Part shown: piece after piece, positions 1-64,000 of the stretch
Layout of the letters: the number at the start of each line of letters is the position of its first letter
How positions within the stretch are numbered: position 1 is the first letter of the stretch
Source: Thauera sp. GDN1
Lineage (GTDB): Bacteria > Pseudomonadota > Gammaproteobacteria > Burkholderiales > Rhodocyclaceae
Reading direction: 5' to 3'
DNA length: 64,000 bases
Assembly: GCF_029223545.1 (NCBI RefSeq)
Contig: NZ_CP097870.1
Location: 3,596,001 to 3,660,000 of the forward strand
Notes under the pieces: model-generated
The model's input: only the letters and a program-made list of their open reading frames with translations
The model's database searches: none
What the model was told of the DNA's origin: nothing
Made by a program: the position numbers and the translations under genes

Positions 1-723
1 GCCAGCCCGAGCGCCGAGCGCCTGAGCCTGCCGCGCGAGCAGCGCGCGCTCTACACCCGCGCCACCGCGCTGCTGCCCACCGACGGCATCGTGCGCGACA
101 CCGCGCGCGACATCGTGCGCGGCGCGAAGACCGACGAGGACAAGGCACGCGCGATCTACGAGTGGATCGTGGACAACACCTTCCGCGACCCCAAGGTGCG
201 CGGCTGCGGCAACGGCGACATCCGCACGATGATCGAGACCGGCAACCTGTCGGGCAAGTGCGCCGACCTCAACGCGCTCTACGTCGGCCTGGCGCGCGCC
301 GCCGGCTTGCCGGCGCGCGACGTGTACGGCATCCGCGTCGCCGATTCGCGCTTCGGCTACAAGAGCCTGGGCAAGAGCGGCACCATCTCCAAGGCCCAGC
401 ACTGCCGCGCCGAGGTCTTCCTCGAGCGCTTCGGCTGGGTGCCGGTGGATCCGGCCGACGTGCGCAAGGTCGTGCTCGAGGAGCCCCCCGGCAATCTGTC
501 GATGATCGACCCCAAGGTGGTCGCCGCGCGCAAGCGCCTGTTCGGCGCCTGGGAGATGAACTGGCTGGCCTACAACGACGCCCACGACCTCAGGCTGCCC
601 AACAGCAGCGGCGGCGAGATCCCGTTCCTGATGTACCCGCAGGGCGAGGCCAACGGCGAGCGCTTCGACAGCCTCGATCCGGACGCCTTCCGCTACACGC
701 TGACCGCGACCGAGCTCGGCTGA
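1..723 (+). CDS. transglutaminase-like domain protein, 5' end outside the window
   Basis: The frame is open from the first base, so only the last 240 residues are seen; any start inside the window would cut an already open frame. The fragment has the transglutaminase-like core: a nucleophile Cys in GKCADLN (residue 87 of the fragment), a His in QHCRAEV (134) and an Asp in VPVDPAD (150), spaced as in bacterial members of this superfamily. These proteins are often exported peptidases or peptidoglycan/amide hydrolases, but substrate and location cannot be read here because the N-terminus is missing. It ends 146 bp before an aldehyde dehydrogenase gene on the same strand; a functional link is not evident. 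Confidence 0.8.
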
Positions 724-869
724 ACGCGATCGCGGACCGGGCCGGCCGCCGCCCTGCGCGCACGGGCCGGCCCGGCGCCCGTCATCGCCGCGTGGTGGAC
801 ATCCTGCGCACCGATGGCCAAGAATCGGGGCCCCTCCCCTTTTTCCCTCCCCGAACCGGAGACGACAAG

Positions 870-2306
870 ATGAGTTACCCCGACACCCGGTTGCTGATCG
901 ACGGCCAGTGGCGCGACGCGCTCGACGGCCGCACCCTGCCCGTCTACAACCCCGCCACCGACGCCGAGATCGGCCGCGTCGCCCACGCCGGCATCGCCGA
1001 CCTCGACCTCGCCCTCGCCGCCGCGCAGAAGGGCTTCGAGACCTGGCGCAAGACCCCGGCGATCGAGCGCGCGAAGATCATGCGCCGCGCCGCCGCGCTG
1101 ATGCGCGAGCGCGCCGCCGAGATCGCGCCGCTGCTCACCCAGGAGCAGGGCAAGCCGCTGCCCGAGGCGAAGATGGAGACCCTGGCCGCGGCCGACATCA
1201 TCGAGTGGTTCGCCGACGAGGGCCTGCGCGTGTATGGCCGCATCGTCCCCGGGCGCAACCTCGCCGCCACGCAGATGGTGCTCAAGGACCCGGTGGGCCC
1301 GGTGGCCGCGTTCACGCCGTGGAACTTCCCGATCAACCAGGTGGTGCGCAAGGCCGCTGCGGCGCTCGCCACCGGCTGCTCGATCCTGGTCAAGGCCGCC
1401 GAGGAAACCCCGGCCGCTCCCGCCGCGCTGGTGCGCGCCTTCGTCGACGCCGGCGTGCCGGCGGGCGTCATCGGCCTGGTCTATGGCACGCCGGCGGAGA
1501 TCTCCAGCTACCTGATCGCCCATCCGGTGATCCGCAAGATCACCTTCACCGGCTCGACCCCGGTGGGCAAGCAGCTGGCCGCGCTCGCCGGCCAGCACAT
1601 GAAGCGGGTGACGATGGAGCTCGGCGGCCACGCCCCGGTGATCGTGTGCGAGGACGCGGACCTCGCGCTCGCGGTCAAGGTCTCGGCCGCCTCCAAGTTC
1701 CGCAACGCCGGCCAGGTGTGCATCTCGCCCACCCGCTTCCTGGTGCATGAGAGCGTGCGCGCCGAGTTCGCCGCCGCGATGGCGCGCCACGCCGCCGGCA
1801 TGAAGGTCGGCGACGGCCTGGCCGAGGGCACGCAGATGGGCCCGCTCGCCAACCCGCGCCGGGTGGCGGCGCTGAACGACTTCCTCGCCGACGCGGTGGC
1901 GCGCGGCGCAACGGTGGCGGCCGGCGGCGAACGCATCGGCAGCACCGGCAACTTCTTCGCGCCCACGGTGCTGACCGACGTGCCGGTGGACGCGAAGGTG
2001 TTCAACGAGGAGCCCTTCGGCCCGGTGGCGGCGATCCGCGGCTTCACCACGATGGACGAGGCGATCGCCGAGGCCAACCGCCTCTCCTTCGGCCTGGCCG
2101 GCTACGCCTTCACCCACTCGCTGAAACACGCCCACCTGCTCGCCCACGAGCTGCAGGTCGGCATGCTGTACATCAACCAGCCGGCGACGCCGAGCGCCGA
2201 GATGCCCTTCGGCGGGGTCAAGGATTCGGGCTACGGCACCGAGGGCGGCCCGGAGGCGCTGGACGCCTACCTGAATACCCGCGCGGTGACAGTGATGAAC
2301 CTGTGA
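870..2306 (+). CDS. NAD(P)-dependent aldehyde dehydrogenase, succinate-semialdehyde dehydrogenase type
   Basis: The 478-residue protein has normal length for the aldehyde dehydrogenase superfamily and would oxidise an aldehyde to the acid in the cytoplasm. The fold signatures are present: TPWNFPINQ in the cofactor domain, FTGSTPVGK, the general-base Glu250 in MELGGHAP and the nucleophile Cys284 in [11 protein letters not shown]. The sequence resembles GabD-like succinate-semialdehyde dehydrogenases, but substrate assignment within this superfamily is unreliable. The start at 870 is preceded by a GGAG; the frame stays open well upstream, but that part overlaps the transglutaminase gene in another frame and is not coding. 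Confidence 0.9.
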
Positions 2307-2577
2307 GCTTTGCGCGGCTTCGAATCGGCCGCGGGGCCGGACCGCAGTCGCCGCCTGCACTCGCGGCCCTTCGCTGCGCTGCGGGCTGCCCTCGGTGGAG
2401 GACGCCGCGGGGGCGGCGACGCAAACTCGGCGCTGCGCGCCTCGAACATGCGTCGCCTTGTCTCCCCCGCGACGCCCTCCGCCTCGGCGCTCCTGAAGTT
2501 GGCGACCCCGGCCCGGCCCGCGGCCTTGCGGCGCGTGAACGTTCTGACGCCAGATCACGCGTCTTTTTCGGGATCGG

Positions 2578-3462
2578 TCAGAAGTGCCATTCCATCTGGA
2601 AGGTCGGCGCGTTGGTGTCGATGCCCGCCTTCTCGACGCCATTGGCGTAGGCGTGGTTGCCGAACTTGTTGCGCCAGTACTCGTAGCCCACGCCCATCAG
2701 GAAGGTGTTCTTCTTCCCTCCGGCCATCTGGCCGACATCGACCATCAGCGAAGTGCGCATCAGGGTCTCGGTGTGGGTCTTCACGCCGGCGTAGTCCTTG
2801 CCCTTCTCGCCGTTGATGTTGATGAAGCCCTGGAACTTGAGCGGTACCGGTCCGGCGTTGAAGGGGATGCCCCAGGCGGCGCTGATGATCCATTGCGGGT
2901 CGAAGCTGACCTCGGTCTTCGGGCAGGGATCGAAGCCGCCCGGCGTCGCCGGATCGAGACCGCAGCGGTTCCACTCCTTGCCGAGCAGCAGGCTGAGGTC
3001 GAGGAAGCCGGGGACGTCGAACTTCAGCGTCGGGCCGACGACCAGCAGGCGCTTGCGCGGCGAGAAGGCGGTGTTCTTGGTGTTGAGGTCGAAGCCGGCG
3101 GTCACCGCGACTTCCTTGACCGGACCGAACGCGAAGCTGCGGTCGAAGGCCTTGCCCAGGTGCACCTGGTGGCGATAGGTCAGGTAGAACTCGGTCGCGC
3201 CGCTGCCGCCGCCGTTGGCCGGATCGGCCTTGTCCGACTGGAAGACGTCGAGGTTCACGAAGTTCTGCCCGACCGAATAGCCGCTGGCGTGGGTGAGCTG
3301 CAGGACGTGCTTTTCCACGTCCCTGGTGTTGGTCGGCTCGTGGAAGTCGGTGCCGTAGCGGTAGCCGATGAAGGTGTCGCTCCAGGTCGCGGCCTGGCTT
3401 ACTGCGGGTGCGGCCACCAGCGCGCCGGCGAGGGCGAGCGGGGCGAGGCGGGTTCTTGTCAT
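2578..3462 (-). CDS. Tsx-like outer-membrane channel protein
   Basis: A 294-residue exported protein. Residues 1-24 form a signal peptide (Arg-rich start, Ala/Leu core, cleavage near VSQA). The mature part consists of alternating aromatic/hydrophobic and polar strands and ends with Phe, as outer-membrane beta-barrels do. Start segments such as WSDTFIGYRYG recall the nucleoside-specific channel family Tsx. The ATG at 3462 has GGAG upstream and begins the signal peptide directly; an earlier in-frame ATG at 3513 would put 17 charged residues before it. It could be a pore for nucleosides or other small N-compounds, which fits the neighbouring permease-kinase and amide genes, but the substrate is an inference. 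Confidence 0.75.
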   Translation of the reverse strand: MTRTRLAPLALAGALVAAPAVSQAATWSDTFIGYRYGTDFHEPTNTRDVEKHVLQLTHASGYSVGQNFVNLDVFQSDKADPANGGGSGATEFYLTYRHQVHLGKAFDRSFAFGPVKEVAVTAGFDLNTKNTAFSPRKRLLVVGPTLKFDVPGFLDLSLLLGKEWNRCGLDPATPGGFDPCPKTEVSFDPQWIISAAWGIPFNAGPVPLKFQGFININGEKGKDYAGVKTHTETLMRTSLMVDVGQMAGGKKNTFLMGVGYEYWRNKFGNHAYANGVEKAGIDTNAPTFQMEWHF

Positions 3463-3682
3463 TGTCTCGTGTCTCCGGTCCTGTCTCTGGTCTGGTTTTG
3501 CGGCGCAAGTCACTGCGCACGGCCGCCAAACTAGCAGGGCGGGGACGCGGTCTGGATCCCGCCCGGGTGATACCCAATATCAGCGTTCCGGATAGTCGCC
3601 CCCGGATGACGGTCCCGCCCGCCCGACGCCACCACGATCGCCGACCTCGACCGCCTCGCCCCGAGACGGCGCAAGCGTCGGT

Positions 3683-4336
3683 TCAGGGCCGTGCGAGGCG
3701 CGTGAACTGCGCCACGGCCGCGGTGCGGGTCTCCACCCCGAGCTTCTCGTAGATGTGTTCGAGGTGCTTATTCACGGTGCGCGGGCTCATGCCCAGGATC
3801 TCCGCCACGTCGCGGTTGGTCTTGCCGCGCGCGACCCACTCGAGCACGTCCATCTCGCGCTGGGTCAGCGGGTTGGGCAGCAGCGCCGCAGCCGGCGCGA
3901 GCTCCTCGCCGCGGTCGCGCATGGCCGCATTCATCTCGCGCGCCACGCGCAGGTGCGCCTGCAGGCGCGCGACCAGCTCGTCGGGCACGACCGGCTTGAC
4001 CAGGTAGTCGATGCCCCCGGCGGACAGTCCTTCGACCAGGCGCTCGGTCTCCGCCAGCCCGGTCATGAAGATCACCGGCACGGTGCGCATGCCCGGCGCC
4101 TGCTTGAGCCGGCGGCAGGTCTCGAAGCCGTCCATGCCCGGCATGCAGGCGTCGAGCAGCACCGCGTCCGGGATCACGCGCTCGACCCGCTGCAGCGCAG
4201 TGGCGCCATCGGTGGCGACCAGCACCGTGTAGCCGGCATCGTCGAGCGCCTCGGCGATCATGCGCACGGTGTCGGGTGCATCGTCGATCAGCAGCACCAC
4301 TGCGCGCTCAGCGGGCGGCGGCGTCGGGACAGTCAT
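3683..4336 (-). CDS. LuxR/NarL-family two-component response regulator
   Basis: The 217-residue protein has an N-terminal receiver domain (acidic pair after VVLLID, phospho-acceptor Asp in VLLDACMPG at about residue 62, Lys in YLVKPV) and a C-terminal LuxR-type helix-turn-helix (LTQREMDVLEWVARG through NKHLEHIYEKLGV). It would bind DNA as a dimer when phosphorylated. The ATG at 4336 is chosen because a GGAG lies 7 nt upstream; an ATG 12 nt earlier has no such site. It overlaps the end of the sensor-kinase gene by 29 nt, so the two are translationally coupled and almost surely partners. It is the best candidate to bind the shared palindromes before the amide genes (8055-8072 and 18741-18758). 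Confidence 0.93.
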   Translation of the reverse strand: MTVPTPPPAERAVVLLIDDAPDTVRMIAEALDDAGYTVLVATDGATALQRVERVIPDAVLLDACMPGMDGFETCRRLKQAPGMRTVPVIFMTGLAETERLVEGLSAGGIDYLVKPVVPDELVARLQAHLRVAREMNAAMRDRGEELAPAAALLPNPLTQREMDVLEWVARGKTNRDVAEILGMSPRTVNKHLEHIYEKLGVETRTAAVAQFTRLARP

Positions 4337-7300
4337 CGGCAACTCCATCCAGGTGTTGAATCAGGGTGTCGAAGCGCAGCGCCATCGTGGTGTCGCGCAG
4401 GCCGGCCAGCACCCCCTGCAGTTCGGGGTGCGACAGCTCGAGCTCGTCGAGCCGGCGGACCAGGCCCTGCAGGTGGCCGATGTCGGCGAAGTCGCGCAGC
4501 TCGGCACGGATGCGGGCGGACAGGCCGGACAGATCGGGCAGGCCCTGCCGGGCGGCGCGATCGATGGCGGCAAGCGGGACGGGCGTGTCCGGCACCGCCA
4601 CGACAAGCCCGGCGCCCGACGCGGACTCGCTCGGCACAGTGGCCGTCGGCAGCGCCACGGCCTGCGCATCGGCTGCAGCGGGCGCCGGCGACGCATCCGC
4701 ATAGATCCACGCCAGCCCCAGCCAGCGATTGAGGCGGGCGAAGAGTTCGGTTTCCAGCACCGGCTTGACGATGAAGTCGTCGCAGCCGGCGGCCTTGCGG
4801 CGGCCGGGCACGTTCTCGTAGGCGTTGGCGGACACCATGACGATCGGGTGCTCGTAGCCCGCGTCGCGCAGGCGCCGGCTCAAGGTCCAGCCATCGACCA
4901 CCGGCATCGAGACGTCGAGAAAAACGATGTCCGGCGCGAAGGTGTCGACCTGCTGCAGGGCCGCGCCGGGGTCCTCGCAGGTCTCCACCATGAAACCACG
5001 CGGTCGCAGCATGTCGGCGATCAGCCGGCTCTGGCTGGGCTGGTCGTCCACCACCAGCAGGCGCTGGCGACGGCCGGCATAGCCACGGATGTCGCGCTCG
5101 GGGCGCAGCGCCAGCCGGGGATTGGCCACCCGTGGCAGGTAGAGCTTGACGCGGAACACGCTGCCACGGCCCGGCGTGCTGGTGACCGTGAGCTGGCCGC
5201 CGGCCAGTTCGACCAGCAGGCGCGTGATGGTCAGCCCCAGGCCGGTACCCGGCACGCTCGCCGGCTCGGCACCGGTGCCGCGCTCGAAAGGCAGGAAGAT
5301 GCGCTCCATGTCTTGCTGCGGAATGCCGCAGCCGGTGTCGCACACCTCGAACACCGCAATCTCGCTCTGGTAGGCGATCTTCAGCCGCACCTCGCCGCGC
5401 CGGGTGTAGCGCACGGCGTTGGCGAGAAGGTTGATCAGGATCTGGCGCAGGCGGCTGGTGTCGCCCTGCACCACCTCGGGCATGCTGCCGCTGAAGTCGG
5501 TACGGAAGTCGAGCCCCTTCTTCATCGCCTCGAGGCGGAACATCTTCTCGATGTGGGCGATGAACTCCCCGAAGCGGATCTCCTCGCGGTTGAACTGCAG
5601 GCGGCCGGCCTCGATGCTGGCGATGTCGAGCAGGCCGTCGATCAGCCCGAGCAGATGCTCGCCGCTGCGCTGGATGGTGGAGATGGCATCGCGCCGCCGG
5701 CGCGGCAGGTCGGTGTCGCGCAGCATGATCTGGCAGTAGCCGAGGATGGTGTTGAGCGGCGTGCGCAGCTCGTGGCTGATGCCGCGCACATAGCGGCTCT
5801 TGGCCGCGTTGGCGGCCTCGGCGTCTTCCTTGGCCTGCTGCAGCTTGGCGTCGGTGTCGCGGTGGGCCTCGATCTCGCGCAGCAGCAGCTGGTTCTGGCG
5901 CTCGGATTCCTCCTGCGCCACCCGCCGGCTCTCATTGGCCAGCACCAGCCACCACACCCCCACCGCCGCCAGCAGAACCAGCACCGCGAAGATGCGCAGG
6001 AAGGCCAGGCCCAGGTCGGTTGCGCCGGACTCGGCAGCGATCAGCTCCTGCTGGTACACCAGCGCCACCACCGAGGCGATCACCAGGCAGCTCACCAGGA
6101 ACACCATCACGAACTGGCTGACGCGCCGCGCCACACGCGCCGACATCGACGACGGCATCCAGCCCGCCAGCAGCGGCGCGAGGCGGCTGAGCAGGCCGGC
6201 GTCGGGCTTGCAGCGGTCGCGGCAGCGCGCCTCCAGCGTGCAGCACAGCGAGCAGATGGCGCCGCCGTAGGCCGGGCACTGCGCCATGTCCTCGGCCTCG
6301 AAGTGGTTCTCGCACACCACGCAGCGCAGCGGCTCGGCCGCGCGCCATTGCGTCTCGCGCGGCCGCGCCAGGTAGAAGCGGCCGCGCGTGCCCCAGGCGA
6401 TCAGCGGCGCCAGCGCAAAAGCGGTCAGCAGCGAGATGAAGGGCGCGAAGGCCTGCGCCACCGGCCCCAGGTGGCCGCCAAAGGCGACGATGCCGAGCAC
6501 CGAGCCCGCCAGCATCGCCCCCACCCCCACCGGATTGACGTCGTACAGGTAGGCGCGCTTGAACTCGATCTGCTTCGGTGACAACCCAAGCGGCTTGTTC
6601 ACCACCAGATCGGCCACCACCGCGCCGATCCACGCCACCGCCACGTTGGCGTACACGCTGAGCACATGCTCGAGCGCCTCGAACACGCCGAGCAGCATCA
6701 GCATGAGCGCGATCAGCACGTTGAAGATCAGCCACACCACCCGCCCCGGATGGCTGTGGGTGAGGCGCGAGAAGAAGTTGGACCACGCCAGCGAGCCGGC
6801 GTAGGCGTTGGTCACGTTGATCTTGACCTGGCAGATGATGACGAAGATGCAGGCCAGCGCGATCGCCGCGCGCGGATCGTCCACCACGTGCTGGAAGCCG
6901 GCCAGATACATCTGCGTGGGCTGCAGCGCCTTCTCCGGCGGCACCATCGCCTGCAGCGCGAGGAAGGCGAGGAAGGCGCCGCCGATCATCTTCAGCGCCC
7001 CGGGGATGATCCAGCCCGGCCCCGCCGCCACCACCGAGGCCCACCAGCGGCCGCGGTTCCTTTTCCCTGCCGGCGGCAGGAAGCGCAGGAAGTCCACCTG
7101 CTCGCCGATCTGCGCGATCAGCGCAAAGGCCACCGTGCACCCCGCCCCCACCGCCAGCCAGTCGAACTCGTTACCGTGGCGGCCGCCGAACTCGGTGAAG
7201 GTGGCGTACAGCTCCGGCTCGCGCACCAGCACGACGAGGAAGGGCGTCAGCAGCAGCACCACGAACACCGGCTGGGTCCACGCCTGCAGCCGGCTGATCC

Positions 7301-7871
7301 AGGTGATGCCGTGCGTCACCAGCGGGATCACCGCCAGCGAACTTAGCAGGTAGCCCCACAGGATCGGCAGCTCGAACCATAGCTCCAGCGCCAGCGCCAT
7401 GATCGCCGCCTCGATGGCGAAGAAGATGAAGGTGAAGGAGGCGTAGATCAGCGAGGTGATGGTCGAGCCGATGTAGCCGAAGCCGGCGCCGCGCGTGAGC
7501 AGGTCCATGTCCACCGCCTCGCGCGCGGCGTAGTAGCTGATCGGCAGGCCGGTGAGGAAGATCACCAGCGCCACCAGGCCGATCGCCCACATGGCATTGG
7601 TGAAGCCCCAGTTGAGCGCGATCGTGCCGCCGATCGCCTCCATCGCCAGGAAGGACACCGCGCCCAGCGCGGTATGGGCGATGCGCGAGAACGACCACTT
7701 GCGGAAGCTGCGCGGCGCGTAGCGCAACGCGTAGTCCTCCAGCGTCTCGTCGGCGACCCAGCTGTTGTACTCGCGGCGGATGTGGATGATGCGCTGGGTG
7801 GCGGGGGCGGTCACGGCAGGGGGGCGGCAAGGCGCGCGGAGGATCGACCCGAGTGCTTCAGCAAGAAGCAT
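4308..7871 (-). CDS. nucleobase-permease/hybrid histidine kinase fusion
   Basis: About 1187 residues in four parts. Residues roughly 30-500 are a polytopic membrane domain of the NCS1 cytosine/purine permease type (RSFRKWSFSRIAHTALG, GAGFGYIGSTITSL). Residues about 513-555 form a linker with eight cysteines (CVVC, C, C-x2-CC, C, C). One or two further membrane helices and a coiled coil follow. Then come a HisKA/HATPase kinase (His700 in GISHELRTPLN; DTGCGIP; GTGLGLT) and a receiver with Asp986 in FLDVSMP. An Ala/Pro-rich stretch and an HPt-like helical tail end the protein. It probably senses a transported amide, urea or nucleobase and signals to the downstream response regulator. The start is uncertain: ATG 7871 or GTG 7814; earlier ATGs would run into the divergent promoter. 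Confidence 0.88.
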   Translation of the reverse strand: MLLAEALGSILRAPCRPPAVTAPATQRIIHIRREYNSWVADETLEDYALRYAPRSFRKWSFSRIAHTALGAVSFLAMEAIGGTIALNWGFTNAMWAIGLVALVIFLTGLPISYYAAREAVDMDLLTRGAGFGYIGSTITSLIYASFTFIFFAIEAAIMALALELWFELPILWGYLLSSLAVIPLVTHGITWISRLQAWTQPVFVVLLLTPFLVVLVREPELYATFTEFGGRHGNEFDWLAVGAGCTVAFALIAQIGEQVDFLRFLPPAGKRNRGRWWASVVAAGPGWIIPGALKMIGGAFLAFLALQAMVPPEKALQPTQMYLAGFQHVVDDPRAAIALACIFVIICQVKINVTNAYAGSLAWSNFFSRLTHSHPGRVVWLIFNVLIALMLMLLGVFEALEHVLSVYANVAVAWIGAVVADLVVNKPLGLSPKQIEFKRAYLYDVNPVGVGAMLAGSVLGIVAFGGHLGPVAQAFAPFISLLTAFALAPLIAWGTRGRFYLARPRETQWRAAEPLRCVVCENHFEAEDMAQCPAYGGAICSLCCTLEARCRDRCKPDAGLLSRLAPLLAGWMPSSMSARVARRVSQFVMVFLVSCLVIASVVALVYQQELIAAESGATDLGLAFLRIFAVLVLLAAVGVWWLVLANESRRVAQEESERQNQLLLREIEAHRDTDAKLQQAKEDAEAANAAKSRYVRGISHELRTPLNTILGYCQIMLRDTDLPRRRRDAISTIQRSGEHLLGLIDGLLDIASIEAGRLQFNREEIRFGEFIAHIEKMFRLEAMKKGLDFRTDFSGSMPEVVQGDTSRLRQILINLLANAVRYTRRGEVRLKIAYQSEIAVFEVCDTGCGIPQQDMERIFLPFERGTGAEPASVPGTGLGLTITRLLVELAGGQLTVTSTPGRGSVFRVKLYLPRVANPRLALRPERDIRGYAGRRQRLLVVDDQPSQSRLIADMLRPRGFMVETCEDPGAALQQVDTFAPDIVFLDVSMPVVDGWTLSRRLRDAGYEHPIVMVSANAYENVPGRRKAAGCDDFIVKPVLETELFARLNRWLGLAWIYADASPAPAAADAQAVALPTATVPSESASGAGLVVAVPDTPVPLAAIDRAARQGLPDLSGLSARIRAELRDFADIGHLQGLVRRLDELELSHPELQGVLAGLRDTTMALRFDTLIQHLDGVADDCPDAAAR

Positions 7872-8009
7872 TCCCACCCGGGACGGTGCATTCCGCAGCG
7901 TCTGCCGCACCGTCCGTGCCGCCTCCCCGACCATGCACGCACCAGATCGGGGCACCACCACCGGTACATGCACCACGCCCGGACCTGGACGTGACAATCC
8001 CCGGCGCCC

Positions 8010-8026
8010 CTTGTGCGCCGCACAAG
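8010..8026. promoter_or_regulatory. 17-bp palindrome in the fmd promoter region
   Basis: CTTGTGC and GCACAAG are perfect 7-bp arms around a 3-bp GCC centre. It lies 29 bp upstream of the ATACGT palindrome and 166 bp before fmdD. It may be a second regulator site, for example for nitrogen control, but it does not match the NtrC consensus I know. No second copy was noticed in the window. Confidence 0.35.
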
Positions 8027-8054
8027 ACGATAACCACACCCCCTGCGCATCCCC

Positions 8055-8072
8055 ATACGTCGTTTGACGTAT
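8055..8072. promoter_or_regulatory. amide-regulon operator, copy 1 (before fmdD)
   Basis: ATACGTCGTTTGACGTAT has perfect 7-bp arms around GTTT. Its reverse complement matches the element before amiE at 17 of 18 positions. It ends 20 bp before a GATAGCT that could be the -10 box, so the right arm lies at about -35. That is the usual position for an activator of the LuxR/NarL type. The neighbouring response regulator is the natural candidate to bind it. Confidence 0.7.
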
Positions 8073-8191
8073 TCGCGGTTTCGCCCCCGATGGATAGCTT
8101 GTGCACCGCAACGAGACGACAGCGCATTCAGCCCGACCGGCCCGCCGCCTCGCCAGATCCGTGTTGCAGCCCACTCATCAAGGAGCGATCC

Positions 8192-9457
8192 ATGTCAGAC
8201 AAGCACCTGCCTCCCGAGCACCTGCCTTCCTCCTCGCGCCGCACGTTCATGCTCGGTGCCGCCGCCCTCCCGCTCGCGCTGGCGATGTCCCGCATGGGCC
8301 ACGCCGCCGCGCTGCCCACCGCCCAGGTCAACACCACCGGCCTGGCCGTGACCGACACCGAAGTCATCGTCGGCCAGCTGCACTCGGCCACCGGCACCAT
8401 GGCCATCTCCGAGACCGGCTCGATCCAGGCCGAACAGCTCGCCATCGACCAGATCAACGCCATGGGCGGCATCCTCGGCCGCAAGATCAAGGTGATCAAG
8501 GAAGACGGCGCCTCCGACTGGCCGACCTTCGCCGAGAAGTCGCGCAAGCTGCTGGTGAATGACAAGGTCGCCACCGTGTTCGGCTGCTGGACCTCGGCCT
8601 CGCGCAAGGCGGTGCTGCCGATCTTCGAGAAGGAAAACGGCCTGCTCTACTACCCGACCTTCTACGAAGGCCTGGAGCAGTCGAAGAACGTCATCTACAC
8701 CGGCCAGGAAGCCACCCAGCAGATCCTCTACGGCCTCGACTGGGCGAAGAAGGAAAAGGGCGCGCAGAAGGTCTTCCTGGTGGGCTCGGACTACATCTGG
8801 CCGCGCACCTCGATGAAGATCGCGCGTAAGCACATCGAGAATTTCCAGGGCGGCAAGGTCGTCGGCGAGGAGTACTACCCGCTCGGCAACACCAACTTCA
8901 ACTCGCTGATCAACAAGATCAAGATCGCCAAGCCCGACTGCATCTTCGCGGCCGTGGTGGGCGGCTCGAACGTGGCCTTCTACAAGCAGTTGAAGGCCGC
9001 CGGCATCACCGGCGCCAAGCAGTTCCTGCTCACGCTGTCGGTGACCGAGGACGAGATGCTGGGCATCGGCGGCGAAAACTTCGAGGGCTTCTACTCCTCG
9101 ATGAAGTACTTCCAGACCCTCGACAACGCCAACAACAAGGCCTTCGTCGAGGCCTTCAAGAAGGCCTACGGACCGAAGTCGGTCATCGGCGACGTCACCC
9201 AGGCCGCCTACCTCGGCCCCTGGCTGTGGAAGGCGGCGGTCGAGAAGGCGGGCAGCTTCGACGTGGCCAAGGTGGCCGCCGCCTCGCCCGGCATCGAGCT
9301 GCCGACCGCGCCCGAGGGCTACGTGAAGGTGCACGAGAACCACCACCTGTACAGCAAGGCCCGCATCGCCCAGGGCCAGGCCGACGGCACCTTCAAGGTG
9401 GTGGCGGAGTCGCCCGACCTGATCGTTCCCGACCCCTTCCCCAAGGGCTACCAGTAA
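8192..9457 (+). CDS. fmdD: amide/urea ABC transporter, periplasmic binding protein (FmdD/UrtA type)
   Basis: The 421-residue protein captures a short-chain amide or urea in the periplasm and passes it to the permeases encoded next. It has a twin-arginine-like leader (SSRRTFMLG followed by an Ala/Leu core). The mature part is typical of branched-chain amino-acid/urea type binding proteins (VIVGQLHSATGTMAISE, QINAMGGILGRKI, DGASDWPTFAEK, EENGLLYYPTFYEG-like segment, GSDYIWPRTS). The ATG at 8192 has AGGAG upstream. FmdD (amides) and UrtA (urea) are close relatives. The adjoining formamidase gene and the absence of urease genes here favour short-chain amides. It heads an operon through fmdB and is probably controlled by the palindrome at 8055. 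Confidence 0.9.
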   Translation: MSDKHLPPEHLPSSSRRTFMLGAAALPLALAMSRMGHAAALPTAQVNTTGLAVTDTEVIVGQLHSATGTMAISETGSIQAEQLAIDQINAMGGILGRKIKVIKEDGASDWPTFAEKSRKLLVNDKVATVFGCWTSASRKAVLPIFEKENGLLYYPTFYEGLEQSKNVIYTGQEATQQILYGLDWAKKEKGAQKVFLVGSDYIWPRTSMKIARKHIENFQGGKVVGEEYYPLGNTNFNSLINKIKIAKPDCIFAAVVGGSNVAFYKQLKAAGITGAKQFLLTLSVTEDEMLGIGGENFEGFYSSMKYFQTLDNANNKAFVEAFKKAYGPKSVIGDVTQAAYLGPWLWKAAVEKAGSFDVAKVAAASPGIELPTAPEGYVKVHENHHLYSKARIAQGQADGTFKVVAESPDLIVPDPFPKGYQ

Positions 9458-9466
9458 GCCACGCAG

Positions 9467-9490
9467 CCGCCGCGGCGCGCGCCGCGGCGG
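9467..9490 (+). other. perfect GC-rich hairpin between fmdD and fmdE
   Basis: A 24-bp perfect palindrome (CCGCCGCGGCGC followed by its own complement) begins 10 bp after the fmdD stop and is followed by TTT. In RNA it would make a very stable stem-loop. Hairpins after binding-protein genes commonly protect the upstream message or stop part of the transcripts, giving more binding protein than permease. That role is inferred. Confidence 0.6.
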
Positions 9491-9541
9491 TTTCCGGCCG
9501 CACACGACGGCCGGGTCCCGCCCACCCCCCGGAGGTCCGTC

Positions 9542-10456
9542 ATGACGTTCGACGAAATCTACAACATCGCCCTGATGCAGGGGTTTGCCGGCCTGAGCCT
9601 GTTCGCGGTGCTGCTGCTGATGGGTCTCGGCCTGGCGATCATCTTCGGCCAGATGGGCGTCATCAACATGGCGCATGGCGAGTTCATGACCATCGGCGCC
9701 TACACCATCTTCCTGCTCTCCAGCCTCACCGAGACCTACGCCCCGGGGCTGATCCAGGCCTACTTCCCGTTCGCCATCGTGTGCGCCTTCCTGGTCGCCT
9801 TCGCCTTCGGCTGGCTGGCGGAATGGGCACTGATCCGGCACCTGTACAAGCGCCCGCTCGACACCCTGCTCGCCACCTGGGGGTTGTCGCTGGGCATGCA
9901 GCAGGCCTTTCGCACCATCATCGGGCCGAAGGAGGTCAGCCCCACCCTGCCCGACTGGCTGATGGGCTCGTGGTCGCCGGCCGAAGGCCTCGACATCCCG
10001 ATCAACGGCATGTTCGTGCTCGGGCTGACCATCGTCGTCACCGGCGGCGTGCTGCTCGCGCTGTACAAGTCGCGCTGGGGCCTGCGCGTGCGCGCCACGG
10101 TCGCCAACCGCAGCATGGCCAACGCCGTCGGCATCAACACCACGCGCACCGACCGCGTCACCTTCGCCATCGGCTGCGGCATCGCCGGCGTGGCCGGGGC
10201 GGCCTTCACCACCATCGGCTCGACCGGGCCGACCAGCGGCTCGCTCTACATCGTCGATGCCTTCCTGGTGGTGACCTTCGGCGGTGCGGCCAGCCTGTGG
10301 GGCACGGTGGTCTCGGCCTTCGGCATCGCGCAGACGCAGTCGATCTCGGAATTCTTCCTGTCCGGCTCGATGGCCAAGGTGCTCACCCTGCTGCTGATCG
10401 TGACCATCCTGATGCTGCGCCCGCAAGGCCTGTTCGCCTCCAAGGTGCGTCGCTAA
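9542..10456 (+). CDS. fmdE: amide/urea ABC transporter permease 1 (FmdE/UrtB type)
   Basis: A 304-residue inner-membrane permease of the LivH family with about eight hydrophobic helices. The family signature GQMGVINMAHGEFMTIGAY is near residues 36-54. The conserved cytoplasmic loop, where the ATPase docks, includes LRVRATVANRSMANAVGIN. It forms the membrane channel together with the next gene product. An ATG with GGAGG lies 85 bp after fmdD. Length and order (binding protein, two permeases, two ATPases) match both the urt and fmd systems. Confidence 0.9.
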   Translation: MTFDEIYNIALMQGFAGLSLFAVLLLMGLGLAIIFGQMGVINMAHGEFMTIGAYTIFLLSSLTETYAPGLIQAYFPFAIVCAFLVAFAFGWLAEWALIRHLYKRPLDTLLATWGLSLGMQQAFRTIIGPKEVSPTLPDWLMGSWSPAEGLDIPINGMFVLGLTIVVTGGVLLALYKSRWGLRVRATVANRSMANAVGINTTRTDRVTFAIGCGIAGVAGAAFTTIGSTGPTSGSLYIVDAFLVVTFGGAASLWGTVVSAFGIAQTQSISEFFLSGSMAKVLTLLLIVTILMLRPQGLFASKVRR

Positions 10457-10517
10457 GCGCGGGCCGATGGCAGGCCCAAGTCCGACCGAACCCCGAATAC
10501 AAGACCGGAGATTCATC

Positions 10518-11750
10518 ATGGATGCAATCAAATCCTGGCTGGGACGCAGCGGCCTTGCCAGCGTCGCCATCCTCGCCGTCCTGCTGCTGGTGGTGTTCCC
10601 GCTGGCGATGGACACCTTCCGCCTGAACCTGGTGGGCAAGTACCTCACCTACGGCTTCGTCGCCATCGGCCTCGTCATGCTGTGGGGCTACGGCGGCGTG
10701 CTGAGCCTGGGCCAGGGCGTGTTCTTCGGCCTCGGCGGCTACGCCATGGCCATGTTCCTGAAGCTCGAGGCGTCCGACCCGGAGAGCACCAAGATCCAAT
10801 CCACGCCGGGCATCCCCGACTTCATGGACTGGAACCAGCTCACCGAACTGCCGCTGTGGTGGGAGCCGTTCAACTCCTTCGCCTTCACGCTGTTCGCGGT
10901 GATCGCGGTGCCGGTGCTGCTGGCCTTCATCGTCAGCTACGCGATGTTCAAGCGCCGCGTGGGCGGGGTGTATTTCGCCATCATCACCCAGGCGGTGGCG
11001 CTGATCCTCACCGTGCTCATCATCGGCCAGCAGGGCTACACCGGTGGCGTCAACGGCATGACCGACCTCAAGACCCTGCTCGGCTGGGACATCCGCAGCG
11101 ACGAAGCCAAGACCCTGCTGTACTTCCTCACCGCCGCCCTGCTGCTCGGCGCCATCCTGCTGTGCCGCTGGATCCAGCTCAGCAAGCTCGGCACCCTGCT
11201 GCTGGCCATGCGCGACAAGGAAGACCGGGTGCGCTTCTCCGGCTACGACGTGTCGATGTTCAAGGTCTTCGCCTTCTGCCTGGCGGCCGCGCTGTCGGCC
11301 ATCGGCGGCGCGATGTTCACGCTGCAGGTCGGCTTCATGTCGCCGTCATTCGTCGGCATCGTGCCCTCGATCGAGATGGTGATCTTCGCCGCGGTGGGCG
11401 GGCGCATGAGCCTGGTGGGCGCGGTGTATGGCGCGCTGCTGGTCAATTTCGGCAAGACCTACTTCTCCGAGACCTTCCCCGACCTGTGGCTGTTCCTGAT
11501 GGCGGCGCTCTTCATCGGCGTGGTCATGGCCTTCCCCAACGGCCTGGCCGGCCTGTACGAAAGCCACGTCAAGCCCTGGCTGGCGCGCCGCAGGCAGGTG
11601 CCGGCGCAGGCCGGCACGGGCGGCGAGCCGCCGGCCCCGGCGGCCGAGCCGGCGCCCGCGCACAAGCCGGCCTCCGCAGCCCCGAGCGCATCCACCAGCC
11701 CGAGCACCGACATCCGCCTCGGCGCCAAGGTCAGCAGCCAGTCGGCCTGA
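10518..11750 (+). CDS. fmdF: amide/urea ABC transporter permease 2 (FmdF/UrtC type)
   Basis: A 410-residue LivM-family permease that pairs with the preceding permease. Signature segments include WGYGGVLSLGQGVFFGLGGYAM near residues 55-76 and the docking loop LLAMRDKEDRVRFSGYDV. About ten membrane helices are visible. The last 50 residues are a Pro/Ala-rich cytoplasmic tail, probably unstructured. The ATG at 10518 follows CCGGAG; an in-frame ATG 51 nt earlier lacks a ribosome site and adds a polar extension. It is 61 bp from the previous gene and 19 bp from the next. Confidence 0.9.
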   Translation: MDAIKSWLGRSGLASVAILAVLLLVVFPLAMDTFRLNLVGKYLTYGFVAIGLVMLWGYGGVLSLGQGVFFGLGGYAMAMFLKLEASDPESTKIQSTPGIPDFMDWNQLTELPLWWEPFNSFAFTLFAVIAVPVLLAFIVSYAMFKRRVGGVYFAIITQAVALILTVLIIGQQGYTGGVNGMTDLKTLLGWDIRSDEAKTLLYFLTAALLLGAILLCRWIQLSKLGTLLLAMRDKEDRVRFSGYDVSMFKVFAFCLAAALSAIGGAMFTLQVGFMSPSFVGIVPSIEMVIFAAVGGRMSLVGAVYGALLVNFGKTYFSETFPDLWLFLMAALFIGVVMAFPNGLAGLYESHVKPWLARRRQVPAQAGTGGEPPAPAAEPAPAHKPASAAPSASTSPSTDIRLGAKVSSQSA

Positions 11751-11769
11751 CGGAACAGGGAGACCCATC

Positions 11770-12513
<744 letters not shown>

Positions 12514-12531
12514 GGCTCACCGGAGAACACC

Positions 12532-13221
12532 ATGCTCAAGGTATCCAACCTCGTCGTGAACTACGGCCAGAGCGAGGCGCTGCACGGCATCTCGTTCGCC
12601 GCCGAACGCAATGAAGCCGTCGCCATCATGGGCCGCAACGGCATGGGCAAGACCACGCTGTTCAAGTCGCTGATGGGCGTACTGCCGCTCAGGTCCGGCA
12701 GCGTCGAGGTCGACGGCCAGGAAGTCGGCAAGGACGAGAGCTTTCGCCGCGTGGCCAAGGGCATCGCCTACGTGCCGCAGGGGCGGATGATCTTCCCCAC
12801 CCTCACCGTCGAGGAAAACATCCACACCGGCCTCGAGAACGCCAAGGTCAGGAAGGTGCCCGACGAGATCTACGCGCTGTTCCCGGTGCTGTGGGACATG
12901 CGCAAGCGCAAGGGCGGCAACCTCTCCGGCGGCCAGCAGCAGCAGCTGGCGATCGCCCGCGCGCTCGTCACCGACCCCAAGGTGCTGCTGCTCGACGAAC
13001 CCACCGAGGGCATCCAGCCCTCGATCATCAAGGACATCGCGAAGGCGCTCAACGAGATCCGCAAGATCCGCCAGATCACCATCGTCGTGTCCGAACAGGT
13101 CCTTTCCTTCGCGATGGACGTGGCCGACCGCCTGTTCGTCATCGAAGGCGGACGCCTCGTCCATGAAAGCGCGCGCGCCGACACCGACGAAGCCCACATC
13201 AAGCAGTTCCTCTCCGTGTAA
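12532..13221 (+). CDS. amide/urea ABC transporter ATPase 2 (UrtE/LivF type)
   Basis: A 229-residue ABC ATPase, the second nucleotide-binding subunit of the fmd transporter. Walker A is GRNGMGKTT near residues 37-45, the signature is LSGGQQQQLAIARAL and Walker B is VLLLDEPTEGIQPS. The phrase GRMIFPTLTVEENI is typical of UrtE/LivF. GGAG precedes the ATG. It starts 18 bp after the first ATPase and ends 21 bp before fmdA, so transporter and hydrolase are made together. Confidence 0.9.
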   Translation: MLKVSNLVVNYGQSEALHGISFAAERNEAVAIMGRNGMGKTTLFKSLMGVLPLRSGSVEVDGQEVGKDESFRRVAKGIAYVPQGRMIFPTLTVEENIHTGLENAKVRKVPDEIYALFPVLWDMRKRKGGNLSGGQQQQLAIARALVTDPKVLLLDEPTEGIQPSIIKDIAKALNEIRKIRQITIVVSEQVLSFAMDVADRLFVIEGGRLVHESARADTDEAHIKQFLSV

Positions 13222-13242
13222 CCCACCAAATAGAGGTGTGCC

Positions 13243-14475
13243 ATGCCTGAAACGCTGATCAAGGTCGATCTGAAGCAGTCCCCGTACGAAAACGAGATGG
13301 TGCACAACCGCTGGCACCCGGACATCCCGATGGCGTGCTGGGTGAAGCCCGGCGACGACTTCGTCCTCGAGACCTACGACTGGACCGGCGGCGCCATCAA
13401 GAACGACGACGACGCCGCCGACGTGCGCGACGTGGATCTGTCCACCGTGCACTTCCTGTCCGGCCCGGTGGGCGTCGAAGGCGCCGAGCCCGGCGACCTG
13501 CTGGTGGTCGACCTGCTCGACATCGGCGCCAAGGACGACAGCCTGTGGGGCTTCAACGGCTTCTTCTCCAAGAACAACGGCGGCGGCTTCCTCACCGAGC
13601 ACTTTCCGCACGCGCAGAAGTCCATCTGGGACTTCGAGGGCATGTTCACCAAGAGCCGCCACATCCCCGGCGTGCGCTTCGCCGGCCTCATCCACCCGGG
13701 CCTGATCGGCTGCCTGCCCGACCAGAAGATGCTCGACATGTGGAACGAGCGCGAGGTCGACTTCATCGCCACCCAGCCCGACCGCGTGCCGCCGCTGGCC
13801 AACCCGCCCTGCGCCCCCACCGCGCACATGGGCAAGATGAAGGGGGAGGCGCGCGACAAGGCCGCGATGGAAGGCGCCCGCACCGTGCCGCCGCGCGAAC
13901 ACGGCGGCAACTGCGACATCAAGGATCTCTCGCGCGGCGCGCGCGTGTTCTTCCCGGTGTATGTGAAAGGCGCCGGCCTGTCGGTGGGCGACCTGCACTT
14001 CTCGCAAGGCGACGGCGAAATCACCTTCTGCGGCGCCATCGAAATGGCCGGCTGGGTGCACATGAAGGTCAGCCTGATCAAGGGCGGCATGGCCAAGTAC
14101 GCGATCAAGAACCCGATCTTCAAGCCCAGCCCGATCACCCCGCAGTTCAAGGACTACGTGATCTTCGAAGGCATCTCGGTCGACGAACAGGGCAAGCAGC
14201 ACTACCTGGACGTGCACGTCGCCTACCGCCAGGCCTGCCTCAACGCCATCGAATACCTGAAGAAGTTCGGCTACTCCGGCGCCCAGGCCTACTCCATCCT
14301 CGGCACCGCGCCGGTGCAGGGCCACATCAGCGGCGTGGTCGACATCCCCAACGCCTGCGCCACGCTGTGGCTGCCCACCGAGATCTTCGACTTCGACATC
14401 AACCCCACCGCCGAAGGGCCGACCAAGTTCATCACCGGCGCGGTCGACATGCCCATCGCCTACGACAAGAGCTGA
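13243..14475 (+). CDS. fmdA: formamidase / acetamidase FmdA
   Basis: The 410-residue enzyme hydrolyses formamide (and often other short amides) to ammonia and the acid in the cytoplasm. Length and sequence fit the FmdA/AmdA family described from methylotrophs: NRWHPDIPMACWVKPGDDF, VEGAEPGDLLVVDLLDIG, the metal/active-site region HIPGVRFAGLIHPGLIGCLP, GGNCDIKDLSRGARVFFPV and GDGEITFCGAIEM. The start at 13243 has GAGG. It follows the transporter genes and precedes fmdB in one operon. The unrelated amidase AmiE further right would widen the substrate range, since both would feed ammonia to the cell. Confidence 0.95.
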   Translation: MPETLIKVDLKQSPYENEMVHNRWHPDIPMACWVKPGDDFVLETYDWTGGAIKNDDDAADVRDVDLSTVHFLSGPVGVEGAEPGDLLVVDLLDIGAKDDSLWGFNGFFSKNNGGGFLTEHFPHAQKSIWDFEGMFTKSRHIPGVRFAGLIHPGLIGCLPDQKMLDMWNEREVDFIATQPDRVPPLANPPCAPTAHMGKMKGEARDKAAMEGARTVPPREHGGNCDIKDLSRGARVFFPVYVKGAGLSVGDLHFSQGDGEITFCGAIEMAGWVHMKVSLIKGGMAKYAIKNPIFKPSPITPQFKDYVIFEGISVDEQGKQHYLDVHVAYRQACLNAIEYLKKFGYSGAQAYSILGTAPVQGHISGVVDIPNACATLWLPTEIFDFDINPTAEGPTKFITGAVDMPIAYDKS

Positions 14476-14510
14476 GCCCGCATCAACCGCTGCCCATTCC
14501 ACCGCAGCAC

Positions 14511-14535
14511 GCCCGCCGCAGCCCGCGCGGCGGGC
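14511..14535 (+). other. GC-rich hairpin between fmdA and fmdB
   Basis: GCCCGCCGC and GCGGCGGGC are perfect 9-bp arms with a 7-nt loop, placed between the fmdA stop and the fmdB start (14556). There is no T-run, so it is more likely an RNA-stabilising or attenuating stem than a full terminator. It resembles in placement the hairpin after fmdD. Confidence 0.5.
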
Positions 14536-14555
14536 ACCGCCACCGGGAGCCCACC

Positions 14556-14900
14556 ATGCCGACCTACGAATACTTCTGCGAAGACTGCGGCGACTTCTCC
14601 GCCCTGCGCCCCATGAGCGAGCGCAACGAACCCTGCGCCTGCCCCCACTGCGGCGCGGAGGCCTACCGCGTCATGCTCAGCGCGCCGACGCTGGCCACGA
14701 TGGACGGCGCCACCCGCAGCGCGCATGCCACCAACGAACGCGCGGCCCATGCGCCGATGACCAGCGCGGAGTATGGGGCGCGGCACAAGCATGGACCGGG
14801 GTGTGGGTGTTGTAGCGGGAAGCCGTCGAAGTCGACGGTCAGGGCGGCGGATGGGTCGAAGGCGTTCCCGACGAAGAGGCCGTGGATGATTAGTCATTGA
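14556..14900 (+). CDS. fmdB: FmdB family zinc-ribbon protein
   Basis: A 114-residue protein beginning MPTYEYFCEDCGDF, the standard FmdB opening. Two CxxC knuckles (CEDC near residues 8-11 and CPHC near 28-31) form a zinc ribbon, and a His/Gly/Cys cluster (HGPGCGCC) follows near residue 88. In methylotrophs FmdB was proposed as a regulator of the formamidase genes; the biochemical role is unsettled. GGGAG precedes the ATG. It is the last gene of the fmd operon, and base composition drops sharply right after it. Confidence 0.88.
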   Translation: MPTYEYFCEDCGDFSALRPMSERNEPCACPHCGAEAYRVMLSAPTLATMDGATRSAHATNERAAHAPMTSAEYGARHKHGPGCGCCSGKPSKSTVRAADGSKAFPTKRPWMISH

Positions 14901-15322
14901 ATGCGTCGCAAGCACGCGACTCGAACTCTCAATGCCTACAACTCCAGGCAGCCATCCTCCACAGGATTGGCATGCAGGCGGTTGTTCACCCCGGCGAAGA
15001 AGGACGTCGTCGCGACCTCACGCGGCATACGAATCGCCCACTGGTGTTACTGGATCGTCCGCACTGAGTTTATGCGGTGGCAGCCAGAGAGAATGGTCTA
15101 TCGCCGGGCTTCTAGACATCCACATTGCGCACCAGCTCACGATTGCCCTCACTTTGAACTGCCCGGCTGTCCTCTCCCGCGTCAGCCAGATTGTTTCATC
15201 CTCATGCCAACGGTCCCTGGTCAGCTCGCTGGCCTGACCGGGAAAGATCAGGAACTCAGCGGCGCTGTTTCGGCTGAGTTCTTTCCCATGCCCAGCATCA
15301 GCCTGAGCGGCCGTTCCCTACG
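14901..15322. other. 422-bp noncoding stretch at the left edge of the accessory segment
   Basis: No credible gene is seen: the short open frames have no ribosome site and no recognisable protein. Base composition is clearly lower in G/C than the fmd operon. The right part contains the inverted repeat at 15241-15288. I saw no tRNA, integrase remnant or obvious attachment site. Confidence 0.5.
15241..15288. repeat. imperfect inverted repeat downstream of the ATPase gene
   Basis: GAACTCAGC (15253-15261) pairs perfectly with GCTGAGTTC (15274-15282). The outer GGGAAA (15241-15246) pairs with TTTCCC (15283-15288), with six unpaired bases on the left side only. It lies 35 bp beyond the stop of the leftward ATPase gene, so it could end or stabilise that transcript. 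No T-run accompanies it on that strand. Confidence 0.45.
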
Positions 15323-16933
15323 CTAACCCGACAGATACTCAAGGACTGCCGCAACTGCGGCATTCCGCATGCGGCGAGCACGTACATCACCGACGTAGTT
15401 CGCCTCTTTGAGCCTCTCCTCCGTTGCATTCAAGACATCCCGGACCGTGCTCAACCCGAGTTCGGCCAATTTTTCCTTCTGCCATGGCGTGATATCTAGG
15501 ACATATGCTGGCTTGTCAAGCTGAGCCATGAGCGCGAGAGCTATTCCTTGATTGATATTAATCGATGTTGACTCTGTAAGAGGACGATAGGAGCCATGGT
15601 TTGCACCGTACTCAGTCATCCTTTTCGGCGTTAGCGCCTTAGCGATCTCAAACACCGAACTTGTTGGCGCTACTTCATGCGCAAAGAGGCATCCGAGGTT
15701 GACAAGATATCGCTTTCCGATCTCCCCGCGGCTTGCCTTAATCCCTACCGCATGCTCTACAACGATTCCTGTGTAGGCAAGAACCCGCAATGCCTCTTTA
15801 ACTACTTCGGGCGTGTCCCGGTGTATCCAAAAGAAAGCGGTGGTTGCTCTCTCCGATAGAAGATACTGGTCATTCTTTCCCTTCAGATCCGGAACAACGG
15901 TACTCTCGATAAAATCCCTACCCCAATCAATCAAGGCTTTGTGCCCTGCGTACTTCTCCGAAAGTGTAGAGTGCTCTGCCCAAATCTCGGTTCGGTAAAA
16001 CTCTCGTATCGCTTCGTTAACCTGTTGCGAGTTTACTTTCGGCGCGCGCGCAAGCGTCTTCAGCAAGAGTCGAGGATTTCCGGTAGCTGCATAGGCAAGA
16101 ATTGCGAAGTTCTTACCGTACTGAGCAATCTGAGTGAGCAGACTGCTATCTGCTTGCTTCTGGACGATCTCTCGCATGTTATCTACGTAGTCCGAAGATA
16201 GGACATCACGATCAATTGAGAGCATCGTAGCGTCGTGAACCGGCTGGAACGTCTCTCCAAAGCTAGTAACCCCTGGATAGACGGCAGCGTTACACGTTAT
16301 GCAATGCGACCGAAGATCGCGGTACAACGTGAAAAACTGTCGCTGCTGCTCGGGCAAGAAAATATGAGCAGCCTCATCAATAAAGAGAACAAATCGACGA
16401 ATATTTAGAGTATCGGCCAAGTCCTCTAAAGAGTCCTTAAAGTCGTCAATAGATGGCAACCCATCAATATCAACAGAAGACTCGGGAAATTTCCACGAGT
16501 TCTCATATGCATCCGCGATTCTGTCAACTCTAGTAATGCCGACTGTTGGAGAAACCTGACCTCCTGCAAGCAAATTAATGCTTTTCGGAACGCCACCAAG
16601 CAACCCTGCTTTATTAAGAGCTCGAATGATTGAAGAGCATATCCGTGCGAGCATCCAATGTTTGAACTGATCTGGATCGGTCGAAATCAACAATGAACTT
16701 CTGACAAAGCTTATATAGACTGGAAAGACACGATCTGACTCAAAATTGTCTTGCAGTTCTTTCTGAGCAACCCTGAGCAGAAAAGATTTTCCGACCCCAC
16801 GACTACCAATCAATATCGTCGGATTTCTGTTCTTCAGTGCATCGACGATCTGGCGATCTTTGTTGGTTTCCACAAAATAGTCGAGGACTTCATCCGGACG
16901 AATATCCTCAGTTCGAAAGAAAAAATCCGGCAT
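15323..16933 (-). CDS. P-loop ATPase with C-terminal helix-hairpin-helix, putative defence-type protein
   Basis: A 536-residue protein. Walker A is IGSRGVGKSF near residues 42-51 and Walker B is RFVLFIDEAAHIF near 185. The layout resembles ORC/CDC6-like or STAND AAA ATPases. The N-terminus (FRTEDIRPDEVLDYFVETNKD) places a helical segment before the P-loop. The last 55 residues (LGLSTVRDVL, DVRARRMRNAA) resemble the helix-hairpin-helix domain of RNA polymerase alpha C-termini, suggesting DNA or protein contact. GAGG lies before the ATG at 16933, and the gene begins 2 bp after the stop of the HEPN-like gene, so they are coupled. Codon usage is much more AT-rich than in neighbours, which indicates horizontal origin. 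The function is unknown; a defence role is inferred. Confidence 0.75.
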   Translation of the reverse strand: MPDFFFRTEDIRPDEVLDYFVETNKDRQIVDALKNRNPTILIGSRGVGKSFLLRVAQKELQDNFESDRVFPVYISFVRSSLLISTDPDQFKHWMLARICSSIIRALNKAGLLGGVPKSINLLAGGQVSPTVGITRVDRIADAYENSWKFPESSVDIDGLPSIDDFKDSLEDLADTLNIRRFVLFIDEAAHIFLPEQQRQFFTLYRDLRSHCITCNAAVYPGVTSFGETFQPVHDATMLSIDRDVLSSDYVDNMREIVQKQADSSLLTQIAQYGKNFAILAYAATGNPRLLLKTLARAPKVNSQQVNEAIREFYRTEIWAEHSTLSEKYAGHKALIDWGRDFIESTVVPDLKGKNDQYLLSERATTAFFWIHRDTPEVVKEALRVLAYTGIVVEHAVGIKASRGEIGKRYLVNLGCLFAHEVAPTSSVFEIAKALTPKRMTEYGANHGSYRPLTESTSININQGIALALMAQLDKPAYVLDITPWQKEKLAELGLSTVRDVLNATEERLKEANYVGDVRARRMRNAAVAAVLEYLSG

Positions 16934-16935
16934 TT

Positions 16936-17676
16936 CTATTCCTCGAAGGTCTTTGATAGAACAGCTTGAACAGCTGGCAAATGTCCAATAGCATCCAATA
17001 TTACCGGCTCCATCGCCTCCATCGCACCAACCTCAATGTAGTTCATATACCTTGCTGCAAAGGCAAAAGTAATTACCACTCTCATAGTCTCCGACTTCTG
17101 ATGCCACGCAAAATACGCATTGCGATCGAAGACAATTTCAGCAGGAAGTGAAAGATGAGTAACTGCGTTACCATGCACAAACTCAGAGCATTCTCTGTAG
17201 ACAGCCTCAGCTATTGCAGAATACTGCTTTGAGCTCTCCGAAAACTGAGGATTGAATGCATTAATGAAGCCAGCAGAAAATATACCAGTCTGAGAATCCT
17301 TTAAAGCGCTCCAATTAATATCCTTAGTGCCGCTCTCCCACATTCTGTAATCGATCTCGCGCGCAGAGAACTGAATTGTAACTAGCATCAATTCAAAGAA
17401 GAGGCGGAGACCAACAAAAGCATGCCGATACTGTCCGGCAGCTAGGGCAAAGAGTGCAAATTGGTATTCCTTTACCGCTGCACTTAGAACCGAGACTTCG
17501 GGGCGGTTCGTAATGGCCGACTTCATTCTGTCGTAGTCCAGAAGGTAGTTTTGAGACTTCGTCAGCGCCTCCACCGCCTCCTGATCGGCAAGCATCTCTT
17601 CCAGAACGGCTTGGGAGTGCCTTTGAAGTCTCCGATAATGCTCAATTACGTCCATATTCGTCGAGTCAGATTGCAT
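16936..17676 (-). CDS. unknown helical protein with HEPN-like RxxxxxxH motif
   Basis: About 246 residues, mostly alpha-helical, with no signal peptide. I do not recognise the exact family. One segment, VYRECSEFVHGN at about residues 176-187, has Arg and His separated by six residues, the spacing (Rx4-6H) of HEPN-type ribonucleases. It lies after a long helical region (AAGQYRHAFVGLRLFFELML), as in several HEPN-like proteins. The gene is directly upstream of, and coupled to, the P-loop ATPase, a common layout for effector/ATPase modules. The start is uncertain: ATG 17676 or ATG 17655; neither has a clear ribosome site. AT-rich codon usage is shared with the ATPase. HEPN assignment is tentative. 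Confidence 0.65.
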   Translation of the reverse strand: MQSDSTNMDVIEHYRRLQRHSQAVLEEMLADQEAVEALTKSQNYLLDYDRMKSAITNRPEVSVLSAAVKEYQFALFALAAGQYRHAFVGLRLFFELMLVTIQFSAREIDYRMWESGTKDINWSALKDSQTGIFSAGFINAFNPQFSESSKQYSAIAEAVYRECSEFVHGNAVTHLSLPAEIVFDRNAYFAWHQKSETMRVVITFAFAARYMNYIEVGAMEAMEPVILDAIGHLPAVQAVLSKTFEE

Positions 17677-18042
17677 GGAGCACGAAGAATACGCAAATGC
17701 CGTCCACCGGTCCATCGATCGAAAGGTCGAGGGCGTTTTCTATCACGGGAAAGTATTTGCGGCCGTCCACACGGGCCGACAACCGCCTCCTGCACCTCCA
17801 GGCCTCGCTACGCAAACGACGCCCCGGCGGATAGCGCTTCAACGGCGCGTGATTCAACGACCAACAAGCCATCTGCAAAAAGGTGGGAGCACCCGCCTCC
17901 CCGACCTTGGGCATACTGGAAGATGATGCCGGAGCGGTTCTACTGGGGCCACCATGCCGGGAGAGCGCCTGCGTCGCGACTTGAGTATTGATTGGACCGC
18001 CACTAAAATCTGACCATACTAGTCAGAAAAAGGGGCAACACA
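17677..18042. other. 366-bp noncoding stretch upstream of the toxin-antitoxin pair
   Basis: No supported gene is found. Short open frames on both strands have no ribosome site or recognisable product. The region should contain the promoter of the leftward HEPN-like/ATPase pair and, at its right end, that of the toxin-antitoxin genes. A degraded gene cannot be excluded. Confidence 0.45.
18009..18027. promoter_or_regulatory. probable autoregulatory operator of the toxin-antitoxin pair
   Basis: TCTGAC and GTCAGA flank CATACTA. The centre CATACT could serve as a -10 box with TTGATT about 20 bp upstream, so a bound Phd-type antitoxin would cover the promoter. It ends 15 bp before the antitoxin start at 18043, with AGGGG between. 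Confidence 0.5.
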
Positions 18043-18291
18043 ATGCAGACGTGGCAGATGCAGGAAGCGAAGGCGCGCATGTCGGAGTTGGTCAAGCGCG
18101 CCCAGACCCAGCCCCAGGACATCACCCTGCACGGCAAGTCGGTCGCAGTGGTGATCTCGCGCGAAACTTTTGATCGGTTGTCACAGGCGCAGGACTCGCT
18201 GGTGGACTTCATGCGACGCTCACCCTTGTTCGGAACAGACGACATAGCCCTCGAACGCGAGCAGAGCCTGACGCGCGAGGTCTTGTTTTGA
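18043..18291 (+). CDS. Phd/YefM-family antitoxin
   Basis: An 82-residue protein with the Phd/YefM N-terminal DNA-binding fold (WQMQEAKARMSELVKRAQ, then ITLHGKSVAVVIS) and a C-terminal segment that would wrap the toxin. It would neutralise the PIN toxin and repress its own operon. AGGGG lies before the ATG. Its last codons overlap the toxin start by 4 nt (TTGA), the usual coupling for such pairs. G/C content is closer to the chromosome than in the ATPase module beside it. Confidence 0.9.
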   Translation: MQTWQMQEAKARMSELVKRAQTQPQDITLHGKSVAVVISRETFDRLSQAQDSLVDFMRRSPLFGTDDIALEREQSLTREVLF

Positions 18292-18701
18292 GCTACCTGA
18301 TCGACACCAACGTGTTGTCCGAACTGCGGCGCAAGTCTCCAGACCCCGGCGTGGTCGCCTGGTTTTCGCAGCGGCCGCCCACCACCCTGCATCTCTCTGT
18401 GCTGACGCTCGGCGAGATTCGCAAGGGCATTGAAGGCGTGGGTGACGAAGTTCGAAAGCAGACGCTGATCGATTGGCTCGAAACGGATCTCCCCACCTTC
18501 TTCACCGGGCGCATCCTCGACGTCAATGGCGCAGTGGCCGATCGCTGGGGGCGTCTGGTCGCTGCAGCCGGACGACCGCTGCCCACGATCGACAGCCTGC
18601 TCGCAGCGACCGCCCTGGAACACGATCTGGTACTGGTGACACGCAACACCAAGGATTTCGCCGGTCTGCCCGTCGAGGTCTTCAACCCCTGGACGAGCTG
18701 A
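18288..18701 (+). CDS. PIN-domain toxin, VapC/FitB type
   Basis: A 137-residue PIN-domain ribonuclease toxin. The acidic metal-binding set is complete: Asp6 (LIDTNVLSE), Glu43 (LTLGEIRKGI), Asp102 (TIDSLLAATA) and Asp123 (NTKDF). VapC proteins cut tRNA or rRNA when freed from the antitoxin. The start appears to be TTG at 18288, overlapping the antitoxin stop; no ATG lies nearby and the PIN motif begins at residue 4. Intact catalytic residues suggest an active pair. Confidence 0.9.
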   Translation: MSYLIDTNVLSELRRKSPDPGVVAWFSQRPPTTLHLSVLTLGEIRKGIEGVGDEVRKQTLIDWLETDLPTFFTGRILDVNGAVADRWGRLVAAAGRPLPTIDSLLAATALEHDLVLVTRNTKDFAGLPVEVFNPWTS

Positions 18702-18740
18702 CACGAGATCTCTCAACGGCGTCGTCCCGCCCTGCGCCCG

Positions 18741-18758
18741 ATACGTCAAACAACGTAT
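18741..18758. promoter_or_regulatory. amide-regulon operator, copy 2 (before amiE)
   Basis: ATACGTCAAACAACGTAT has outer 6-bp arms ATACGT/ACGTAT and matches the reverse complement of the fmdD element at 17 of 18 positions. It ends 22 bp before GACAATG, a possible -10 box, and 72 bp before the amiE start. Spacing to the presumed promoter is nearly the same as at fmdD, which supports one regulator acting on both. Confidence 0.7.
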
Positions 18759-18830
18759 TTGTGCAGCGCACCACCCTCCCGACAATGAGGCCACATCCTT
18801 TGCAACCCGCCTCACCGGGAGACCTAATCC

Positions 18831-19868
18831 ATGAGACACGGAGATATTTCGAGCAGCGCCGATTGCGTGGGCATTGCGGTGGTCAATTACAAGATGCCGC
18901 GCCTGCACACCAAGGCCGAGGTGCTGGACAACGCGCGCAAGATTGCCGACATGGTGGTGGGCATGAAGCAGGGCCTGCCGGGCATGGACCTGGTGATCTT
19001 TCCCGAGTATTCGACCCACGGGATCATGTACGACCCCAAGGAGATGTACGACACCGCCGCCACGGTGCCGGGCGAGGAGACCGAGATCTTCGCCGCCGCC
19101 TGCCGCAAGGCCAAAGTGTGGGGCGTGTTCTCGCTCACCGGCGAGCGCCATGAGCAGCACCCCGACAAGGCGCCCTACAACACGCTGATCCTGATGAACG
19201 ACCAGGGCGAGATCGTGCAGAAGTACCGCAAGATCATGCCCTGGGTGCCGATCGAGGGCTGGTATCCGGGCGACTGCACCTATGTGTCCGACGGCCCCAA
19301 GGGCATGAAGATCAGCCTCATCATCTGCGACGACGGCAACTACCCGGAGATCTGGCGCGACTGCGCGATGAAGGGCGCCGAACTCATCGTGCGCTGCCAG
19401 GGCTACATGTACCCGGCCAAGGACCAGCAGGTGATGGTGGCCAAGGCGATGGCATGGATGAACAACTGCTATGTGGCCGTGGCCAACGCCACCGGCTTCG
19501 ACGGCGTGTATTCCTACTTCGGCCACTCGGCCATCGTCGGCTTCGACGGCCGCACGCTGGGCGAATGCGGCGAGGAGGAGATGGGCATCCAGTACGCCGA
19601 ACTCTCCACCAGTCTGATCCGCGACTTCCGCAAGAACGCGCAGTCGCAGAACCACCTCTTCAAGCTGCTGCACCGCGGCTACACCGGCAAGATCAACTCC
19701 GGTGAGGAACCCACCGGCGTCGCCGCCTGCCCCTACAGCTTCTACGGCGAGTGGATCAACGACCCGGAAGGCACGCGCAAGAAGGTGGAGGCGATCACCC
19801 GCTCGACCGTGGGTACGCCGGAATGCCCGATCGAGGGCATCCCCAACCAGCCGTCGGCGCATCGCTGA
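18831..19868 (+). CDS. amiE: aliphatic amidase AmiE
   Basis: The 345-residue cytoplasmic enzyme splits acetamide, propionamide and similar amides to ammonia and acid. It matches the Pseudomonas AmiE sequence very closely from the first residues ([20 protein letters not shown]) and is near the same length. The nitrilase-superfamily triad is visible: Glu59 in FPEYS, the Lys in the EIVQKYRK region and Cys166 in [17 protein letters not shown] precedes the ATG. It has its own promoter region with the ATACGT palindrome, so it should respond with the fmd transporter that supplies its substrate. The Phd/VapC pair and the ATPase module now separate it from fmd. Confidence 0.97.
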
Positions 19869-19924
19869 ACGCGTGGGCGGCGGGCGCGGTAAGCTTCGCC
19901 CTTCGCCACCACAGACCCGACGCC

Positions 19925-20896
19925 ATGTCCCGACCCCGCATCCTCCTCACCCGCCGCTGGCCGGAAGCCGTCGAGCGCCGGCTGGGCGAGCTGTTCGACA
20001 CCACGCTCAACACCGACGACCACCGCATGTCGGCCGACGAGCTGCGCGCCGCGCTGCGCGACTACGACGCGGTACTGCCGACCGTGTCCGACCGCCTCGA
20101 CTCCGCCGTGCTGGCGGTCGAGGCGCCGCGCGCGCGCATCCTCGCCAACTACGGGGTCGGCTACAGCCACATCGACATCGAGGCGGCCCGCGCCCGCGGC
20201 CTGGTGGTCACCAACACCCCGGGGGTGCTCACCGACTGCACCGCCGACCTGGCGCTGACCCTGATGCTGATGGTCGCGCGCCGCGCCGGCGAGGGCGAGC
20301 GCGAGATTCGCGCCGGACGCTGGACCGGCTGGCGCCCGACCCACCTGGTCGGCACCCGGCTCGGCGGCAAGACCCTGGGCATCATCGGCATGGGCCGCAT
20401 CGGCCAGGCGGTGGCGCTGCGAGCGCAGCACGGCTTCGGCATGAAGGTGGTGTTCCAGAACCGCAGCCGGCTGGCGCCCGAACGGCTGGGCACGCTACAG
20501 GCGACGCAGCTCGAGCGCGTCGAGGACGTGCTGGCGCAGGCCGACTTCGTGTCCCTGCACTGCCCGGGCGGCGGCGCCAACCGCCACCTGATGAACGCCG
20601 CGCGCCTGGCGGCGATGAAGCCGGGCGCCTTCCTGATCAACACCGCGCGCGGCGACGTGGTCGACGAGGCGGCGCTGGTCGAGGCCCTGCAGCAGGGCCG
20701 CCTGGCCGGCGCCGGCCTGGACGTGTTCGAGGACGAGCCGCGGGTCCATCCCGGCCTGCTGGCGCTGGAGAACGTCGTGCTGCTGCCCCACCTCGGCAGC
20801 GCCACGCGCGAGACCCGCGAGGCGATGGGCATGCGCGTGGTGGACAACCTGGTCGCCTTCTTCGACGGCCGGCAGCCGCCCGACCAGGTCGGCTGA
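19925..20896 (+). CDS. D-2-hydroxyacid dehydrogenase, glyoxylate/hydroxypyruvate reductase type
   Basis: A 323-residue NAD(P)H-dependent dehydrogenase of the D-isomer-specific family, cytoplasmic. The Rossmann nucleotide loop is GIIGMGRIGQAVA near residue 155. The catalytic Arg is in INTARGDVVDE, the Glu in LDVFEDEP and the His in LLPHLGSATRET. Similarity is strongest to GhrB-like glyoxylate reductases. The ATG at 19925 begins the canonical PRILLTRRW; upstream frame lies in the amiE coding region and is discarded. The ribosome site is weak. Its stop abuts the stop of murB on the other strand with no gap. Confidence 0.88.
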   Translation: MSRPRILLTRRWPEAVERRLGELFDTTLNTDDHRMSADELRAALRDYDAVLPTVSDRLDSAVLAVEAPRARILANYGVGYSHIDIEAARARGLVVTNTPGVLTDCTADLALTLMLMVARRAGEGEREIRAGRWTGWRPTHLVGTRLGGKTLGIIGMGRIGQAVALRAQHGFGMKVVFQNRSRLAPERLGTLQATQLERVEDVLAQADFVSLHCPGGGANRHLMNAARLAAMKPGAFLINTARGDVVDEAALVEALQQGRLAGAGLDVFEDEPRVHPGLLALENVVLLPHLGSATRETREAMGMRVVDNLVAFFDGRQPPDQVG

Positions 20897-21919
20897 TCAG
20901 ACGAAGACCGGTTCCGGCTCCAGGCGCACGCCGAAGCGGGCTTCGACGTCGGCCATGATCGCGTCGGCGATGCGGCGCACGTCGGCGCCGGTGGCGCCGC
21001 CGCGATTGACCAGCACCAGGGCCTGCCGCTCGTAGCAGCCGACCGGGCCGAGGTCGCGCCCCTTCCAGCCGACCTGCTCGATCAGCCAGCCGGCGGCGAG
21101 CTTCTCGCGGCCGTCGGCCTGCGGATAGTGCGGCATCGCCGGATGCGCGGCGAGCAGGCGGGCGCAGGCGTCGGCCTCGACCACCGGGTTCTTGAAGAAG
21201 CTGCCGGCGTTGCCGATCTCGGCCGGGTCGGGCAGCTTGCGGCGGCGGATCGCGATCACCGCGTCCGAGATGTCGAGCGCGCCCGGCACCTCGATGCCGC
21301 GCGCCGCCAGCTCGCGCGCCACGTCTGCATAGCGCGTGACCGGCTGCCACGGCCGCGGCAGGCGGAAGCGCACCGCGGTGACCAGCCACCTGCCCGGCTG
21401 GCGCTTGAACACGCTGTCGCGGTAGCCGAAGCCGCAGTCCGCCACGCCGAAGCTGCGAGCGGCGCCGGTATCGAGGTCGATCGCGTCGAGCGAATCGAAG
21501 CGGTCCACGATCTCCAGCCCGTAGGCGCCGATGTTCTGGATCGGCGCCGCGCCCACCGTGCCCGGGATCAGCGACAGGTTCTCCAGCCCCGGCCAGCCCT
21601 GCGCCAGCGTCCAGCGCACGAAGTCGTGCCAGTTCTCGCCGGCGCCGGCTTCCACGATCCAGGCCTCGGCCTCGGCGCGCAGCAGGCGGCGCCCGGCGAT
21701 GTCGACCTTGAGCACGATGCCGGCGAAGTCGCCGCCCAGCACCAGGTTGCTGCCGCCGCCCAGCACCAGGCGCGGCGTGTGCGCCCAGTCCGGCTCGCGC
21801 GCCAGCGCGCGCAGCTGCTCGGCCGCGCGCACATGCACCAGGCGCGCGGCGCGCCCCGGCAGGCCGAAGGTGTTGAAGCGGCCGAGGTCCGCGCCGCGTG
21901 TTTCCAGGGCGAGCGTCAT
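20897..21919 (-). CDS. murB: UDP-N-acetylmuramate dehydrogenase MurB
   Basis: The 340-residue flavoenzyme reduces the enolpyruvyl group to make UDP-MurNAc in peptidoglycan synthesis. Length equals the E. coli-type (class I) enzyme. Seen: [12 protein letters not shown] at the N-terminus, the FAD loop [12 protein letters not shown], the Tyr/Arg in GYRDSVFK, the catalytic Ser in [10 protein letters not shown] and the C-terminal Glu in LEPEPVFV. The start at 21919 (MTLALETRG) lies 1 nt after the stop of the PACE-type gene, so the pair is translationally coupled. Confidence 0.96.
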
Positions 21920-21920
21920 G

Positions 21921-22412
21921 TCAGCAGCGCTCGGCCGGCAGCGCGCCATCGACGCGCCCGCCCGCGGCGCCGGCCGCCGGCTGGATCGGGAACACGCGGT
22001 CGTAGCCCATGTTGAACAGCAGCGCGTATGTGGTGTAGGTGATCGCCAGGCCGATGTCGGCGACCAGCGCCTCGACCCAGCCCATGCCGGTCCACCACAC
22101 GATCACCGGCAGGGTCAGGATCAGCAGGCCGCCCTCGAAGCCGACCGCATGCAGGCAGCGCAGGCGGAAGGGACGGCGGTCGGCGGTGCGACCGGTCAGG
22201 CGACCCTCGGTCCAGTCGAAGCAGGTGTTGTAGCAGCCGTTCCAGATCGCCGCGATCAGCGCCAGCAGCGCGAGCAGGCCGAGCGATTCGGTCAGCGGCA
22301 CGCCGCTGATCCAGGCGAAGGGCGGGGTGATCAGCAGCAGGCCGCCGATCTCGAACAGCGCGATCTGGCGCAGGCGGTCGGGAAAAGAACGAAGCTTGGG
22401 ATGAGCGGACAC
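21921..22412 (-). CDS. PACE-family small multidrug efflux protein
   Basis: A 163-residue inner-membrane protein with four helices arranged as two bacterial transmembrane pair repeats, as in the chlorhexidine/acriflavine exporters AceI. The first repeat begins [15 protein letters not shown] and contains the conserved acidic residue in helix 1; the linker has [14 protein letters not shown] and the second repeat [14 protein letters not shown]. The GTG at 22412 with GAGG upstream gives the family's normal length; the longer open frame has a non-membrane, Arg-rich extension. It lies just upstream of murB, an unusual partner. Confidence 0.85.
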
Positions 22413-22747
22413 GGGAAGATCCTCGGCCAGCGGCGCCCACGGCAATGCCCGGCGCCAGTGTCGCGCGGGTCGTCCCGCTGTGAAGCCGACGGTCGCCGTG
22501 CGGGGTCGCATGGCGGGCGGGGTCGTCCCCGCGTCGGCGCTGAAACGGCATCGATCGATGCCCGCACGGTTTTTAGCAAGTCGGACGCCGCTTGGCAAGC
22601 CGCACACGCGGATACACGGAATCAGGCGCCCCCGGTCCGGGCACACGGGAACGAAGCAGGTCGCCGCAACTGGTACACTATTTGCACAAAAATTTCATCC
22701 GACCAGCGGGCCGCCGCGCCTCCCCGGCACGCCCCCCCGACCTGCCC
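22413..22747. promoter_or_regulatory. divergent region between the PACE-type gene and the MFS gene
   Basis: These 335 bp hold promoters in both directions. No gene is supported. The AT-rich part near 22671-22702 (GTACACTATTTGCACAAAAA) is the likeliest promoter of the rightward MFS gene. No repeats of note were found. Confidence 0.45.
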
Positions 22748-24055
22748 ATGCTGCCTACCCTGATTCCCATCGGCGCCCTGTTCTCGGGCATCGCCCTGCT
22801 GCTGCTCGGCTCCGGCCTGGTCAACACCGTCATTCCGCTGCGCGGCAGCCTGGAAGGTTTCTCGACCAACACCCTCGGCCTCATCGGTTCGACCTACTTC
22901 CTCGGCTTCTTCCTCGGCACCTTCGTCGCGCCCCGGCTGATCCGGCGCATGGGCCACATCCGCGCCTTCGCCTTCTTCGGCGCATCGGTCGCGTGCTGCA
23001 TCCTGCTCCACGCGATCGTGGTCCATCCCTGGTTCTGGATGGGCTTGCGCGTACTCACCGGCATGGGGCTGGTCGGCTTCTATGCGGTGATCGAGAGCTG
23101 GCTCAACGACCGCACCGCGCCCGAGCGCCGCGGCCAGGTGTTCGCGGTGTACATGGTGGTGAACCTGGCCGCGCTCGCCGGCGCGCAGCAGTTGCTGCGC
23201 CTGGGGACACCGGCGACCTTCACGCTGTTCGCGGTGGCGGCGATCTTCGTCTGCCTGTCGCTGCTGCCGGTGACGATGACGCGCTTCCCGCAGCCGCAGA
23301 TCGGCGACCAGGCCAGGCTCAAGCTGCGCATGATCTGGCGCGCGGCGCCGGCGGCCTTCGTCGGCGCGCTGTCGTCGGGGCTGTCGATGGGCGCGTTCTG
23401 GAGCCTGACCCCGGTGTATGGCGAGCGCATCGGCCTCGACGCCGCCGGTGTCGGCCTGCTGATGACCACCGCGATCGTCGGCGGCGCGCTGCTGCAATGG
23501 CCGATGGGGCGCTTCTCGGACGCCGGCGACCGCCGCCTCGCGCTCGCGGTCGCCGCCTTCGGTGCCGCGCTGGCGGGGGGCGTGGTCGCCGCATTCGGCC
23601 ACCTGCCCTATCTGCCGCTCGCCGGCCTGTTCATCTACGGCGGCATGGCCTTCGCGGTGTACCCGATCGTGGTCGCCCACCTCGTCGACCACCTGCATCA
23701 GGACGAGATCCTCGCGGGCAACACCGGCGTGCTCTTCCTGCACGGCGTGGGCGCCGCCGCCGGCCCGGCCATCGCCGGCGCGCTGATGGGCTGGATCGGC
23801 GCGATCGCGCTGCCGCTGCACCTCGGGCTCGCCTTCCTGCCGCTGGCGCTGTTCGCGCTCGCACTGTCGCGTCGCAGCGCGGACGAGATCGTGGACGAGC
23901 CCGCCCAATTCACCCCGATGATGCGCACCTCGCCGACGGTGCTGGAGATGGTGTCGCCTGAAGAGCCGGCGGTGCCGGACGCCGCCGCCCCGCTCAGGCA
24001 CCCGCCATCGTCTGCGCCCACCACAGGTACAGCGGAATGCCGAGCAGCAGGTTGA
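22748..24055 (+). CDS. MFS transporter (YcaD-like)
   Basis: A 435-residue inner-membrane transporter with twelve predicted helices. The N-terminal half contains LIGSTYFLGFFLGTFVAPRLIRRMGHIRAF, where the G-x3-RxG-like loop between helices 2 and 3 fits the major facilitator superfamily. The second half has LMTTAIVGGALLQWPMGRFSD. The ATG at 22748 sits at the natural start of helix 1; the frame is open upstream without membrane character. The substrate cannot be predicted. The last 62 bp overlap the 3' end of the convergent SbtA-like gene. Confidence 0.85.
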   Translation: MLPTLIPIGALFSGIALLLLGSGLVNTVIPLRGSLEGFSTNTLGLIGSTYFLGFFLGTFVAPRLIRRMGHIRAFAFFGASVACCILLHAIVVHPWFWMGLRVLTGMGLVGFYAVIESWLNDRTAPERRGQVFAVYMVVNLAALAGAQQLLRLGTPATFTLFAVAAIFVCLSLLPVTMTRFPQPQIGDQARLKLRMIWRAAPAAFVGALSSGLSMGAFWSLTPVYGERIGLDAAGVGLLMTTAIVGGALLQWPMGRFSDAGDRRLALAVAAFGAALAGGVVAAFGHLPYLPLAGLFIYGGMAFAVYPIVVAHLVDHLHQDEILAGNTGVLFLHGVGAAAGPAIAGALMGWIGAIALPLHLGLAFLPLALFALALSRRSADEIVDEPAQFTPMMRTSPTVLEMVSPEEPAVPDAAAPLRHPPSSAPTTGTAECRAAG

Positions 24056-24935
24056 AGGGAAAGGTCACCGCCAGCGCTGCCGCCACGCCCAGCGCCGGGT
24101 TGGACTCGGGCACCGCGATCCGCATCGCGGTCGGCGCGGCGATGTAGGAGGCGCTGCCGGCCAGCGTCATCATCAGCACCGTGCCGCCCACGCCCAGGCC
24201 CATCGCCTGCGCCACGCCCCAGCCGGCCAGGGCCAGCACCGGCGGCAGGGCGAGCGCGCTGCCGACCAGGAACAGGCCGGCCTTCTTCAGATCGGGCAGG
24301 CGGTCGGCGGCGATCAGGCCCATCTCGAGCAGGAACAGGCACAGCGCGCCCTTGAACAGATCGACGAACAGCGGCGACAGCGGCTCCAGGCCCTGCGGCC
24401 CGGCGACCCAGCCGATCAGGATGCCGCCGCCGAGGAGCACCACGCTCTTGTTGGCGAACACCTCGTGCACCAGCGCGCCCGCAGTGGAGCTGCCGTCGCC
24501 CGACTTCACCCCCCAGCGCGCGATCAGCGTGGCGACGATCAGTGCCGGCGCCTCCATCAGCGCGGCGAGCAGGGCGAGGTGGCCCTCGACCTCGATGCCG
24601 CGCCCGGCCAGCACCGCGCTGCCGACCGCGAAGGTGACGATGCTGACCGAGCCGTAGTGCGCCGACAGCGAGGCGGCGTCGGGCCGCGAGAAGCGCAGGC
24701 GGAAGAGCGGGAACACCAGCAGCGGGATGAGCGCGCCGAGGCCGATCGCCAGCAGCGCATCGACCCACAGCGTGGCGCTTTCCGCGCGCGCGATCTCCAC
24801 CCCGCCCTTGAGGCCGATGGCCAGCAGCAGGTAGATCGACAGGGTCTCGAACACCGCCGCCGGCAGGCGCAGGCCGGAGCGGGCGAGCGAGGCGACGGCG
24901 CCGAGGGCGAAGAAGAAGGGAACGGCATCGACCAT
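23994..24935 (-). CDS. SbtA-like sodium-dependent bicarbonate permease
   Basis: A 313-residue membrane protein with about ten helices in two inverted halves, the fold of the SbtA family (formerly DUF897). Typical segments are LSIYLLLAIGLKGGVEIA, SAHYGSVSIVTFAVG and MEAPALIVATLIAR. SbtA of cyanobacteria imports bicarbonate with sodium; roles in heterotrophs are less clear, perhaps supplying carboxylases. The ATG at 24935 has GAAGGA upstream; an earlier ATG 33 nt away lacks one. A LysR gene is divergent, and its product probably controls this permease. The 3' end overlaps the MFS gene. Confidence 0.85.
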   Translation of the reverse strand: MVDAVPFFFALGAVASLARSGLRLPAAVFETLSIYLLLAIGLKGGVEIARAESATLWVDALLAIGLGALIPLLVFPLFRLRFSRPDAASLSAHYGSVSIVTFAVGSAVLAGRGIEVEGHLALLAALMEAPALIVATLIARWGVKSGDGSSTAGALVHEVFANKSVVLLGGGILIGWVAGPQGLEPLSPLFVDLFKGALCLFLLEMGLIAADRLPDLKKAGLFLVGSALALPPVLALAGWGVAQAMGLGVGGTVLMMTLAGSASYIAAPTAMRIAVPESNPALGVAAALAVTFPFNLLLGIPLYLWWAQTMAGA

Positions 24936-25026
24936 TTGTTGTTTTCCTTCGAAGTGCTTGGCGGCCACGGGGCCGGAACGAAGGGCATTTTGCCGCAGCG
25001 CACATATGCAGAAAAATGCTTTGTTT

Positions 25027-25056
25027 TTGTCGTTAACATATACTTTAATCTATATA
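25027..25056 (+). promoter_or_regulatory. probable promoter of the LysR gene
   Basis: TTGTCG (25027-25032) and TATATA (25051-25056) are separated by 18 bp in an AT-rich island of an otherwise G/C-rich region. The LysR start is 25 bp further. The same island must also hold the leftward permease promoter and probably the LysR binding site. Confidence 0.45.
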
Positions 25057-25080
25057 TCTCTTCTCGCCCCTCGATCCTAG

Positions 25081-26010
25081 ATGCGCCTGACCTTCCACCA
25101 GCTCCGCCTGCTGCTCGCGGTGTCGCGCGAGGGCAGCGTGTCGCGCGCCGCCCAGCGCCTGCACCTGACCCAGCCCACGCTGTCGACGCAATTGCGCCAG
25201 CTCGCCGAGCAGGTCGGCCTGCCGCTGTTCGAGCGCGTCGGCCGCCGGCTGCACCTCACCGCCGCCGGGCGGGTGGTGCTGGCCACCGCGACGCGGGTGG
25301 AGCAGGAACTGGAGAACCTCGACGAAACCCTGGCCGAGCTGCGCGGCGACGTGGTCGGGCGGCTGCGGCTGGCGGTGGTGAGCACCGCGGAGACCTTCAT
25401 CCCGCGCCTGCTCGGCGACTTCCGCCGCGAGCGGCCGGCGGTGGAGGTGTCGCTGGTGGTGCTCAACCGCGACGCGGTGATCCGCCGCCTGGCGGACAAC
25501 CTCGACGACCTCTACATCATGAGTAGGCCGCCGGACGCGCCGCCGGTGGTGGCCAAGCCCTTCCTCGCCAACCCGCTGGTGGTGATCGCGCCCGCCGACC
25601 ATGCCCTGGCCGGCGCGGCCAAGGTGCCGATCGCCGCGCTCGCGGACGAGGAGTTCGTGCTGCGCGAACCCGGCTCCGGCACCCGCCAGGCCGCCGAGCA
25701 CTTCTTCGCCGCCCACGGCCTGGCGCTGCGCCCGCGCCTGGAGCTGGGCAGCAACGAGGCGGTGAAGCAGGCGGTGGCGGGCGGGCTGGGTCTGTCGCTG
25801 CTGTCGGCGCATGCGCTCGCCCACGCCGTGGACGAGGGCATCGCGGTGCTGCGCGTGGCCGACACCCCGGTGCTGACGCAGTGGCAGGTGGTGCATCCGA
25901 CCGGCAAGCGCCTGACCCCGCTCGCCGACGCCTTCCTGCGCTTCCTGGAAGCGCGCGCGCCCGAGCTCAATCGCGCGGCGCAGGCGCGGCTGGCGGCGGC
26001 TCGACGTTGA
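25081..26010 (+). CDS. LysR-family regulator, CbbR/CmpR-like
   Basis: A 309-residue regulator with an N-terminal winged helix (residues 1-60; LRLLLAVSREGSVSRAAQRLHLTQPTLSTQLRQL) and a periplasmic-binding-protein-like effector domain. The segment LRLAVVSTAETFIPRLLGDFRR resembles CbbR/CmpR regulators of carbon fixation and bicarbonate uptake. It is divergent from the SbtA-like permease, the classical arrangement for a LysR protein and its target. The ATG at 25081 begins the canonical MRLTFHQLRLL. The last 44 bp overlap the convergent penicillin-binding-protein gene. Confidence 0.9.
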   Translation: MRLTFHQLRLLLAVSREGSVSRAAQRLHLTQPTLSTQLRQLAEQVGLPLFERVGRRLHLTAAGRVVLATATRVEQELENLDETLAELRGDVVGRLRLAVVSTAETFIPRLLGDFRRERPAVEVSLVVLNRDAVIRRLADNLDDLYIMSRPPDAPPVVAKPFLANPLVVIAPADHALAGAAKVPIAALADEEFVLREPGSGTRQAAEHFFAAHGLALRPRLELGSNEAVKQAVAGGLGLSLLSAHALAHAVDEGIAVLRVADTPVLTQWQVVHPTGKRLTPLADAFLRFLEARAPELNRAAQARLAAARR

Positions 26011-29000
26011 GTTCGTCCGGCATCGTCTCCACCGGCACGGCCGGCATCGGCTCGGCGATCACCGCCTGCATTTCGCCATTTCTCACGAGCTCGTCCGCGG
26101 CCGGCGCCCCCTCCTCGTCGGCTGCGCCATCGCCGCCGGGCAGCGGCGCGAGCCGCGGCGGCGGCAGGCAGGCGTCCGCACCACCGGCTTCGAGGTGCGG
26201 CAGGAGCACCGGCCCCATCGACTTCAGGATCTGCACCGGCAGGCCCGAGGTGAAGCGGTAGTTCGCGGCGTCGGGGCCGATGACGTAGGCGGTGAGCGTG
26301 CCGAAGTGGCGCGGGCCGAGGTAGAAGACGAAGGTCGCGGTGCGGTTCATGGCCAGGCCGGCGCGGCCCTTGACCACGATGCGGTTGTCGCCGGTGCCGG
26401 TCTTGCCGCCGAGCGTGATCTCGGTGCCGTCGGCCAGGCGGAAGGCGCCGGCAAGCCGCCGCGCGGTGCCGCCCTCGACCACGTCGGACAGCGCCCCGCG
26501 CAGCGCCTGCGCCACCTCCGGCGCCATCACCTGCTCGCCCTCGGCGGGGCGCACCGCGAACGCGGTCTCGTAGGGCGTGGCGGCCGCGAAGCGCACGGTG
26601 TCGATGCGCCGCGTCGGCAGACGGCGGCCGTCGTTGACGATGATGCCCATCAGCTCGGCGAGCGCCGCCGGGCGGTCGCCGGAACTGCCGAGCGCGGTCG
26701 CCAGCGAGGGCACGAGGTGGCCGAAGGGATAGCCCAGCCTCGCCCAGCGGCGATGGATGTCGAGGAAGGCCTCGACCTCGAGCAGGGTGAAGATGCGCGA
26801 ATCCTGCGCGCCCTTGGCACGGGTGCGGAACAGCCAGCGATACACCTGCTGGCGCTCCTTCTCGCTCGCCGCCACCGCATCGGCCAGGCTCGCCTGCGGA
26901 TGCTGCAGGCGGAAGGCGACCAGCCACAGCTCGAGCGGATGCACGCGCGCGACGTAGCCGCGGTCGGGCAGATCGAAGGCGTCGGGGGCGTGGCGGGCGT
27001 AGAGCTGGCCGATGCGCGCCTCGCTCAGCGCCCCGTCGCCCAGGCGGCGGCCGAGGAAGGCGGCGAGCGCGGCCGGCGGTGCCTCGGGCTCCAGGTAGCG
27101 GAACACCGCGGCGAGGCGGTCGGCGCCCGGGCGCAGCCCGTCGAGCAGCATCGAGCGCATCTCCTCCGCGCTGCGGTCCTGGTACTTGCGCCAGAAGCGG
27201 CGCAGGAAGGCCTGGCCCTCGCGGTCGGCGAAGCGCGCGAGGTATTCGATGCGGCGCGGGTCCTGGTTGTCCTCGAGCAGGCGCGCGGTGCTGCCCGGCA
27301 CCTGGTACATGGTGTGGCGCACGATCTCGCGCATCAGGCGTACGAAGGGCAGGTTGATCGAGGCCTGCAGCGCCTCGCGCAGCGTGGGCTCGCGGCCGTT
27401 GTCGGTGTCGTTGAAGTTGCCGAAGGTGTGGCGCCCGCCGCCGGTGAAGAAACCCTCGCCCGGGCTGGCGGAGTAGCGGCGCTCGAGCGCGGCCTCGAGC
27501 ATCGCCGGCAGGCTGCGGTCGGCCGTGGTGGCGAGGTGGTCGATCGCCCAGCGCGTGAGTCGGTCGTGGGTGTCGACATCCACCTTGCGCAGTGCCGGCA
27601 CATCGAGCGCAGCGAGGCGGCCATGGAGCTCGGCTACGATCTCGAGATAGGTCGCCAGCACGCGCAGCTTGGCGGTGGAGCCAAGCTCGAGCTTGCTGCC
27701 CTCGTTGATGTCGAGCGGCTGGTCGGTGGTGTCGGTCTGCACCCGCACGCGGTTGCCGCCCTCGGTGCGCTCGACCAGGGTGAAGCTGTAGCGCACCGCA
27801 CCGAGCGTGGCCGGATGCAGCATGCGCTCGCCGATCAGGCCCTGGCTGCGCGCGAAGGCGGGGTCGCCGAGGCGGCCGAGGTAGTCGCTCACCGCCTGCT
27901 GCAGGCTGCCGTGCAGCGTGGTGCTCATGCGCGCGTCGAGGCGGTCGAGGCTGTACAGCGAGGTGCCGAGCATGCCGGCCATGCGCGCGCGCACCGCGGT
28001 CGTGCCCTTGCCCGGATTGGCCGGCACCACCGCCGGATCGGCGGCGAGGTCGCGATAGACCAGCGGCTGGCCGAGCGCGGCGTCGCGCAGCGCCGGGCTG
28101 ATCAGCCCGGCCTCGGCGAGCAGGCGCAGGTGGGCGTCGGTGCTGCGGGTAAGCTCGTTGCGGCCGCCGGCGAGATACCACGACGGGCGGCGGTGGGCGA
28201 TCATCAGCGCCACCACCTGGCGCAGGGCCTGGCCCTGGGCGACACGCTCGGCGCCCTTGCCTTCCGGCTCGGACAGCAGCGCATTGACGCGATCGAAGTC
28301 GGCGCCGAACCACACCCACAGGCCGTCCCCCAGGCCATTGACCTCGCCGTGGCCGGGCGCGGCCGACAGCGGCACCGTGTTCAGGTAGTCCAGCACCAGG
28401 CGCCGGCGCACCGGCAGGGTCTGCTCGCCCTCGCGGTAGGCGCGCACCGAGGCCGACACCATCTGGCGCAGCTTCTCGCGCGCATCCAGGGTGATGCCGT
28501 CGGGCGAATGACGGTACTTCTCGATCTGGGTGGCGAGCGTGCTGCCGCCGGGCGCGTCGAGGTCGGCATTGACCATGCGCCCGAGCTGGCCGAGCGCGGC
28601 GCGCGCGAAGCGCACCCAGTCCACCGCCGGGTTCAGCGTCGGCCGCGTCTCGTCGAGCAGGTCGCGGTTCTCGATGAACAGCAGCGCCTGGGCGACGATC
28701 GCCGGCACGTCCTCGAAGCGCGCATAGCCGCGCCAGGGGTAGCGGAAGCCGTACAGCGGCTGGGCGCGGCAGTCGAACACGTCGAGACCGGCGCGCGTCT
28801 TCTCCGCATAGGGCGGAAACAGGCCGCGTTCGACGTGCTCGATGAGCGCGTCGTTGAAGCGCACCTGCTCGGTCAGCGCGAAACCGCGCGCCTGCAGGCG
28901 TTCGGAAAAACGCGGCAGCCCGGTGTAGCCGAGGCGCTGGTCGAAGGGACCGTGGGCCGGGAAGCGGATCGCGTCGCTCGGCCCGGCCACCAGCGCGTAG

Positions 29001-29191
29001 TCCAGGCGCGCGGCATGGCGCGCGATCTCGCGCGCCTGCAGGCGCGAGGTCTTCATCTCGTGCCACAGCAGCATCACGCCCGCCACCAGCGCGACCAGCA
29101 CCAGCACGACGATGACGGCGGCAAGCAGGCGCCAGGGGCGGAACGGGCGGCGCTGGGGCGCCGGCGCGGGATTCGGAACGTCGGGACTCAC
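25967..29191 (-). CDS. large GT51 transglycosylase/transpeptidase (class A PBP-like)
   Basis: About 1074 residues, longer than common class A penicillin-binding proteins. A membrane anchor (WRLLAAVIVVLVLVALVAGV) lies near residues 20-40. The GT51 glycosyltransferase segment has IENRDLLDE and GGSTLATQIEKYRHS. The transpeptidase triad is Ser505-x-x-Lys508 (GSTAK), SIN near 612 and Lys930-Thr-Gly (GGKTGTGDN). Between them lies about 300 residues of extra helical sequence. The tail is rich in Pro/Ala/Glu. It would polymerise and cross-link peptidoglycan in the periplasm. The start is uncertain: GTG 29191 precedes a short Pro-rich cytoplasmic tail; no clear ribosome site. The 3' end overlaps the LysR gene. 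Confidence 0.85.
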   Translation of the reverse strand: MSPDVPNPAPAPQRRPFRPWRLLAAVIVVLVLVALVAGVMLLWHEMKTSRLQAREIARHAARLDYALVAGPSDAIRFPAHGPFDQRLGYTGLPRFSERLQARGFALTEQVRFNDALIEHVERGLFPPYAEKTRAGLDVFDCRAQPLYGFRYPWRGYARFEDVPAIVAQALLFIENRDLLDETRPTLNPAVDWVRFARAALGQLGRMVNADLDAPGGSTLATQIEKYRHSPDGITLDAREKLRQMVSASVRAYREGEQTLPVRRRLVLDYLNTVPLSAAPGHGEVNGLGDGLWVWFGADFDRVNALLSEPEGKGAERVAQGQALRQVVALMIAHRRPSWYLAGGRNELTRSTDAHLRLLAEAGLISPALRDAALGQPLVYRDLAADPAVVPANPGKGTTAVRARMAGMLGTSLYSLDRLDARMSTTLHGSLQQAVSDYLGRLGDPAFARSQGLIGERMLHPATLGAVRYSFTLVERTEGGNRVRVQTDTTDQPLDINEGSKLELGSTAKLRVLATYLEIVAELHGRLAALDVPALRKVDVDTHDRLTRWAIDHLATTADRSLPAMLEAALERRYSASPGEGFFTGGGRHTFGNFNDTDNGREPTLREALQASINLPFVRLMREIVRHTMYQVPGSTARLLEDNQDPRRIEYLARFADREGQAFLRRFWRKYQDRSAEEMRSMLLDGLRPGADRLAAVFRYLEPEAPPAALAAFLGRRLGDGALSEARIGQLYARHAPDAFDLPDRGYVARVHPLELWLVAFRLQHPQASLADAVAASEKERQQVYRWLFRTRAKGAQDSRIFTLLEVEAFLDIHRRWARLGYPFGHLVPSLATALGSSGDRPAALAELMGIIVNDGRRLPTRRIDTVRFAAATPYETAFAVRPAEGEQVMAPEVAQALRGALSDVVEGGTARRLAGAFRLADGTEITLGGKTGTGDNRIVVKGRAGLAMNRTATFVFYLGPRHFGTLTAYVIGPDAANYRFTSGLPVQILKSMGPVLLPHLEAGGADACLPPPRLAPLPGGDGAADEEGAPAADELVRNGEMQAVIAEPMPAVPVETMPDELNVEPPPAAPAPRD

Positions 29192-29313
29192 GGGCGGGCG
29201 GGACGGTATTGCAGTGCGGTGATTATCACCATTCTGCGGCGTAAAAATGACACTGTTACACGCGCACCACAGTCTCTTCGCGCGATTGTGTGAAGTGCGC
29301 CCGCGTCCGGGCG

Positions 29314-29340
29314 GAATAAGCAATGCGCTTTTTCTTGGTT
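29314..29340 (+). promoter_or_regulatory. sulfur-regulon upstream element, copy 1 (candidate CysB site)
   Basis: A 27-bp element starting GAATAAGCAATGCGC matches the element at 34508-34534 at 22 of 27 positions. It begins 89 bp before the first sulfate-binding-protein gene; copy 2 begins 83 bp before the second. A GATAGA-like -10 box follows 46 bp after the start of the element. CysB, encoded at 38478, is the likely binder. Confidence 0.6.
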
Positions 29341-29402
29341 CGGATCATCAGGCGGCACGGATAGATTTCCTCCATCGCAGTTACCCTCATGGAGAAATCA
29401 CG

Positions 29403-30413
29403 ATGCGCTTCAGCCCCCTTCGCCGCACCCTGCTCGCCCTCACCCTCGCCGCCGGACTGGTCGGCAGCGCGCAGGCGCAGACCACCCTGCTCAACGTGTC
29501 CTACGACCCGACGCGCGAGCTCTACCAGGAATTCAACCCGGAGTTCGCCCGCTACTGGAAGGACAAGACCGGCGAGACCGTCACCATCAAGCAGTCGCAC
29601 GGCGGTGCGGGCAAACAGGCAAGGGCGGTGATCGACGGACTCGAAGCCGACGTCGTCACCCTGGCGCTCGCCTACGACATCGACGCCATCGCCGAGCGGA
29701 CCGGCAAGATTCCCGCCGACTGGCAGACACGCCTGGCCAGCAACAGTTCGCCCTACACCTCGACCATCGTCTTCCTGGTACGCAAGGGCAACCCCAAGGG
29801 CATCAAGGACTGGGGCGACCTGGTGAAGCCCGGCGTCGAGGTCGTCACCCCCAATCCGAAGACCTCCGGCGGCGCGCGCTGGAACTACCTCGCCGCCTGG
29901 GGTTACGCGCTCAAGCAGCCCGGCGGCAACGAGCAGAGCGCACAGGCCTTCGTCACCGAACTGCTCAAGCACGTGCCGGTGCTGGACTCGGGCGCGCGCG
30001 GCGCCACCAACACCTTCGTCCAGCGCGGCATCGGCGACGTGCTGCTGGCGTGGGAGAACGAAGCCTTCCTGTCGATCAACGAACTCGGGCCGGACAAGTT
30101 CGAGATCGTGGTGCCCTCGATCTCGATCCTCGCCGAGCCGCCGGTCACGGTGGTCGATGGCGTGGCCAGCAAGCGCGGCACCGCCAAGGTGGCGCAGGCC
30201 TACCTCGAGTACCTGTACTCGCCGGTCGGTCAGAAGATCGCCGCCAAGCACTACTACCGCCCGGTCAAGCCCGAACACGCCGACCCGGCCGACGTCGCCC
30301 GCTTCCCGAAGGTCGAGCTGATCACCATCGAGGACCTCGGCGGCTGGCAGGCGGCGCAGAAGAAGCACTTCGCCGACGGCGGGGTGTTCGACCAGATCTA
30401 CGCCAGCAAATAA
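29403..30413 (+). CDS. sulfate/thiosulfate ABC transporter binding protein, paralogue 1
   Basis: A 336-residue periplasmic binding protein. Residues 1-25 are a Sec signal peptide (cleavage after AQAQ region). The mature protein starts [19 protein letters not shown] and contains [33 protein letters not shown] and [11 protein letters not shown], all hallmarks of the Sbp/CysP family. It binds sulfate or thiosulfate for the CysTWA transporter. GGAG precedes the ATG. The cognate permease and ATPase genes are 6 kb away with paralogue 2, so both binding proteins probably share one transporter. The next gene, 11 bp on, is a Mop-like protein. Confidence 0.92.
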
Positions 30414-30424
30414 GGGGAGAGGCG

Positions 30425-30640
30425 ATGGCAATCCAGGCAATCAACGTACGCAACCAGTTTCGCGGCCGGGTGAAGGAGATCATCCGCGGCGACGTGGTCA
30501 GCGAAGTCGACGTCGAGACCTCCTCCGGCATCGTCACCTCGGTGATCACCACGCGCCCGGTGGACGAGCTCGGGCTCAAGCCCGGCTCCGAAGTCGTCGC
30601 GCTGGTGAAGTCCACCGAAGTGTCGATCGCCACGCTGTGA
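30425..30640 (+). CDS. Mop-like molybdate/oxyanion-binding protein (TOBE domain)
   Basis: A 71-residue single TOBE domain: NQFRGRVKEIIRGDVVSEVDVET then LGLKPGSEVVALVKSTEVSIAT. Such molbindins store or buffer molybdate in the cytoplasm; sequence ends with the typical STEV(S/M) motif. It begins 11 bp after a sulfate-binding-protein gene and probably shares its transcript. This couples molybdate binding to sulfate import, plausible because the two oxyanions compete for transporters. Confidence 0.85.
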   Translation: MAIQAINVRNQFRGRVKEIIRGDVVSEVDVETSSGIVTSVITTRPVDELGLKPGSEVVALVKSTEVSIATL

Positions 30641-30647
30641 GGCCGCC

Positions 30648-31379
30648 ATGCGCGAGACGGTGCTGATCGTCCCTGGCTATCACGGCAGCGGCCCCGGGCA
30701 CTGGCAGACCTGGCTCGAGCACGAGCTGCCCGATGCCCGGCGCGTCACCGGCATCGACTGGGACGCACCGCTGCTGGCGCGCTGGGCGGGCGAGGTGCGG
30801 CGCGAGATCGACGAGGCCACCGGCGCGGTGTGGCTGGTCGCGCACAGCTTCGGCTGCCTGGCCAGCGCGGTGGCCGCGGCCGACCGCCCACACCGCGTGG
30901 CGGGCCTGCTGCTGGTCGCCCCGGCCGATCCGGAGCGCTTCGAGCTGCTCGGCGTGCGCGCGGATTCCCGACGCAGCGCGGGGCTCGGCCCCTTCCTGCC
31001 GCATTCAGGCTTCAACTGCCAAAGCATCCTGGTGGCCAGCAGCAACGACCCGTGGCTGAAGCCAGAGGCCGCCCGCAGCTTGGCCGCGCGCTGGGGCAGT
31101 CGCCTGATCGACATCGGCGATGCCGGCCACATCAACATCGACTCCGGCCACGGGCCTTGGCCCCTGGCGCTGAGCCTGCTTCAACAGTTGCGCGACAGCG
31201 CGGCCGACCGCCCGCTCGGGCTGATCGCCGCGGATCGGCGCGCCCCACTGCGAGGGCGCGGCAGCGCACTGGCCCGCCTCCGGCACCAGACGCGACGCTT
31301 CCTGAACTTGCGTGGGGCACGCCTGACTGGCGCTCAGGTTCTGCCACACGGGGGAGTTCGAGACCCGCAACTCGACTAA
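30648..31379 (+). CDS. alpha/beta hydrolase, RBBP9/YdeN type
   Basis: A 243-residue protein beginning VLIVPGYHGSGPGHWQTWLE, the RBBP9/YdeN (DUF1234-like) opening. The nucleophile is Ser67 in VAHSFGC, with a His in DAGHINIDSG and an Asp before it completing a serine-hydrolase triad. The natural substrate of this family is unknown. The last 50 residues are Arg-rich and not conserved-looking. It starts 7 bp after the Mop gene, so it may ride on the same transcript. The ribosome site is weak. Confidence 0.82.
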   Translation: MRETVLIVPGYHGSGPGHWQTWLEHELPDARRVTGIDWDAPLLARWAGEVRREIDEATGAVWLVAHSFGCLASAVAAADRPHRVAGLLLVAPADPERFELLGVRADSRRSAGLGPFLPHSGFNCQSILVASSNDPWLKPEAARSLAARWGSRLIDIGDAGHINIDSGHGPWPLALSLLQQLRDSAADRPLGLIAADRRAPLRGRGSALARLRHQTRRFLNLRGARLTGAQVLPHGGVRDPQLD

Positions 31380-31497
31380 ACTGGACACGCTCTGCACCAC
31401 GACGCCCGCCAGAAGCGCGCGCCAAGATCCAAGGCGCACTGCCGGGTAGTCCTGGACGCGGCGACACGCGCCCCCGCCCCCACACAAGGGAATCCTG

Positions 31498-32175
31498 ATG
31501 AAAATCCTCATGGTACTGACGTCGCACGACCGCCTCGGGGAAACCGGTCACAAGACCGGATTCTGGCTGGAGGAATTCGCCGCCCCTTACTATGCCTTCA
31601 GGGACGCGGGCGCCGAGCTCACGCTGGCCTCGCCGCTCGGTGGTCAGCCGCCTCTCGACCCGAAGAGCGACGACCCCGGTTTCCAGACCGACGCCACCCG
31701 CCGCTTCCGAGCCGACGCTGCCGCTCAGGCGCAGCTCGCTTCGACCCTTCGTCTCGACTCGGTGCGCGCCGAAGACTTCGACGCGGTGTTCTACCCGGGC
31801 GGCCACGGCCCGCTCTGGGATCTGGCCGAGGATCCGGCCTCGCGGGCGCTGATCGAAGCCGTGTACGCTGCCGGCAAGCCCGTCGCCGCGGTCTGCCACG
31901 CTCCCGCCGTGTTCCGCCACGCCCGGGGCCAGGATGGCCGACCGCTGGTCAGCGGTCGCCGCGTCACCGCCTTCTCCAACACCGAGGAGGCAGCCGTGCA
32001 GCTCACCGACGTGGTGCCTTTCCTGGTCGAGGACATGCTCAGGGCCAACGGCGCCGAGTACTCCCGTGCTGCCGACTGGCAGGAGCACGTCGTCACCGAC
32101 GGGCGCCTGGTGACGGGGCAAAACCCGGCTTCGTCCGAGGCCACCGCGCGTGCCCTTCTCGCCCTGCTGGCCTGA
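31498..32175 (+). CDS. DJ-1/PfpI-family protein (class I glutamine amidotransferase-like)
   Basis: A 225-residue cytoplasmic protein. The nucleophile elbow Cys133 in AAVCHAPAVF is followed by the usual His, and an early Glu lies in ETGHKTGFWLEEFA. This layout fits the Hsp31-like/DJ-1 group, reported as glyoxalase III or protein-repair enzymes against methylglyoxal damage. AAGGGAA lies before the ATG. Next genes are not obviously linked. Confidence 0.88.
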   Translation: MKILMVLTSHDRLGETGHKTGFWLEEFAAPYYAFRDAGAELTLASPLGGQPPLDPKSDDPGFQTDATRRFRADAAAQAQLASTLRLDSVRAEDFDAVFYPGGHGPLWDLAEDPASRALIEAVYAAGKPVAAVCHAPAVFRHARGQDGRPLVSGRRVTAFSNTEEAAVQLTDVVPFLVEDMLRANGAEYSRAADWQEHVVTDGRLVTGQNPASSEATARALLALLA

Positions 32176-32271
32176 GGGGCCGGGGCGGGTTGCCGCCGAC
32201 CGCGATCGTGCACACGGGCGCCCCGGGATCAGCCGCCCCCGGGGCGCCAGGCCGGCGTGCGCAGCCCCCCG

Positions 32272-33018
32272 TCAGCCGCGATGCACCGACAGCCCGGCGA
32301 AGGACTGCGCCACCGGCATCAGTTCGATGGTGTTGATGTTGACGTGCGCCGGCCGGGTCGCGATCCAGTAGATCGCGTCGGCGATGTCCTCGGCGGTCAG
32401 CGGCTGGACGTCGGCATAGACCTTGGCCGCCTTGTCGTCGTCGCCGTAGAAGCGCACGTTGGAGAACTCGGTGCCGCCGCACAGGCCGGGCTCGATGTCG
32501 GTGACGCGGATCGCGGTACCGGACAGATCGGCGAGCAGGTTGAGACTGAACTGGCGAACGAAGGCCTTGGTAGCGCCATAGACGTTGCCGCCGGCATAGG
32601 GCCAGCGCCCCGCCACCGAACCGAGGTTGAACACGTGGCCGCGGTTGCGCTCGACCATGCCGGGCAGAAAGGCGCGCGTCACCTGTACCAGGCCGGTGCA
32701 GTTGGTGTCGATCATGGTCCGCCAGTCGTCCAGCGAGGCTGTATGTGCGGGGTCAAGGCCGAGGGCGAGCCCGGCGTTGTTGACCAGCACATCCACCTCG
32801 GCGAAGCCGGCGGGCAGCGCGCCCGGCAGCGCGGCGACCGCATCGGCGTCGCGCACGTCCAGCTCCAGCGGCAGCAGCGCATCGCCGAGTTCGGCGGCGA
32901 GCGCATCGAGGCGGTCCTTGCGGCGGGCGGTGGCGACGACGCGATGGCCGCCCTTGACGAAGCTGCGGGCGATGGCGGCGCCGAAGCCGGCGGAGGCGCC
33001 GGTAACGAAGACGATCAT
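32272..33018 (-). CDS. short-chain dehydrogenase, YdfG-like
   Basis: A 248-residue NAD(P)-dependent oxidoreductase. The cofactor loop is VTGASAGFGAAIA (residues 5-17), then NNAGLALG, and the catalytic Ser-Tyr-Lys set is in LGSVAGRWPYAGGNVYGATKAF. The layout is closest to YdfG, which acts on 3-hydroxy acids such as serine and malonic semialdehyde. The ATG at 33018 begins directly at the Rossmann strand; earlier frame is rejected. GAGAG-like sequence precedes it. Confidence 0.88.
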   Translation of the reverse strand: MIVFVTGASAGFGAAIARSFVKGGHRVVATARRKDRLDALAAELGDALLPLELDVRDADAVAALPGALPAGFAEVDVLVNNAGLALGLDPAHTASLDDWRTMIDTNCTGLVQVTRAFLPGMVERNRGHVFNLGSVAGRWPYAGGNVYGATKAFVRQFSLNLLADLSGTAIRVTDIEPGLCGGTEFSNVRFYGDDDKAAKVYADVQPLTAEDIADAIYWIATRPAHVNINTIELMPVAQSFAGLSVHRG

Positions 33019-33175
33019 GAGAGGAATCCTGAACGAAGGCTTTGCAGACTGCGCCACACTCCGATCATGGAGCGGGCGCACGAGCGCTCGATGGTAGCGA
33101 ACCCGCACGCCGATTCCAAAGACGGATTTCCGCAGTGCCTATGCGCTTCAGTTCGACAGGTTCCTGGACCGGGGC

Positions 33176-34012
33176 TCAGAGAGCGACGCGGTCCGGCACG
33201 CGGCGCCAGGCTCGCGTGATCATGGCGTACTGCGCGGGAAGACCATAGCCATGGCCCTGCACGCACACCTCCTCGGGTAGCGGGCCGTTCAGCTTGTGCT
33301 CGAGCCGCGTCAACACGATGCGGACCCGCTCGCGCACGGCCGCCATCCCATCCACACGTGCCCGCCAATCCTCGGCCGGGAGCAGCCGCGCGCCGTCGAT
33401 CTTGACGAACTGGGCGGGCACGCCGATGCAGAGCGCCTGCCACTGCTTAGGCGACGCGACGTTGATCGCCACCTGGAAGCCGTTGTTGCGGTAGTTGCGC
33501 AGCACGAAGGCGAGCAGGTCGGGCTGGCTGCTGGCTGCAAGGGGCGTTTCGATGACGATGCGCTCGGGCGGCAGACCGAGCGCATCGACCACCTTGCGGA
33601 AGGCGGCACCGTGATCGCTGCTCACCGTGGCGAGCAGGCGACCGTGCACGTTGAGGAACAACAGGCCGTCCCCTTCGACGGTGCGCAGGAAATTGAGCGC
33701 ATGCACCGTCCGCGCCAGGCGGTCGAGCGCAACCAGTTGATCGTCATCTGCATTGGCCGAGAACAGGGTCCACGGCGACAGGGCGCGCTCACCGCTTCCC
33801 AGAATGCGCAGATACGCCTCGTAGCCGATCGCGCGGCCATCGGCGGGAGCGACGATCGGCTGGAACACGCTCGACAGCTCGCAGCCGAACCAGTCCCCGA
33901 CTACGCCACCGTCGGCGAGCCGGCGAAGCTGCCGCCCGCCCTCGCGTTCGAGGGGCAGGCCGTCGAGGAAGGCACGCGTCCGCGCCGCGAGCGGGCGATC
34001 GGCAATGGGCAT
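33176..34012 (-). CDS. degenerate EAL-domain protein
   Basis: A 278-residue cytoplasmic protein. The EAL fold is recognisable (SSVFQPIVAPADGRAIGYEAYLRI, LLFLNVHGRLL, RIVIETPLAAS, FVKIDGARLL). The signature loop EALLR is changed to EAYLR, and the DDFGTG metal-binding segment is replaced by INVASPKQW. Without those aspartates it should not hydrolyse cyclic di-GMP. It may instead bind the nucleotide or a protein partner. The ATG at 34012 is preferred over one 33 nt earlier because the latter adds only a polar stub. No GGDEF domain or partner gene is adjacent. Confidence 0.8.
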   Translation of the reverse strand: MPIADRPLAARTRAFLDGLPLEREGGRQLRRLADGGVVGDWFGCELSSVFQPIVAPADGRAIGYEAYLRILGSGERALSPWTLFSANADDDQLVALDRLARTVHALNFLRTVEGDGLLFLNVHGRLLATVSSDHGAAFRKVVDALGLPPERIVIETPLAASSQPDLLAFVLRNYRNNGFQVAINVASPKQWQALCIGVPAQFVKIDGARLLPAEDWRARVDGMAAVRERVRIVLTRLEHKLNGPLPEEVCVQGHGYGLPAQYAMITRAWRRVPDRVAL

Positions 34013-34138
34013 CTCACTTCTCCGCAGGGTTTCGATGGGCCGCATGCTCGCGCATGCGCTGTCGAAACCGAATGAAGAAATTCTGCTTAGATATTCAGGG
34101 CTGCAGATCAGACGCGCATGGCCGCGGCCTGGTCAGGG

Positions 34139-34393
34139 TCAACGCCGCTGCCAGCGCGCGATCGCCAGCAGCAGCGCCGCACCGAGCAGCGCGCCGCTCG
34201 CCAGCCCCGCCCAGTTGCTCACCGGTACCGGGTTGCGCACGACGATGTAGAGCAGGCCGGCCGGCAGGGCGATCGCAAACGCGATGTTGCCGCCGTCGCG
34301 GGTGCGCACGAGCATCGCGCAGACGGCGTAGAGCACGCGCAGCAGCAGGACCAGCAACAGGGCCAGCACGAAATTGCCAAGAAAGTCCGCCAT
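34139..34393 (-). CDS. small membrane protein, unknown function
   Basis: An 84-residue protein with two or three hydrophobic helices: FVLALLLVLLLRVLYAVCAML, IAFAIALPAGLLYIVV and GLASGALLGAALLLAIARW. It ends in basic residues, as inner-membrane proteins do. I do not recognise the family. The ATG at 34393 has GAGGAAA upstream. The frame is supported by the clear membrane pattern rather than by homology. Confidence 0.6.
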   Translation of the reverse strand: MADFLGNFVLALLLVLLLRVLYAVCAMLVRTRDGGNIAFAIALPAGLLYIVVRNPVPVSNWAGLASGALLGAALLLAIARWQRR

Positions 34394-34507
34394 CGTTTCC
34401 TCATCCGGATCGGGCAGCGCATTGTAGGACGCGAATCACCCCGAGCGTTGGCCGGGCGGTGTCGCCACCAGACGAAACGTCCCCGCCTCGCGTTTAGCTG
34501 AAATAAG

Positions 34508-34534
34508 AATAAGCAACGCGTTTTTTATTATTTT
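34508..34534 (+). promoter_or_regulatory. sulfur-regulon upstream element, copy 2 (candidate CysB site)
   Basis: The element starts GAATAAGCAACGCG and continues into a T-rich run; it matches copy 1 at 22 of 27 positions. It is followed 47 bp after its start by a CTAGAC -10-like box and then by the sulfate-binding-protein start at 34591. The AT-rich character in a G/C-rich genome fits known CysB sites. Confidence 0.6.
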
Positions 34535-34590
34535 TTTGCCCTGCAGCACGTCGCTAGACTCCGTCTCATCAGCCCATTCCGGAGTCCGTC

Positions 34591-35607
34591 ATGACCAATG
34601 CAATCCGCTCGACCACCCTTCGTCGCACCCTCGCCGCCCTGATCCTCGGCGCCTCGGCCTCGCTCGCGGTCGCCCAGACCACGCTGCTGAACGTGTCCTA
34701 CGACGTCTCGCGCGAGCTGTACAAGGACATCAACCCGGCCTTCGCCGCGCACTGGAAGGCGCAGGGCGGCGACAGCGTGACGGTGAACCAGTCGCACGGC
34801 GGCTCGAGCAAGCAGGCCATGGCGGTGGCCGCGGGCCTGGAGGCGGACGTGGTGACCATGAACCAGGCGCCCGACATCGACATCCTGGTCGAACGCGGCG
34901 GCCTGGTCGCCGCCGACTGGCGCAAGCAGTTGCCGCACGACGCCGCCCCCTACACCACGACCTCGGTGTTCCTGGTGCGCAAGGGCAACCCGAAGAACAT
35001 CAAGGACTGGGACGACCTCGCACGCGACGGGCTGCAGGTGATCGTGCCCAACCCCAAGACCTCCGGCAACGGCCGCTACACCTACCTCGCGGCCTGGGGC
35101 TACGCGCTCGACAAGACCGGCAGCGAGGCCGGCGCGCGCGAATTCGTGAGCAAGCTGTTCGCCAATGTGCCGGTGCTCGATGGCGGCGGCCGCGGCGCCA
35201 CCACCACCTTCACCCAGCGCGACGTCGGCGACGTGCTGGTGACCTTCGAGAACGAGGCCATCCTGATCGCCCGCGAGCTGGGCGGCAACAAGTTCGACGT
35301 GGTCTATCCGTCGATCTCGATCGACGCATCGGCGCCGGTCGCCGTCGTGAAGTCGGTGGTGGACAAGCGCGGCACCGCCCAGGTCGCAGAGAGCTACCTG
35401 AAGTTCCTGTTCTCGCCCGCGGGGCAGGAAATCATCGCCAGGCACAACTTCCGCCCGCGCGACCCCGCGGTGCTGGCGAACAACGCCGACAAGTTCCCGC
35501 CGGTGCGCACCTTCACCGTCGATGACAAGCTCGGCGGCTGGGCGGCGGTGCAGAAGACGCACTTCGCCGACGGCGGCATCTACGACCAGCTCGTGGTGAA
35601 ACGCTGA
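34591..35607 (+). CDS. sbp: sulfate ABC transporter binding protein, paralogue 2
   Basis: A 338-residue periplasmic protein with a Sec signal peptide (about residues 1-29, ending VAQ) and the Sbp signatures [36 protein letters not shown] and [11 protein letters not shown]. It delivers sulfate to CysT/CysW. GGAG precedes the ATG. Its stop overlaps the cysT start by 1 nt (TGATG). It is clearly homologous to the protein at 29403 over its whole length, so an old duplication is likely. Confidence 0.94.
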
Positions 35608-36443
35608 TGACCGCAAGCCGGACCTTCCGCGTGCTGCCGGGCTTCAACCTGACGCTCGGCTACACGCTCGGCTACCTGTCGCTGATCGTGCTGATCCCGC
35701 TCGCGGCGGTGTTCCTGAAGACGGCGGAGCTGACCCTGGCCGAGTTCTGGGACGTGGTCACCGCGCCGCGGGTGATGGCGTCCTACAAGCTGTCCTTCGG
35801 CATGGCGCTGCTCGCCGCCGCGATCAACGCGGTGTTCGGGCTGATGCTGGCGTGGGCGCTGGTGCGCTACTCCTTTCCCGGCAAGAAGCTGATCGACGCC
35901 CTGGTGGACCTGCCCTTCGCGCTGCCCACCGCGGTGGCCGGCATCTCGCTGACGGCGCTGTACGCCAGGAACGGCTGGTTCGGCCAGTTCCTCGAGCCGC
36001 TCGGCATCCAGGTGGCGTTCAAGCCGCTCGGCGTGCTGGTGGCGCTGGTCTTCATCGGCCTGCCCTTCGTGGTGCGCACGGTGCAGCCGATCCTGGAAGA
36101 CCTCGACACCGAGCTCGAGGAGGCCGCCACCAGCCTCGGCGCGCAACGCTGGCAGACCTTCCGCCACGTGATCCTGCCGATCCTGTTCCCGGCGCTGCTC
36201 ACCGGCTTCGCGCTCGCCTTCGCGCGCGCGGTGGGCGAATACGGCTCGGTGATCTTCATCGCCGGCAACATCCCGATGGTGTCGGAGATCACCCCGCTGA
36301 TGATCATCACCAAGCTCGAACAGTACGATTACACCGGCGCCACCGCGATCGCGACCGTGATGCTGATCCTGTCCTTCACCCTGCTGCTGATCATCAACGG
36401 CCTGCAGGCATGGACCGCCAAACGGACCGGGAGGGACCGCTGA
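35607..36443 (+). CDS. cysT: sulfate ABC transporter permease CysT
   Basis: A 278-residue inner-membrane permease with six helices. The cytoplasmic docking loop [22 protein letters not shown] (EAA motif) lies near residues 170-191; the N-terminal [17 protein letters not shown] and [13 protein letters not shown] are typical of CysT/CysU. It pairs with CysW. Its start overlaps the sbp stop by 1 nt and its stop overlaps the cysW start by 1 nt. Confidence 0.95.
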
Positions 36444-37347
36444 TGGCCGGCGCGACCACACTCCGCCTGGGCGCGGCCCAGGCCATCGGCCAGACCCGCT
36501 TCGAGGCGCGCGCGGCGACGCGCGAGACGCCGCTGGTGAAATGGCTGATCCTGGGCACCGCCCTCGCCTTCTTCGCGGTGTTCCTGCTGATGCCGCTGAT
36601 CGCGGTGTTCATCGAGGCGCTGCGCAAGGGTTGGGAAACCTACGTCACCGCGCTGGTCGACCCCGACGCCCTGTCGGCGCTGCGCCTGACCCTGCTGGCC
36701 GCGGCGATCGCACTGCCGCTGAACCTGGTGTTCGGCGTGTGCGCGGCATGGGCGATCGCCAAGTTCGAGTTCCGCGGCAAGCACTTCCTGATCACGCTGA
36801 TCGACCTGCCGTTCTCGGTGTCGCCGGTGATCGCCGGCCTGATCTACGTGCTGGTGTTCGGCGCCCAGGGCTGGTTCGGGCCGTGGCTGGCGGAGCACGA
36901 CCTCAAGATCATCTTCGCCGTGCCCGGCATCGTGCTGGCCACCGTGTTCGTCACCTTCCCCTTCATCGCCCGCGAGCTGATCCCGCTGATGCAGGCGCAG
37001 GGCAAGGAGGAAGAGGAAGCCGCGGTCGTGCTCGGGGCCAACGGCCTGCAGACCTTCTGGCATGTGACCCTGCCGAACGTGAAGTGGGGCCTGCTGTACG
37101 GCGTGATCCTCACCAACGCGCGCGCGATGGGCGAGTTCGGTGCGGTGTCGGTGGTATCCGGCCACATCCGCGGCCAGACCAACACGCTGCCGCTGCACGT
37201 CGAGATCCTCTACAACGAATACCAGTTCGCCGCCGCCTTCGCGGTGGCCTCGCTGCTCGCGTTGCTGGCGCTGGTGACCCTGGGCGTCAAGACCTGGGTC
37301 GAGCACCGCGCCGCGCACGCACAGTACGACGTTTCCGAAGGACAGTC

Positions 37348-37351
<4 letters not shown>
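36443..37351 (+). CDS. cysW: sulfate ABC transporter permease CysW
   Basis: A 302-residue inner-membrane permease with six helices. Signature parts: [17 protein letters not shown], the EAA loop [20 protein letters not shown], and [23 protein letters not shown] with periplasmic [10 protein letters not shown] at the end, specific to CysW. An N-terminal cytoplasmic extension of about 30 residues precedes helix 1. ATG at 36443 overlaps the cysT stop; the gene's own stop overlaps the cysA start by 4 nt. Confidence 0.95.
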
Positions 37352-38477
<1,126 letters not shown>

Positions 38478-38481
<4 letters not shown>

Positions 38482-39407
38482 ACTTCCAGCAGTTGCGCAT
38501 CATCCGCGAGACGGTGCGGCGCGGCTTCAACCTCACCGAAGTCGCCAACGCGCTGTTCACCTCGCAGTCGGGGGTGTCCAAGCACATCAAGGACCTCGAG
38601 GACGAACTCGGCATCGAGCTCTTCGTGCGCAAGGGCAAGCGCCTGCTCGGCCTCACCCCGCCCGGCAAGGAGCTGGTGGTGATGGTCGAGCGCATGCTGC
38701 TCGACGCCGCCAACATCAAGCGCCTGGCCGAGCAGTACAGCAATCGCGACCAGGGCCAGCTCACCGTGGTGACCACCCACACCCAGGCGCGCTACGTGCT
38801 GCCGACCGTGGTCGCCGCCTTCAAGCGCGCCTACCCCAGGGTGCACCTGAAGCTGCACCAGGGCAGCCCGGGCGAGATCGTGCAGATGCTGCTCGACGGC
38901 GAGGCCGACATCGGCGTCGCCACCGAGGCGCTGGCCGAAGTGCCGGAGCTGGCCTCCTTTCCCTACTACGGCTGGCAGCACGCGGTGGTCGTCCCCGCCG
39001 GACACCCGCTCGAGCAGGTGCAGCCACTGACCCTGGAGGCGATCGCCGCCCACCCGCTCATCACCTACCACGAGGGCTTCACCGGACGCGCGCGGATCGA
39101 CCACACCTTCGCGCGCGCCGGGCTGGCGCCCGACGTGGTGATGTCGGCGCTCGACGCCGACGTGATCAAGACCTACGTCGAGCTCGGCCTCGGTGTCGGC
39201 ATCCTGGCCTCGATGGCCTTCGACCCCGAGCGCGACCGCGGCCTGCGCAAGCTCGACAGCACCCACCTGTTCGCCGAGAACGTCACCCGCATCGCGGTGC
39301 GCCGCGGCCACTACCTGCGCGGTTTCGCCTACCGCTTCATCGAGCTGTGCGCGCCGGAGCTGACCGAGGCGGTGGTGGCCGATGCCGTGGGCGGCACGGC
39401 CGGCTGA
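38478..39407 (+). CDS. cysB: LysR-family sulfur regulator CysB
   Basis: A 309-residue regulator with winged helix [41 protein letters not shown], diagnostic of CysB/Cbl. The effector half contains [13 protein letters not shown] and LHQGSPGEI, the sulfate/acetylserine-binding segments. It activates sulfate uptake and assimilation genes when sulfur is short. It overlaps cysA by 4 nt, so regulator and transporter are made together, and it probably acts at the elements 29314 and 34508. Its 3' end overlaps the convergent AraC gene by 79 bp. Cbl is an alternative name. Confidence 0.92.
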
Positions 39408-40396
39408 TCCTGCCGCCGCCAGGCCGCCGGCGGCACGCCGACCAGGCGCTTGAAGCTGCGCGAGAACGCCGCCTCCGACTCGTAGCCGACCTCCACCGCG
39501 ATCGCCGCCACCGTGTGGCGGGTCTCGCGCAGCAGGCGCGAGCCGAGCTGGATGCGCCAGCTCGCGAGGTAGTGCATCGGCGGCTGGCCGAGCAGCTGCA
39601 CGAAGCGCTCGTGCAGGGCCGAGCGCGACAGGCCGACCTGCCGCCCGAGCTCGTCGATCGTCCATCCGTGCGCGGGGTCGCCATGCAGCAGCGCCAGCGC
39701 GCGCCCGACCTGGCGGTCGCGCAGCCCGGCCAGCCAGCCCCGGGCGTCGGCGGGCAGATCGTCGAGGTAGCGGCGCACGGTGTCGACGAACATCATCTCC
39801 GCCAGGCGCTCGAGCACCGCATCGCCCCCCGCCCGGCGCTCGGCGGACTCGCGCGCCGCCTGATCGATCACGTGCGCCATCCAGCCCCCAGCCCGCGCCG
39901 CCGGCAGGTGCAGCAGCCGCGGCAGCGCAGCGACCAGCGGGTTGAACGGGCGCAGGTCGCAGCCCAGGAAGCCGCACACCAGCACCGCGTCGGCATCGTC
40001 GCTGGGCGCTGCCGGGGCGGGCAGGCCGATGCCGTCGCGGTAGCTGACCGGGATCGGCCGCGGCGCATCGCGGTTGGCGAACACCCACTCCGGCTGCAGG
40101 CGCTCGGCCGCCAGGCCGGGGGCGCTCGACATCACGTGCGCATCGCCATGCGGCAGCACGACGATGTCGCCGCTCGCCAGCCGCAGCGGCGCCTCGCCGC
40201 TCACCGCGGCCCAGCCGCTGCCGCGCACGACCATGTGGAAGGCCATCACGTGGTCGGCGCCGGGCATCACCGCCGCGGCGATCTCGCGCGCCGGCGGCGC
40301 CTCGGTCGCCCAGTTGCGCCAGCAGCTCACGTAGTAGAAGACCGCGGCACGCAAGCGCACGGTGCCGAGCAGGTCGGACAGGGTATCGCGCCCCAT
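39329..40396 (-). CDS. AraC-family regulator with N-terminal cupin (AraC_binding_2 type)
   Basis: A 355-residue regulator. The N-terminal cupin-like sensor (about residues 1-170; HMVVRGSGWAAVSGEAPLRLASGDIVVLPHGDAH) precedes the double helix-turn-helix (HGWTIDELGRQVGLSRSALHERF and VAAIAVEVGYESEAAFSRSFKRLVG). The length and YYVSCWRNW opening fit the exoenzyme/alkane-type AraC group. The ATG at 40396 has GGAGG upstream. It is divergent from a methyltransferase gene and may control it. The 3' end overlaps cysB. Confidence 0.88.
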   Translation of the reverse strand: MGRDTLSDLLGTVRLRAAVFYYVSCWRNWATEAPPAREIAAAVMPGADHVMAFHMVVRGSGWAAVSGEAPLRLASGDIVVLPHGDAHVMSSAPGLAAERLQPEWVFANRDAPRPIPVSYRDGIGLPAPAAPSDDADAVLVCGFLGCDLRPFNPLVAALPRLLHLPAARAGGWMAHVIDQAARESAERRAGGDAVLERLAEMMFVDTVRRYLDDLPADARGWLAGLRDRQVGRALALLHGDPAHGWTIDELGRQVGLSRSALHERFVQLLGQPPMHYLASWRIQLGSRLLRETRHTVAAIAVEVGYESEAAFSRSFKRLVGVPPAAWRRQDQPAVPPTASATTASVSSGAHSSMKR

Positions 40397-40578
40397 CGGG
40401 CAGGACCTCCGCAAATCGGGCAGGCGCGTGTGGCCAAGGGCGGACGCACGATCAAGCCTGCCGGATTTCCAGTGAAGCATCGAATCCGCCGCAGCGAAAG
40501 AATGCAGGCGTCGGTCGCAGTCACGCCCGGCACGGATCCACAGAGGTCCGCCCCAACCCCAGAGCAAGGAGACATCAC

Positions 40579-41430
40579 ATGAACGCCCCCACCGAACTGC
40601 GCGCGGCCATCGCCAGCGCCCCCGCCACCCCGGATCTCGCCGCAATCAAGCAGCGCCAGCAGGCCACCTGGGCCAGCGGCGACTACGCGGTCATCGGCAC
40701 AACGCTGCAGATCGTCGGCGAGCACCTGGCCGAGGCCGCGGACGTGCGCGCCGGCGAGCGCGTGCTCGACGTCGCCGCCGGCAACGGCAACGCCACGCTG
40801 GCCGCCGCGCGCCGCTTCGCCGAGGTCACGTCCACCGACTACGTGTCCACCCTGCTCGACAAGGCCGCCGCACGCGCACGCGCCGAAGGGCTGGCGGTGC
40901 GCTTCCAGGTCGCCGACGTCGAGGCCCTGCCCTTCGCCGACGGCGAGTTCGACGTCGCGCTGTCCACCTTCGGCGCGATGTTCGCGCCCGACCACCAGCG
41001 CACCGCCGAGGAGCTGCTGCGGGTCGTGCGTCCGGGCGGGCGCATCGGCATCGCCGCATGGACGCCGGAGGGCTTCATCGGCCGCCTGTTCCGCACCGTC
41101 GGCGCGCACGTGCCGCCGCCGGCCGGGCTGCGCTCGCCGGTGAAATGGGGCGACGAGCCCTATCTGGTGGAACTGTTCGGCGCCCACGCCGAGGACATCC
41201 GGTGCAGCCGGCGCAGCTTCAACTTCCGCTACCGCTCGCCGGAACACTGGATCGAGATCTTCCGCAACTACTACGGCCCCACCCACAAGGCCTTCGCCGC
41301 GCTCGACGAGACCGGCCAGGCTCGCCTCCATGCCGACCTGACGGCCCTGCTCGAGTCGCTCAACGTCGGCGGCGAGGATTCACTGGTGGTGCCGGGCGAA
41401 TACCTCGAGGTGGTGATCACCCGGCATTGA
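40579..41430 (+). CDS. SAM-dependent methyltransferase (class I)
   Basis: A 283-residue cytoplasmic methyltransferase. The SAM-binding motif I is VLDVAAGNGNATLAAARRF (near residue 57), followed by DVEALPFADGEFDVALSTFGAMFAPD typical of the Methyltransf_11/25 type. The C-terminal half (RYRSPEHWIEIFRNYYGPTHKAF) recalls small-molecule methyltransferases. Substrate unknown. AAGGAG precedes the ATG. It is divergent from the AraC regulator, which is the best candidate to control it. Confidence 0.85.
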   Translation: MNAPTELRAAIASAPATPDLAAIKQRQQATWASGDYAVIGTTLQIVGEHLAEAADVRAGERVLDVAAGNGNATLAAARRFAEVTSTDYVSTLLDKAAARARAEGLAVRFQVADVEALPFADGEFDVALSTFGAMFAPDHQRTAEELLRVVRPGGRIGIAAWTPEGFIGRLFRTVGAHVPPPAGLRSPVKWGDEPYLVELFGAHAEDIRCSRRSFNFRYRSPEHWIEIFRNYYGPTHKAFAALDETGQARLHADLTALLESLNVGGEDSLVVPGEYLEVVITRH

Positions 41431-41458
41431 CGGACCGGGCAGCGGACTGCCCGCCTGC

Positions 41459-42766
41459 TCAGGCGGCGAACGCCGCCAGGGCCTCGGTGAGCTCGGCGGG
41501 GGTGACGTCCGCGGCCAGTGCGGCCACGTTCTGCCCATCGACCACGACGGCCGTGCCCTCGACCGCGAACGCGGCGCCCTGCTTGAGCGCCGCCACCACC
41601 GCGCCCGCCTCGCGCGGCGAGGCGAAGCCCGCGCCCTGCAGCAGCAGGCGGCCGTCGGCGTCGACCAGCTTGAAATGGAAGCGGCCGTCGGCCTCGCGGT
41701 ACTGCTTGAACTGCGGCAGCGCCGCCTTCGCCTTCTCGGCCCTGGCCGCCTGCGGCACGCTGGCCAGGTTGCGCAGGCCGACCGCGTGGCGCAGCTCGGC
41801 GAGGAAGGGGGTGGCGATCGCGCGCGCCTTGGCCGCGCCTTCGTGCAGGTGCTTCTCGATGCGCGCCGGCTCGGCGATCAGCGCCTGGTAGTGCTCGCGC
41901 ATCGGCGCCACCGCGGCCTCGACCTGCTCGAACAGGGCCTGCTTGGCCTCGCCCCAGGCGATACCCTCGTCGAAGGCGGTGCGCATGGCGCGCGTCTCCT
42001 CGGCGGTCGAGAACGCCTGGTAGAGCTGGAACAGCGCCGAGCCGTCGGCGTCCTTGGGCTCGCCCGGTGCCCTCGAGTCGGTGACGATCGAGAAGATCAG
42101 CTTCTTCAGCTCGGCGGTGGGCGCGAACAGCGGGATGGTGTTGTCGTAGCTCTTGCTCATCTTGCGGCCGTCCAGCCCGGGCAGGGTGGCGACCGATGCG
42201 TCGATGGCGGCCTCGGGGAGCACGAAATGCTCGCCGTAGAGGTGGTTGAAGCTGCCGGCGATGTCGCGCGCCATCTCGATGTGCTGGATCTGGTCGCGCC
42301 CGACCGGCACCGAATGCGCCTTGAACATCAGGATGTCGGCCGCCATCAGCACCGGGTACATGTACAGGCCCATGTTGACCCCGGCGTCCGGATCCACGCC
42401 CTCGGCGGTGTTCTTGTCCACCGCCGCCTTGTAGGCGTGGGCGCGGTTGAGCAGGCCCTTGCCGGCGACGCAGGTGATCAGCCAGGTGAGCTCGGGGATC
42501 TCGGGGATGTCGGACTGGCGGTAGAACCACACGCGGTCGGTGTCGAGCCCGGCGGCGAGCCAGGTGGCGGCGATCTCCAGCGTCGAGCGCTGCACGCGCA
42601 GCGGGTCGGTGGTCTTGATCAGCGCGTGGTAGTCGGCCAGGAAGTAGAAGCTCTCGACGCCGGGCTGGCGGCTGGCGGCGACCGCCGGACGGATGGCGCC
42701 GGCGTAGTTGCCGAGGTGGGGCGTGCCCGAGGTGGTGATCCCGGTGAGGACGCGCTGGACAGTCAT
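41459..42766 (-). CDS. trpS: tryptophanyl-tRNA synthetase with C-terminal extension
   Basis: A 435-residue class I synthetase that charges tRNA-Trp. The HIGH-like motif is TTSGTPHLGNYAGAI at residues 10-24 and the KMSKS motif is near residue 203 (GRKMSKSYDNTI). Common bacterial TrpS has about 330-350 residues; here about 75 extra residues follow, with FHFKLVDADGRLLLQGAGF, resembling the YegP/DUF1508 fold. The ATG at 42766 begins the catalytic domain directly; the longer frame adds an Arg-rich stub. Confidence 0.94.
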   Translation of the reverse strand: MTVQRVLTGITTSGTPHLGNYAGAIRPAVAASRQPGVESFYFLADYHALIKTTDPLRVQRSTLEIAATWLAAGLDTDRVWFYRQSDIPEIPELTWLITCVAGKGLLNRAHAYKAAVDKNTAEGVDPDAGVNMGLYMYPVLMAADILMFKAHSVPVGRDQIQHIEMARDIAGSFNHLYGEHFVLPEAAIDASVATLPGLDGRKMSKSYDNTIPLFAPTAELKKLIFSIVTDSRAPGEPKDADGSALFQLYQAFSTAEETRAMRTAFDEGIAWGEAKQALFEQVEAAVAPMREHYQALIAEPARIEKHLHEGAAKARAIATPFLAELRHAVGLRNLASVPQAARAEKAKAALPQFKQYREADGRFHFKLVDADGRLLLQGAGFASPREAGAVVAALKQGAAFAVEGTAVVVDGQNVAALAADVTPAELTEALAAFAA

Positions 42767-42849
42767 GGATCGCTCCGGCTCAAACTGGACAAGGAGCGCG
42801 AGTTTAACGGCTTCGGCGCGTGCGGATAAGGCGGATCGCGTACGCGGAC

Positions 42850-43266
42850 TCACTCCTGCCAGCGCAGCGCCAGTCGCGCGCCGCCGCCGGGACTCAGGTC
42901 GATCCAGTGCTCCTGCGTCTGCCCGGCGTAGGTCGCGGTGATGCGGTAACGCCCGGCCTCGGTCACGTCGAGCTGGCCGAGCGGACCGCAGGACGCCTCC
43001 ACCCGGCGGTCGCCGAGCGGATCATCCACCCGCGTCGCCACGTCGGTGACGAACCCGCCCTCCATCGTCGAGAAGAACAGCGTCAGCGCATGCATCCCCA
43101 CCTCCGCGCGCATGCGCTGCGACTCCTCCAGCCCGATGCCGCCGCATTCGAGGCGCAGCGCGGGCGCGGCCTCGCCCTGCTGCGCGAAGGCGGAGTCAGT
43201 GCCCGTAATCAGGGTTGCCGCGCAGGCCAGGAGCGCGAACATCCTTGTGCCAGAGTGCATCTTCAT
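42850..43266 (-). CDS. small secreted protein, unknown function
   Basis: A 138-residue protein with a signal peptide (MKMHSGTRMFALLACAATLI, cleavage near AFAQ). The mature part has two cysteines (LECGG and EASCG) that may form a disulfide and a short beta-rich pattern ending LALRWQE. I do not recognise the family. GGAGG precedes the ATG at 43266, which decides the start. It lies 83 bp upstream of trpS on the same strand. Confidence 0.7.
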   Translation of the reverse strand: MKMHSGTRMFALLACAATLITGTDSAFAQQGEAAPALRLECGGIGLEESQRMRAEVGMHALTLFFSTMEGGFVTDVATRVDDPLGDRRVEASCGPLGQLDVTEAGRYRITATYAGQTQEHWIDLSPGGGARLALRWQE

Positions 43267-43404
43267 TGTTTTTCCTCCAGGAGTTACCCACATCGGGCGC
43301 TTTCATCATTGTACTGATGACCGGCAGTCGCACTAATTCGCGAATAAATCATCACTATCGCGAGCAACCTATTACCTTCGTCTAATTTATCAATCTGAAA
43401 CTTA

Positions 43405-44619
43405 ATGCAACAATTTGATATTTTCCGGACGAGCCAAGCGTCATGCAGCCCAATCAGTACCCCCCCCGCAAACACTGAAGACGAAATCGATCTGCGCCAA
43501 CTCGTAACCGTACTCTGGCGACAGAAGGTATTGATCATCGCCATCGGCGTCCTCGGCGCGGCGATCGGTCTGGGCGCGAGCCTGTTCTCCACCAAACACG
43601 TGACCGAAGGCCTTTTCCTGACCCCCGGCGTGTCGGCAGCGAACTACAAGCGCTATGAGAACGTGTTCTCCAGCGGCGCCCGCCTGCAGCAGTTCCTCCA
43701 GACCACCGATCAGGCGACGACCCCCGAAGGCGGGCTGCTGTGGACGCTGGCCGATACTCAAGATGCCCTGCGTGATGCGCTCAAGCCCGAATTCGCCTTC
43801 ACCGACCGCGACCAGAAGACATTCGGCGTCAAGCTCGACGACGACAATCCCAGCGCCATGATCGGCGTCCGCATCCAGCTTGCACACAAGGACCCAACGG
43901 GCGGCACCCCGGTCGCTCTGCTCGCCGAATACGTCCGCGACTCCATCATCCGGGTGAACATGGAAGCGACGATGCTCGCCCAGTGCACCGAGTACAGCAC
44001 CCGTGAGCAAGAATTGCGCAACGCCCAGATCCAGAACGACTTCGCCATCAGGCAGGAAGAGGGGCGCCTTGCAAATCTGCGCGAGATCATCGCCCGCAAT
44101 CCATCCGCAAGCACGATCGACAACCGCCAGATCGTCTCGCTCGAGAAGGGTACCGAGCGCTTCCTTTCCCCAGCAGCCCAGCTCGTCGCGTCGGAAATTC
44201 ACATCGCTGACATGAAGCTCGCGGAAGCCCGCCGCAAGCGCGAGCGCATCGCCAGTGCGCTGAAGCGGGATTACTACTGCCAGGCGCAACAAGCGCTGCA
44301 GCAACCCACCACCGGTCGCGCGTTTCTCCGCTCGCTGGAGAACATCCAAACGGCCGCATTCCAGGATCATGACAGAACGCTCGATATCGTCGAGCAGACC
44401 TGGAACGAGATCGACGTGCAGCGTGAAAACTGGTCGAGCAACTACCTTTCGAGCATGCGCTTCGTGGCATCACCCGAGGGCGCCGAGGTCAAGGTGCGCA
44501 AGCCCGGTCTCGCCCTTGGTGTGGTCCTCGGCGGCATGCTGGGGGGCATGCTCGGCATGATGATCGCGCTCATCCGGGCTTGGTGGCGCAACGAGAGCGA
44601 AACAAACGCTGCGGCCTGA
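43405..44619 (+). CDS. Wzz-type polysaccharide chain-length determinant-like protein
   Basis: A 404-residue inner-membrane protein with the Wzz layout. A cytoplasmic start with TEDEIDLRQLVTVLWRQK is followed by helix 1 (VLIIAIGVLGAAIGLGASLF). About 300 periplasmic residues are rich in coiled coil. Helix 2 (GLALGVVLGGMLGGMLGMMIALI) comes before a short tail. Wzz proteins set polysaccharide chain length. No other polysaccharide genes lie nearby. The start is doubtful: ATG 43405 has no ribosome site, while ATG 43443 would read MQPNQYPP but the C8 tract at 43460 puts it out of frame by one base. A tract of seven Cs would join it to the main frame. Confidence 0.82.
   Translation: MQQFDIFRTSQASCSPISTPPANTEDEIDLRQLVTVLWRQKVLIIAIGVLGAAIGLGASLFSTKHVTEGLFLTPGVSAANYKRYENVFSSGARLQQFLQTTDQATTPEGGLLWTLADTQDALRDALKPEFAFTDRDQKTFGVKLDDDNPSAMIGVRIQLAHKDPTGGTPVALLAEYVRDSIIRVNMEATMLAQCTEYSTREQELRNAQIQNDFAIRQEEGRLANLREIIARNPSASTIDNRQIVSLEKGTERFLSPAAQLVASEIHIADMKLAEARRKRERIASALKRDYYCQAQQALQQPTTGRAFLRSLENIQTAAFQDHDRTLDIVEQTWNEIDVQRENWSSNYLSSMRFVASPEGAEVKVRKPGLALGVVLGGMLGGMLGMMIALIRAWWRNESETNAAA
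43460..43467 (+). repeat. C8 homopolymer near the start of the Wzz-like gene
   Basis: Eight consecutive Cs lie 17 bp after ATG 43443. With eight, that ATG reads into TGA at 43476; with seven it reads through into the Wzz protein. Such tracts can change length by slippage and switch a gene on or off. A sequencing or assembly error is an equal possibility. Confidence 0.6.
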
Positions 44620-44657
44620 AATCGTCACTGCATGGGCGCTCGCCGCTGCAGGCGGAC

Positions 44658-45818
44658 TCACGACGCCCGCAGCAGCGGCCGCAGCGCAATCAGCCCCAGC
44701 ACCGGCCCGGGCAGCAGCACCCACGCCACGCGATCGCCGATCAGCGGCCACAGGCGGGTGGTGAGCTCGATCGAGGCCATGGTGATCGCGAAGCCGATCG
44801 CGTTCTGGAAGGCCAGGGCGCTGCCCACGCTCTCCGGCGCACAGGCGCGCGCGGACATGGCGGAGAAATGCGGCGAATCGGCCACCACGCTGGCGCCCCA
44901 GACCAGCATCAGCCCCGCCAGCAGCAGCGGGGGCCAGGCGCTGGCGAAGGGGTAGATCGCGCAGCACAGCGCGGACACCGCGAGCGCCAGCGCCGCCACC
45001 CGCGCACTGCCGATGCGGCGGCTGAGCAAGCCGCCGAGCACGCAGCCGGCGGCGCCGATACCGATCACCGCGAAGGCCGGGCCCGACGGCGGCCCCGCCT
45101 CGGTGCCGCGCGCCGCCGTCACCAGCAGCGGCACCAGCGTCCAGAAGGCGTACAGCTCCCACTGGTGGCCGAAGTAGCCGAAGGCCGAGGCACGGAAGCG
45201 CGGCTCGCGCAGGGCGTACAGGCCCTCGCCCAGGCGCAGCCGCGGTGCGCCCGGGCGGCGGGCGAGGTGCGGGCCGTCGCCGAGCGCGAAGATCATCCCC
45301 GCCGCCAGCAGCGCCAGCAGCGAGGACACCAGCAAGGTCGCCTGCCAGCCCCAGCCGGCATCGAGCGCGCGCACCCCGTGCGGCAGCGCGGTACCCAGGG
45401 TCAGCATGCCGACCAGCCAGGCGAGCGCCGCGCCCGCGTGCTGCGGCACCCAGCTCACCACCAGCTTCATGCCCAGCGGATAGACGCCGGCGAGCGCCAG
45501 GCCGACGGCGAAACGCCAGGCCAGGCCATCCGCCAGCCCCTGTGCGAGCAGCGCGAAGCCGGCGTTGGCCGCTGCGCCGAGGAGGGCGCACAGCGCGAAG
45601 ATGCGGCTCGCCGCGAAGCGGTCGGCGAGGCCGCTGAGCGCGAAGCCGAGCGTGCCGAGGATGAAGCCGAGCTGCACCGCGATCGTCAGCCGCCCGATGT
45701 CGGCCGCATTGAGCGCCCACGCGCGCATCAGGTCGTCGCCCGCGCTGTTGGCGGAGAACCACAGCGAGGTGCCGAAGAGCTGGGCGATGACGATGACGGC
45801 AAGCGGGAAGGCGCGCAT
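44658..45818 (-). CDS. MFS transporter
   Basis: A 386-residue inner-membrane transporter with twelve helices. The first loop carries GFALSGLADRFAASRI, an MFS motif, and helix 1 FPLAVIVIAQLFGTSLWFSANS resembles the CynX/NarK-like group of the superfamily. Substrate unknown. It is convergent with the Wzz-like gene and separated by 38 bp. Confidence 0.82.
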   Translation of the reverse strand: MRAFPLAVIVIAQLFGTSLWFSANSAGDDLMRAWALNAADIGRLTIAVQLGFILGTLGFALSGLADRFAASRIFALCALLGAAANAGFALLAQGLADGLAWRFAVGLALAGVYPLGMKLVVSWVPQHAGAALAWLVGMLTLGTALPHGVRALDAGWGWQATLLVSSLLALLAAGMIFALGDGPHLARRPGAPRLRLGEGLYALREPRFRASAFGYFGHQWELYAFWTLVPLLVTAARGTEAGPPSGPAFAVIGIGAAGCVLGGLLSRRIGSARVAALALAVSALCCAIYPFASAWPPLLLAGLMLVWGASVVADSPHFSAMSARACAPESVGSALAFQNAIGFAITMASIELTTRLWPLIGDRVAWVLLPGPVLGLIALRPLLRAS

Positions 45819-46003
45819 GGCGGCAGAGTGTGCGGCGCCGCGCGCCGCCGCTCAAGCCGGGAAATCCCTTGCCGGCCCGGGCGTTCTTGGGCGCGCCCGC
45901 CGAAGCGGCTAAGATTGCGCCTTTCCCGCGCGTTGCCGGACCGGCTTGACCGGCCGTGCGCGCTCCGACCGCCGATCATCGACCGCCTGCGCCCCCATCC
46001 ATC

Positions 46004-46624
46004 GTGAGCCCGCCCCGCACCGAACGCCCCCGTGTCCCGACCATCACCGTCGGCCTGCGCCCCCACCCCACCAGCCCCGACGCCGGCGAACCCGGCGCCG
46101 GGCCGGTGGGCAGCCTGCTGGCGACGATGTTCGCGCTGCCGGAGGGCGGCGCGATGTTCGAGTTCCGCCTCGAGGACAGTCAGCTGGGCAAGCTCTCGAT
46201 CCCCGCGCCGCAGCCGCCCGGCCCGGCCGACGGCCTGTGGCAGCACACCTGCTTCGAGGTCTTCCTCGGCGTACCCGGCGAGCCGCAGTACCGCGAATAC
46301 AACTTCTCGCCCTCCGGGCAGTGGGCCGTCTATGCCTTCCGCGCCTGGCGCGAGCGCGACGAGGCGTTCTCTCCCGCCGTGGCGCCGGAAATCGCGTGCA
46401 CGCAGGACGGCGAGACGCTGGTGCTGGAAGCCCACGTCCCGGCCGAACTGCTGCCGACGGTGCCCGCCGGCGCCGACCTGCAGGTGAGCCTGAGCGCGGT
46501 GATCGAGCGCAAGGACGGCCGGCTCGAGTACTGGGCGCTGCGCCACGCCGCCGCGCAGCCGGATTTCCACGCCCGCGACACCTTCGTGCTGACCCTGGCC
46601 ACCGCGGCGCGCAAGGCGGGCTGA
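46004..46624 (+). CDS. DOMON-like domain protein
   Basis: A 206-residue protein. Segments such as LWQHTCFEVFLGVPGEPQYREYNFSPSGQWAVYAF are typical of the DOMON-like family found in bacteria, a beta-sandwich thought to bind carbohydrate or haem-like ligands. No signal peptide is evident, so it may be cytoplasmic. The GTG at 46004 is a plausible start; the frame is open to an ATG at 45956. It ends 4 bp before the next gene, indicating an operon with the muramidase-like gene. Confidence 0.8.
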   Translation: MSPPRTERPRVPTITVGLRPHPTSPDAGEPGAGPVGSLLATMFALPEGGAMFEFRLEDSQLGKLSIPAPQPPGPADGLWQHTCFEVFLGVPGEPQYREYNFSPSGQWAVYAFRAWRERDEAFSPAVAPEIACTQDGETLVLEAHVPAELLPTVPAGADLQVSLSAVIERKDGRLEYWALRHAAAQPDFHARDTFVLTLATAARKAG

Positions 46625-46628
46625 AGCC

Positions 46629-47852
46629 ATGGCGCCGCCCGTCCGCTTCGGCCTCGACCGCCTGCTCGCCGATCCTGCGCTGCGCCGCCCGCTCGCCGGC
46701 CGCCGCGTCGCCCTGCTCGCCCACCCGGCCTCGGTCACCCGCGACCTGACGCACTCGCTCGACGCCCTCGCCGCCCTGCCCGACCTCACCCTATCGGCCG
46801 CCTTCGGCCCGCAGCACGGCCTGCGCGGCGACAAGCAGGACAACATGGTCGAGTCGCCCGACTACACCGACCCGCTGCTCGGCATCCCGGTGTTCAGCCT
46901 GTACGGCGAGGTGCGCCGCCCGAGCGCGGCGATGATGGACAGCTTCGACGTGCTGCTGGTCGACCTGCAGGACCTCGGCTGCCGCATCTACACCTTCATC
47001 ACCACGCTGCGCTACGTGCTCGAGGAAGCGGCGAGGCACGGCAAGTCGGTGTGGGTGCTCGACCGCCCCAACCCCGCCGGCCGCCCGGTCGAAGGCACGC
47101 TGCTGCGCCCCGGCTGGGAGAGCTTCGTCGGCGCCGGCCCGCTGCCGATGCGCCACGGCCTGACCATGGGCGAGCTCGCCGCCTGGTTCGTCGCCACGCT
47201 GAAGCTCGACCTCGACTGGCGCGTGATCGAGATGGAAGGCTGGCAGCCCGACGCCGCGCCCGGCTACGGCTGGCCGCTGGGCGAGCGCAGCTGGGTCAAC
47301 CCCAGCCCCAACGCCCCCAACCTGTGGATGGCGCGCGCCTACGCCGGCACCGTGATGCTCGAAGGCACGACGCTGTCGGAAGGCCGCGGCACCACCCGAC
47401 CGCTGGAGCTCTTCGGCGCGCCCGACCTGGATGCGCGCGCGCTCGTCGCCGGGATGCGCGCCCTGGCGCCCGAGTGGCTCGCCGGCTGCGTGCTGCGCGA
47501 GTGCTGGTTCGAGCCGACCTTCCACAAGCACGCCGGCAAGCTGTGCAACGGCGTGCAGATCCACGTCGAGGACCCGACGCACTACGCGCACGCGGCCTTC
47601 CGCCCGTGGCGGGTGCAGGCGCTGGCCTTCAAGGCCATCCGGCGCCTGCAGCCCGACTACCCGCTGTGGCGCGACTTCGCCTACGAGTACGAGCACGAGC
47701 GCCTGGCGATCGACCTCATCAACGGCTCGCCGCTGCTGCGCGAATGGGTGGACGACCCGGCCGCGACGACCGCCGACCTCGACGCCCTGGCCTGCGCGGA
47801 CGAGGCCGCCTGGCTGGAGACCCGCAGCCCCTTCCTGCGCTACCCGGGCTGA
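46629..47852 (+). CDS. NamZ-like exo-beta-N-acetylmuramidase (DUF1343 family)
   Basis: A 407-residue protein matching the DUF1343 family, whose member NamZ removes terminal MurNAc from peptidoglycan fragments. Conserved segments are GPQHGLRGDKQDNMVES near residues 58-74, the RPNPAGRPVEG stretch, MRHGLTMGELAAWF and the SEGRGTTRPLELFG loop. There is no signal peptide, so a role in cytoplasmic wall recycling is likely. It starts 4 bp after the DOMON-like gene. Confidence 0.9.
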   Translation: MAPPVRFGLDRLLADPALRRPLAGRRVALLAHPASVTRDLTHSLDALAALPDLTLSAAFGPQHGLRGDKQDNMVESPDYTDPLLGIPVFSLYGEVRRPSAAMMDSFDVLLVDLQDLGCRIYTFITTLRYVLEEAARHGKSVWVLDRPNPAGRPVEGTLLRPGWESFVGAGPLPMRHGLTMGELAAWFVATLKLDLDWRVIEMEGWQPDAAPGYGWPLGERSWVNPSPNAPNLWMARAYAGTVMLEGTTLSEGRGTTRPLELFGAPDLDARALVAGMRALAPEWLAGCVLRECWFEPTFHKHAGKLCNGVQIHVEDPTHYAHAAFRPWRVQALAFKAIRRLQPDYPLWRDFAYEYEHERLAIDLINGSPLLREWVDDPAATTADLDALACADEAAWLETRSPFLRYPG

Positions 47853-48085
47853 AAACCAACCACAGGCAGCGCTACTGGTGGTGGCCGTAGGAGCGGGCCT
47901 GCCCGCGAACCCTGCGGTCGCGCCCGTGCCGTTCACGGGCAAGCTTCCGCGCGCCACGCCGTGCCCGCCGGGCAAGGCGCGCAGGCTGGCCTAGAATGAA
48001 TTCGACGCCCCCGTTTCGCCCTCGTCGCCACGACCACGGCCGATCGGGCAAGGCCCGCCGCTCCCGCTCGCCCGAGGTGACCGCC

Positions 48086-48568
48086 ATGCGCAAGACACCC
48101 GCCGCACGAACCCTGGCCTCCGCCCTCGCCGCCGCACTCCTGCTGGTATCGACCGCGGGCTGCGAGAACATGCAGAAGCGCGACTGGGGAACCGCGATCG
48201 GCGGCATCCTCGGTGGCTTCGCCGGCTACAAGATCGGCAATGACAGCGCCGGCGGCGCGGCCATCGGCGCCCTGCTCGGCGGCGTGGTGGGACGCATGAT
48301 CGGCCAGTACATGGACGACGCCGACAAGAAGCGGCTCGCCGAGACGATCGAGAGCGCGCCGCGCGGACAGACGGTGAGCTGGCACAACGACGACAGCGGG
48401 CGCGACTTCGCGGTGACGCCGACCTCGGAGTTCTACGCCGAAGCCGGCAAGGAGTGCCGCCGCTTCGACCAGGTCGTCTATGTGGACGGCCGGCGCGAAG
48501 TGATGGAAGGCGTCGCCTGCCGCACGCCGGGCGAGGAGGCCTTCGACTTCAGCGGCCAGTCGGCCTGA
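48086..48568 (+). CDS. glycine-zipper lipoprotein
   Basis: A 160-residue lipoprotein. A signal sequence ends in the lipobox STAGC (Cys about residue 26). The glycine-zipper stretch GTAIGGILGGFAGYKIGNDSAGGAAIGALLGGVVGRMIG spans about residues 35-75, as in 2TM-glycine-zipper envelope proteins (SlyB/Lpp-like). The rest (VSWHNDDSGRDF, ECRRFDQVVYVDG) resembles the RcnB/surface-antigen tail. It would sit in the outer membrane. GAGG lies before the ATG; the longer frame upstream has no signal. Confidence 0.82.
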   Translation: MRKTPAARTLASALAAALLLVSTAGCENMQKRDWGTAIGGILGGFAGYKIGNDSAGGAAIGALLGGVVGRMIGQYMDDADKKRLAETIESAPRGQTVSWHNDDSGRDFAVTPTSEFYAEAGKECRRFDQVVYVDGRREVMEGVACRTPGEEAFDFSGQSA

Positions 48569-48600
48569 ACGCGGGCGCCCGTGCGCGGCAGGAGTTCCCG

Positions 48601-49644
48601 ATGAAACACACGATCGCACGCAACAGCCTGTGTCTCGTCCTTGTTGTCGCGCTGGGCGCGCAGCCGCTCGCGGTGAGCGCGCAGGGCATCGAGCAATCAC
48701 CTGCACGGCTCGGCGCGACGCCGGCCACGACGACCACCCCCTCGCCGACCACCGACGGGCCGCCCTTGTCGACGAACGACGCCGCCAGCCGCGACTACGG
48801 CGATGGGATCCCTCCGACCGAGGGCGATCGCGGTGGCGGCAGGAACTGGGTGATTCCGGCGATCATCGTCGGCGCCGCGGCGCTGTTCGCGATCGGCAAG
48901 GCGCTCGCGGAAGAGAAGACCGAGCAGCGCGACGACGGCGAGGCCACCCGCGCACTGCTGCGCGACGGCCCGCAACTCGCCCCGCAGTTCAACGGCAGCG
49001 CCTTCGGCGTGCGCGGCCTGGTGCGCGGCGGCTGGCCGGTGGTGGTCGATTACGCCCAGCACCGCCCCGGACGGGTGCTGCTGCGGATCGCGATCCCGGG
49101 CGCCGACACCGTCACCTACCGGCTCGACAAGTTCGGCCTCGGCCGCCACCTGCTGCGTTTCGAGCTGCCGCCCTTCCTCGGCGACCGCCTGCAGCCGGCG
49201 GTGATCGCGCTCACCGCGGCCGACCTCGACACCGGCCGCGAGACGATCGACGGCTTCAGCGTGCATGGCCTCGGCATCGGCCCGCGCGCGGTCGGCTCGG
49301 TGGCGGTCGACCGCCTCGAGTTCGATCCCGGCCTGATGCGCCCCGCGCGCGGCGAGACCGCCGGCTACGCCTTCCATTCGCGCTCCGATTTCGACCACGC
49401 CGCGGTCGAGTTCATGCAGGTGACGCAGAGCCCGGACGGGGTGCGCAAGCGCTACGTCAGGGGCCAGCGCATCGGCCCGGTGCAGCACGACCACCGCATC
49501 GAGAGCGGGCCCACGCAGCGCTGGGACGGCCGCGACGACGACGCCCGGCTCTCCGCCGGCAGTCACCAGCTCCAGGTTCGGGTCTGGGACGAGGGCGGCG
49601 ACTGGGTCGGCGCCTGGTCTGAGTCGCTCGTGCTGGTGCAGTGA
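48601..49644 (+). CDS. secreted/membrane-anchored protein, unknown function
   Basis: A 347-residue protein with a signal peptide (MKHTIARNSLCLVLVVALG, cleavage near VSAQ), then a Thr/Pro-rich linker, a membrane helix (NWVIPAIIVGAAALFAIGKAL, residues about 83-103) and a beta-rich C-terminal part (two Ig-like strands, ending QVRVWDEGGDWVGAWSESLVLVQ). I do not recognise the family. AGGAG precedes the ATG. It lies 32 bp after the lipoprotein gene and probably forms an operon with it. Confidence 0.7.
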   Translation: MKHTIARNSLCLVLVVALGAQPLAVSAQGIEQSPARLGATPATTTTPSPTTDGPPLSTNDAASRDYGDGIPPTEGDRGGGRNWVIPAIIVGAAALFAIGKALAEEKTEQRDDGEATRALLRDGPQLAPQFNGSAFGVRGLVRGGWPVVVDYAQHRPGRVLLRIAIPGADTVTYRLDKFGLGRHLLRFELPPFLGDRLQPAVIALTAADLDTGRETIDGFSVHGLGIGPRAVGSVAVDRLEFDPGLMRPARGETAGYAFHSRSDFDHAAVEFMQVTQSPDGVRKRYVRGQRIGPVQHDHRIESGPTQRWDGRDDDARLSAGSHQLQVRVWDEGGDWVGAWSESLVLVQ

Positions 49645-49678
49645 AGCACACGGCCCCGGAAGTTCAGGTGGGCGCGCG

Positions 49679-52600
49679 TCAATGCGCGCAGCCGGTTGCC
49701 GCGCGTTGCGCAGCGAGCATGAGCGCGCACCACTCGGCGCGCGGGAGCGCACGGATCGCGCCCTGCGCGTCCATCGCGGTCGCGTTGCCGAGCGCGAGCC
49801 AGGTCGCCACGTCGACGGTTGCGGTCTGCGGCAGCGGCCAGTGCCAGCGCCGCGCCTGGCCCTGCGCCTGCTGGCCGGCGGCAGCGAACAGATCGCCCTC
49901 GATCACGCCCTGTGCGGGATAGAGCACGTCCGAGCGCAGCAGCGCGCTGAGCGGCCGCCCGCCGGCGGCGTCCCACAGGCGCACGCCGCTGCCGCCCCAC
50001 AGCACGACGCGATCGCCGTCGAGCAGGGCGCCGCCGCGCACCGCCTCGTCGAGCGCGAGCGGCGGCGACAGGCGCGCCCCCGGCCCGAGGCGGCGGGCCA
50101 GCGGTCCGCCCGCCAGCAGGACCTGCTCGCCGCGGGCGTGCAGCAGCTGGTAGTCGTGCAGGCCGAGCTCGTCCAGCCTCGCCTTCAGGGCGGCGTCCGG
50201 CGGCTGCGCGCGCGGCAGGGCCGCCATCCCGCCCGGCGCCGCCGGCGCGGTCAGTTCGAGCGCCGGCTGGCGCCGCCACAGGCGCAGGCTGCCGTCGTCC
50301 GCCCAGGTGAGAATGGTGCCGCCGGTATCGTCGAAGGCCGCACCGGTCACGCGCCCGGGATGGCGCAGCGGCAGGCTCAGGGGTGTCAGCGTGCCCGCGT
50401 CCCACAGCCTCGCACCCGCCGCGCGGCTCCAGGCCAGCACGCGGTTCCCCTCGGCATCGGCGACGGCCATCACCGGCGCCTCCTCGCGATGGTGACGTCC
50501 GCGCGCAGCCTGCGTGCCGGACTCCAGGTCCCACACCGCCAGCCGGCCATCCGCGCCGGCGGTGAGCAGGCGCCGCGCGCCCGGCAGCAGCAGCACCCGC
50601 GACAGGCTGCCCTCGCCGTCGAGCGGATGATCGAAGCGCGGCGTGCCATCGTCGGCCTGCCACACCCGCAGCCGACCGCGGCCGGCGCTCCACGACACCG
50701 CCACGCCGGCTCCGGCGTCGACGCGCACGCCGTCGATGGTCTCGGGCGAATGCCAGCGCGCCGTCACCCGGCCCGCGACGATGTCGTGGCGGATCAGCGC
50801 GCTGTCGCAGAAGCTGAGCGCGCTGCGGCCGTCGGCGGCGAGCTCCACGCCGCGCGGCGCGCAGCCGGTCTCCCAGTCCACCGTCGCACCCGCCGCGTCC
50901 ACATGCCAGAAGCGGCCGGCGGCGTTCCAGGCGAGCAGCCCGCCGCGCTCGACGAAGGCGGCGCCGGCAAGCGCCTGGCCGCCAAGCACCGGGCCGGCGG
51001 GCGCACCCTCGGGCAGCGACCAGCGGCGCAGGCCATCGTCGCCCCAGCCGACCAGCCAGCGGCCGTCGCGGTCGGCGGCGATGCGCGCCACCCCGCCCTG
51101 CGCCAGCGCACGCGGCGGCTCCTCCCCGCCCCACAGCCACACACCGCCAGCGGCGTCGCGCGTGGTCACCCGGCCGTCGGCGAGGACGAGGCCGTCGGCC
51201 ACCGCATCCGGATGCTCGAAAGCCGCGCGCTGGCGGCCGTCGCCGAGCGCGTGCACCCACGCCGCGCGGCCGCGCCAGGCCAGCACCACGGGCGCCGCCG
51301 CCCCCGGCCGCACACCGTCCGGCGTGCCCGGCAGGGTGATCTCGCCGGCCAGCTCGAGCCCGCCGGCGAGCATGGCGATCGCAATCAGCGCGTTGTCGCG
51401 CTCGGCACCGCCACCGCCCAGATCGGCCGCACGCGCCAGGTAATGGGCGGCACGCAGCGCATCGTCCGCGGCGTCGCGCGCCGACAGCGCACCACTCCAG
51501 TAGCTGTCTACGCGCTGTCGAGCGGTCTCGCGTTGCTGCTGCCAGAAACCGGCGCCGAGCGCGACGGACGCCAGCAGCAACGCGACCAGCCCGCCGCGCG
51601 CACCCAGCCGCCGCAGGCGCGCCCGCCGCGCCGCCGCCGCGCTGGCGTCGATCCAGGCGCGCAGGGGCTCGCCCAGCTCCTGCGCACGCTCGCCCTGCCA
51701 GCGCCGCGCCTCCGCGAGCGGACCGCCGTGCAGCAGCAGGCCGACGTCATCCGGTGCGCACTGCCAGGCCTCGGCGGCGGCCAGCGCATGCTGGCGCCAG
51801 AGCAGGAACACGCGGTCCTCGTCCAGCCAGCGGCGCAGCAGGTCCCAGGCGCGGAACAGGGCCTCGTGCGCCACCTCCAGCGTGCGCGCCCCACCCTCCT
51901 CCTGGCCGGACACCAGCAGGCGGGCGGCGACCAGAGCCTCGAGCAGCGGATGCGCGGCCGCGGGCAGATCCTCCCAGCGCGCCGCGCGCCGGGTGTAGCC
52001 GCCCTCGGGCTCGACCCGCACCAGCTGGCGGAAGGCGCTGCGCAACGCGGCGAGCGCATCGGGCGCCGGCGCGAGTGCGGCGAGCACCGCCGCGGCCTCG
52101 TCGCGGATCGCCCCCTCCAGGCCGCCGAAGCGCTCGCGGTACTCGTCGAGGGTGATGCGGCGATCGTCGCCGAAGTCGCGCCACAGCCGGTTCAGGGTGA
52201 AGGCCAGCAGCGGCAGCGCGTCGGGACTGCCGGTGTCGTGCGCGAGGGCCTCGACCAGGCCCTCCTCCAGCTCGAGTCCGGCGACGCGTGCCGGGCCGGT
52301 GATGATCTCGGCGAAATGGCTGGCGTTCATCGGTGCCAGCGCCTGCTGGCGGAAGGGCAGCGCAGCCCAGGCCGGCAGCGTCTGCAGGGCGCCGAGGTAG
52401 TCCGCGCGCAGCGTCGCCAGGCAGTAGAGCTCGCCCGATTCGGGCGCGAGCGCCGCGCGCAGCGCCTGCACGAAGCGCACCGCCGCCTCGGGCGTGCTGG
52501 TGGTCACGAGCTCCTCGAGCTGGTCGACCACCAGCAGCACCGCCGGCCGCCCGGGCTCGGCCGCGAAGGCCGAGGCGAACGCCCTGCCCAGCGCGGCGGG

Positions 52601-53332
52601 CTCCACGGCGGACGCGGGCTGGCCGGGCGGCAGCAGGCGGGCGAGCTCCTCGTCGGGCCGGTGCAGGGGCCGCATCGGACCGAGCACCCGCCATTCCGCC
52701 ATGCGCGCGATGCGCGGCAGCACGCCTGCGCGCACCAGCGAGGACTTGCCGCTGCCCGAGGCGCCGACCACCACCAGCAGGCGATCGCCGCCGTAGCGGC
52801 GCATCTGCGCCAGGGTGTCGAGGCAGCGGCGCTGCTCCTGGTCGCGGCCGAAGTACACCGCGGCGTCGGCGGCCTGGAAGGGCGCGAGGCCGGGATAGGG
52901 CGCGCGCCCGCTGTCCCAGGAGAAGCTGTCGGCGGGATCCAGCCCGGCGGCCTGCAGGCCGCGCCACAGGCGGGCATAGCCGTCCTCGGCATCGATGCGC
53001 ACATCGACGACCTGGGTGTCGAGCAGCAGCGGCCGCAGCGCGCATTCGCCGATCAGCACCGGGAACAGGCGCTTGCCGAGCGCACGCGCATGGGTGATCT
53101 CGGCGAAGCACCAGTCCGAGGCCATCGAGTGCGCGCTGCACAGCACCACCACGCCGCTGCAGCCGCGCAGGCGGGCGTAGATCTCGCGCTCCCAGTCGCG
53201 CCCGGCGGGAATGCCGTCGGCGGGATCGAAGTCGAGGAACAGCGACTGGTAGCCCCGGGCGCGCAGGCGCGCAGCCATGTCCTCGGCCGCCTGCCGGTCG
53301 CGACTGCTGTGGCTGATGAAGATCCCCGACAC
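49679..53332 (-). CDS. TIR-STAND-WD40 protein, putative defence NADase
   Basis: About 1217 residues. Residues 1-130 are a TIR domain: GIFISHSSRDRQAAEDMA, and the SDWCFAE motif with Trp74, Cys75 and the probable catalytic Glu78 of TIR NADases. Next comes a STAND-type NTPase: Walker A VVGASGSGKSSLVRAG near 189-197, a Walker B-like LLVVDQLEEL, and a winged-helix segment. A membrane helix (LVALLLASVALGAGFW) lies near 581-597. The C-terminal 600 residues hold WD40-like repeats (AVWDLESGTQAARGRHHR, SLRLWRR). TIR-STAND proteins act in bacterial immunity by depleting NAD when triggered; that role is inferred. The GTG at 53332 has GGGAGG; a GTG at 53350 is possible. Confidence 0.85.
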   Translation of the reverse strand: MSGIFISHSSRDRQAAEDMAARLRARGYQSLFLDFDPADGIPAGRDWEREIYARLRGCSGVVVLCSAHSMASDWCFAEITHARALGKRLFPVLIGECALRPLLLDTQVVDVRIDAEDGYARLWRGLQAAGLDPADSFSWDSGRAPYPGLAPFQAADAAVYFGRDQEQRRCLDTLAQMRRYGGDRLLVVVGASGSGKSSLVRAGVLPRIARMAEWRVLGPMRPLHRPDEELARLLPPGQPASAVEPAALGRAFASAFAAEPGRPAVLLVVDQLEELVTTSTPEAAVRFVQALRAALAPESGELYCLATLRADYLGALQTLPAWAALPFRQQALAPMNASHFAEIITGPARVAGLELEEGLVEALAHDTGSPDALPLLAFTLNRLWRDFGDDRRITLDEYRERFGGLEGAIRDEAAAVLAALAPAPDALAALRSAFRQLVRVEPEGGYTRRAARWEDLPAAAHPLLEALVAARLLVSGQEEGGARTLEVAHEALFRAWDLLRRWLDEDRVFLLWRQHALAAAEAWQCAPDDVGLLLHGGPLAEARRWQGERAQELGEPLRAWIDASAAAARRARLRRLGARGGLVALLLASVALGAGFWQQQRETARQRVDSYWSGALSARDAADDALRAAHYLARAADLGGGGAERDNALIAIAMLAGGLELAGEITLPGTPDGVRPGAAAPVVLAWRGRAAWVHALGDGRQRAAFEHPDAVADGLVLADGRVTTRDAAGGVWLWGGEEPPRALAQGGVARIAADRDGRWLVGWGDDGLRRWSLPEGAPAGPVLGGQALAGAAFVERGGLLAWNAAGRFWHVDAAGATVDWETGCAPRGVELAADGRSALSFCDSALIRHDIVAGRVTARWHSPETIDGVRVDAGAGVAVSWSAGRGRLRVWQADDGTPRFDHPLDGEGSLSRVLLLPGARRLLTAGADGRLAVWDLESGTQAARGRHHREEAPVMAVADAEGNRVLAWSRAAGARLWDAGTLTPLSLPLRHPGRVTGAAFDDTGGTILTWADDGSLRLWRRQPALELTAPAAPGGMAALPRAQPPDAALKARLDELGLHDYQLLHARGEQVLLAGGPLARRLGPGARLSPPLALDEAVRGGALLDGDRVVLWGGSGVRLWDAAGGRPLSALLRSDVLYPAQGVIEGDLFAAAGQQAQGQARRWHWPLPQTATVDVATWLALGNATAMDAQGAIRALPRAEWCALMLAAQRAATGCAH

Positions 53333-53418
53333 CGCTGCCCTCCCGCTCACCCGCCGCCCGGGTCACAGCGCCCATCCGCGCGCGGTCGCATACGCAGGTG
53401 GGCGCCCCTCCTGTCGTT

Positions 53419-55023
53419 CTAGCGCGCCGGAGCCACCAGCGCACGGGCTTCGGCCAGCGCCGTCTCCAGGTCGTCGCGCAGGATCGCCGCCGGCAGGTGC
53501 GGCGCGCGCAGGCGCAGCAGCTGCGCGTGGATGGCCGGCGGCACCACGACCAGGGCGGCGATGGCCTGCGCCTTCAGGCGCTCGATCATCTCCTCGAGCG
53601 CGAACTGCGCCGACAGGTCCATGAACGGCACCCGGCTGCAGTCGAACACCGCCACCCGGGTACCGATCACCTGGTCCACGCGGTCGAGGAGCTGGCTCGC
53701 CGAACCGAAGAAGAAGGCGCCGTCGATCTCGATGACGCGGATGCCGCTTTCCAGGTCGGCCTCCAGGCGTGCGTCGGCAAGCGCCGCTTCATGAGGCAGC
53801 GGGCGCACGCGGAAGCTCGCCTGGCGGGCGAGGCGATGGATGATCAGCATCATCGACAGCACCACCCCGGCGCCCACCGCGACGATCAGGTCCACCAGCA
53901 CGGTGAGCACGAACACCGCCGCCATCACCGCGACGTCCGCGCGCGGCGCGGTGTGCACCAGGCGCAGCATTCTGTAGTCGAGGATGTCGACGCCGACCTT
54001 GATCAGGATGCCGGCCAGCACCGCGAGCGGGATGCGCTCGGCGAACGGCCCCAGCCCGAGCAGCAGCGCGAGCAGGAACAGCGCATGGACCACGCCCGAG
54101 GTCCGTCCCTTGCCGCCGGACTTGATGTTGATCACCGTGCGCATGGTCGCACCCGCCCCCGGCAGCCCGCCGACGAAGGCGCACAGCAGGTTGCCGACGC
54201 CCTGCCCGATCAGCTCGCGATTGGAATGGTGGCGGGTGCGGGTGATGGAGTCGGCGACCAGCGAGGTCAGCAGGCTGTCGATGCTGCCGAGCAGGCCGAG
54301 GGTGATGCCGAGCAGCAGCACGGTGGTCCAGGTCTCGAGCGTGAACACGGGCAGCACCACCTCCGGCAGGCCGCGCGGGATGTCGCCGATCACCGGCACC
54401 GACAGCCCGGCCGCGGTGGCGAGCGCGGTCATCGCCACCAGCGCCACCAGCGGCGCCGGCACGATGCGGCTCACCGCCATCGGCGTGCGGAACACGATCA
54501 CCAGGGTCAGGAAACCGATCAGCAGCGCCTCGCCATTGACCTGCGCCAGCACGGCGGGCAGCCCGAGCACCGCGGCCAGCGGCGAGGGCAGGGACGGCGC
54601 ACCGAGCAGCGGCGCGCTCTGCAGCAGCACGATGATGACCCCGATACCGCTCATGAAGCCCGACACCACCGGGTAGGGGATGAAGCGCACCAGCCCGCCG
54701 GCACGCACCAGGCCGAGCCCGATCTGCACCAGCCCGCCGACCAGCACCGCGGCCATCGCCACCGCGAGATTCCCGCCCACCACCGCGAGCGCCGAGGCGA
54801 ACACCACGGTCATCGGCCCGGTCGGCCCGGAGATCTGCATGCGCGTGCCGCCGAGCAGCGCGGCGACGAAGCCGAGCACGATGGCGCCATAGAGGCCGGC
54901 CGCCGCCCCGGCCCCGGAGGCCACGCCGAAGGCGAGCGCGAGCGGCAGGGCGACGACCCCGGCGGTCAGCCCGCCGAAGAAATCCCCCCGCAAACGACCG
55001 AGTGTCGAACCATGCCCGTCCAT
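53419..55023 (-). CDS. SulP-family anion transporter with STAS domain
   Basis: A 534-residue inner-membrane transporter. It begins RGDFFGGLTAGVVALPLALAFG, has the SulP motif TRMQISGPTGPMTVVF and about 12 helices to residue 390, then a cytoplasmic STAS domain (VIEIDGAFFFGSASQLLDRVDQV, VFDCSRVPFMDLSAQFALEE). SulP members carry sulfate, bicarbonate or other anions, often with sodium or protons. The ATG at 55023 fits the family. It is divergent from the prs gene. Confidence 0.9.
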   Translation of the reverse strand: MDGHGSTLGRLRGDFFGGLTAGVVALPLALAFGVASGAGAAAGLYGAIVLGFVAALLGGTRMQISGPTGPMTVVFASALAVVGGNLAVAMAAVLVGGLVQIGLGLVRAGGLVRFIPYPVVSGFMSGIGVIIVLLQSAPLLGAPSLPSPLAAVLGLPAVLAQVNGEALLIGFLTLVIVFRTPMAVSRIVPAPLVALVAMTALATAAGLSVPVIGDIPRGLPEVVLPVFTLETWTTVLLLGITLGLLGSIDSLLTSLVADSITRTRHHSNRELIGQGVGNLLCAFVGGLPGAGATMRTVINIKSGGKGRTSGVVHALFLLALLLGLGPFAERIPLAVLAGILIKVGVDILDYRMLRLVHTAPRADVAVMAAVFVLTVLVDLIVAVGAGVVLSMMLIIHRLARQASFRVRPLPHEAALADARLEADLESGIRVIEIDGAFFFGSASQLLDRVDQVIGTRVAVFDCSRVPFMDLSAQFALEEMIERLKAQAIAALVVVPPAIHAQLLRLRAPHLPAAILRDDLETALAEARALVAPAR

Positions 55024-55264
55024 GAGGCGCCTCGAATCGAAAGGCTCGTCCGGGCGGTTCGGACGGGTTCACGATGGCTGTCCCCGGGCCGCCTTGTTTT
55101 GGGCAACGATGTGGCAAAAAACGGCGCGCCGCAAGCCCCCGGACCCGCCCGGCCGTGACGTCTTCCCGTAGCATTGCGTCTGCGTCCGGCGCATGCCGCC
55201 GCCCCGCCCCACATCGGCAGCACCGCCCGCACGCGGGTCAATCCACCACAGGAGTCTTCGACCG

Positions 55265-56209
55265 ATGATCAAGCACGGCCTCCAGATCTTCGCCTGCAAC
55301 GCCAGCCGCGATCTCGCCTGCGACATCAGCCAGCGCCTGGGCATGCGCCCGGGACAGCTCGAGATCTCGCGCTTTTCCAACGACAACCTGCGCGTGCAGG
55401 TGCAGGAGAACGTGCGCGAGCGCGACGTCTTCGTGCTGCAGTCCTTCACCGAGCCGGTGAGCGAGCACATCATGGAGCTGCTGATCACCCTCGACGCCCT
55501 GCGCAGCGCCTCGGCGCAGCGCATCACCGCGGTGATCCCCTACTACTCCTACGCGCGCTCGGACAAGAAGGACGCGCCACGGATCTCGATCACCGGGCGC
55601 CTGATCGCCGACCTGCTGCACACCGCCGGCGCCGACCGAGTGCTGACCATGGACCTGCATGCCGACCAGGTGCACGGCTTCTTCAGCGTGCCGGTGGACC
55701 ACCTGACCGCCGTGTCCCTGATCGCGGACCACTTCCGCAACCAGTACGACCTGTCGAACATGGTCGCGGTGGCGACCGACGCCGGCGGCGCCAAGCGCAC
55801 CGGGCGCTTCTCGGAGAAGCTCGGCATCCCGATGGCGATCATCGACAAGCGCCGGGTGTCGGACACGGCGGTGAAGCAGGGCCAGGTGGTGGGCGACGTC
55901 GTCGGGCGCGACGTGGTGATCTTCGAGGACGAGATCGCCACCGGCGGCACGCTGGTGGCGTCGATCGCCACGCTGAGGGCCGCCGGCGCGAAGAGCGTGC
56001 ATGCCGCGGCGACCCACGGCGTGCTGTGCGGCCCGGCGATCGAGCGCCTGCGCGAGGCGGCGATCGACTCGATCGTGGTCACCAATACCGTGAACGTGCC
56101 CGCCGAAAAGCGCATCGACAAGCTCACCGTGCTCAACGTCGCGCCGCTGTTCGCCGCCGCGATCGAGCGCATCCACAGCGGCCAGAGCGTGGGCGCGCTG
56201 TTCGAGTGA
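55265..56209 (+). CDS. prs: ribose-phosphate pyrophosphokinase
   Basis: The 314-residue enzyme makes PRPP from ribose 5-phosphate and ATP. Visible are FSNDNLRVQVQENVRERDVF (ATP site), the metal-binding LTMDLHADQVHGFF and the PRPP loop VIFEDEIATGGT near residue 220. Length is standard. The ATG has AGGAG. In many betaproteobacteria the housekeeping prs stands next to ispE and a tRNA-Gln; here none of these is adjacent, so this may be a second copy (inference). Confidence 0.93.
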   Translation: MIKHGLQIFACNASRDLACDISQRLGMRPGQLEISRFSNDNLRVQVQENVRERDVFVLQSFTEPVSEHIMELLITLDALRSASAQRITAVIPYYSYARSDKKDAPRISITGRLIADLLHTAGADRVLTMDLHADQVHGFFSVPVDHLTAVSLIADHFRNQYDLSNMVAVATDAGGAKRTGRFSEKLGIPMAIIDKRRVSDTAVKQGQVVGDVVGRDVVIFEDEIATGGTLVASIATLRAAGAKSVHAAATHGVLCGPAIERLREAAIDSIVVTNTVNVPAEKRIDKLTVLNVAPLFAAAIERIHSGQSVGALFE

Positions 56210-56221
56210 GGGGGCGACTGC

Positions 56222-57133
56222 TCAGGTGAGCACGAACTCCGCGTCCGGCTGCGGCGCGGGCGGCGCCACCTCGCCGAGCAGTTCGCGCAGGCTGGCGTCG
56301 ATGGCGGAGACGATGGCGTCGAGCGCGAGGTCGTTCGTCATCGTGCCGAAGGGCTCCTCGATCTCGTCGCTGAGGGCTTCGAGCGCGAAGAAGGTGTAGG
56401 ACACGAAGCCGACCACCAGCGGCGTCATCCAGCCCGTCGTATCCACCAGCCCGAAGGGCAGCAGCATGCAGTAAGCGTACGAGCTGCGATGCAGGATCAC
56501 CGTGTAGGTGAAGGGCAGCGGCGTGTTGGCAATGCGCTCGCAACCGCCCAGGGCGGCCGAGAGCTCGTCAACCGAGCGCTCCATGTGCTGGGACAGGATC
56601 GGCGACAGCTGGCCCGCCTCGCGCACGCCGCGCAACCATTGTCCGAGCCACAGCAGCACCAGCGCGGGTGCGAAACGCACGGTCCGCACGCGCGCGAGCA
56701 CCTCGTCGGGGAGCAGGCCGTCGAGCCCTTCGTCCCGCGGGCGGCCGCGCAGCTGGTTGCGCATCGTGGTCGCGAACGCGATCAGGCCGAGCACGAAGGG
56801 ACGCACATCGACCCCGTCGGCGGTCAGCGTCAGCGCATGGCGCGCGAGGTTGCGCGCTTCGACCAGCACCACCCCCCAGAACTTGCGCGCCTCCCAGTAG
56901 CGGTCGTAGCTCGCGTTGATGCGAAAACCGAGGAAGATCGCCAGCGCCACGCCCATCAGCGAGAACGGTGCCGAGGTCAGCGTGACCTTGATGTGGAAGA
57001 GCTGACCGTGGGCCAGCACCACGGCACACGACAGCAGCAGCACGAAGATCTGCTGCGGCAGGATGCGCGGCAGCAGGGAGCCGCGGCGGACGAAGAGCAG
57101 GTGAATCCAGTGCGGACGGGGACGGACGATCAC
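56222..57133 (-). CDS. bestrophin-like anion channel (YneE type)
   Basis: A 303-residue membrane protein with four helices. The segment LGFRINASYDRYWEARKFWG is the bacterial bestrophin signature and ALEALSDEIEEPFG near the C-terminus is the conserved cytoplasmic loop. Bacterial homologues conduct ions. The GTG at 57133 gives the usual opening IVRPRPHWIHLLFVRRGS, but no ribosome site is clear; the longer frame adds a charged, unconserved stub. It is 29 bp from the convergent prs stop region. Confidence 0.82.
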   Translation of the reverse strand: MIVRPRPHWIHLLFVRRGSLLPRILPQQIFVLLLSCAVVLAHGQLFHIKVTLTSAPFSLMGVALAIFLGFRINASYDRYWEARKFWGVVLVEARNLARHALTLTADGVDVRPFVLGLIAFATTMRNQLRGRPRDEGLDGLLPDEVLARVRTVRFAPALVLLWLGQWLRGVREAGQLSPILSQHMERSVDELSAALGGCERIANTPLPFTYTVILHRSSYAYCMLLPFGLVDTTGWMTPLVVGFVSYTFFALEALSDEIEEPFGTMTNDLALDAIVSAIDASLRELLGEVAPPAPQPDAEFVLT

Positions 57134-57238
57134 GACGGGCGGGCGCGGGCAGAGGCGGGAAGGCGTGGATTCTGACAGCTTCCGCGCGTCGGCGAAGCGA
57201 TTTCCGCAGCCGGCCGCGGCCGTGCGCCGCGGCTCCAC

Positions 57239-57712
57239 TCACTCGCCCGGTCGCGCCGACACCAGCCAGTAGGTCACGCCGAGCGCGAGCACGATCACCC
57301 CGATCGCGAACAGGTACGTCGGCTCCAGCGTGCCGAGGTCGAGCACGATCACCTTGCGCGCGATCGCCATCAGCGCGGTGGCGATCACGAGCTTGACGTG
57401 GATGACGTCGTCGCGCAGGTAGAGCGTGATGTTGACGAAGATCTCGATCGCGATCAGCACCGCCAGGAAGGCGGCGAAGACGACGAAGATGTCGTTCAGG
57501 TCGAGCAGCAGGAAGGGCGGATCGGACAGCTTCTCGTACAGCACGAGGACGACGTCGGCCACCGTCCACAGGATCACCGCCACCATCAGCACCGCGAGCA
57601 CGCGGATCGCCTGGCGGATGATCCAGTGCAGGCGGTCGATCAGCGGGTCGTCGACGCGCTCGCCGAGGTGGTTGTCGTGTTCCGGCGGGCGCGCGATCTT
57701 CGTGATGTCCAT
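57239..57712 (-). CDS. PsiE-family membrane protein
   Basis: A 157-residue inner-membrane protein with four helices: AIRVLAVLMVAVILWTVADVV, FVVFAAFLAVLIAIEIFVNI, VKLVIATALMAIARKVIVLD and the C-terminal FAIGVIVLALGVTYWL. The pattern and the RDDVIHVKLVIATALMAIARKVI loop match the phosphate-starvation-inducible PsiE family. Its molecular role is unknown. It lies directly upstream of the bestrophin gene on the same strand. Confidence 0.85.
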   Translation of the reverse strand: MDITKIARPPEHDNHLGERVDDPLIDRLHWIIRQAIRVLAVLMVAVILWTVADVVLVLYEKLSDPPFLLLDLNDIFVVFAAFLAVLIAIEIFVNITLYLRDDVIHVKLVIATALMAIARKVIVLDLGTLEPTYLFAIGVIVLALGVTYWLVSARPGE

Positions 57713-57786
57713 GTCGTACTCCCGGGTTCCGCATCAATCTGCACATCTTGCGGCGCCGGGGCGGTGGCCCGGCGCCGCGATCGCAG

Positions 57787-58194
57787 TCAGTTCAGACTGC
57801 TCGACGCGACACGTGCGCCCCACTTCTCCAGCGCCCGCGCCAGCACCTCGACCTCGGCGGTGGTCTCCACGCCGTCCGCGCTGACGATGTCCTGCATCGT
57901 GCGCAGCAGGGCGCGCCGCAGCGCCGGGTCGGCGATGTCCTCGAGCAGCAGGTCGAGCACCTCGTCGGCCACCTTCAGGCGCATGCCGTCGAGGTAGTGC
58001 GCGCTCACCATCAGGTCCTCGCAGTATTCGCGCAGGATGCGTTCGAACTCCGTGCTGCCGATGCCCAGGCGACGGGCGAGGTCGGCGTCCATGAGCGCCT
58101 CGATCTCGTTGCGGTCGAGCCCGCCGTCGGCGAGCGCGGTGAGGGCGAGCAGGCGGGTGGCGGCGTGGCGGCTGTCGGTTTCGTAGTGGCGCAT
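57787..58194 (-). CDS. TerB-like helical protein
   Basis: A 135-residue all-helical protein. RLLALTALADGGLDRNEIEAL and LLRTMQDIVSADGVETTAEVEVLARALEKW are two TerB-type helical repeats with the acidic DG(D/E)-type loops (LADGGLDRNE, SADGVETTAE) that may bind a metal. TerB-like proteins are linked to tellurite resistance and stress but the role here is unproven. GAGAC lies before the ATG. It is divergent from the NhaR-like gene. Confidence 0.8.
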   Translation of the reverse strand: MRHYETDSRHAATRLLALTALADGGLDRNEIEALMDADLARRLGIGSTEFERILREYCEDLMVSAHYLDGMRLKVADEVLDLLLEDIADPALRRALLRTMQDIVSADGVETTAEVEVLARALEKWGARVASSSLN

Positions 58195-58265
58195 GGTGCT
58201 GTCTCCTTGTCGTGTCGGGATCGCTGCAGGGCCCGGATCGGCCGGATGGGCGGATCTCGGTGGCG

Positions 58266-58293
58266 CTGCAGACGCCTGCAGACGCCTGCAGAC
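58266..58293. repeat. 10-bp tandem repeat in the divergent terB/nhaR region
   Basis: CTGCAGACGC occurs twice in direct tandem and then as CTGCAGAC, 2.8 copies in all. The 10-bp period equals about one DNA turn. It lies 72 bp upstream of the TerB-like start and 82 bp before the NhaR-like start. Confidence 0.8.
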
Positions 58294-58321
58294 TAAAGGA
58301 CAAGCAAACGCTTAAAAAGTC

Positions 58322-58335
58322 GACTATTCGTAGTC
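58322..58335. promoter_or_regulatory. candidate operator of the NhaR-like regulator
   Basis: GACTA and TAGTC are perfect arms around TTCG. It lies 40 bp before the NhaR-like start and has the size and position of a LysR autoregulatory site. An AT-rich run (ATATAATCGATTTTTT) that could hold the promoter follows directly. Confidence 0.45.
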
Positions 58336-58375
58336 ATATAATCGATTTTTTCGACGGAACACCGGAGCGAGAATC

Positions 58376-59269
58376 GTGGCCGAACTCAATTTCAAGCACC
58401 TGCGCTACTTCTGGACGGTGGCGCGGGTGGGGACGATCGCCGAGGCCGGCCGGGTGCTGGATCTGGCACCGCATTCGATCAGCGCCCAGCTCGCGACCTT
58501 CGAGGCCGCGCTCGGCGTCAGCCTGTTCCGCCGCGCCGGGCGGCGGCTGAAGCTGACCGAGGCGGGCGAGCGCATCCTCGGCCATGCGGAGGAGATCTTC
58601 GCGCTCGGCGACCAGATCGTGGATGTGGTGCGCGACGACGCGCTGCGCCGCAGCCTGCCGTTCCGCATCGGCTTTCCCGACTCGATGCCGAAGTCGGTCG
58701 TGCACCGGCTGATCGAGCCTGCCCTGCACGTGGAACGCCCGGGCCGCCTGGTGTGCCGCGAGGCGCCGCTGGTCGAGCTGCTCGCCGAACTGGCGGTGCA
58801 CCGGCTCGACCTGGTGATCGCCGACCGCCCGATCCCGCCCGAAGTCAGCGTGCGCGGCTACAGCACGCTGCTCGGCGAGGGCACGCTGACGGTGTTCGCG
58901 GCGCCGGCGCTGGCCGCGCGGCTGAAGGGGGACTTTCCCGCGACGCTGCACGGCGCGCCCTTCCTGCTGCCGGGCGAGGACGTCGCGCATCGCGGCGCGC
59001 TGCTGCAGTGGTTCGAGACGCGGCGGGTGCAGCCCTCGATCGTCGCCGAGCTCGACGACAGCGCGCTGATGAAGGCCTTCGGCCAGGGCGGCGCGGGCGC
59101 CTTCGCGGCGCCGACCATGATCGCCGACCACGTCTGCCGCCAGTACGGCGTCGAGGCGGTCGGCGAGATCGCCGAAGTGAACAACCAGGTCTATGCGATC
59201 ACGACCGAGCGCCGGCTGGCGCATCCTGCAATGCAGGTGATCCGCGACCAGGCCGGGAAGATGGGCTGA
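58376..59269 (+). CDS. LysR-family regulator, NhaR-like
   Basis: A 297-residue regulator. The opening AELNFKHLRYFWTVARVGTIAEAGRVLDLAPHSISAQLATFE is close to NhaR, which responds to sodium and controls a sodium/proton antiporter in E. coli. The effector half contains RIGFPDSMPKSVVHRLIEPAL. Start is GTG at 58376 with CCGGAG upstream. No antiporter gene lies nearby, so the target is open. It ends just before the convergent thioredoxin gene. Confidence 0.9.
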   Translation: MAELNFKHLRYFWTVARVGTIAEAGRVLDLAPHSISAQLATFEAALGVSLFRRAGRRLKLTEAGERILGHAEEIFALGDQIVDVVRDDALRRSLPFRIGFPDSMPKSVVHRLIEPALHVERPGRLVCREAPLVELLAELAVHRLDLVIADRPIPPEVSVRGYSTLLGEGTLTVFAAPALAARLKGDFPATLHGAPFLLPGEDVAHRGALLQWFETRRVQPSIVAELDDSALMKAFGQGGAGAFAAPTMIADHVCRQYGVEAVGEIAEVNNQVYAITTERRLAHPAMQVIRDQAGKMG

Positions 59270-59647
59270 TCAGGCCTGCTGCTCGCCCGCCTGCTGGGCG
59301 GCGATCTCGGCGCGCACCTGGTCCATGTCCAGCCCGCGCACGCCTTCGATCACCTGGTTCAGCGCGTTGGCCGGCAGCGCACCCGATTCGCGGAACACCA
59401 TGACGCCCTCGCGGATCACCGCTATGGTCGGGATGGAGCGGATCTGGAAGGCGGCGGCGAGGTCCTGCTGCGCCTCGGTGTCCACCTTGCCGAAGGCGAT
59501 GTCCGGATTGGCATCGGCGGCCGCCTCGTAGACCGGCGCGAAGTTGCGGCAGGGACCGCACCACGCCGCCCAGAAGTCGAGGAAGACGATCGGGTGGGTG
59601 CCCAGGACTTCGTTGAAGTTGTCGGCGGTGATTTCGAGGGTGGGCAT
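59270..59647 (-). CDS. thioredoxin-family protein
   Basis: A 125-residue cytoplasmic thioredoxin. The active site is WCGPC with Cys30 and Cys33, and the cis-Pro lies in RSIPTIAVI. Length is about 15 residues longer than standard thioredoxin because of an Ala/Glu-rich tail (AEIAAQQAGEQQA). It would reduce disulfides in partner proteins. Its stop meets the stop of the NhaR-like gene. Confidence 0.92.
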   Translation of the reverse strand: MPTLEITADNFNEVLGTHPIVFLDFWAAWCGPCRNFAPVYEAAADANPDIAFGKVDTEAQQDLAAAFQIRSIPTIAVIREGVMVFRESGALPANALNQVIEGVRGLDMDQVRAEIAAQQAGEQQA

Positions 59648-59737
59648 GCCCGGCTCCGGAAAATGAAAATATTAGCGAGCGCCGATCATACGCCGGCGCC
59701 CGCCTCAGGTCACCCGAGGACGGGCAGGAAGGATCGC

Positions 59738-63487
<3,750 letters not shown>

Positions 63488-63540
63488 GGCTGTGTCCTCG
63501 GTCGTTCGACGGTCGCCGGGCAACGCCACGCACAAATGCG

Positions 63541-63580
63541 AACGGCGCCACAAACCGGCTGAAGGTTTGTGAGCGCCGTT
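63541..63580 (-). promoter_or_regulatory. long hairpin competing with the SAH riboswitch
   Basis: In the metH leader, AACGGCGC pairs with GCGCCGTT and CACAAACC pairs with GGTTTGTG, around a 7-nt loop, with a single bulged U. The left arm contains the last seven bases of the riboswitch (GGCGCUC), so hairpin and SAH-bound pseudoknot cannot both form. It is the likely expression platform. Confidence 0.7.
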
Positions 63581-63637
63581 GATCGGTTGCCGAGCCTGGC
63601 CCGCACAGGATCGGTGGGTCGCAGCGCTCCTCGGCAA
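63570..63637 (-). ncRNA. S-adenosylhomocysteine (SAH) riboswitch upstream of metH
   Basis: Read on the minus strand, UUGCCGAG pairs perfectly with CUCGGCAA (stem P1). It encloses GAGCGCUGCGACCC and GGGCCAGG, the conserved core of the SAH riboswitch family. Downstream GGCGCUC can pair with the upstream GAGCGCU to form the family's pseudoknot. SAH riboswitches turn on SAH/homocysteine recycling genes such as metH and ahcY, which fits the gene that follows 83 bp later. The call rests on memory of the consensus and on the perfect stem; no covariance model was run. Confidence 0.88.
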
Positions 63638-63684
63638 GGGACGGATTCTAGCCCCTGTCCCGCGGCACTGCCAAGAGCGCGCAT

Positions 63685-63702
63685 CGCCGCGCTATCGCGG
63701 CG
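63685..63702 (-). terminator. hairpin after the last, partial gene
   Basis: CGCCGCG and CGCGGCG form a 7-bp stem with a 4-nt loop, 10 bp beyond the stop of the leftward partial gene. There is no T-run, so it could be a weak or Rho-assisted terminator separating that gene from the metH leader. Confidence 0.35.
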
Positions 63703-63711
63703 CGCCTGCCG

Positions 63712-64000
63712 CTACCAGAACCAGGGATGGACGAAGGGATGCGGGTAGAAAGGGCGCGGATACCCCCACCAGCCGCCGCCCCAGCCCCACGGGTAGGCGT
63801 AATGACCCCAGCCGCCGGACAGCGCCCCATCGCGCGGATAGACGTAGGTCTGGCTGGTACGCACCACCTTGTCGTCGATGAAGTGCACGTTGAACAGCAC
63901 GGCGATGCCGGGGCCGTCGTTGCGGATGTTCCAGTCCCACACCTCCTCGCCGGAGTTGCGGAAGCGCTGCTCGGAGCGGTGGGTGCCGAGCAGGCGCGAC
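63712..64000 (-). CDS. C-terminal part of an envelope-type protein, 5' end outside the window
   Basis: The frame is open to the window edge, showing the last 95 residues. The part RFRNSGEEVWDWNIRNDG followed by VLFNVHFIDDKVVRTSQTYVY resembles the C-terminal strand-rich half of SmpA/BamE-like lipoproteins. The tail is very rich in Gly, Trp, Tyr and Pro (YAYPWGWGGGWWGYPRPFY). The family assignment is tentative without the N-terminus. An internal GTG (63942) is an unlikely start. Confidence 0.55.
   Translation of the reverse strand, partial: SRLLGTHRSEQRFRNSGEEVWDWNIRNDGPGIAVLFNVHFIDDKVVRTSQTYVYPRDGALSGGWGHYAYPWGWGGGWWGYPRPFYPHPFVHPWFW

Follow-up and report, generated by a model that had tools for sequence, protein, structure and literature searches.

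Two nearly identical palindromes precede fmdD and amiE in Thauera sp. GDN1, and we consider it probable (at roughly 0.85) that they define a dedicated amide regulon, run through both sites by the hybrid kinase encoded at 4308–7817 and the LuxR-type regulator encoded at 3683–4348. Positions refer to the window, i.e. the whole stretch of 64,000 nucleotides that was analysed (contig coordinates 3596001–3660000). A dedicated two-component regulon for short amides had been proposed in the first-pass annotation, and it is now supported by conservation of the palindrome, its co-occurrence with the kinase and the covariation of recognition helix and half-site. The computed parts of the case are the sites, their conservation, the -10-like spacing, the kinase co-occurrence, the covariation and the predicted fold of the receptor. 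The logic itself, two-component activation via an inverted repeat, is ordinary and appears well supported by sequence comparison.

3683..4348, minus strand: LuxR/NarL-type response regulator, 221 aa (PF00072 and PF00196; recognition-helix Asn193)
4308..7817, minus strand: hybrid histidine kinase, about 1169 aa (start codon uncertain), with NCS1-like domain, Cys-rich segment, further helices and HisKA-HATPase-REC
6210..6323, minus strand: Cys-rich segment of the kinase (residues 499–536; eight invariant cysteines in an alignment of 30 sequences)
8055..8072, plus strand: palindrome 5' of fmdD, arms ATACGTC and GACGTAT around GTTT; predicted regulator-dimer site
8095..8100, plus strand: -10-like hexamer TAGCTT of the putative fmdD promoter, 22 bp past the palindrome
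8192..9457, plus strand: fmdD, ABC substrate-binding protein of urea/short-amide, UrtA/FmdD type (TIGR03407, 517 vs cut-off 492.75)
9542..10456, plus strand: fmdE, ABC permease, UrtB type (TIGR03409, above cut-off)
10467..11750, plus strand: fmdF, ABC permease, UrtC type (TIGR03408, above cut-off)
11770..12513, plus strand: ABC ATPase 1 (named by eye from sequence; homologues in relatives' operons)
12532..13221, plus strand: ABC ATPase 2 (named in the same way; homologues in relatives' operons)
13243..14475, plus strand: fmdA, formamidase (NF045496, 776.8 bits vs cut-off 500)
14556..14900, plus strand: fmdB, zinc-ribbon protein (PF09723)
18741..18758, minus strand: palindrome 5' of amiE, 17/18 identity to the fmdD copy, inverted
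18781..18786, plus strand: weak -10-like hexamer GACAAT of amiE, at the same 22-bp spacing from the 18-mer
18831..19868, plus strand: amiE, aliphatic amidase (NF009802, 724 vs cut-off 427)

The palindrome pair and the genes it precedes

Direct comparison confirmed that the two 18-bp elements agree at 17 positions, 8055–8072 reading ATACGTCGTTTGACGTAT and the reverse complement of 18741–18758 reading ATACGTTGTTTGACGTAT. At up to three mismatches the window holds both palindromes and no further match, with none in 100 shuffles. Exact copies of TACGTNNTTTNACGTA number two in the whole genome (a single 3.87-Mb contig), both at these sites, for about 0.001 exact consensus matches expected under a simple composition model, and the looser palindrome TACGYNNNNNNRCGTA adds one place. 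Having just two copies in the genome might suggest recent duplication or a chance likeness devoid of regulatory role, but by eye the flanks of the two sites have no evident similarity to each other, relatives keep the palindrome while the flanks diverge, and in other genomes amiE-linked copies stand at distant places; conservation already contradicts this explanation, to which we give next to no weight. Across relatives the palindrome carries 1.67 bits per column, the upstream sequence 0.24 and the next 20 bp 0.44, figures computed on sites selected because the palindrome is present.

FmdA and the FmdDEF-type ABC uptake genes lie on one strand over 8192–14475 and form an fmd amide-utilisation operon, whose closest named formamidases (best 80 of 566 relatives) are from Thauera, at 97% and 95%. 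The idea that fmdD and amiE represent the uptake and the hydrolysis side of one pathway stands as far as the binding-protein and amidase calls go; since the operon 3' of fmdD also encodes the hydrolase FmdA, the fmdD side is more than uptake alone. Thirty-eight named loci have amiE, and 32 of them place it within 266 bp 3' of fmdB, so here it has probably been parted from the fmd operon by insertion. Between fmdB and amiE, the region 15323–17715 (minus strand) is low in GC (down to 44%, vs 66% in the fmd genes) and encodes an ORC-CDC6-like ATPase (PF24389) with a 259-aa partner that had no Pfam match; the two may belong to a defence system or a mobile element, and comparison with PADLOC gave a weak PDC-S01 match (E 0.0019). 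Immediately 5' of the amiE promoter, at 18043–18701 (plus strand), a Phd/YefM-type antitoxin gene (PF02604) overlaps a PIN-domain toxin-like gene (PF01850).

The first-pass annotation had also assigned the two promoters the same activator geometry, which fared better on one side than on the other. Both 18-mers stop 22 bp short of a hexamer, and the position of the fmdD hexamer is kept in relatives: counted from the 16-bp core, TAnnnT stands at an offset of 23–24 in 12 fmdD-side sites out of 17, and the first 45 bp contain it nowhere else. Among five kinase-facing sites it stands at 23 in two (L149, L150) and at 18 or 28 in the others. On the amiE side the hexamer is weak; one of six sites has TAnnnT (at 24), and five retain merely the closing AAT. 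If TAnnnT is the -10 element, the palindrome would be centred at about -43.5, in the -35 region, as predicted from sequence only. Transcription would then start about 12 bp past positions 8095 and 18781.

In Pseudomonas aeruginosa, amiE is controlled by antitermination through the binding protein AmiC and the ANTAR regulator AmiR. The likeness to the present case is amide-dependent control of an aliphatic amidase; the difference is the promoter palindrome and kinase found here. Control of the Thauera amiE in the P. aeruginosa style is highly improbable: GDN1 does encode one ANTAR-domain protein, but this sole match lies at coordinate 459550 (a 481-aa frame), far outside the window, and the genome-wide ANTAR search found no AmiR-type regulator adjoining amiE.

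Conservation of the palindrome among relatives

Looking for the palindrome in related genomes, a check that the first-pass annotation had suggested, recovered it 5' of fmdD/kinase and of separate amiE genes in many genera. The kinase receptor is present in 52 of 150 family genomes, with a single kinase of this kind in GDN1. Among the 30 kinase loci listed, own genome included, all 12 with at least about 60% identity (L006–L017) have the palindrome upstream with at most one mismatch, and none of the 18 below about 60% (L018–L035) does at that stringency; in the 450 bp 5' of these 18 kinase genes, inverted repeats with exact 6-bp arms and shared 8-mers revealed no common palindrome. The family scan of 150 genomes gave 15 exact places, 14 of which precede fmdD/kinase or amiE, including amiE genes remote from the fmd operon (about 1.5 Mb away in G005, on another contig in G070); around the exact site of G072 there was no fmd, ami or kinase homologue within the surrounding 12 kb. 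At one mismatch there were 16 places, only two of them before fmdD (G007, G120), and with 29 hits for a reversed control pattern at this stringency the other 14 were treated as chance. Comparison of the wider region with the window proteins found no kinase, formamidase or amidase at 13 of these 14 (the second G123 site left out). Two weakly similar ABC ATPases lie near a one-mismatch site in L093.

An exact scan across the order matched 17 of 399 genomes, with 19 places outside the own genome and six hits for the reversed pattern. All 19 adjoin the family kinase, its regulator, an fmdD-type gene or amiE: 14 lie in fmdD–kinase gaps, one precedes amiE, two precede a kinase without adjacent fmdD (L149, L150), one precedes a urtA-like operon and one neighbours the regulator together with a porin-like gene. 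The urtA-like operon (39–53% identical; G152, L152:7561-7576) adjoins a related kinase (48% identity) and may represent a branch of this regulator family devoted to urea. In G311 (L151:1-382) an extra exact palindrome stands next to the regulator and 5' of the porin-like gene (named by eye; no Pfam match), so that an outer-membrane porin may join the regulon. Another exact copy (L205:15123-15138) lies by a contig end, 3' of amiE and one more gene pair, and two palindromes separate fmdD from the kinase in G156 (184 bp apart) and G323 (173 bp apart).

The best 80 of 566 formamidase relatives were taken as a set of named loci, in 59 of which the region 5' of fmdD is visible. In this set fmdD faces a divergent kinase in 58 of 59, and 53 of these 58 carry the palindrome at up to one mismatch (31 exactly), the other five having none at one mismatch; the sole fmdD locus without divergent kinase (L203) has a two-mismatch copy. 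The loci of T. butanivorans and T. propionica (L163–L164) are arranged as in GDN1. Thirteen loci have fmdA and fmdB without nearby ABC genes and kinase (nine Achromobacter, two Delftia, two Pandoraea), and none has the palindrome in the 500 bp 5' of fmdA (best at least four mismatches); anywhere in them there was one distant two-mismatch match (L185). At least A. pulmonis (L176) and D. tsuruhatensis (L171) carry a kinase-linked fmd locus elsewhere in the same genome. The remaining eight of the 80 are cut by contig ends or arranged differently. One of these (L168) encodes at 8292-9971 a stand-alone Acidithiobacillus transporter, NCS1-like and with the Cys-rich tail that the kinase also has, just 5' of fmdA and 3' of genes for UreF, a UreG-like protein and a porin.

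Genes for amiE follow the same pattern. Named amiE genes separate from the operon (gap above 600 bp; two Thauera) have the palindrome in 4/4, 75–92 bp 5' of the matched start, and named in-operon amiE genes have their own copy in 0/34. In the genome scans exact copies precede the separate amiE genes of G000, G139, G005, G070 and G406, a copy with two mismatches that of G287 and a degenerate one with three that of G118; amiE has no palindrome within the operon (G067, G115, G013, G156, G323, G412, G348), in other operons (G004, G091) or where the upstream genes are unassigned (G065). Loci of Pseudomonas/Stutzerimonas type have a second copy with two mismatches about 100 bp 5' of fmdA in 10 of 11 cases. 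In Alphaproteobacteria around G539 the binding protein is present in 33 of 297 genomes; among the 34 regions read, a TACG-N8-CGTA palindrome accompanies fmdD with divergent kinase in 23 of 31 and fmdD without a divergent kinase in 0 of 3. Some of the loci lacking it (5/58 named, 8/31 alphaproteobacterial) have related or half palindromes, and in others none was recognised.

Regulator, receptor and half-site

The earlier calls of a LuxR-type regulator and its kinase beside the first palindrome hold, the latter as a hybrid kinase. The regulator aligns end to end with NarL (1a04, E 4e-19) and has no close paralogue in the genome (32% identity for the next match over its full length). Just 3' of its gene, at 2578–3513 (minus strand), lies a gene that may be co-transcribed with it; by eye its product is predicted to be secreted, and it matched no Pfam family. 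The receptor of the kinase is predicted to adopt an NCS1 fold (model pLDDT 73; NCS1 ranked first by both Foldseek and VIA-align 2). By sequence, the Pfam matches up to E 10 included no NCS1 family, a search of the PDB found no significant match, and the Cys-rich segment or receptor–kinase linker matched no Pfam family; a RING-finger match of that segment in the PDB sequence search (E about 3) was not taken as evidence.

Residue and half-site vary together. Counting as TACGC any locus with at least one such half-site, 46 of the 50 named loci scored combine Asn in the recognition helix with TACGT in both halves, the Asn sitting in the motif RT-x-N-KHL in all 46, and four combine TACGC (one or both halves) with Asp, Asp, Thr and His. 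Of the 31 alphaproteobacterial loci 23 could be scored: ten Asn/TACGT, 11 non-Asn/TACGC and two discordant (Asn with TACGC in both halves in L296, in one half in L298). Sixteen of the 89 loci in both sets are unscored, the helix not being visible or the palindrome unclear. On the kinase tree there are three regulator changes and four DNA changes, making 2–3 independent pairs; trait b shifted in parallel in an average of 1.9 of these and never in the opposite direction. The P values computed for these comparisons take no account of relatedness. With so few independent changes the association falls below significance once relatedness is counted, and it thus supports but cannot prove direct contact. 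The NarL position corresponding to Asn193 presumably contacts DNA bases.

Together with kinase co-occurrence, this covariation supports the regulator as the likely binder of the palindrome. Some other DNA-binding protein might bind instead, e.g. FmdB, whose gene is within the operon; in its available text a 2024 review names merely a putative positive regulator for the fmd cluster of Methylophilus methylotrophus (PMC10781810), and for a Pseudomonas cluster such a regulator is equated with FmdB in the accessible part of the report (PMC13209695). The few independent changes leave some room for this, but the palindrome is absent from 13/13 fmdA–fmdB loci without nearby ABC genes and kinase, it precedes kinase genes without adjacent fmdD too (L149, L150), and half-site changes accompany changes in the recognition helix of the neighbouring regulator, making such a binder improbable.

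Gene content suggests a short amide as the signal. A serious if rather unlikely alternative leaves the site with this two-component system and makes urea or nitrogen status its main ligand: FmdD, FmdE and FmdF score above the cut-offs of models for urea ABC transporters, the same palindrome precedes the urtA-like operon beside the related kinase of G152, and the stand-alone receptor relative of L168 has urease accessory genes on one side and formamidase on the other. Against it, the recurrent targets are formamidase and aliphatic amidase, a separate amiE having its own palindrome in 4/4.

In the regulon that we favour, a short amide (or urea) would engage the NCS1-transporter-like receptor of the kinase, which would phosphorylate the LuxR-type regulator; a regulator dimer would then bind the palindrome centred about 43 bp 5' of the predicted transcription start and activate fmdDEF, the ABC ATPase genes and fmdAB, and through the second copy amiE. 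Where relatives carry a second copy that faces the kinase, the regulator probably activates the kinase gene itself too. Tentatively, at somewhat less than even odds, an NCS1-type amide/urea transporter with a conserved Cys-rich (perhaps metal-binding) tail came to serve as receptor in a kinase family separate from the SLC5/STAC kinases, the same module surviving stand-alone in a formamidase operon and the Asn193 position setting the fifth base of the half-site.

Relation to known systems

Among the closest parallels is CrbS/CrbR, which governs acetate utilisation through an SLC5-STAC hybrid kinase, a LuxR-type regulator and the ACTU inverted repeat (PMC5715377, PMC9100948, in their available text). 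As there, a transporter-like receptor is fused to a hybrid kinase paired with a LuxR-type regulator (PF00072 and PF00196 here), and an imperfect inverted repeat lies just 5' of the promoters of uptake and catabolic genes; the CrbR site of the acs promoter, described at -52 to -36 (PMC5715377, available text), compares with a predicted centre of about -43.5 here, i.e. an inverted repeat near -44 of the target promoters. Apparent differences from CrbS/CrbR are a receptor predicted to fold like NCS1 transporters, a Cys-rich segment separating it from the kinase, the palindrome TACGTYRWTTGACGTA and amide genes as targets. The receptor also differs from the NCS1 transporters Mhp1 and CodB (12–18% identity, no Pfam match by sequence) and is kinase-fused.

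The M. methylotrophus fmdCABDEF cluster, induced by formamide and urea, likewise groups formamidase with amide/urea uptake genes, but the review, in its available text, describes no two-component system or operator palindrome there (PMC10781810). The amiE-fmdA-fmdB-urtABCDE cluster of Pseudomonas veronii Yu15 has the same genes and no amiC/amiR at the locus, and the accessible part of that paper names no two-component system, response regulator or histidine kinase (PMC13209695). None of the open-access literature matches listed dealt with control of amide genes by this kinase, regulator or palindrome, and none described the receptor type, operator or regulon.

The use of formamide and acetamide in many Proteobacteria gains a candidate control circuit comprising sensor, regulator, operator and targets. 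If the proposed origin of the receptor is true, transporter-derived kinase receptors would extend beyond SLC5, and the relatives form a natural set for following the joint change of one regulator residue and one operator base.
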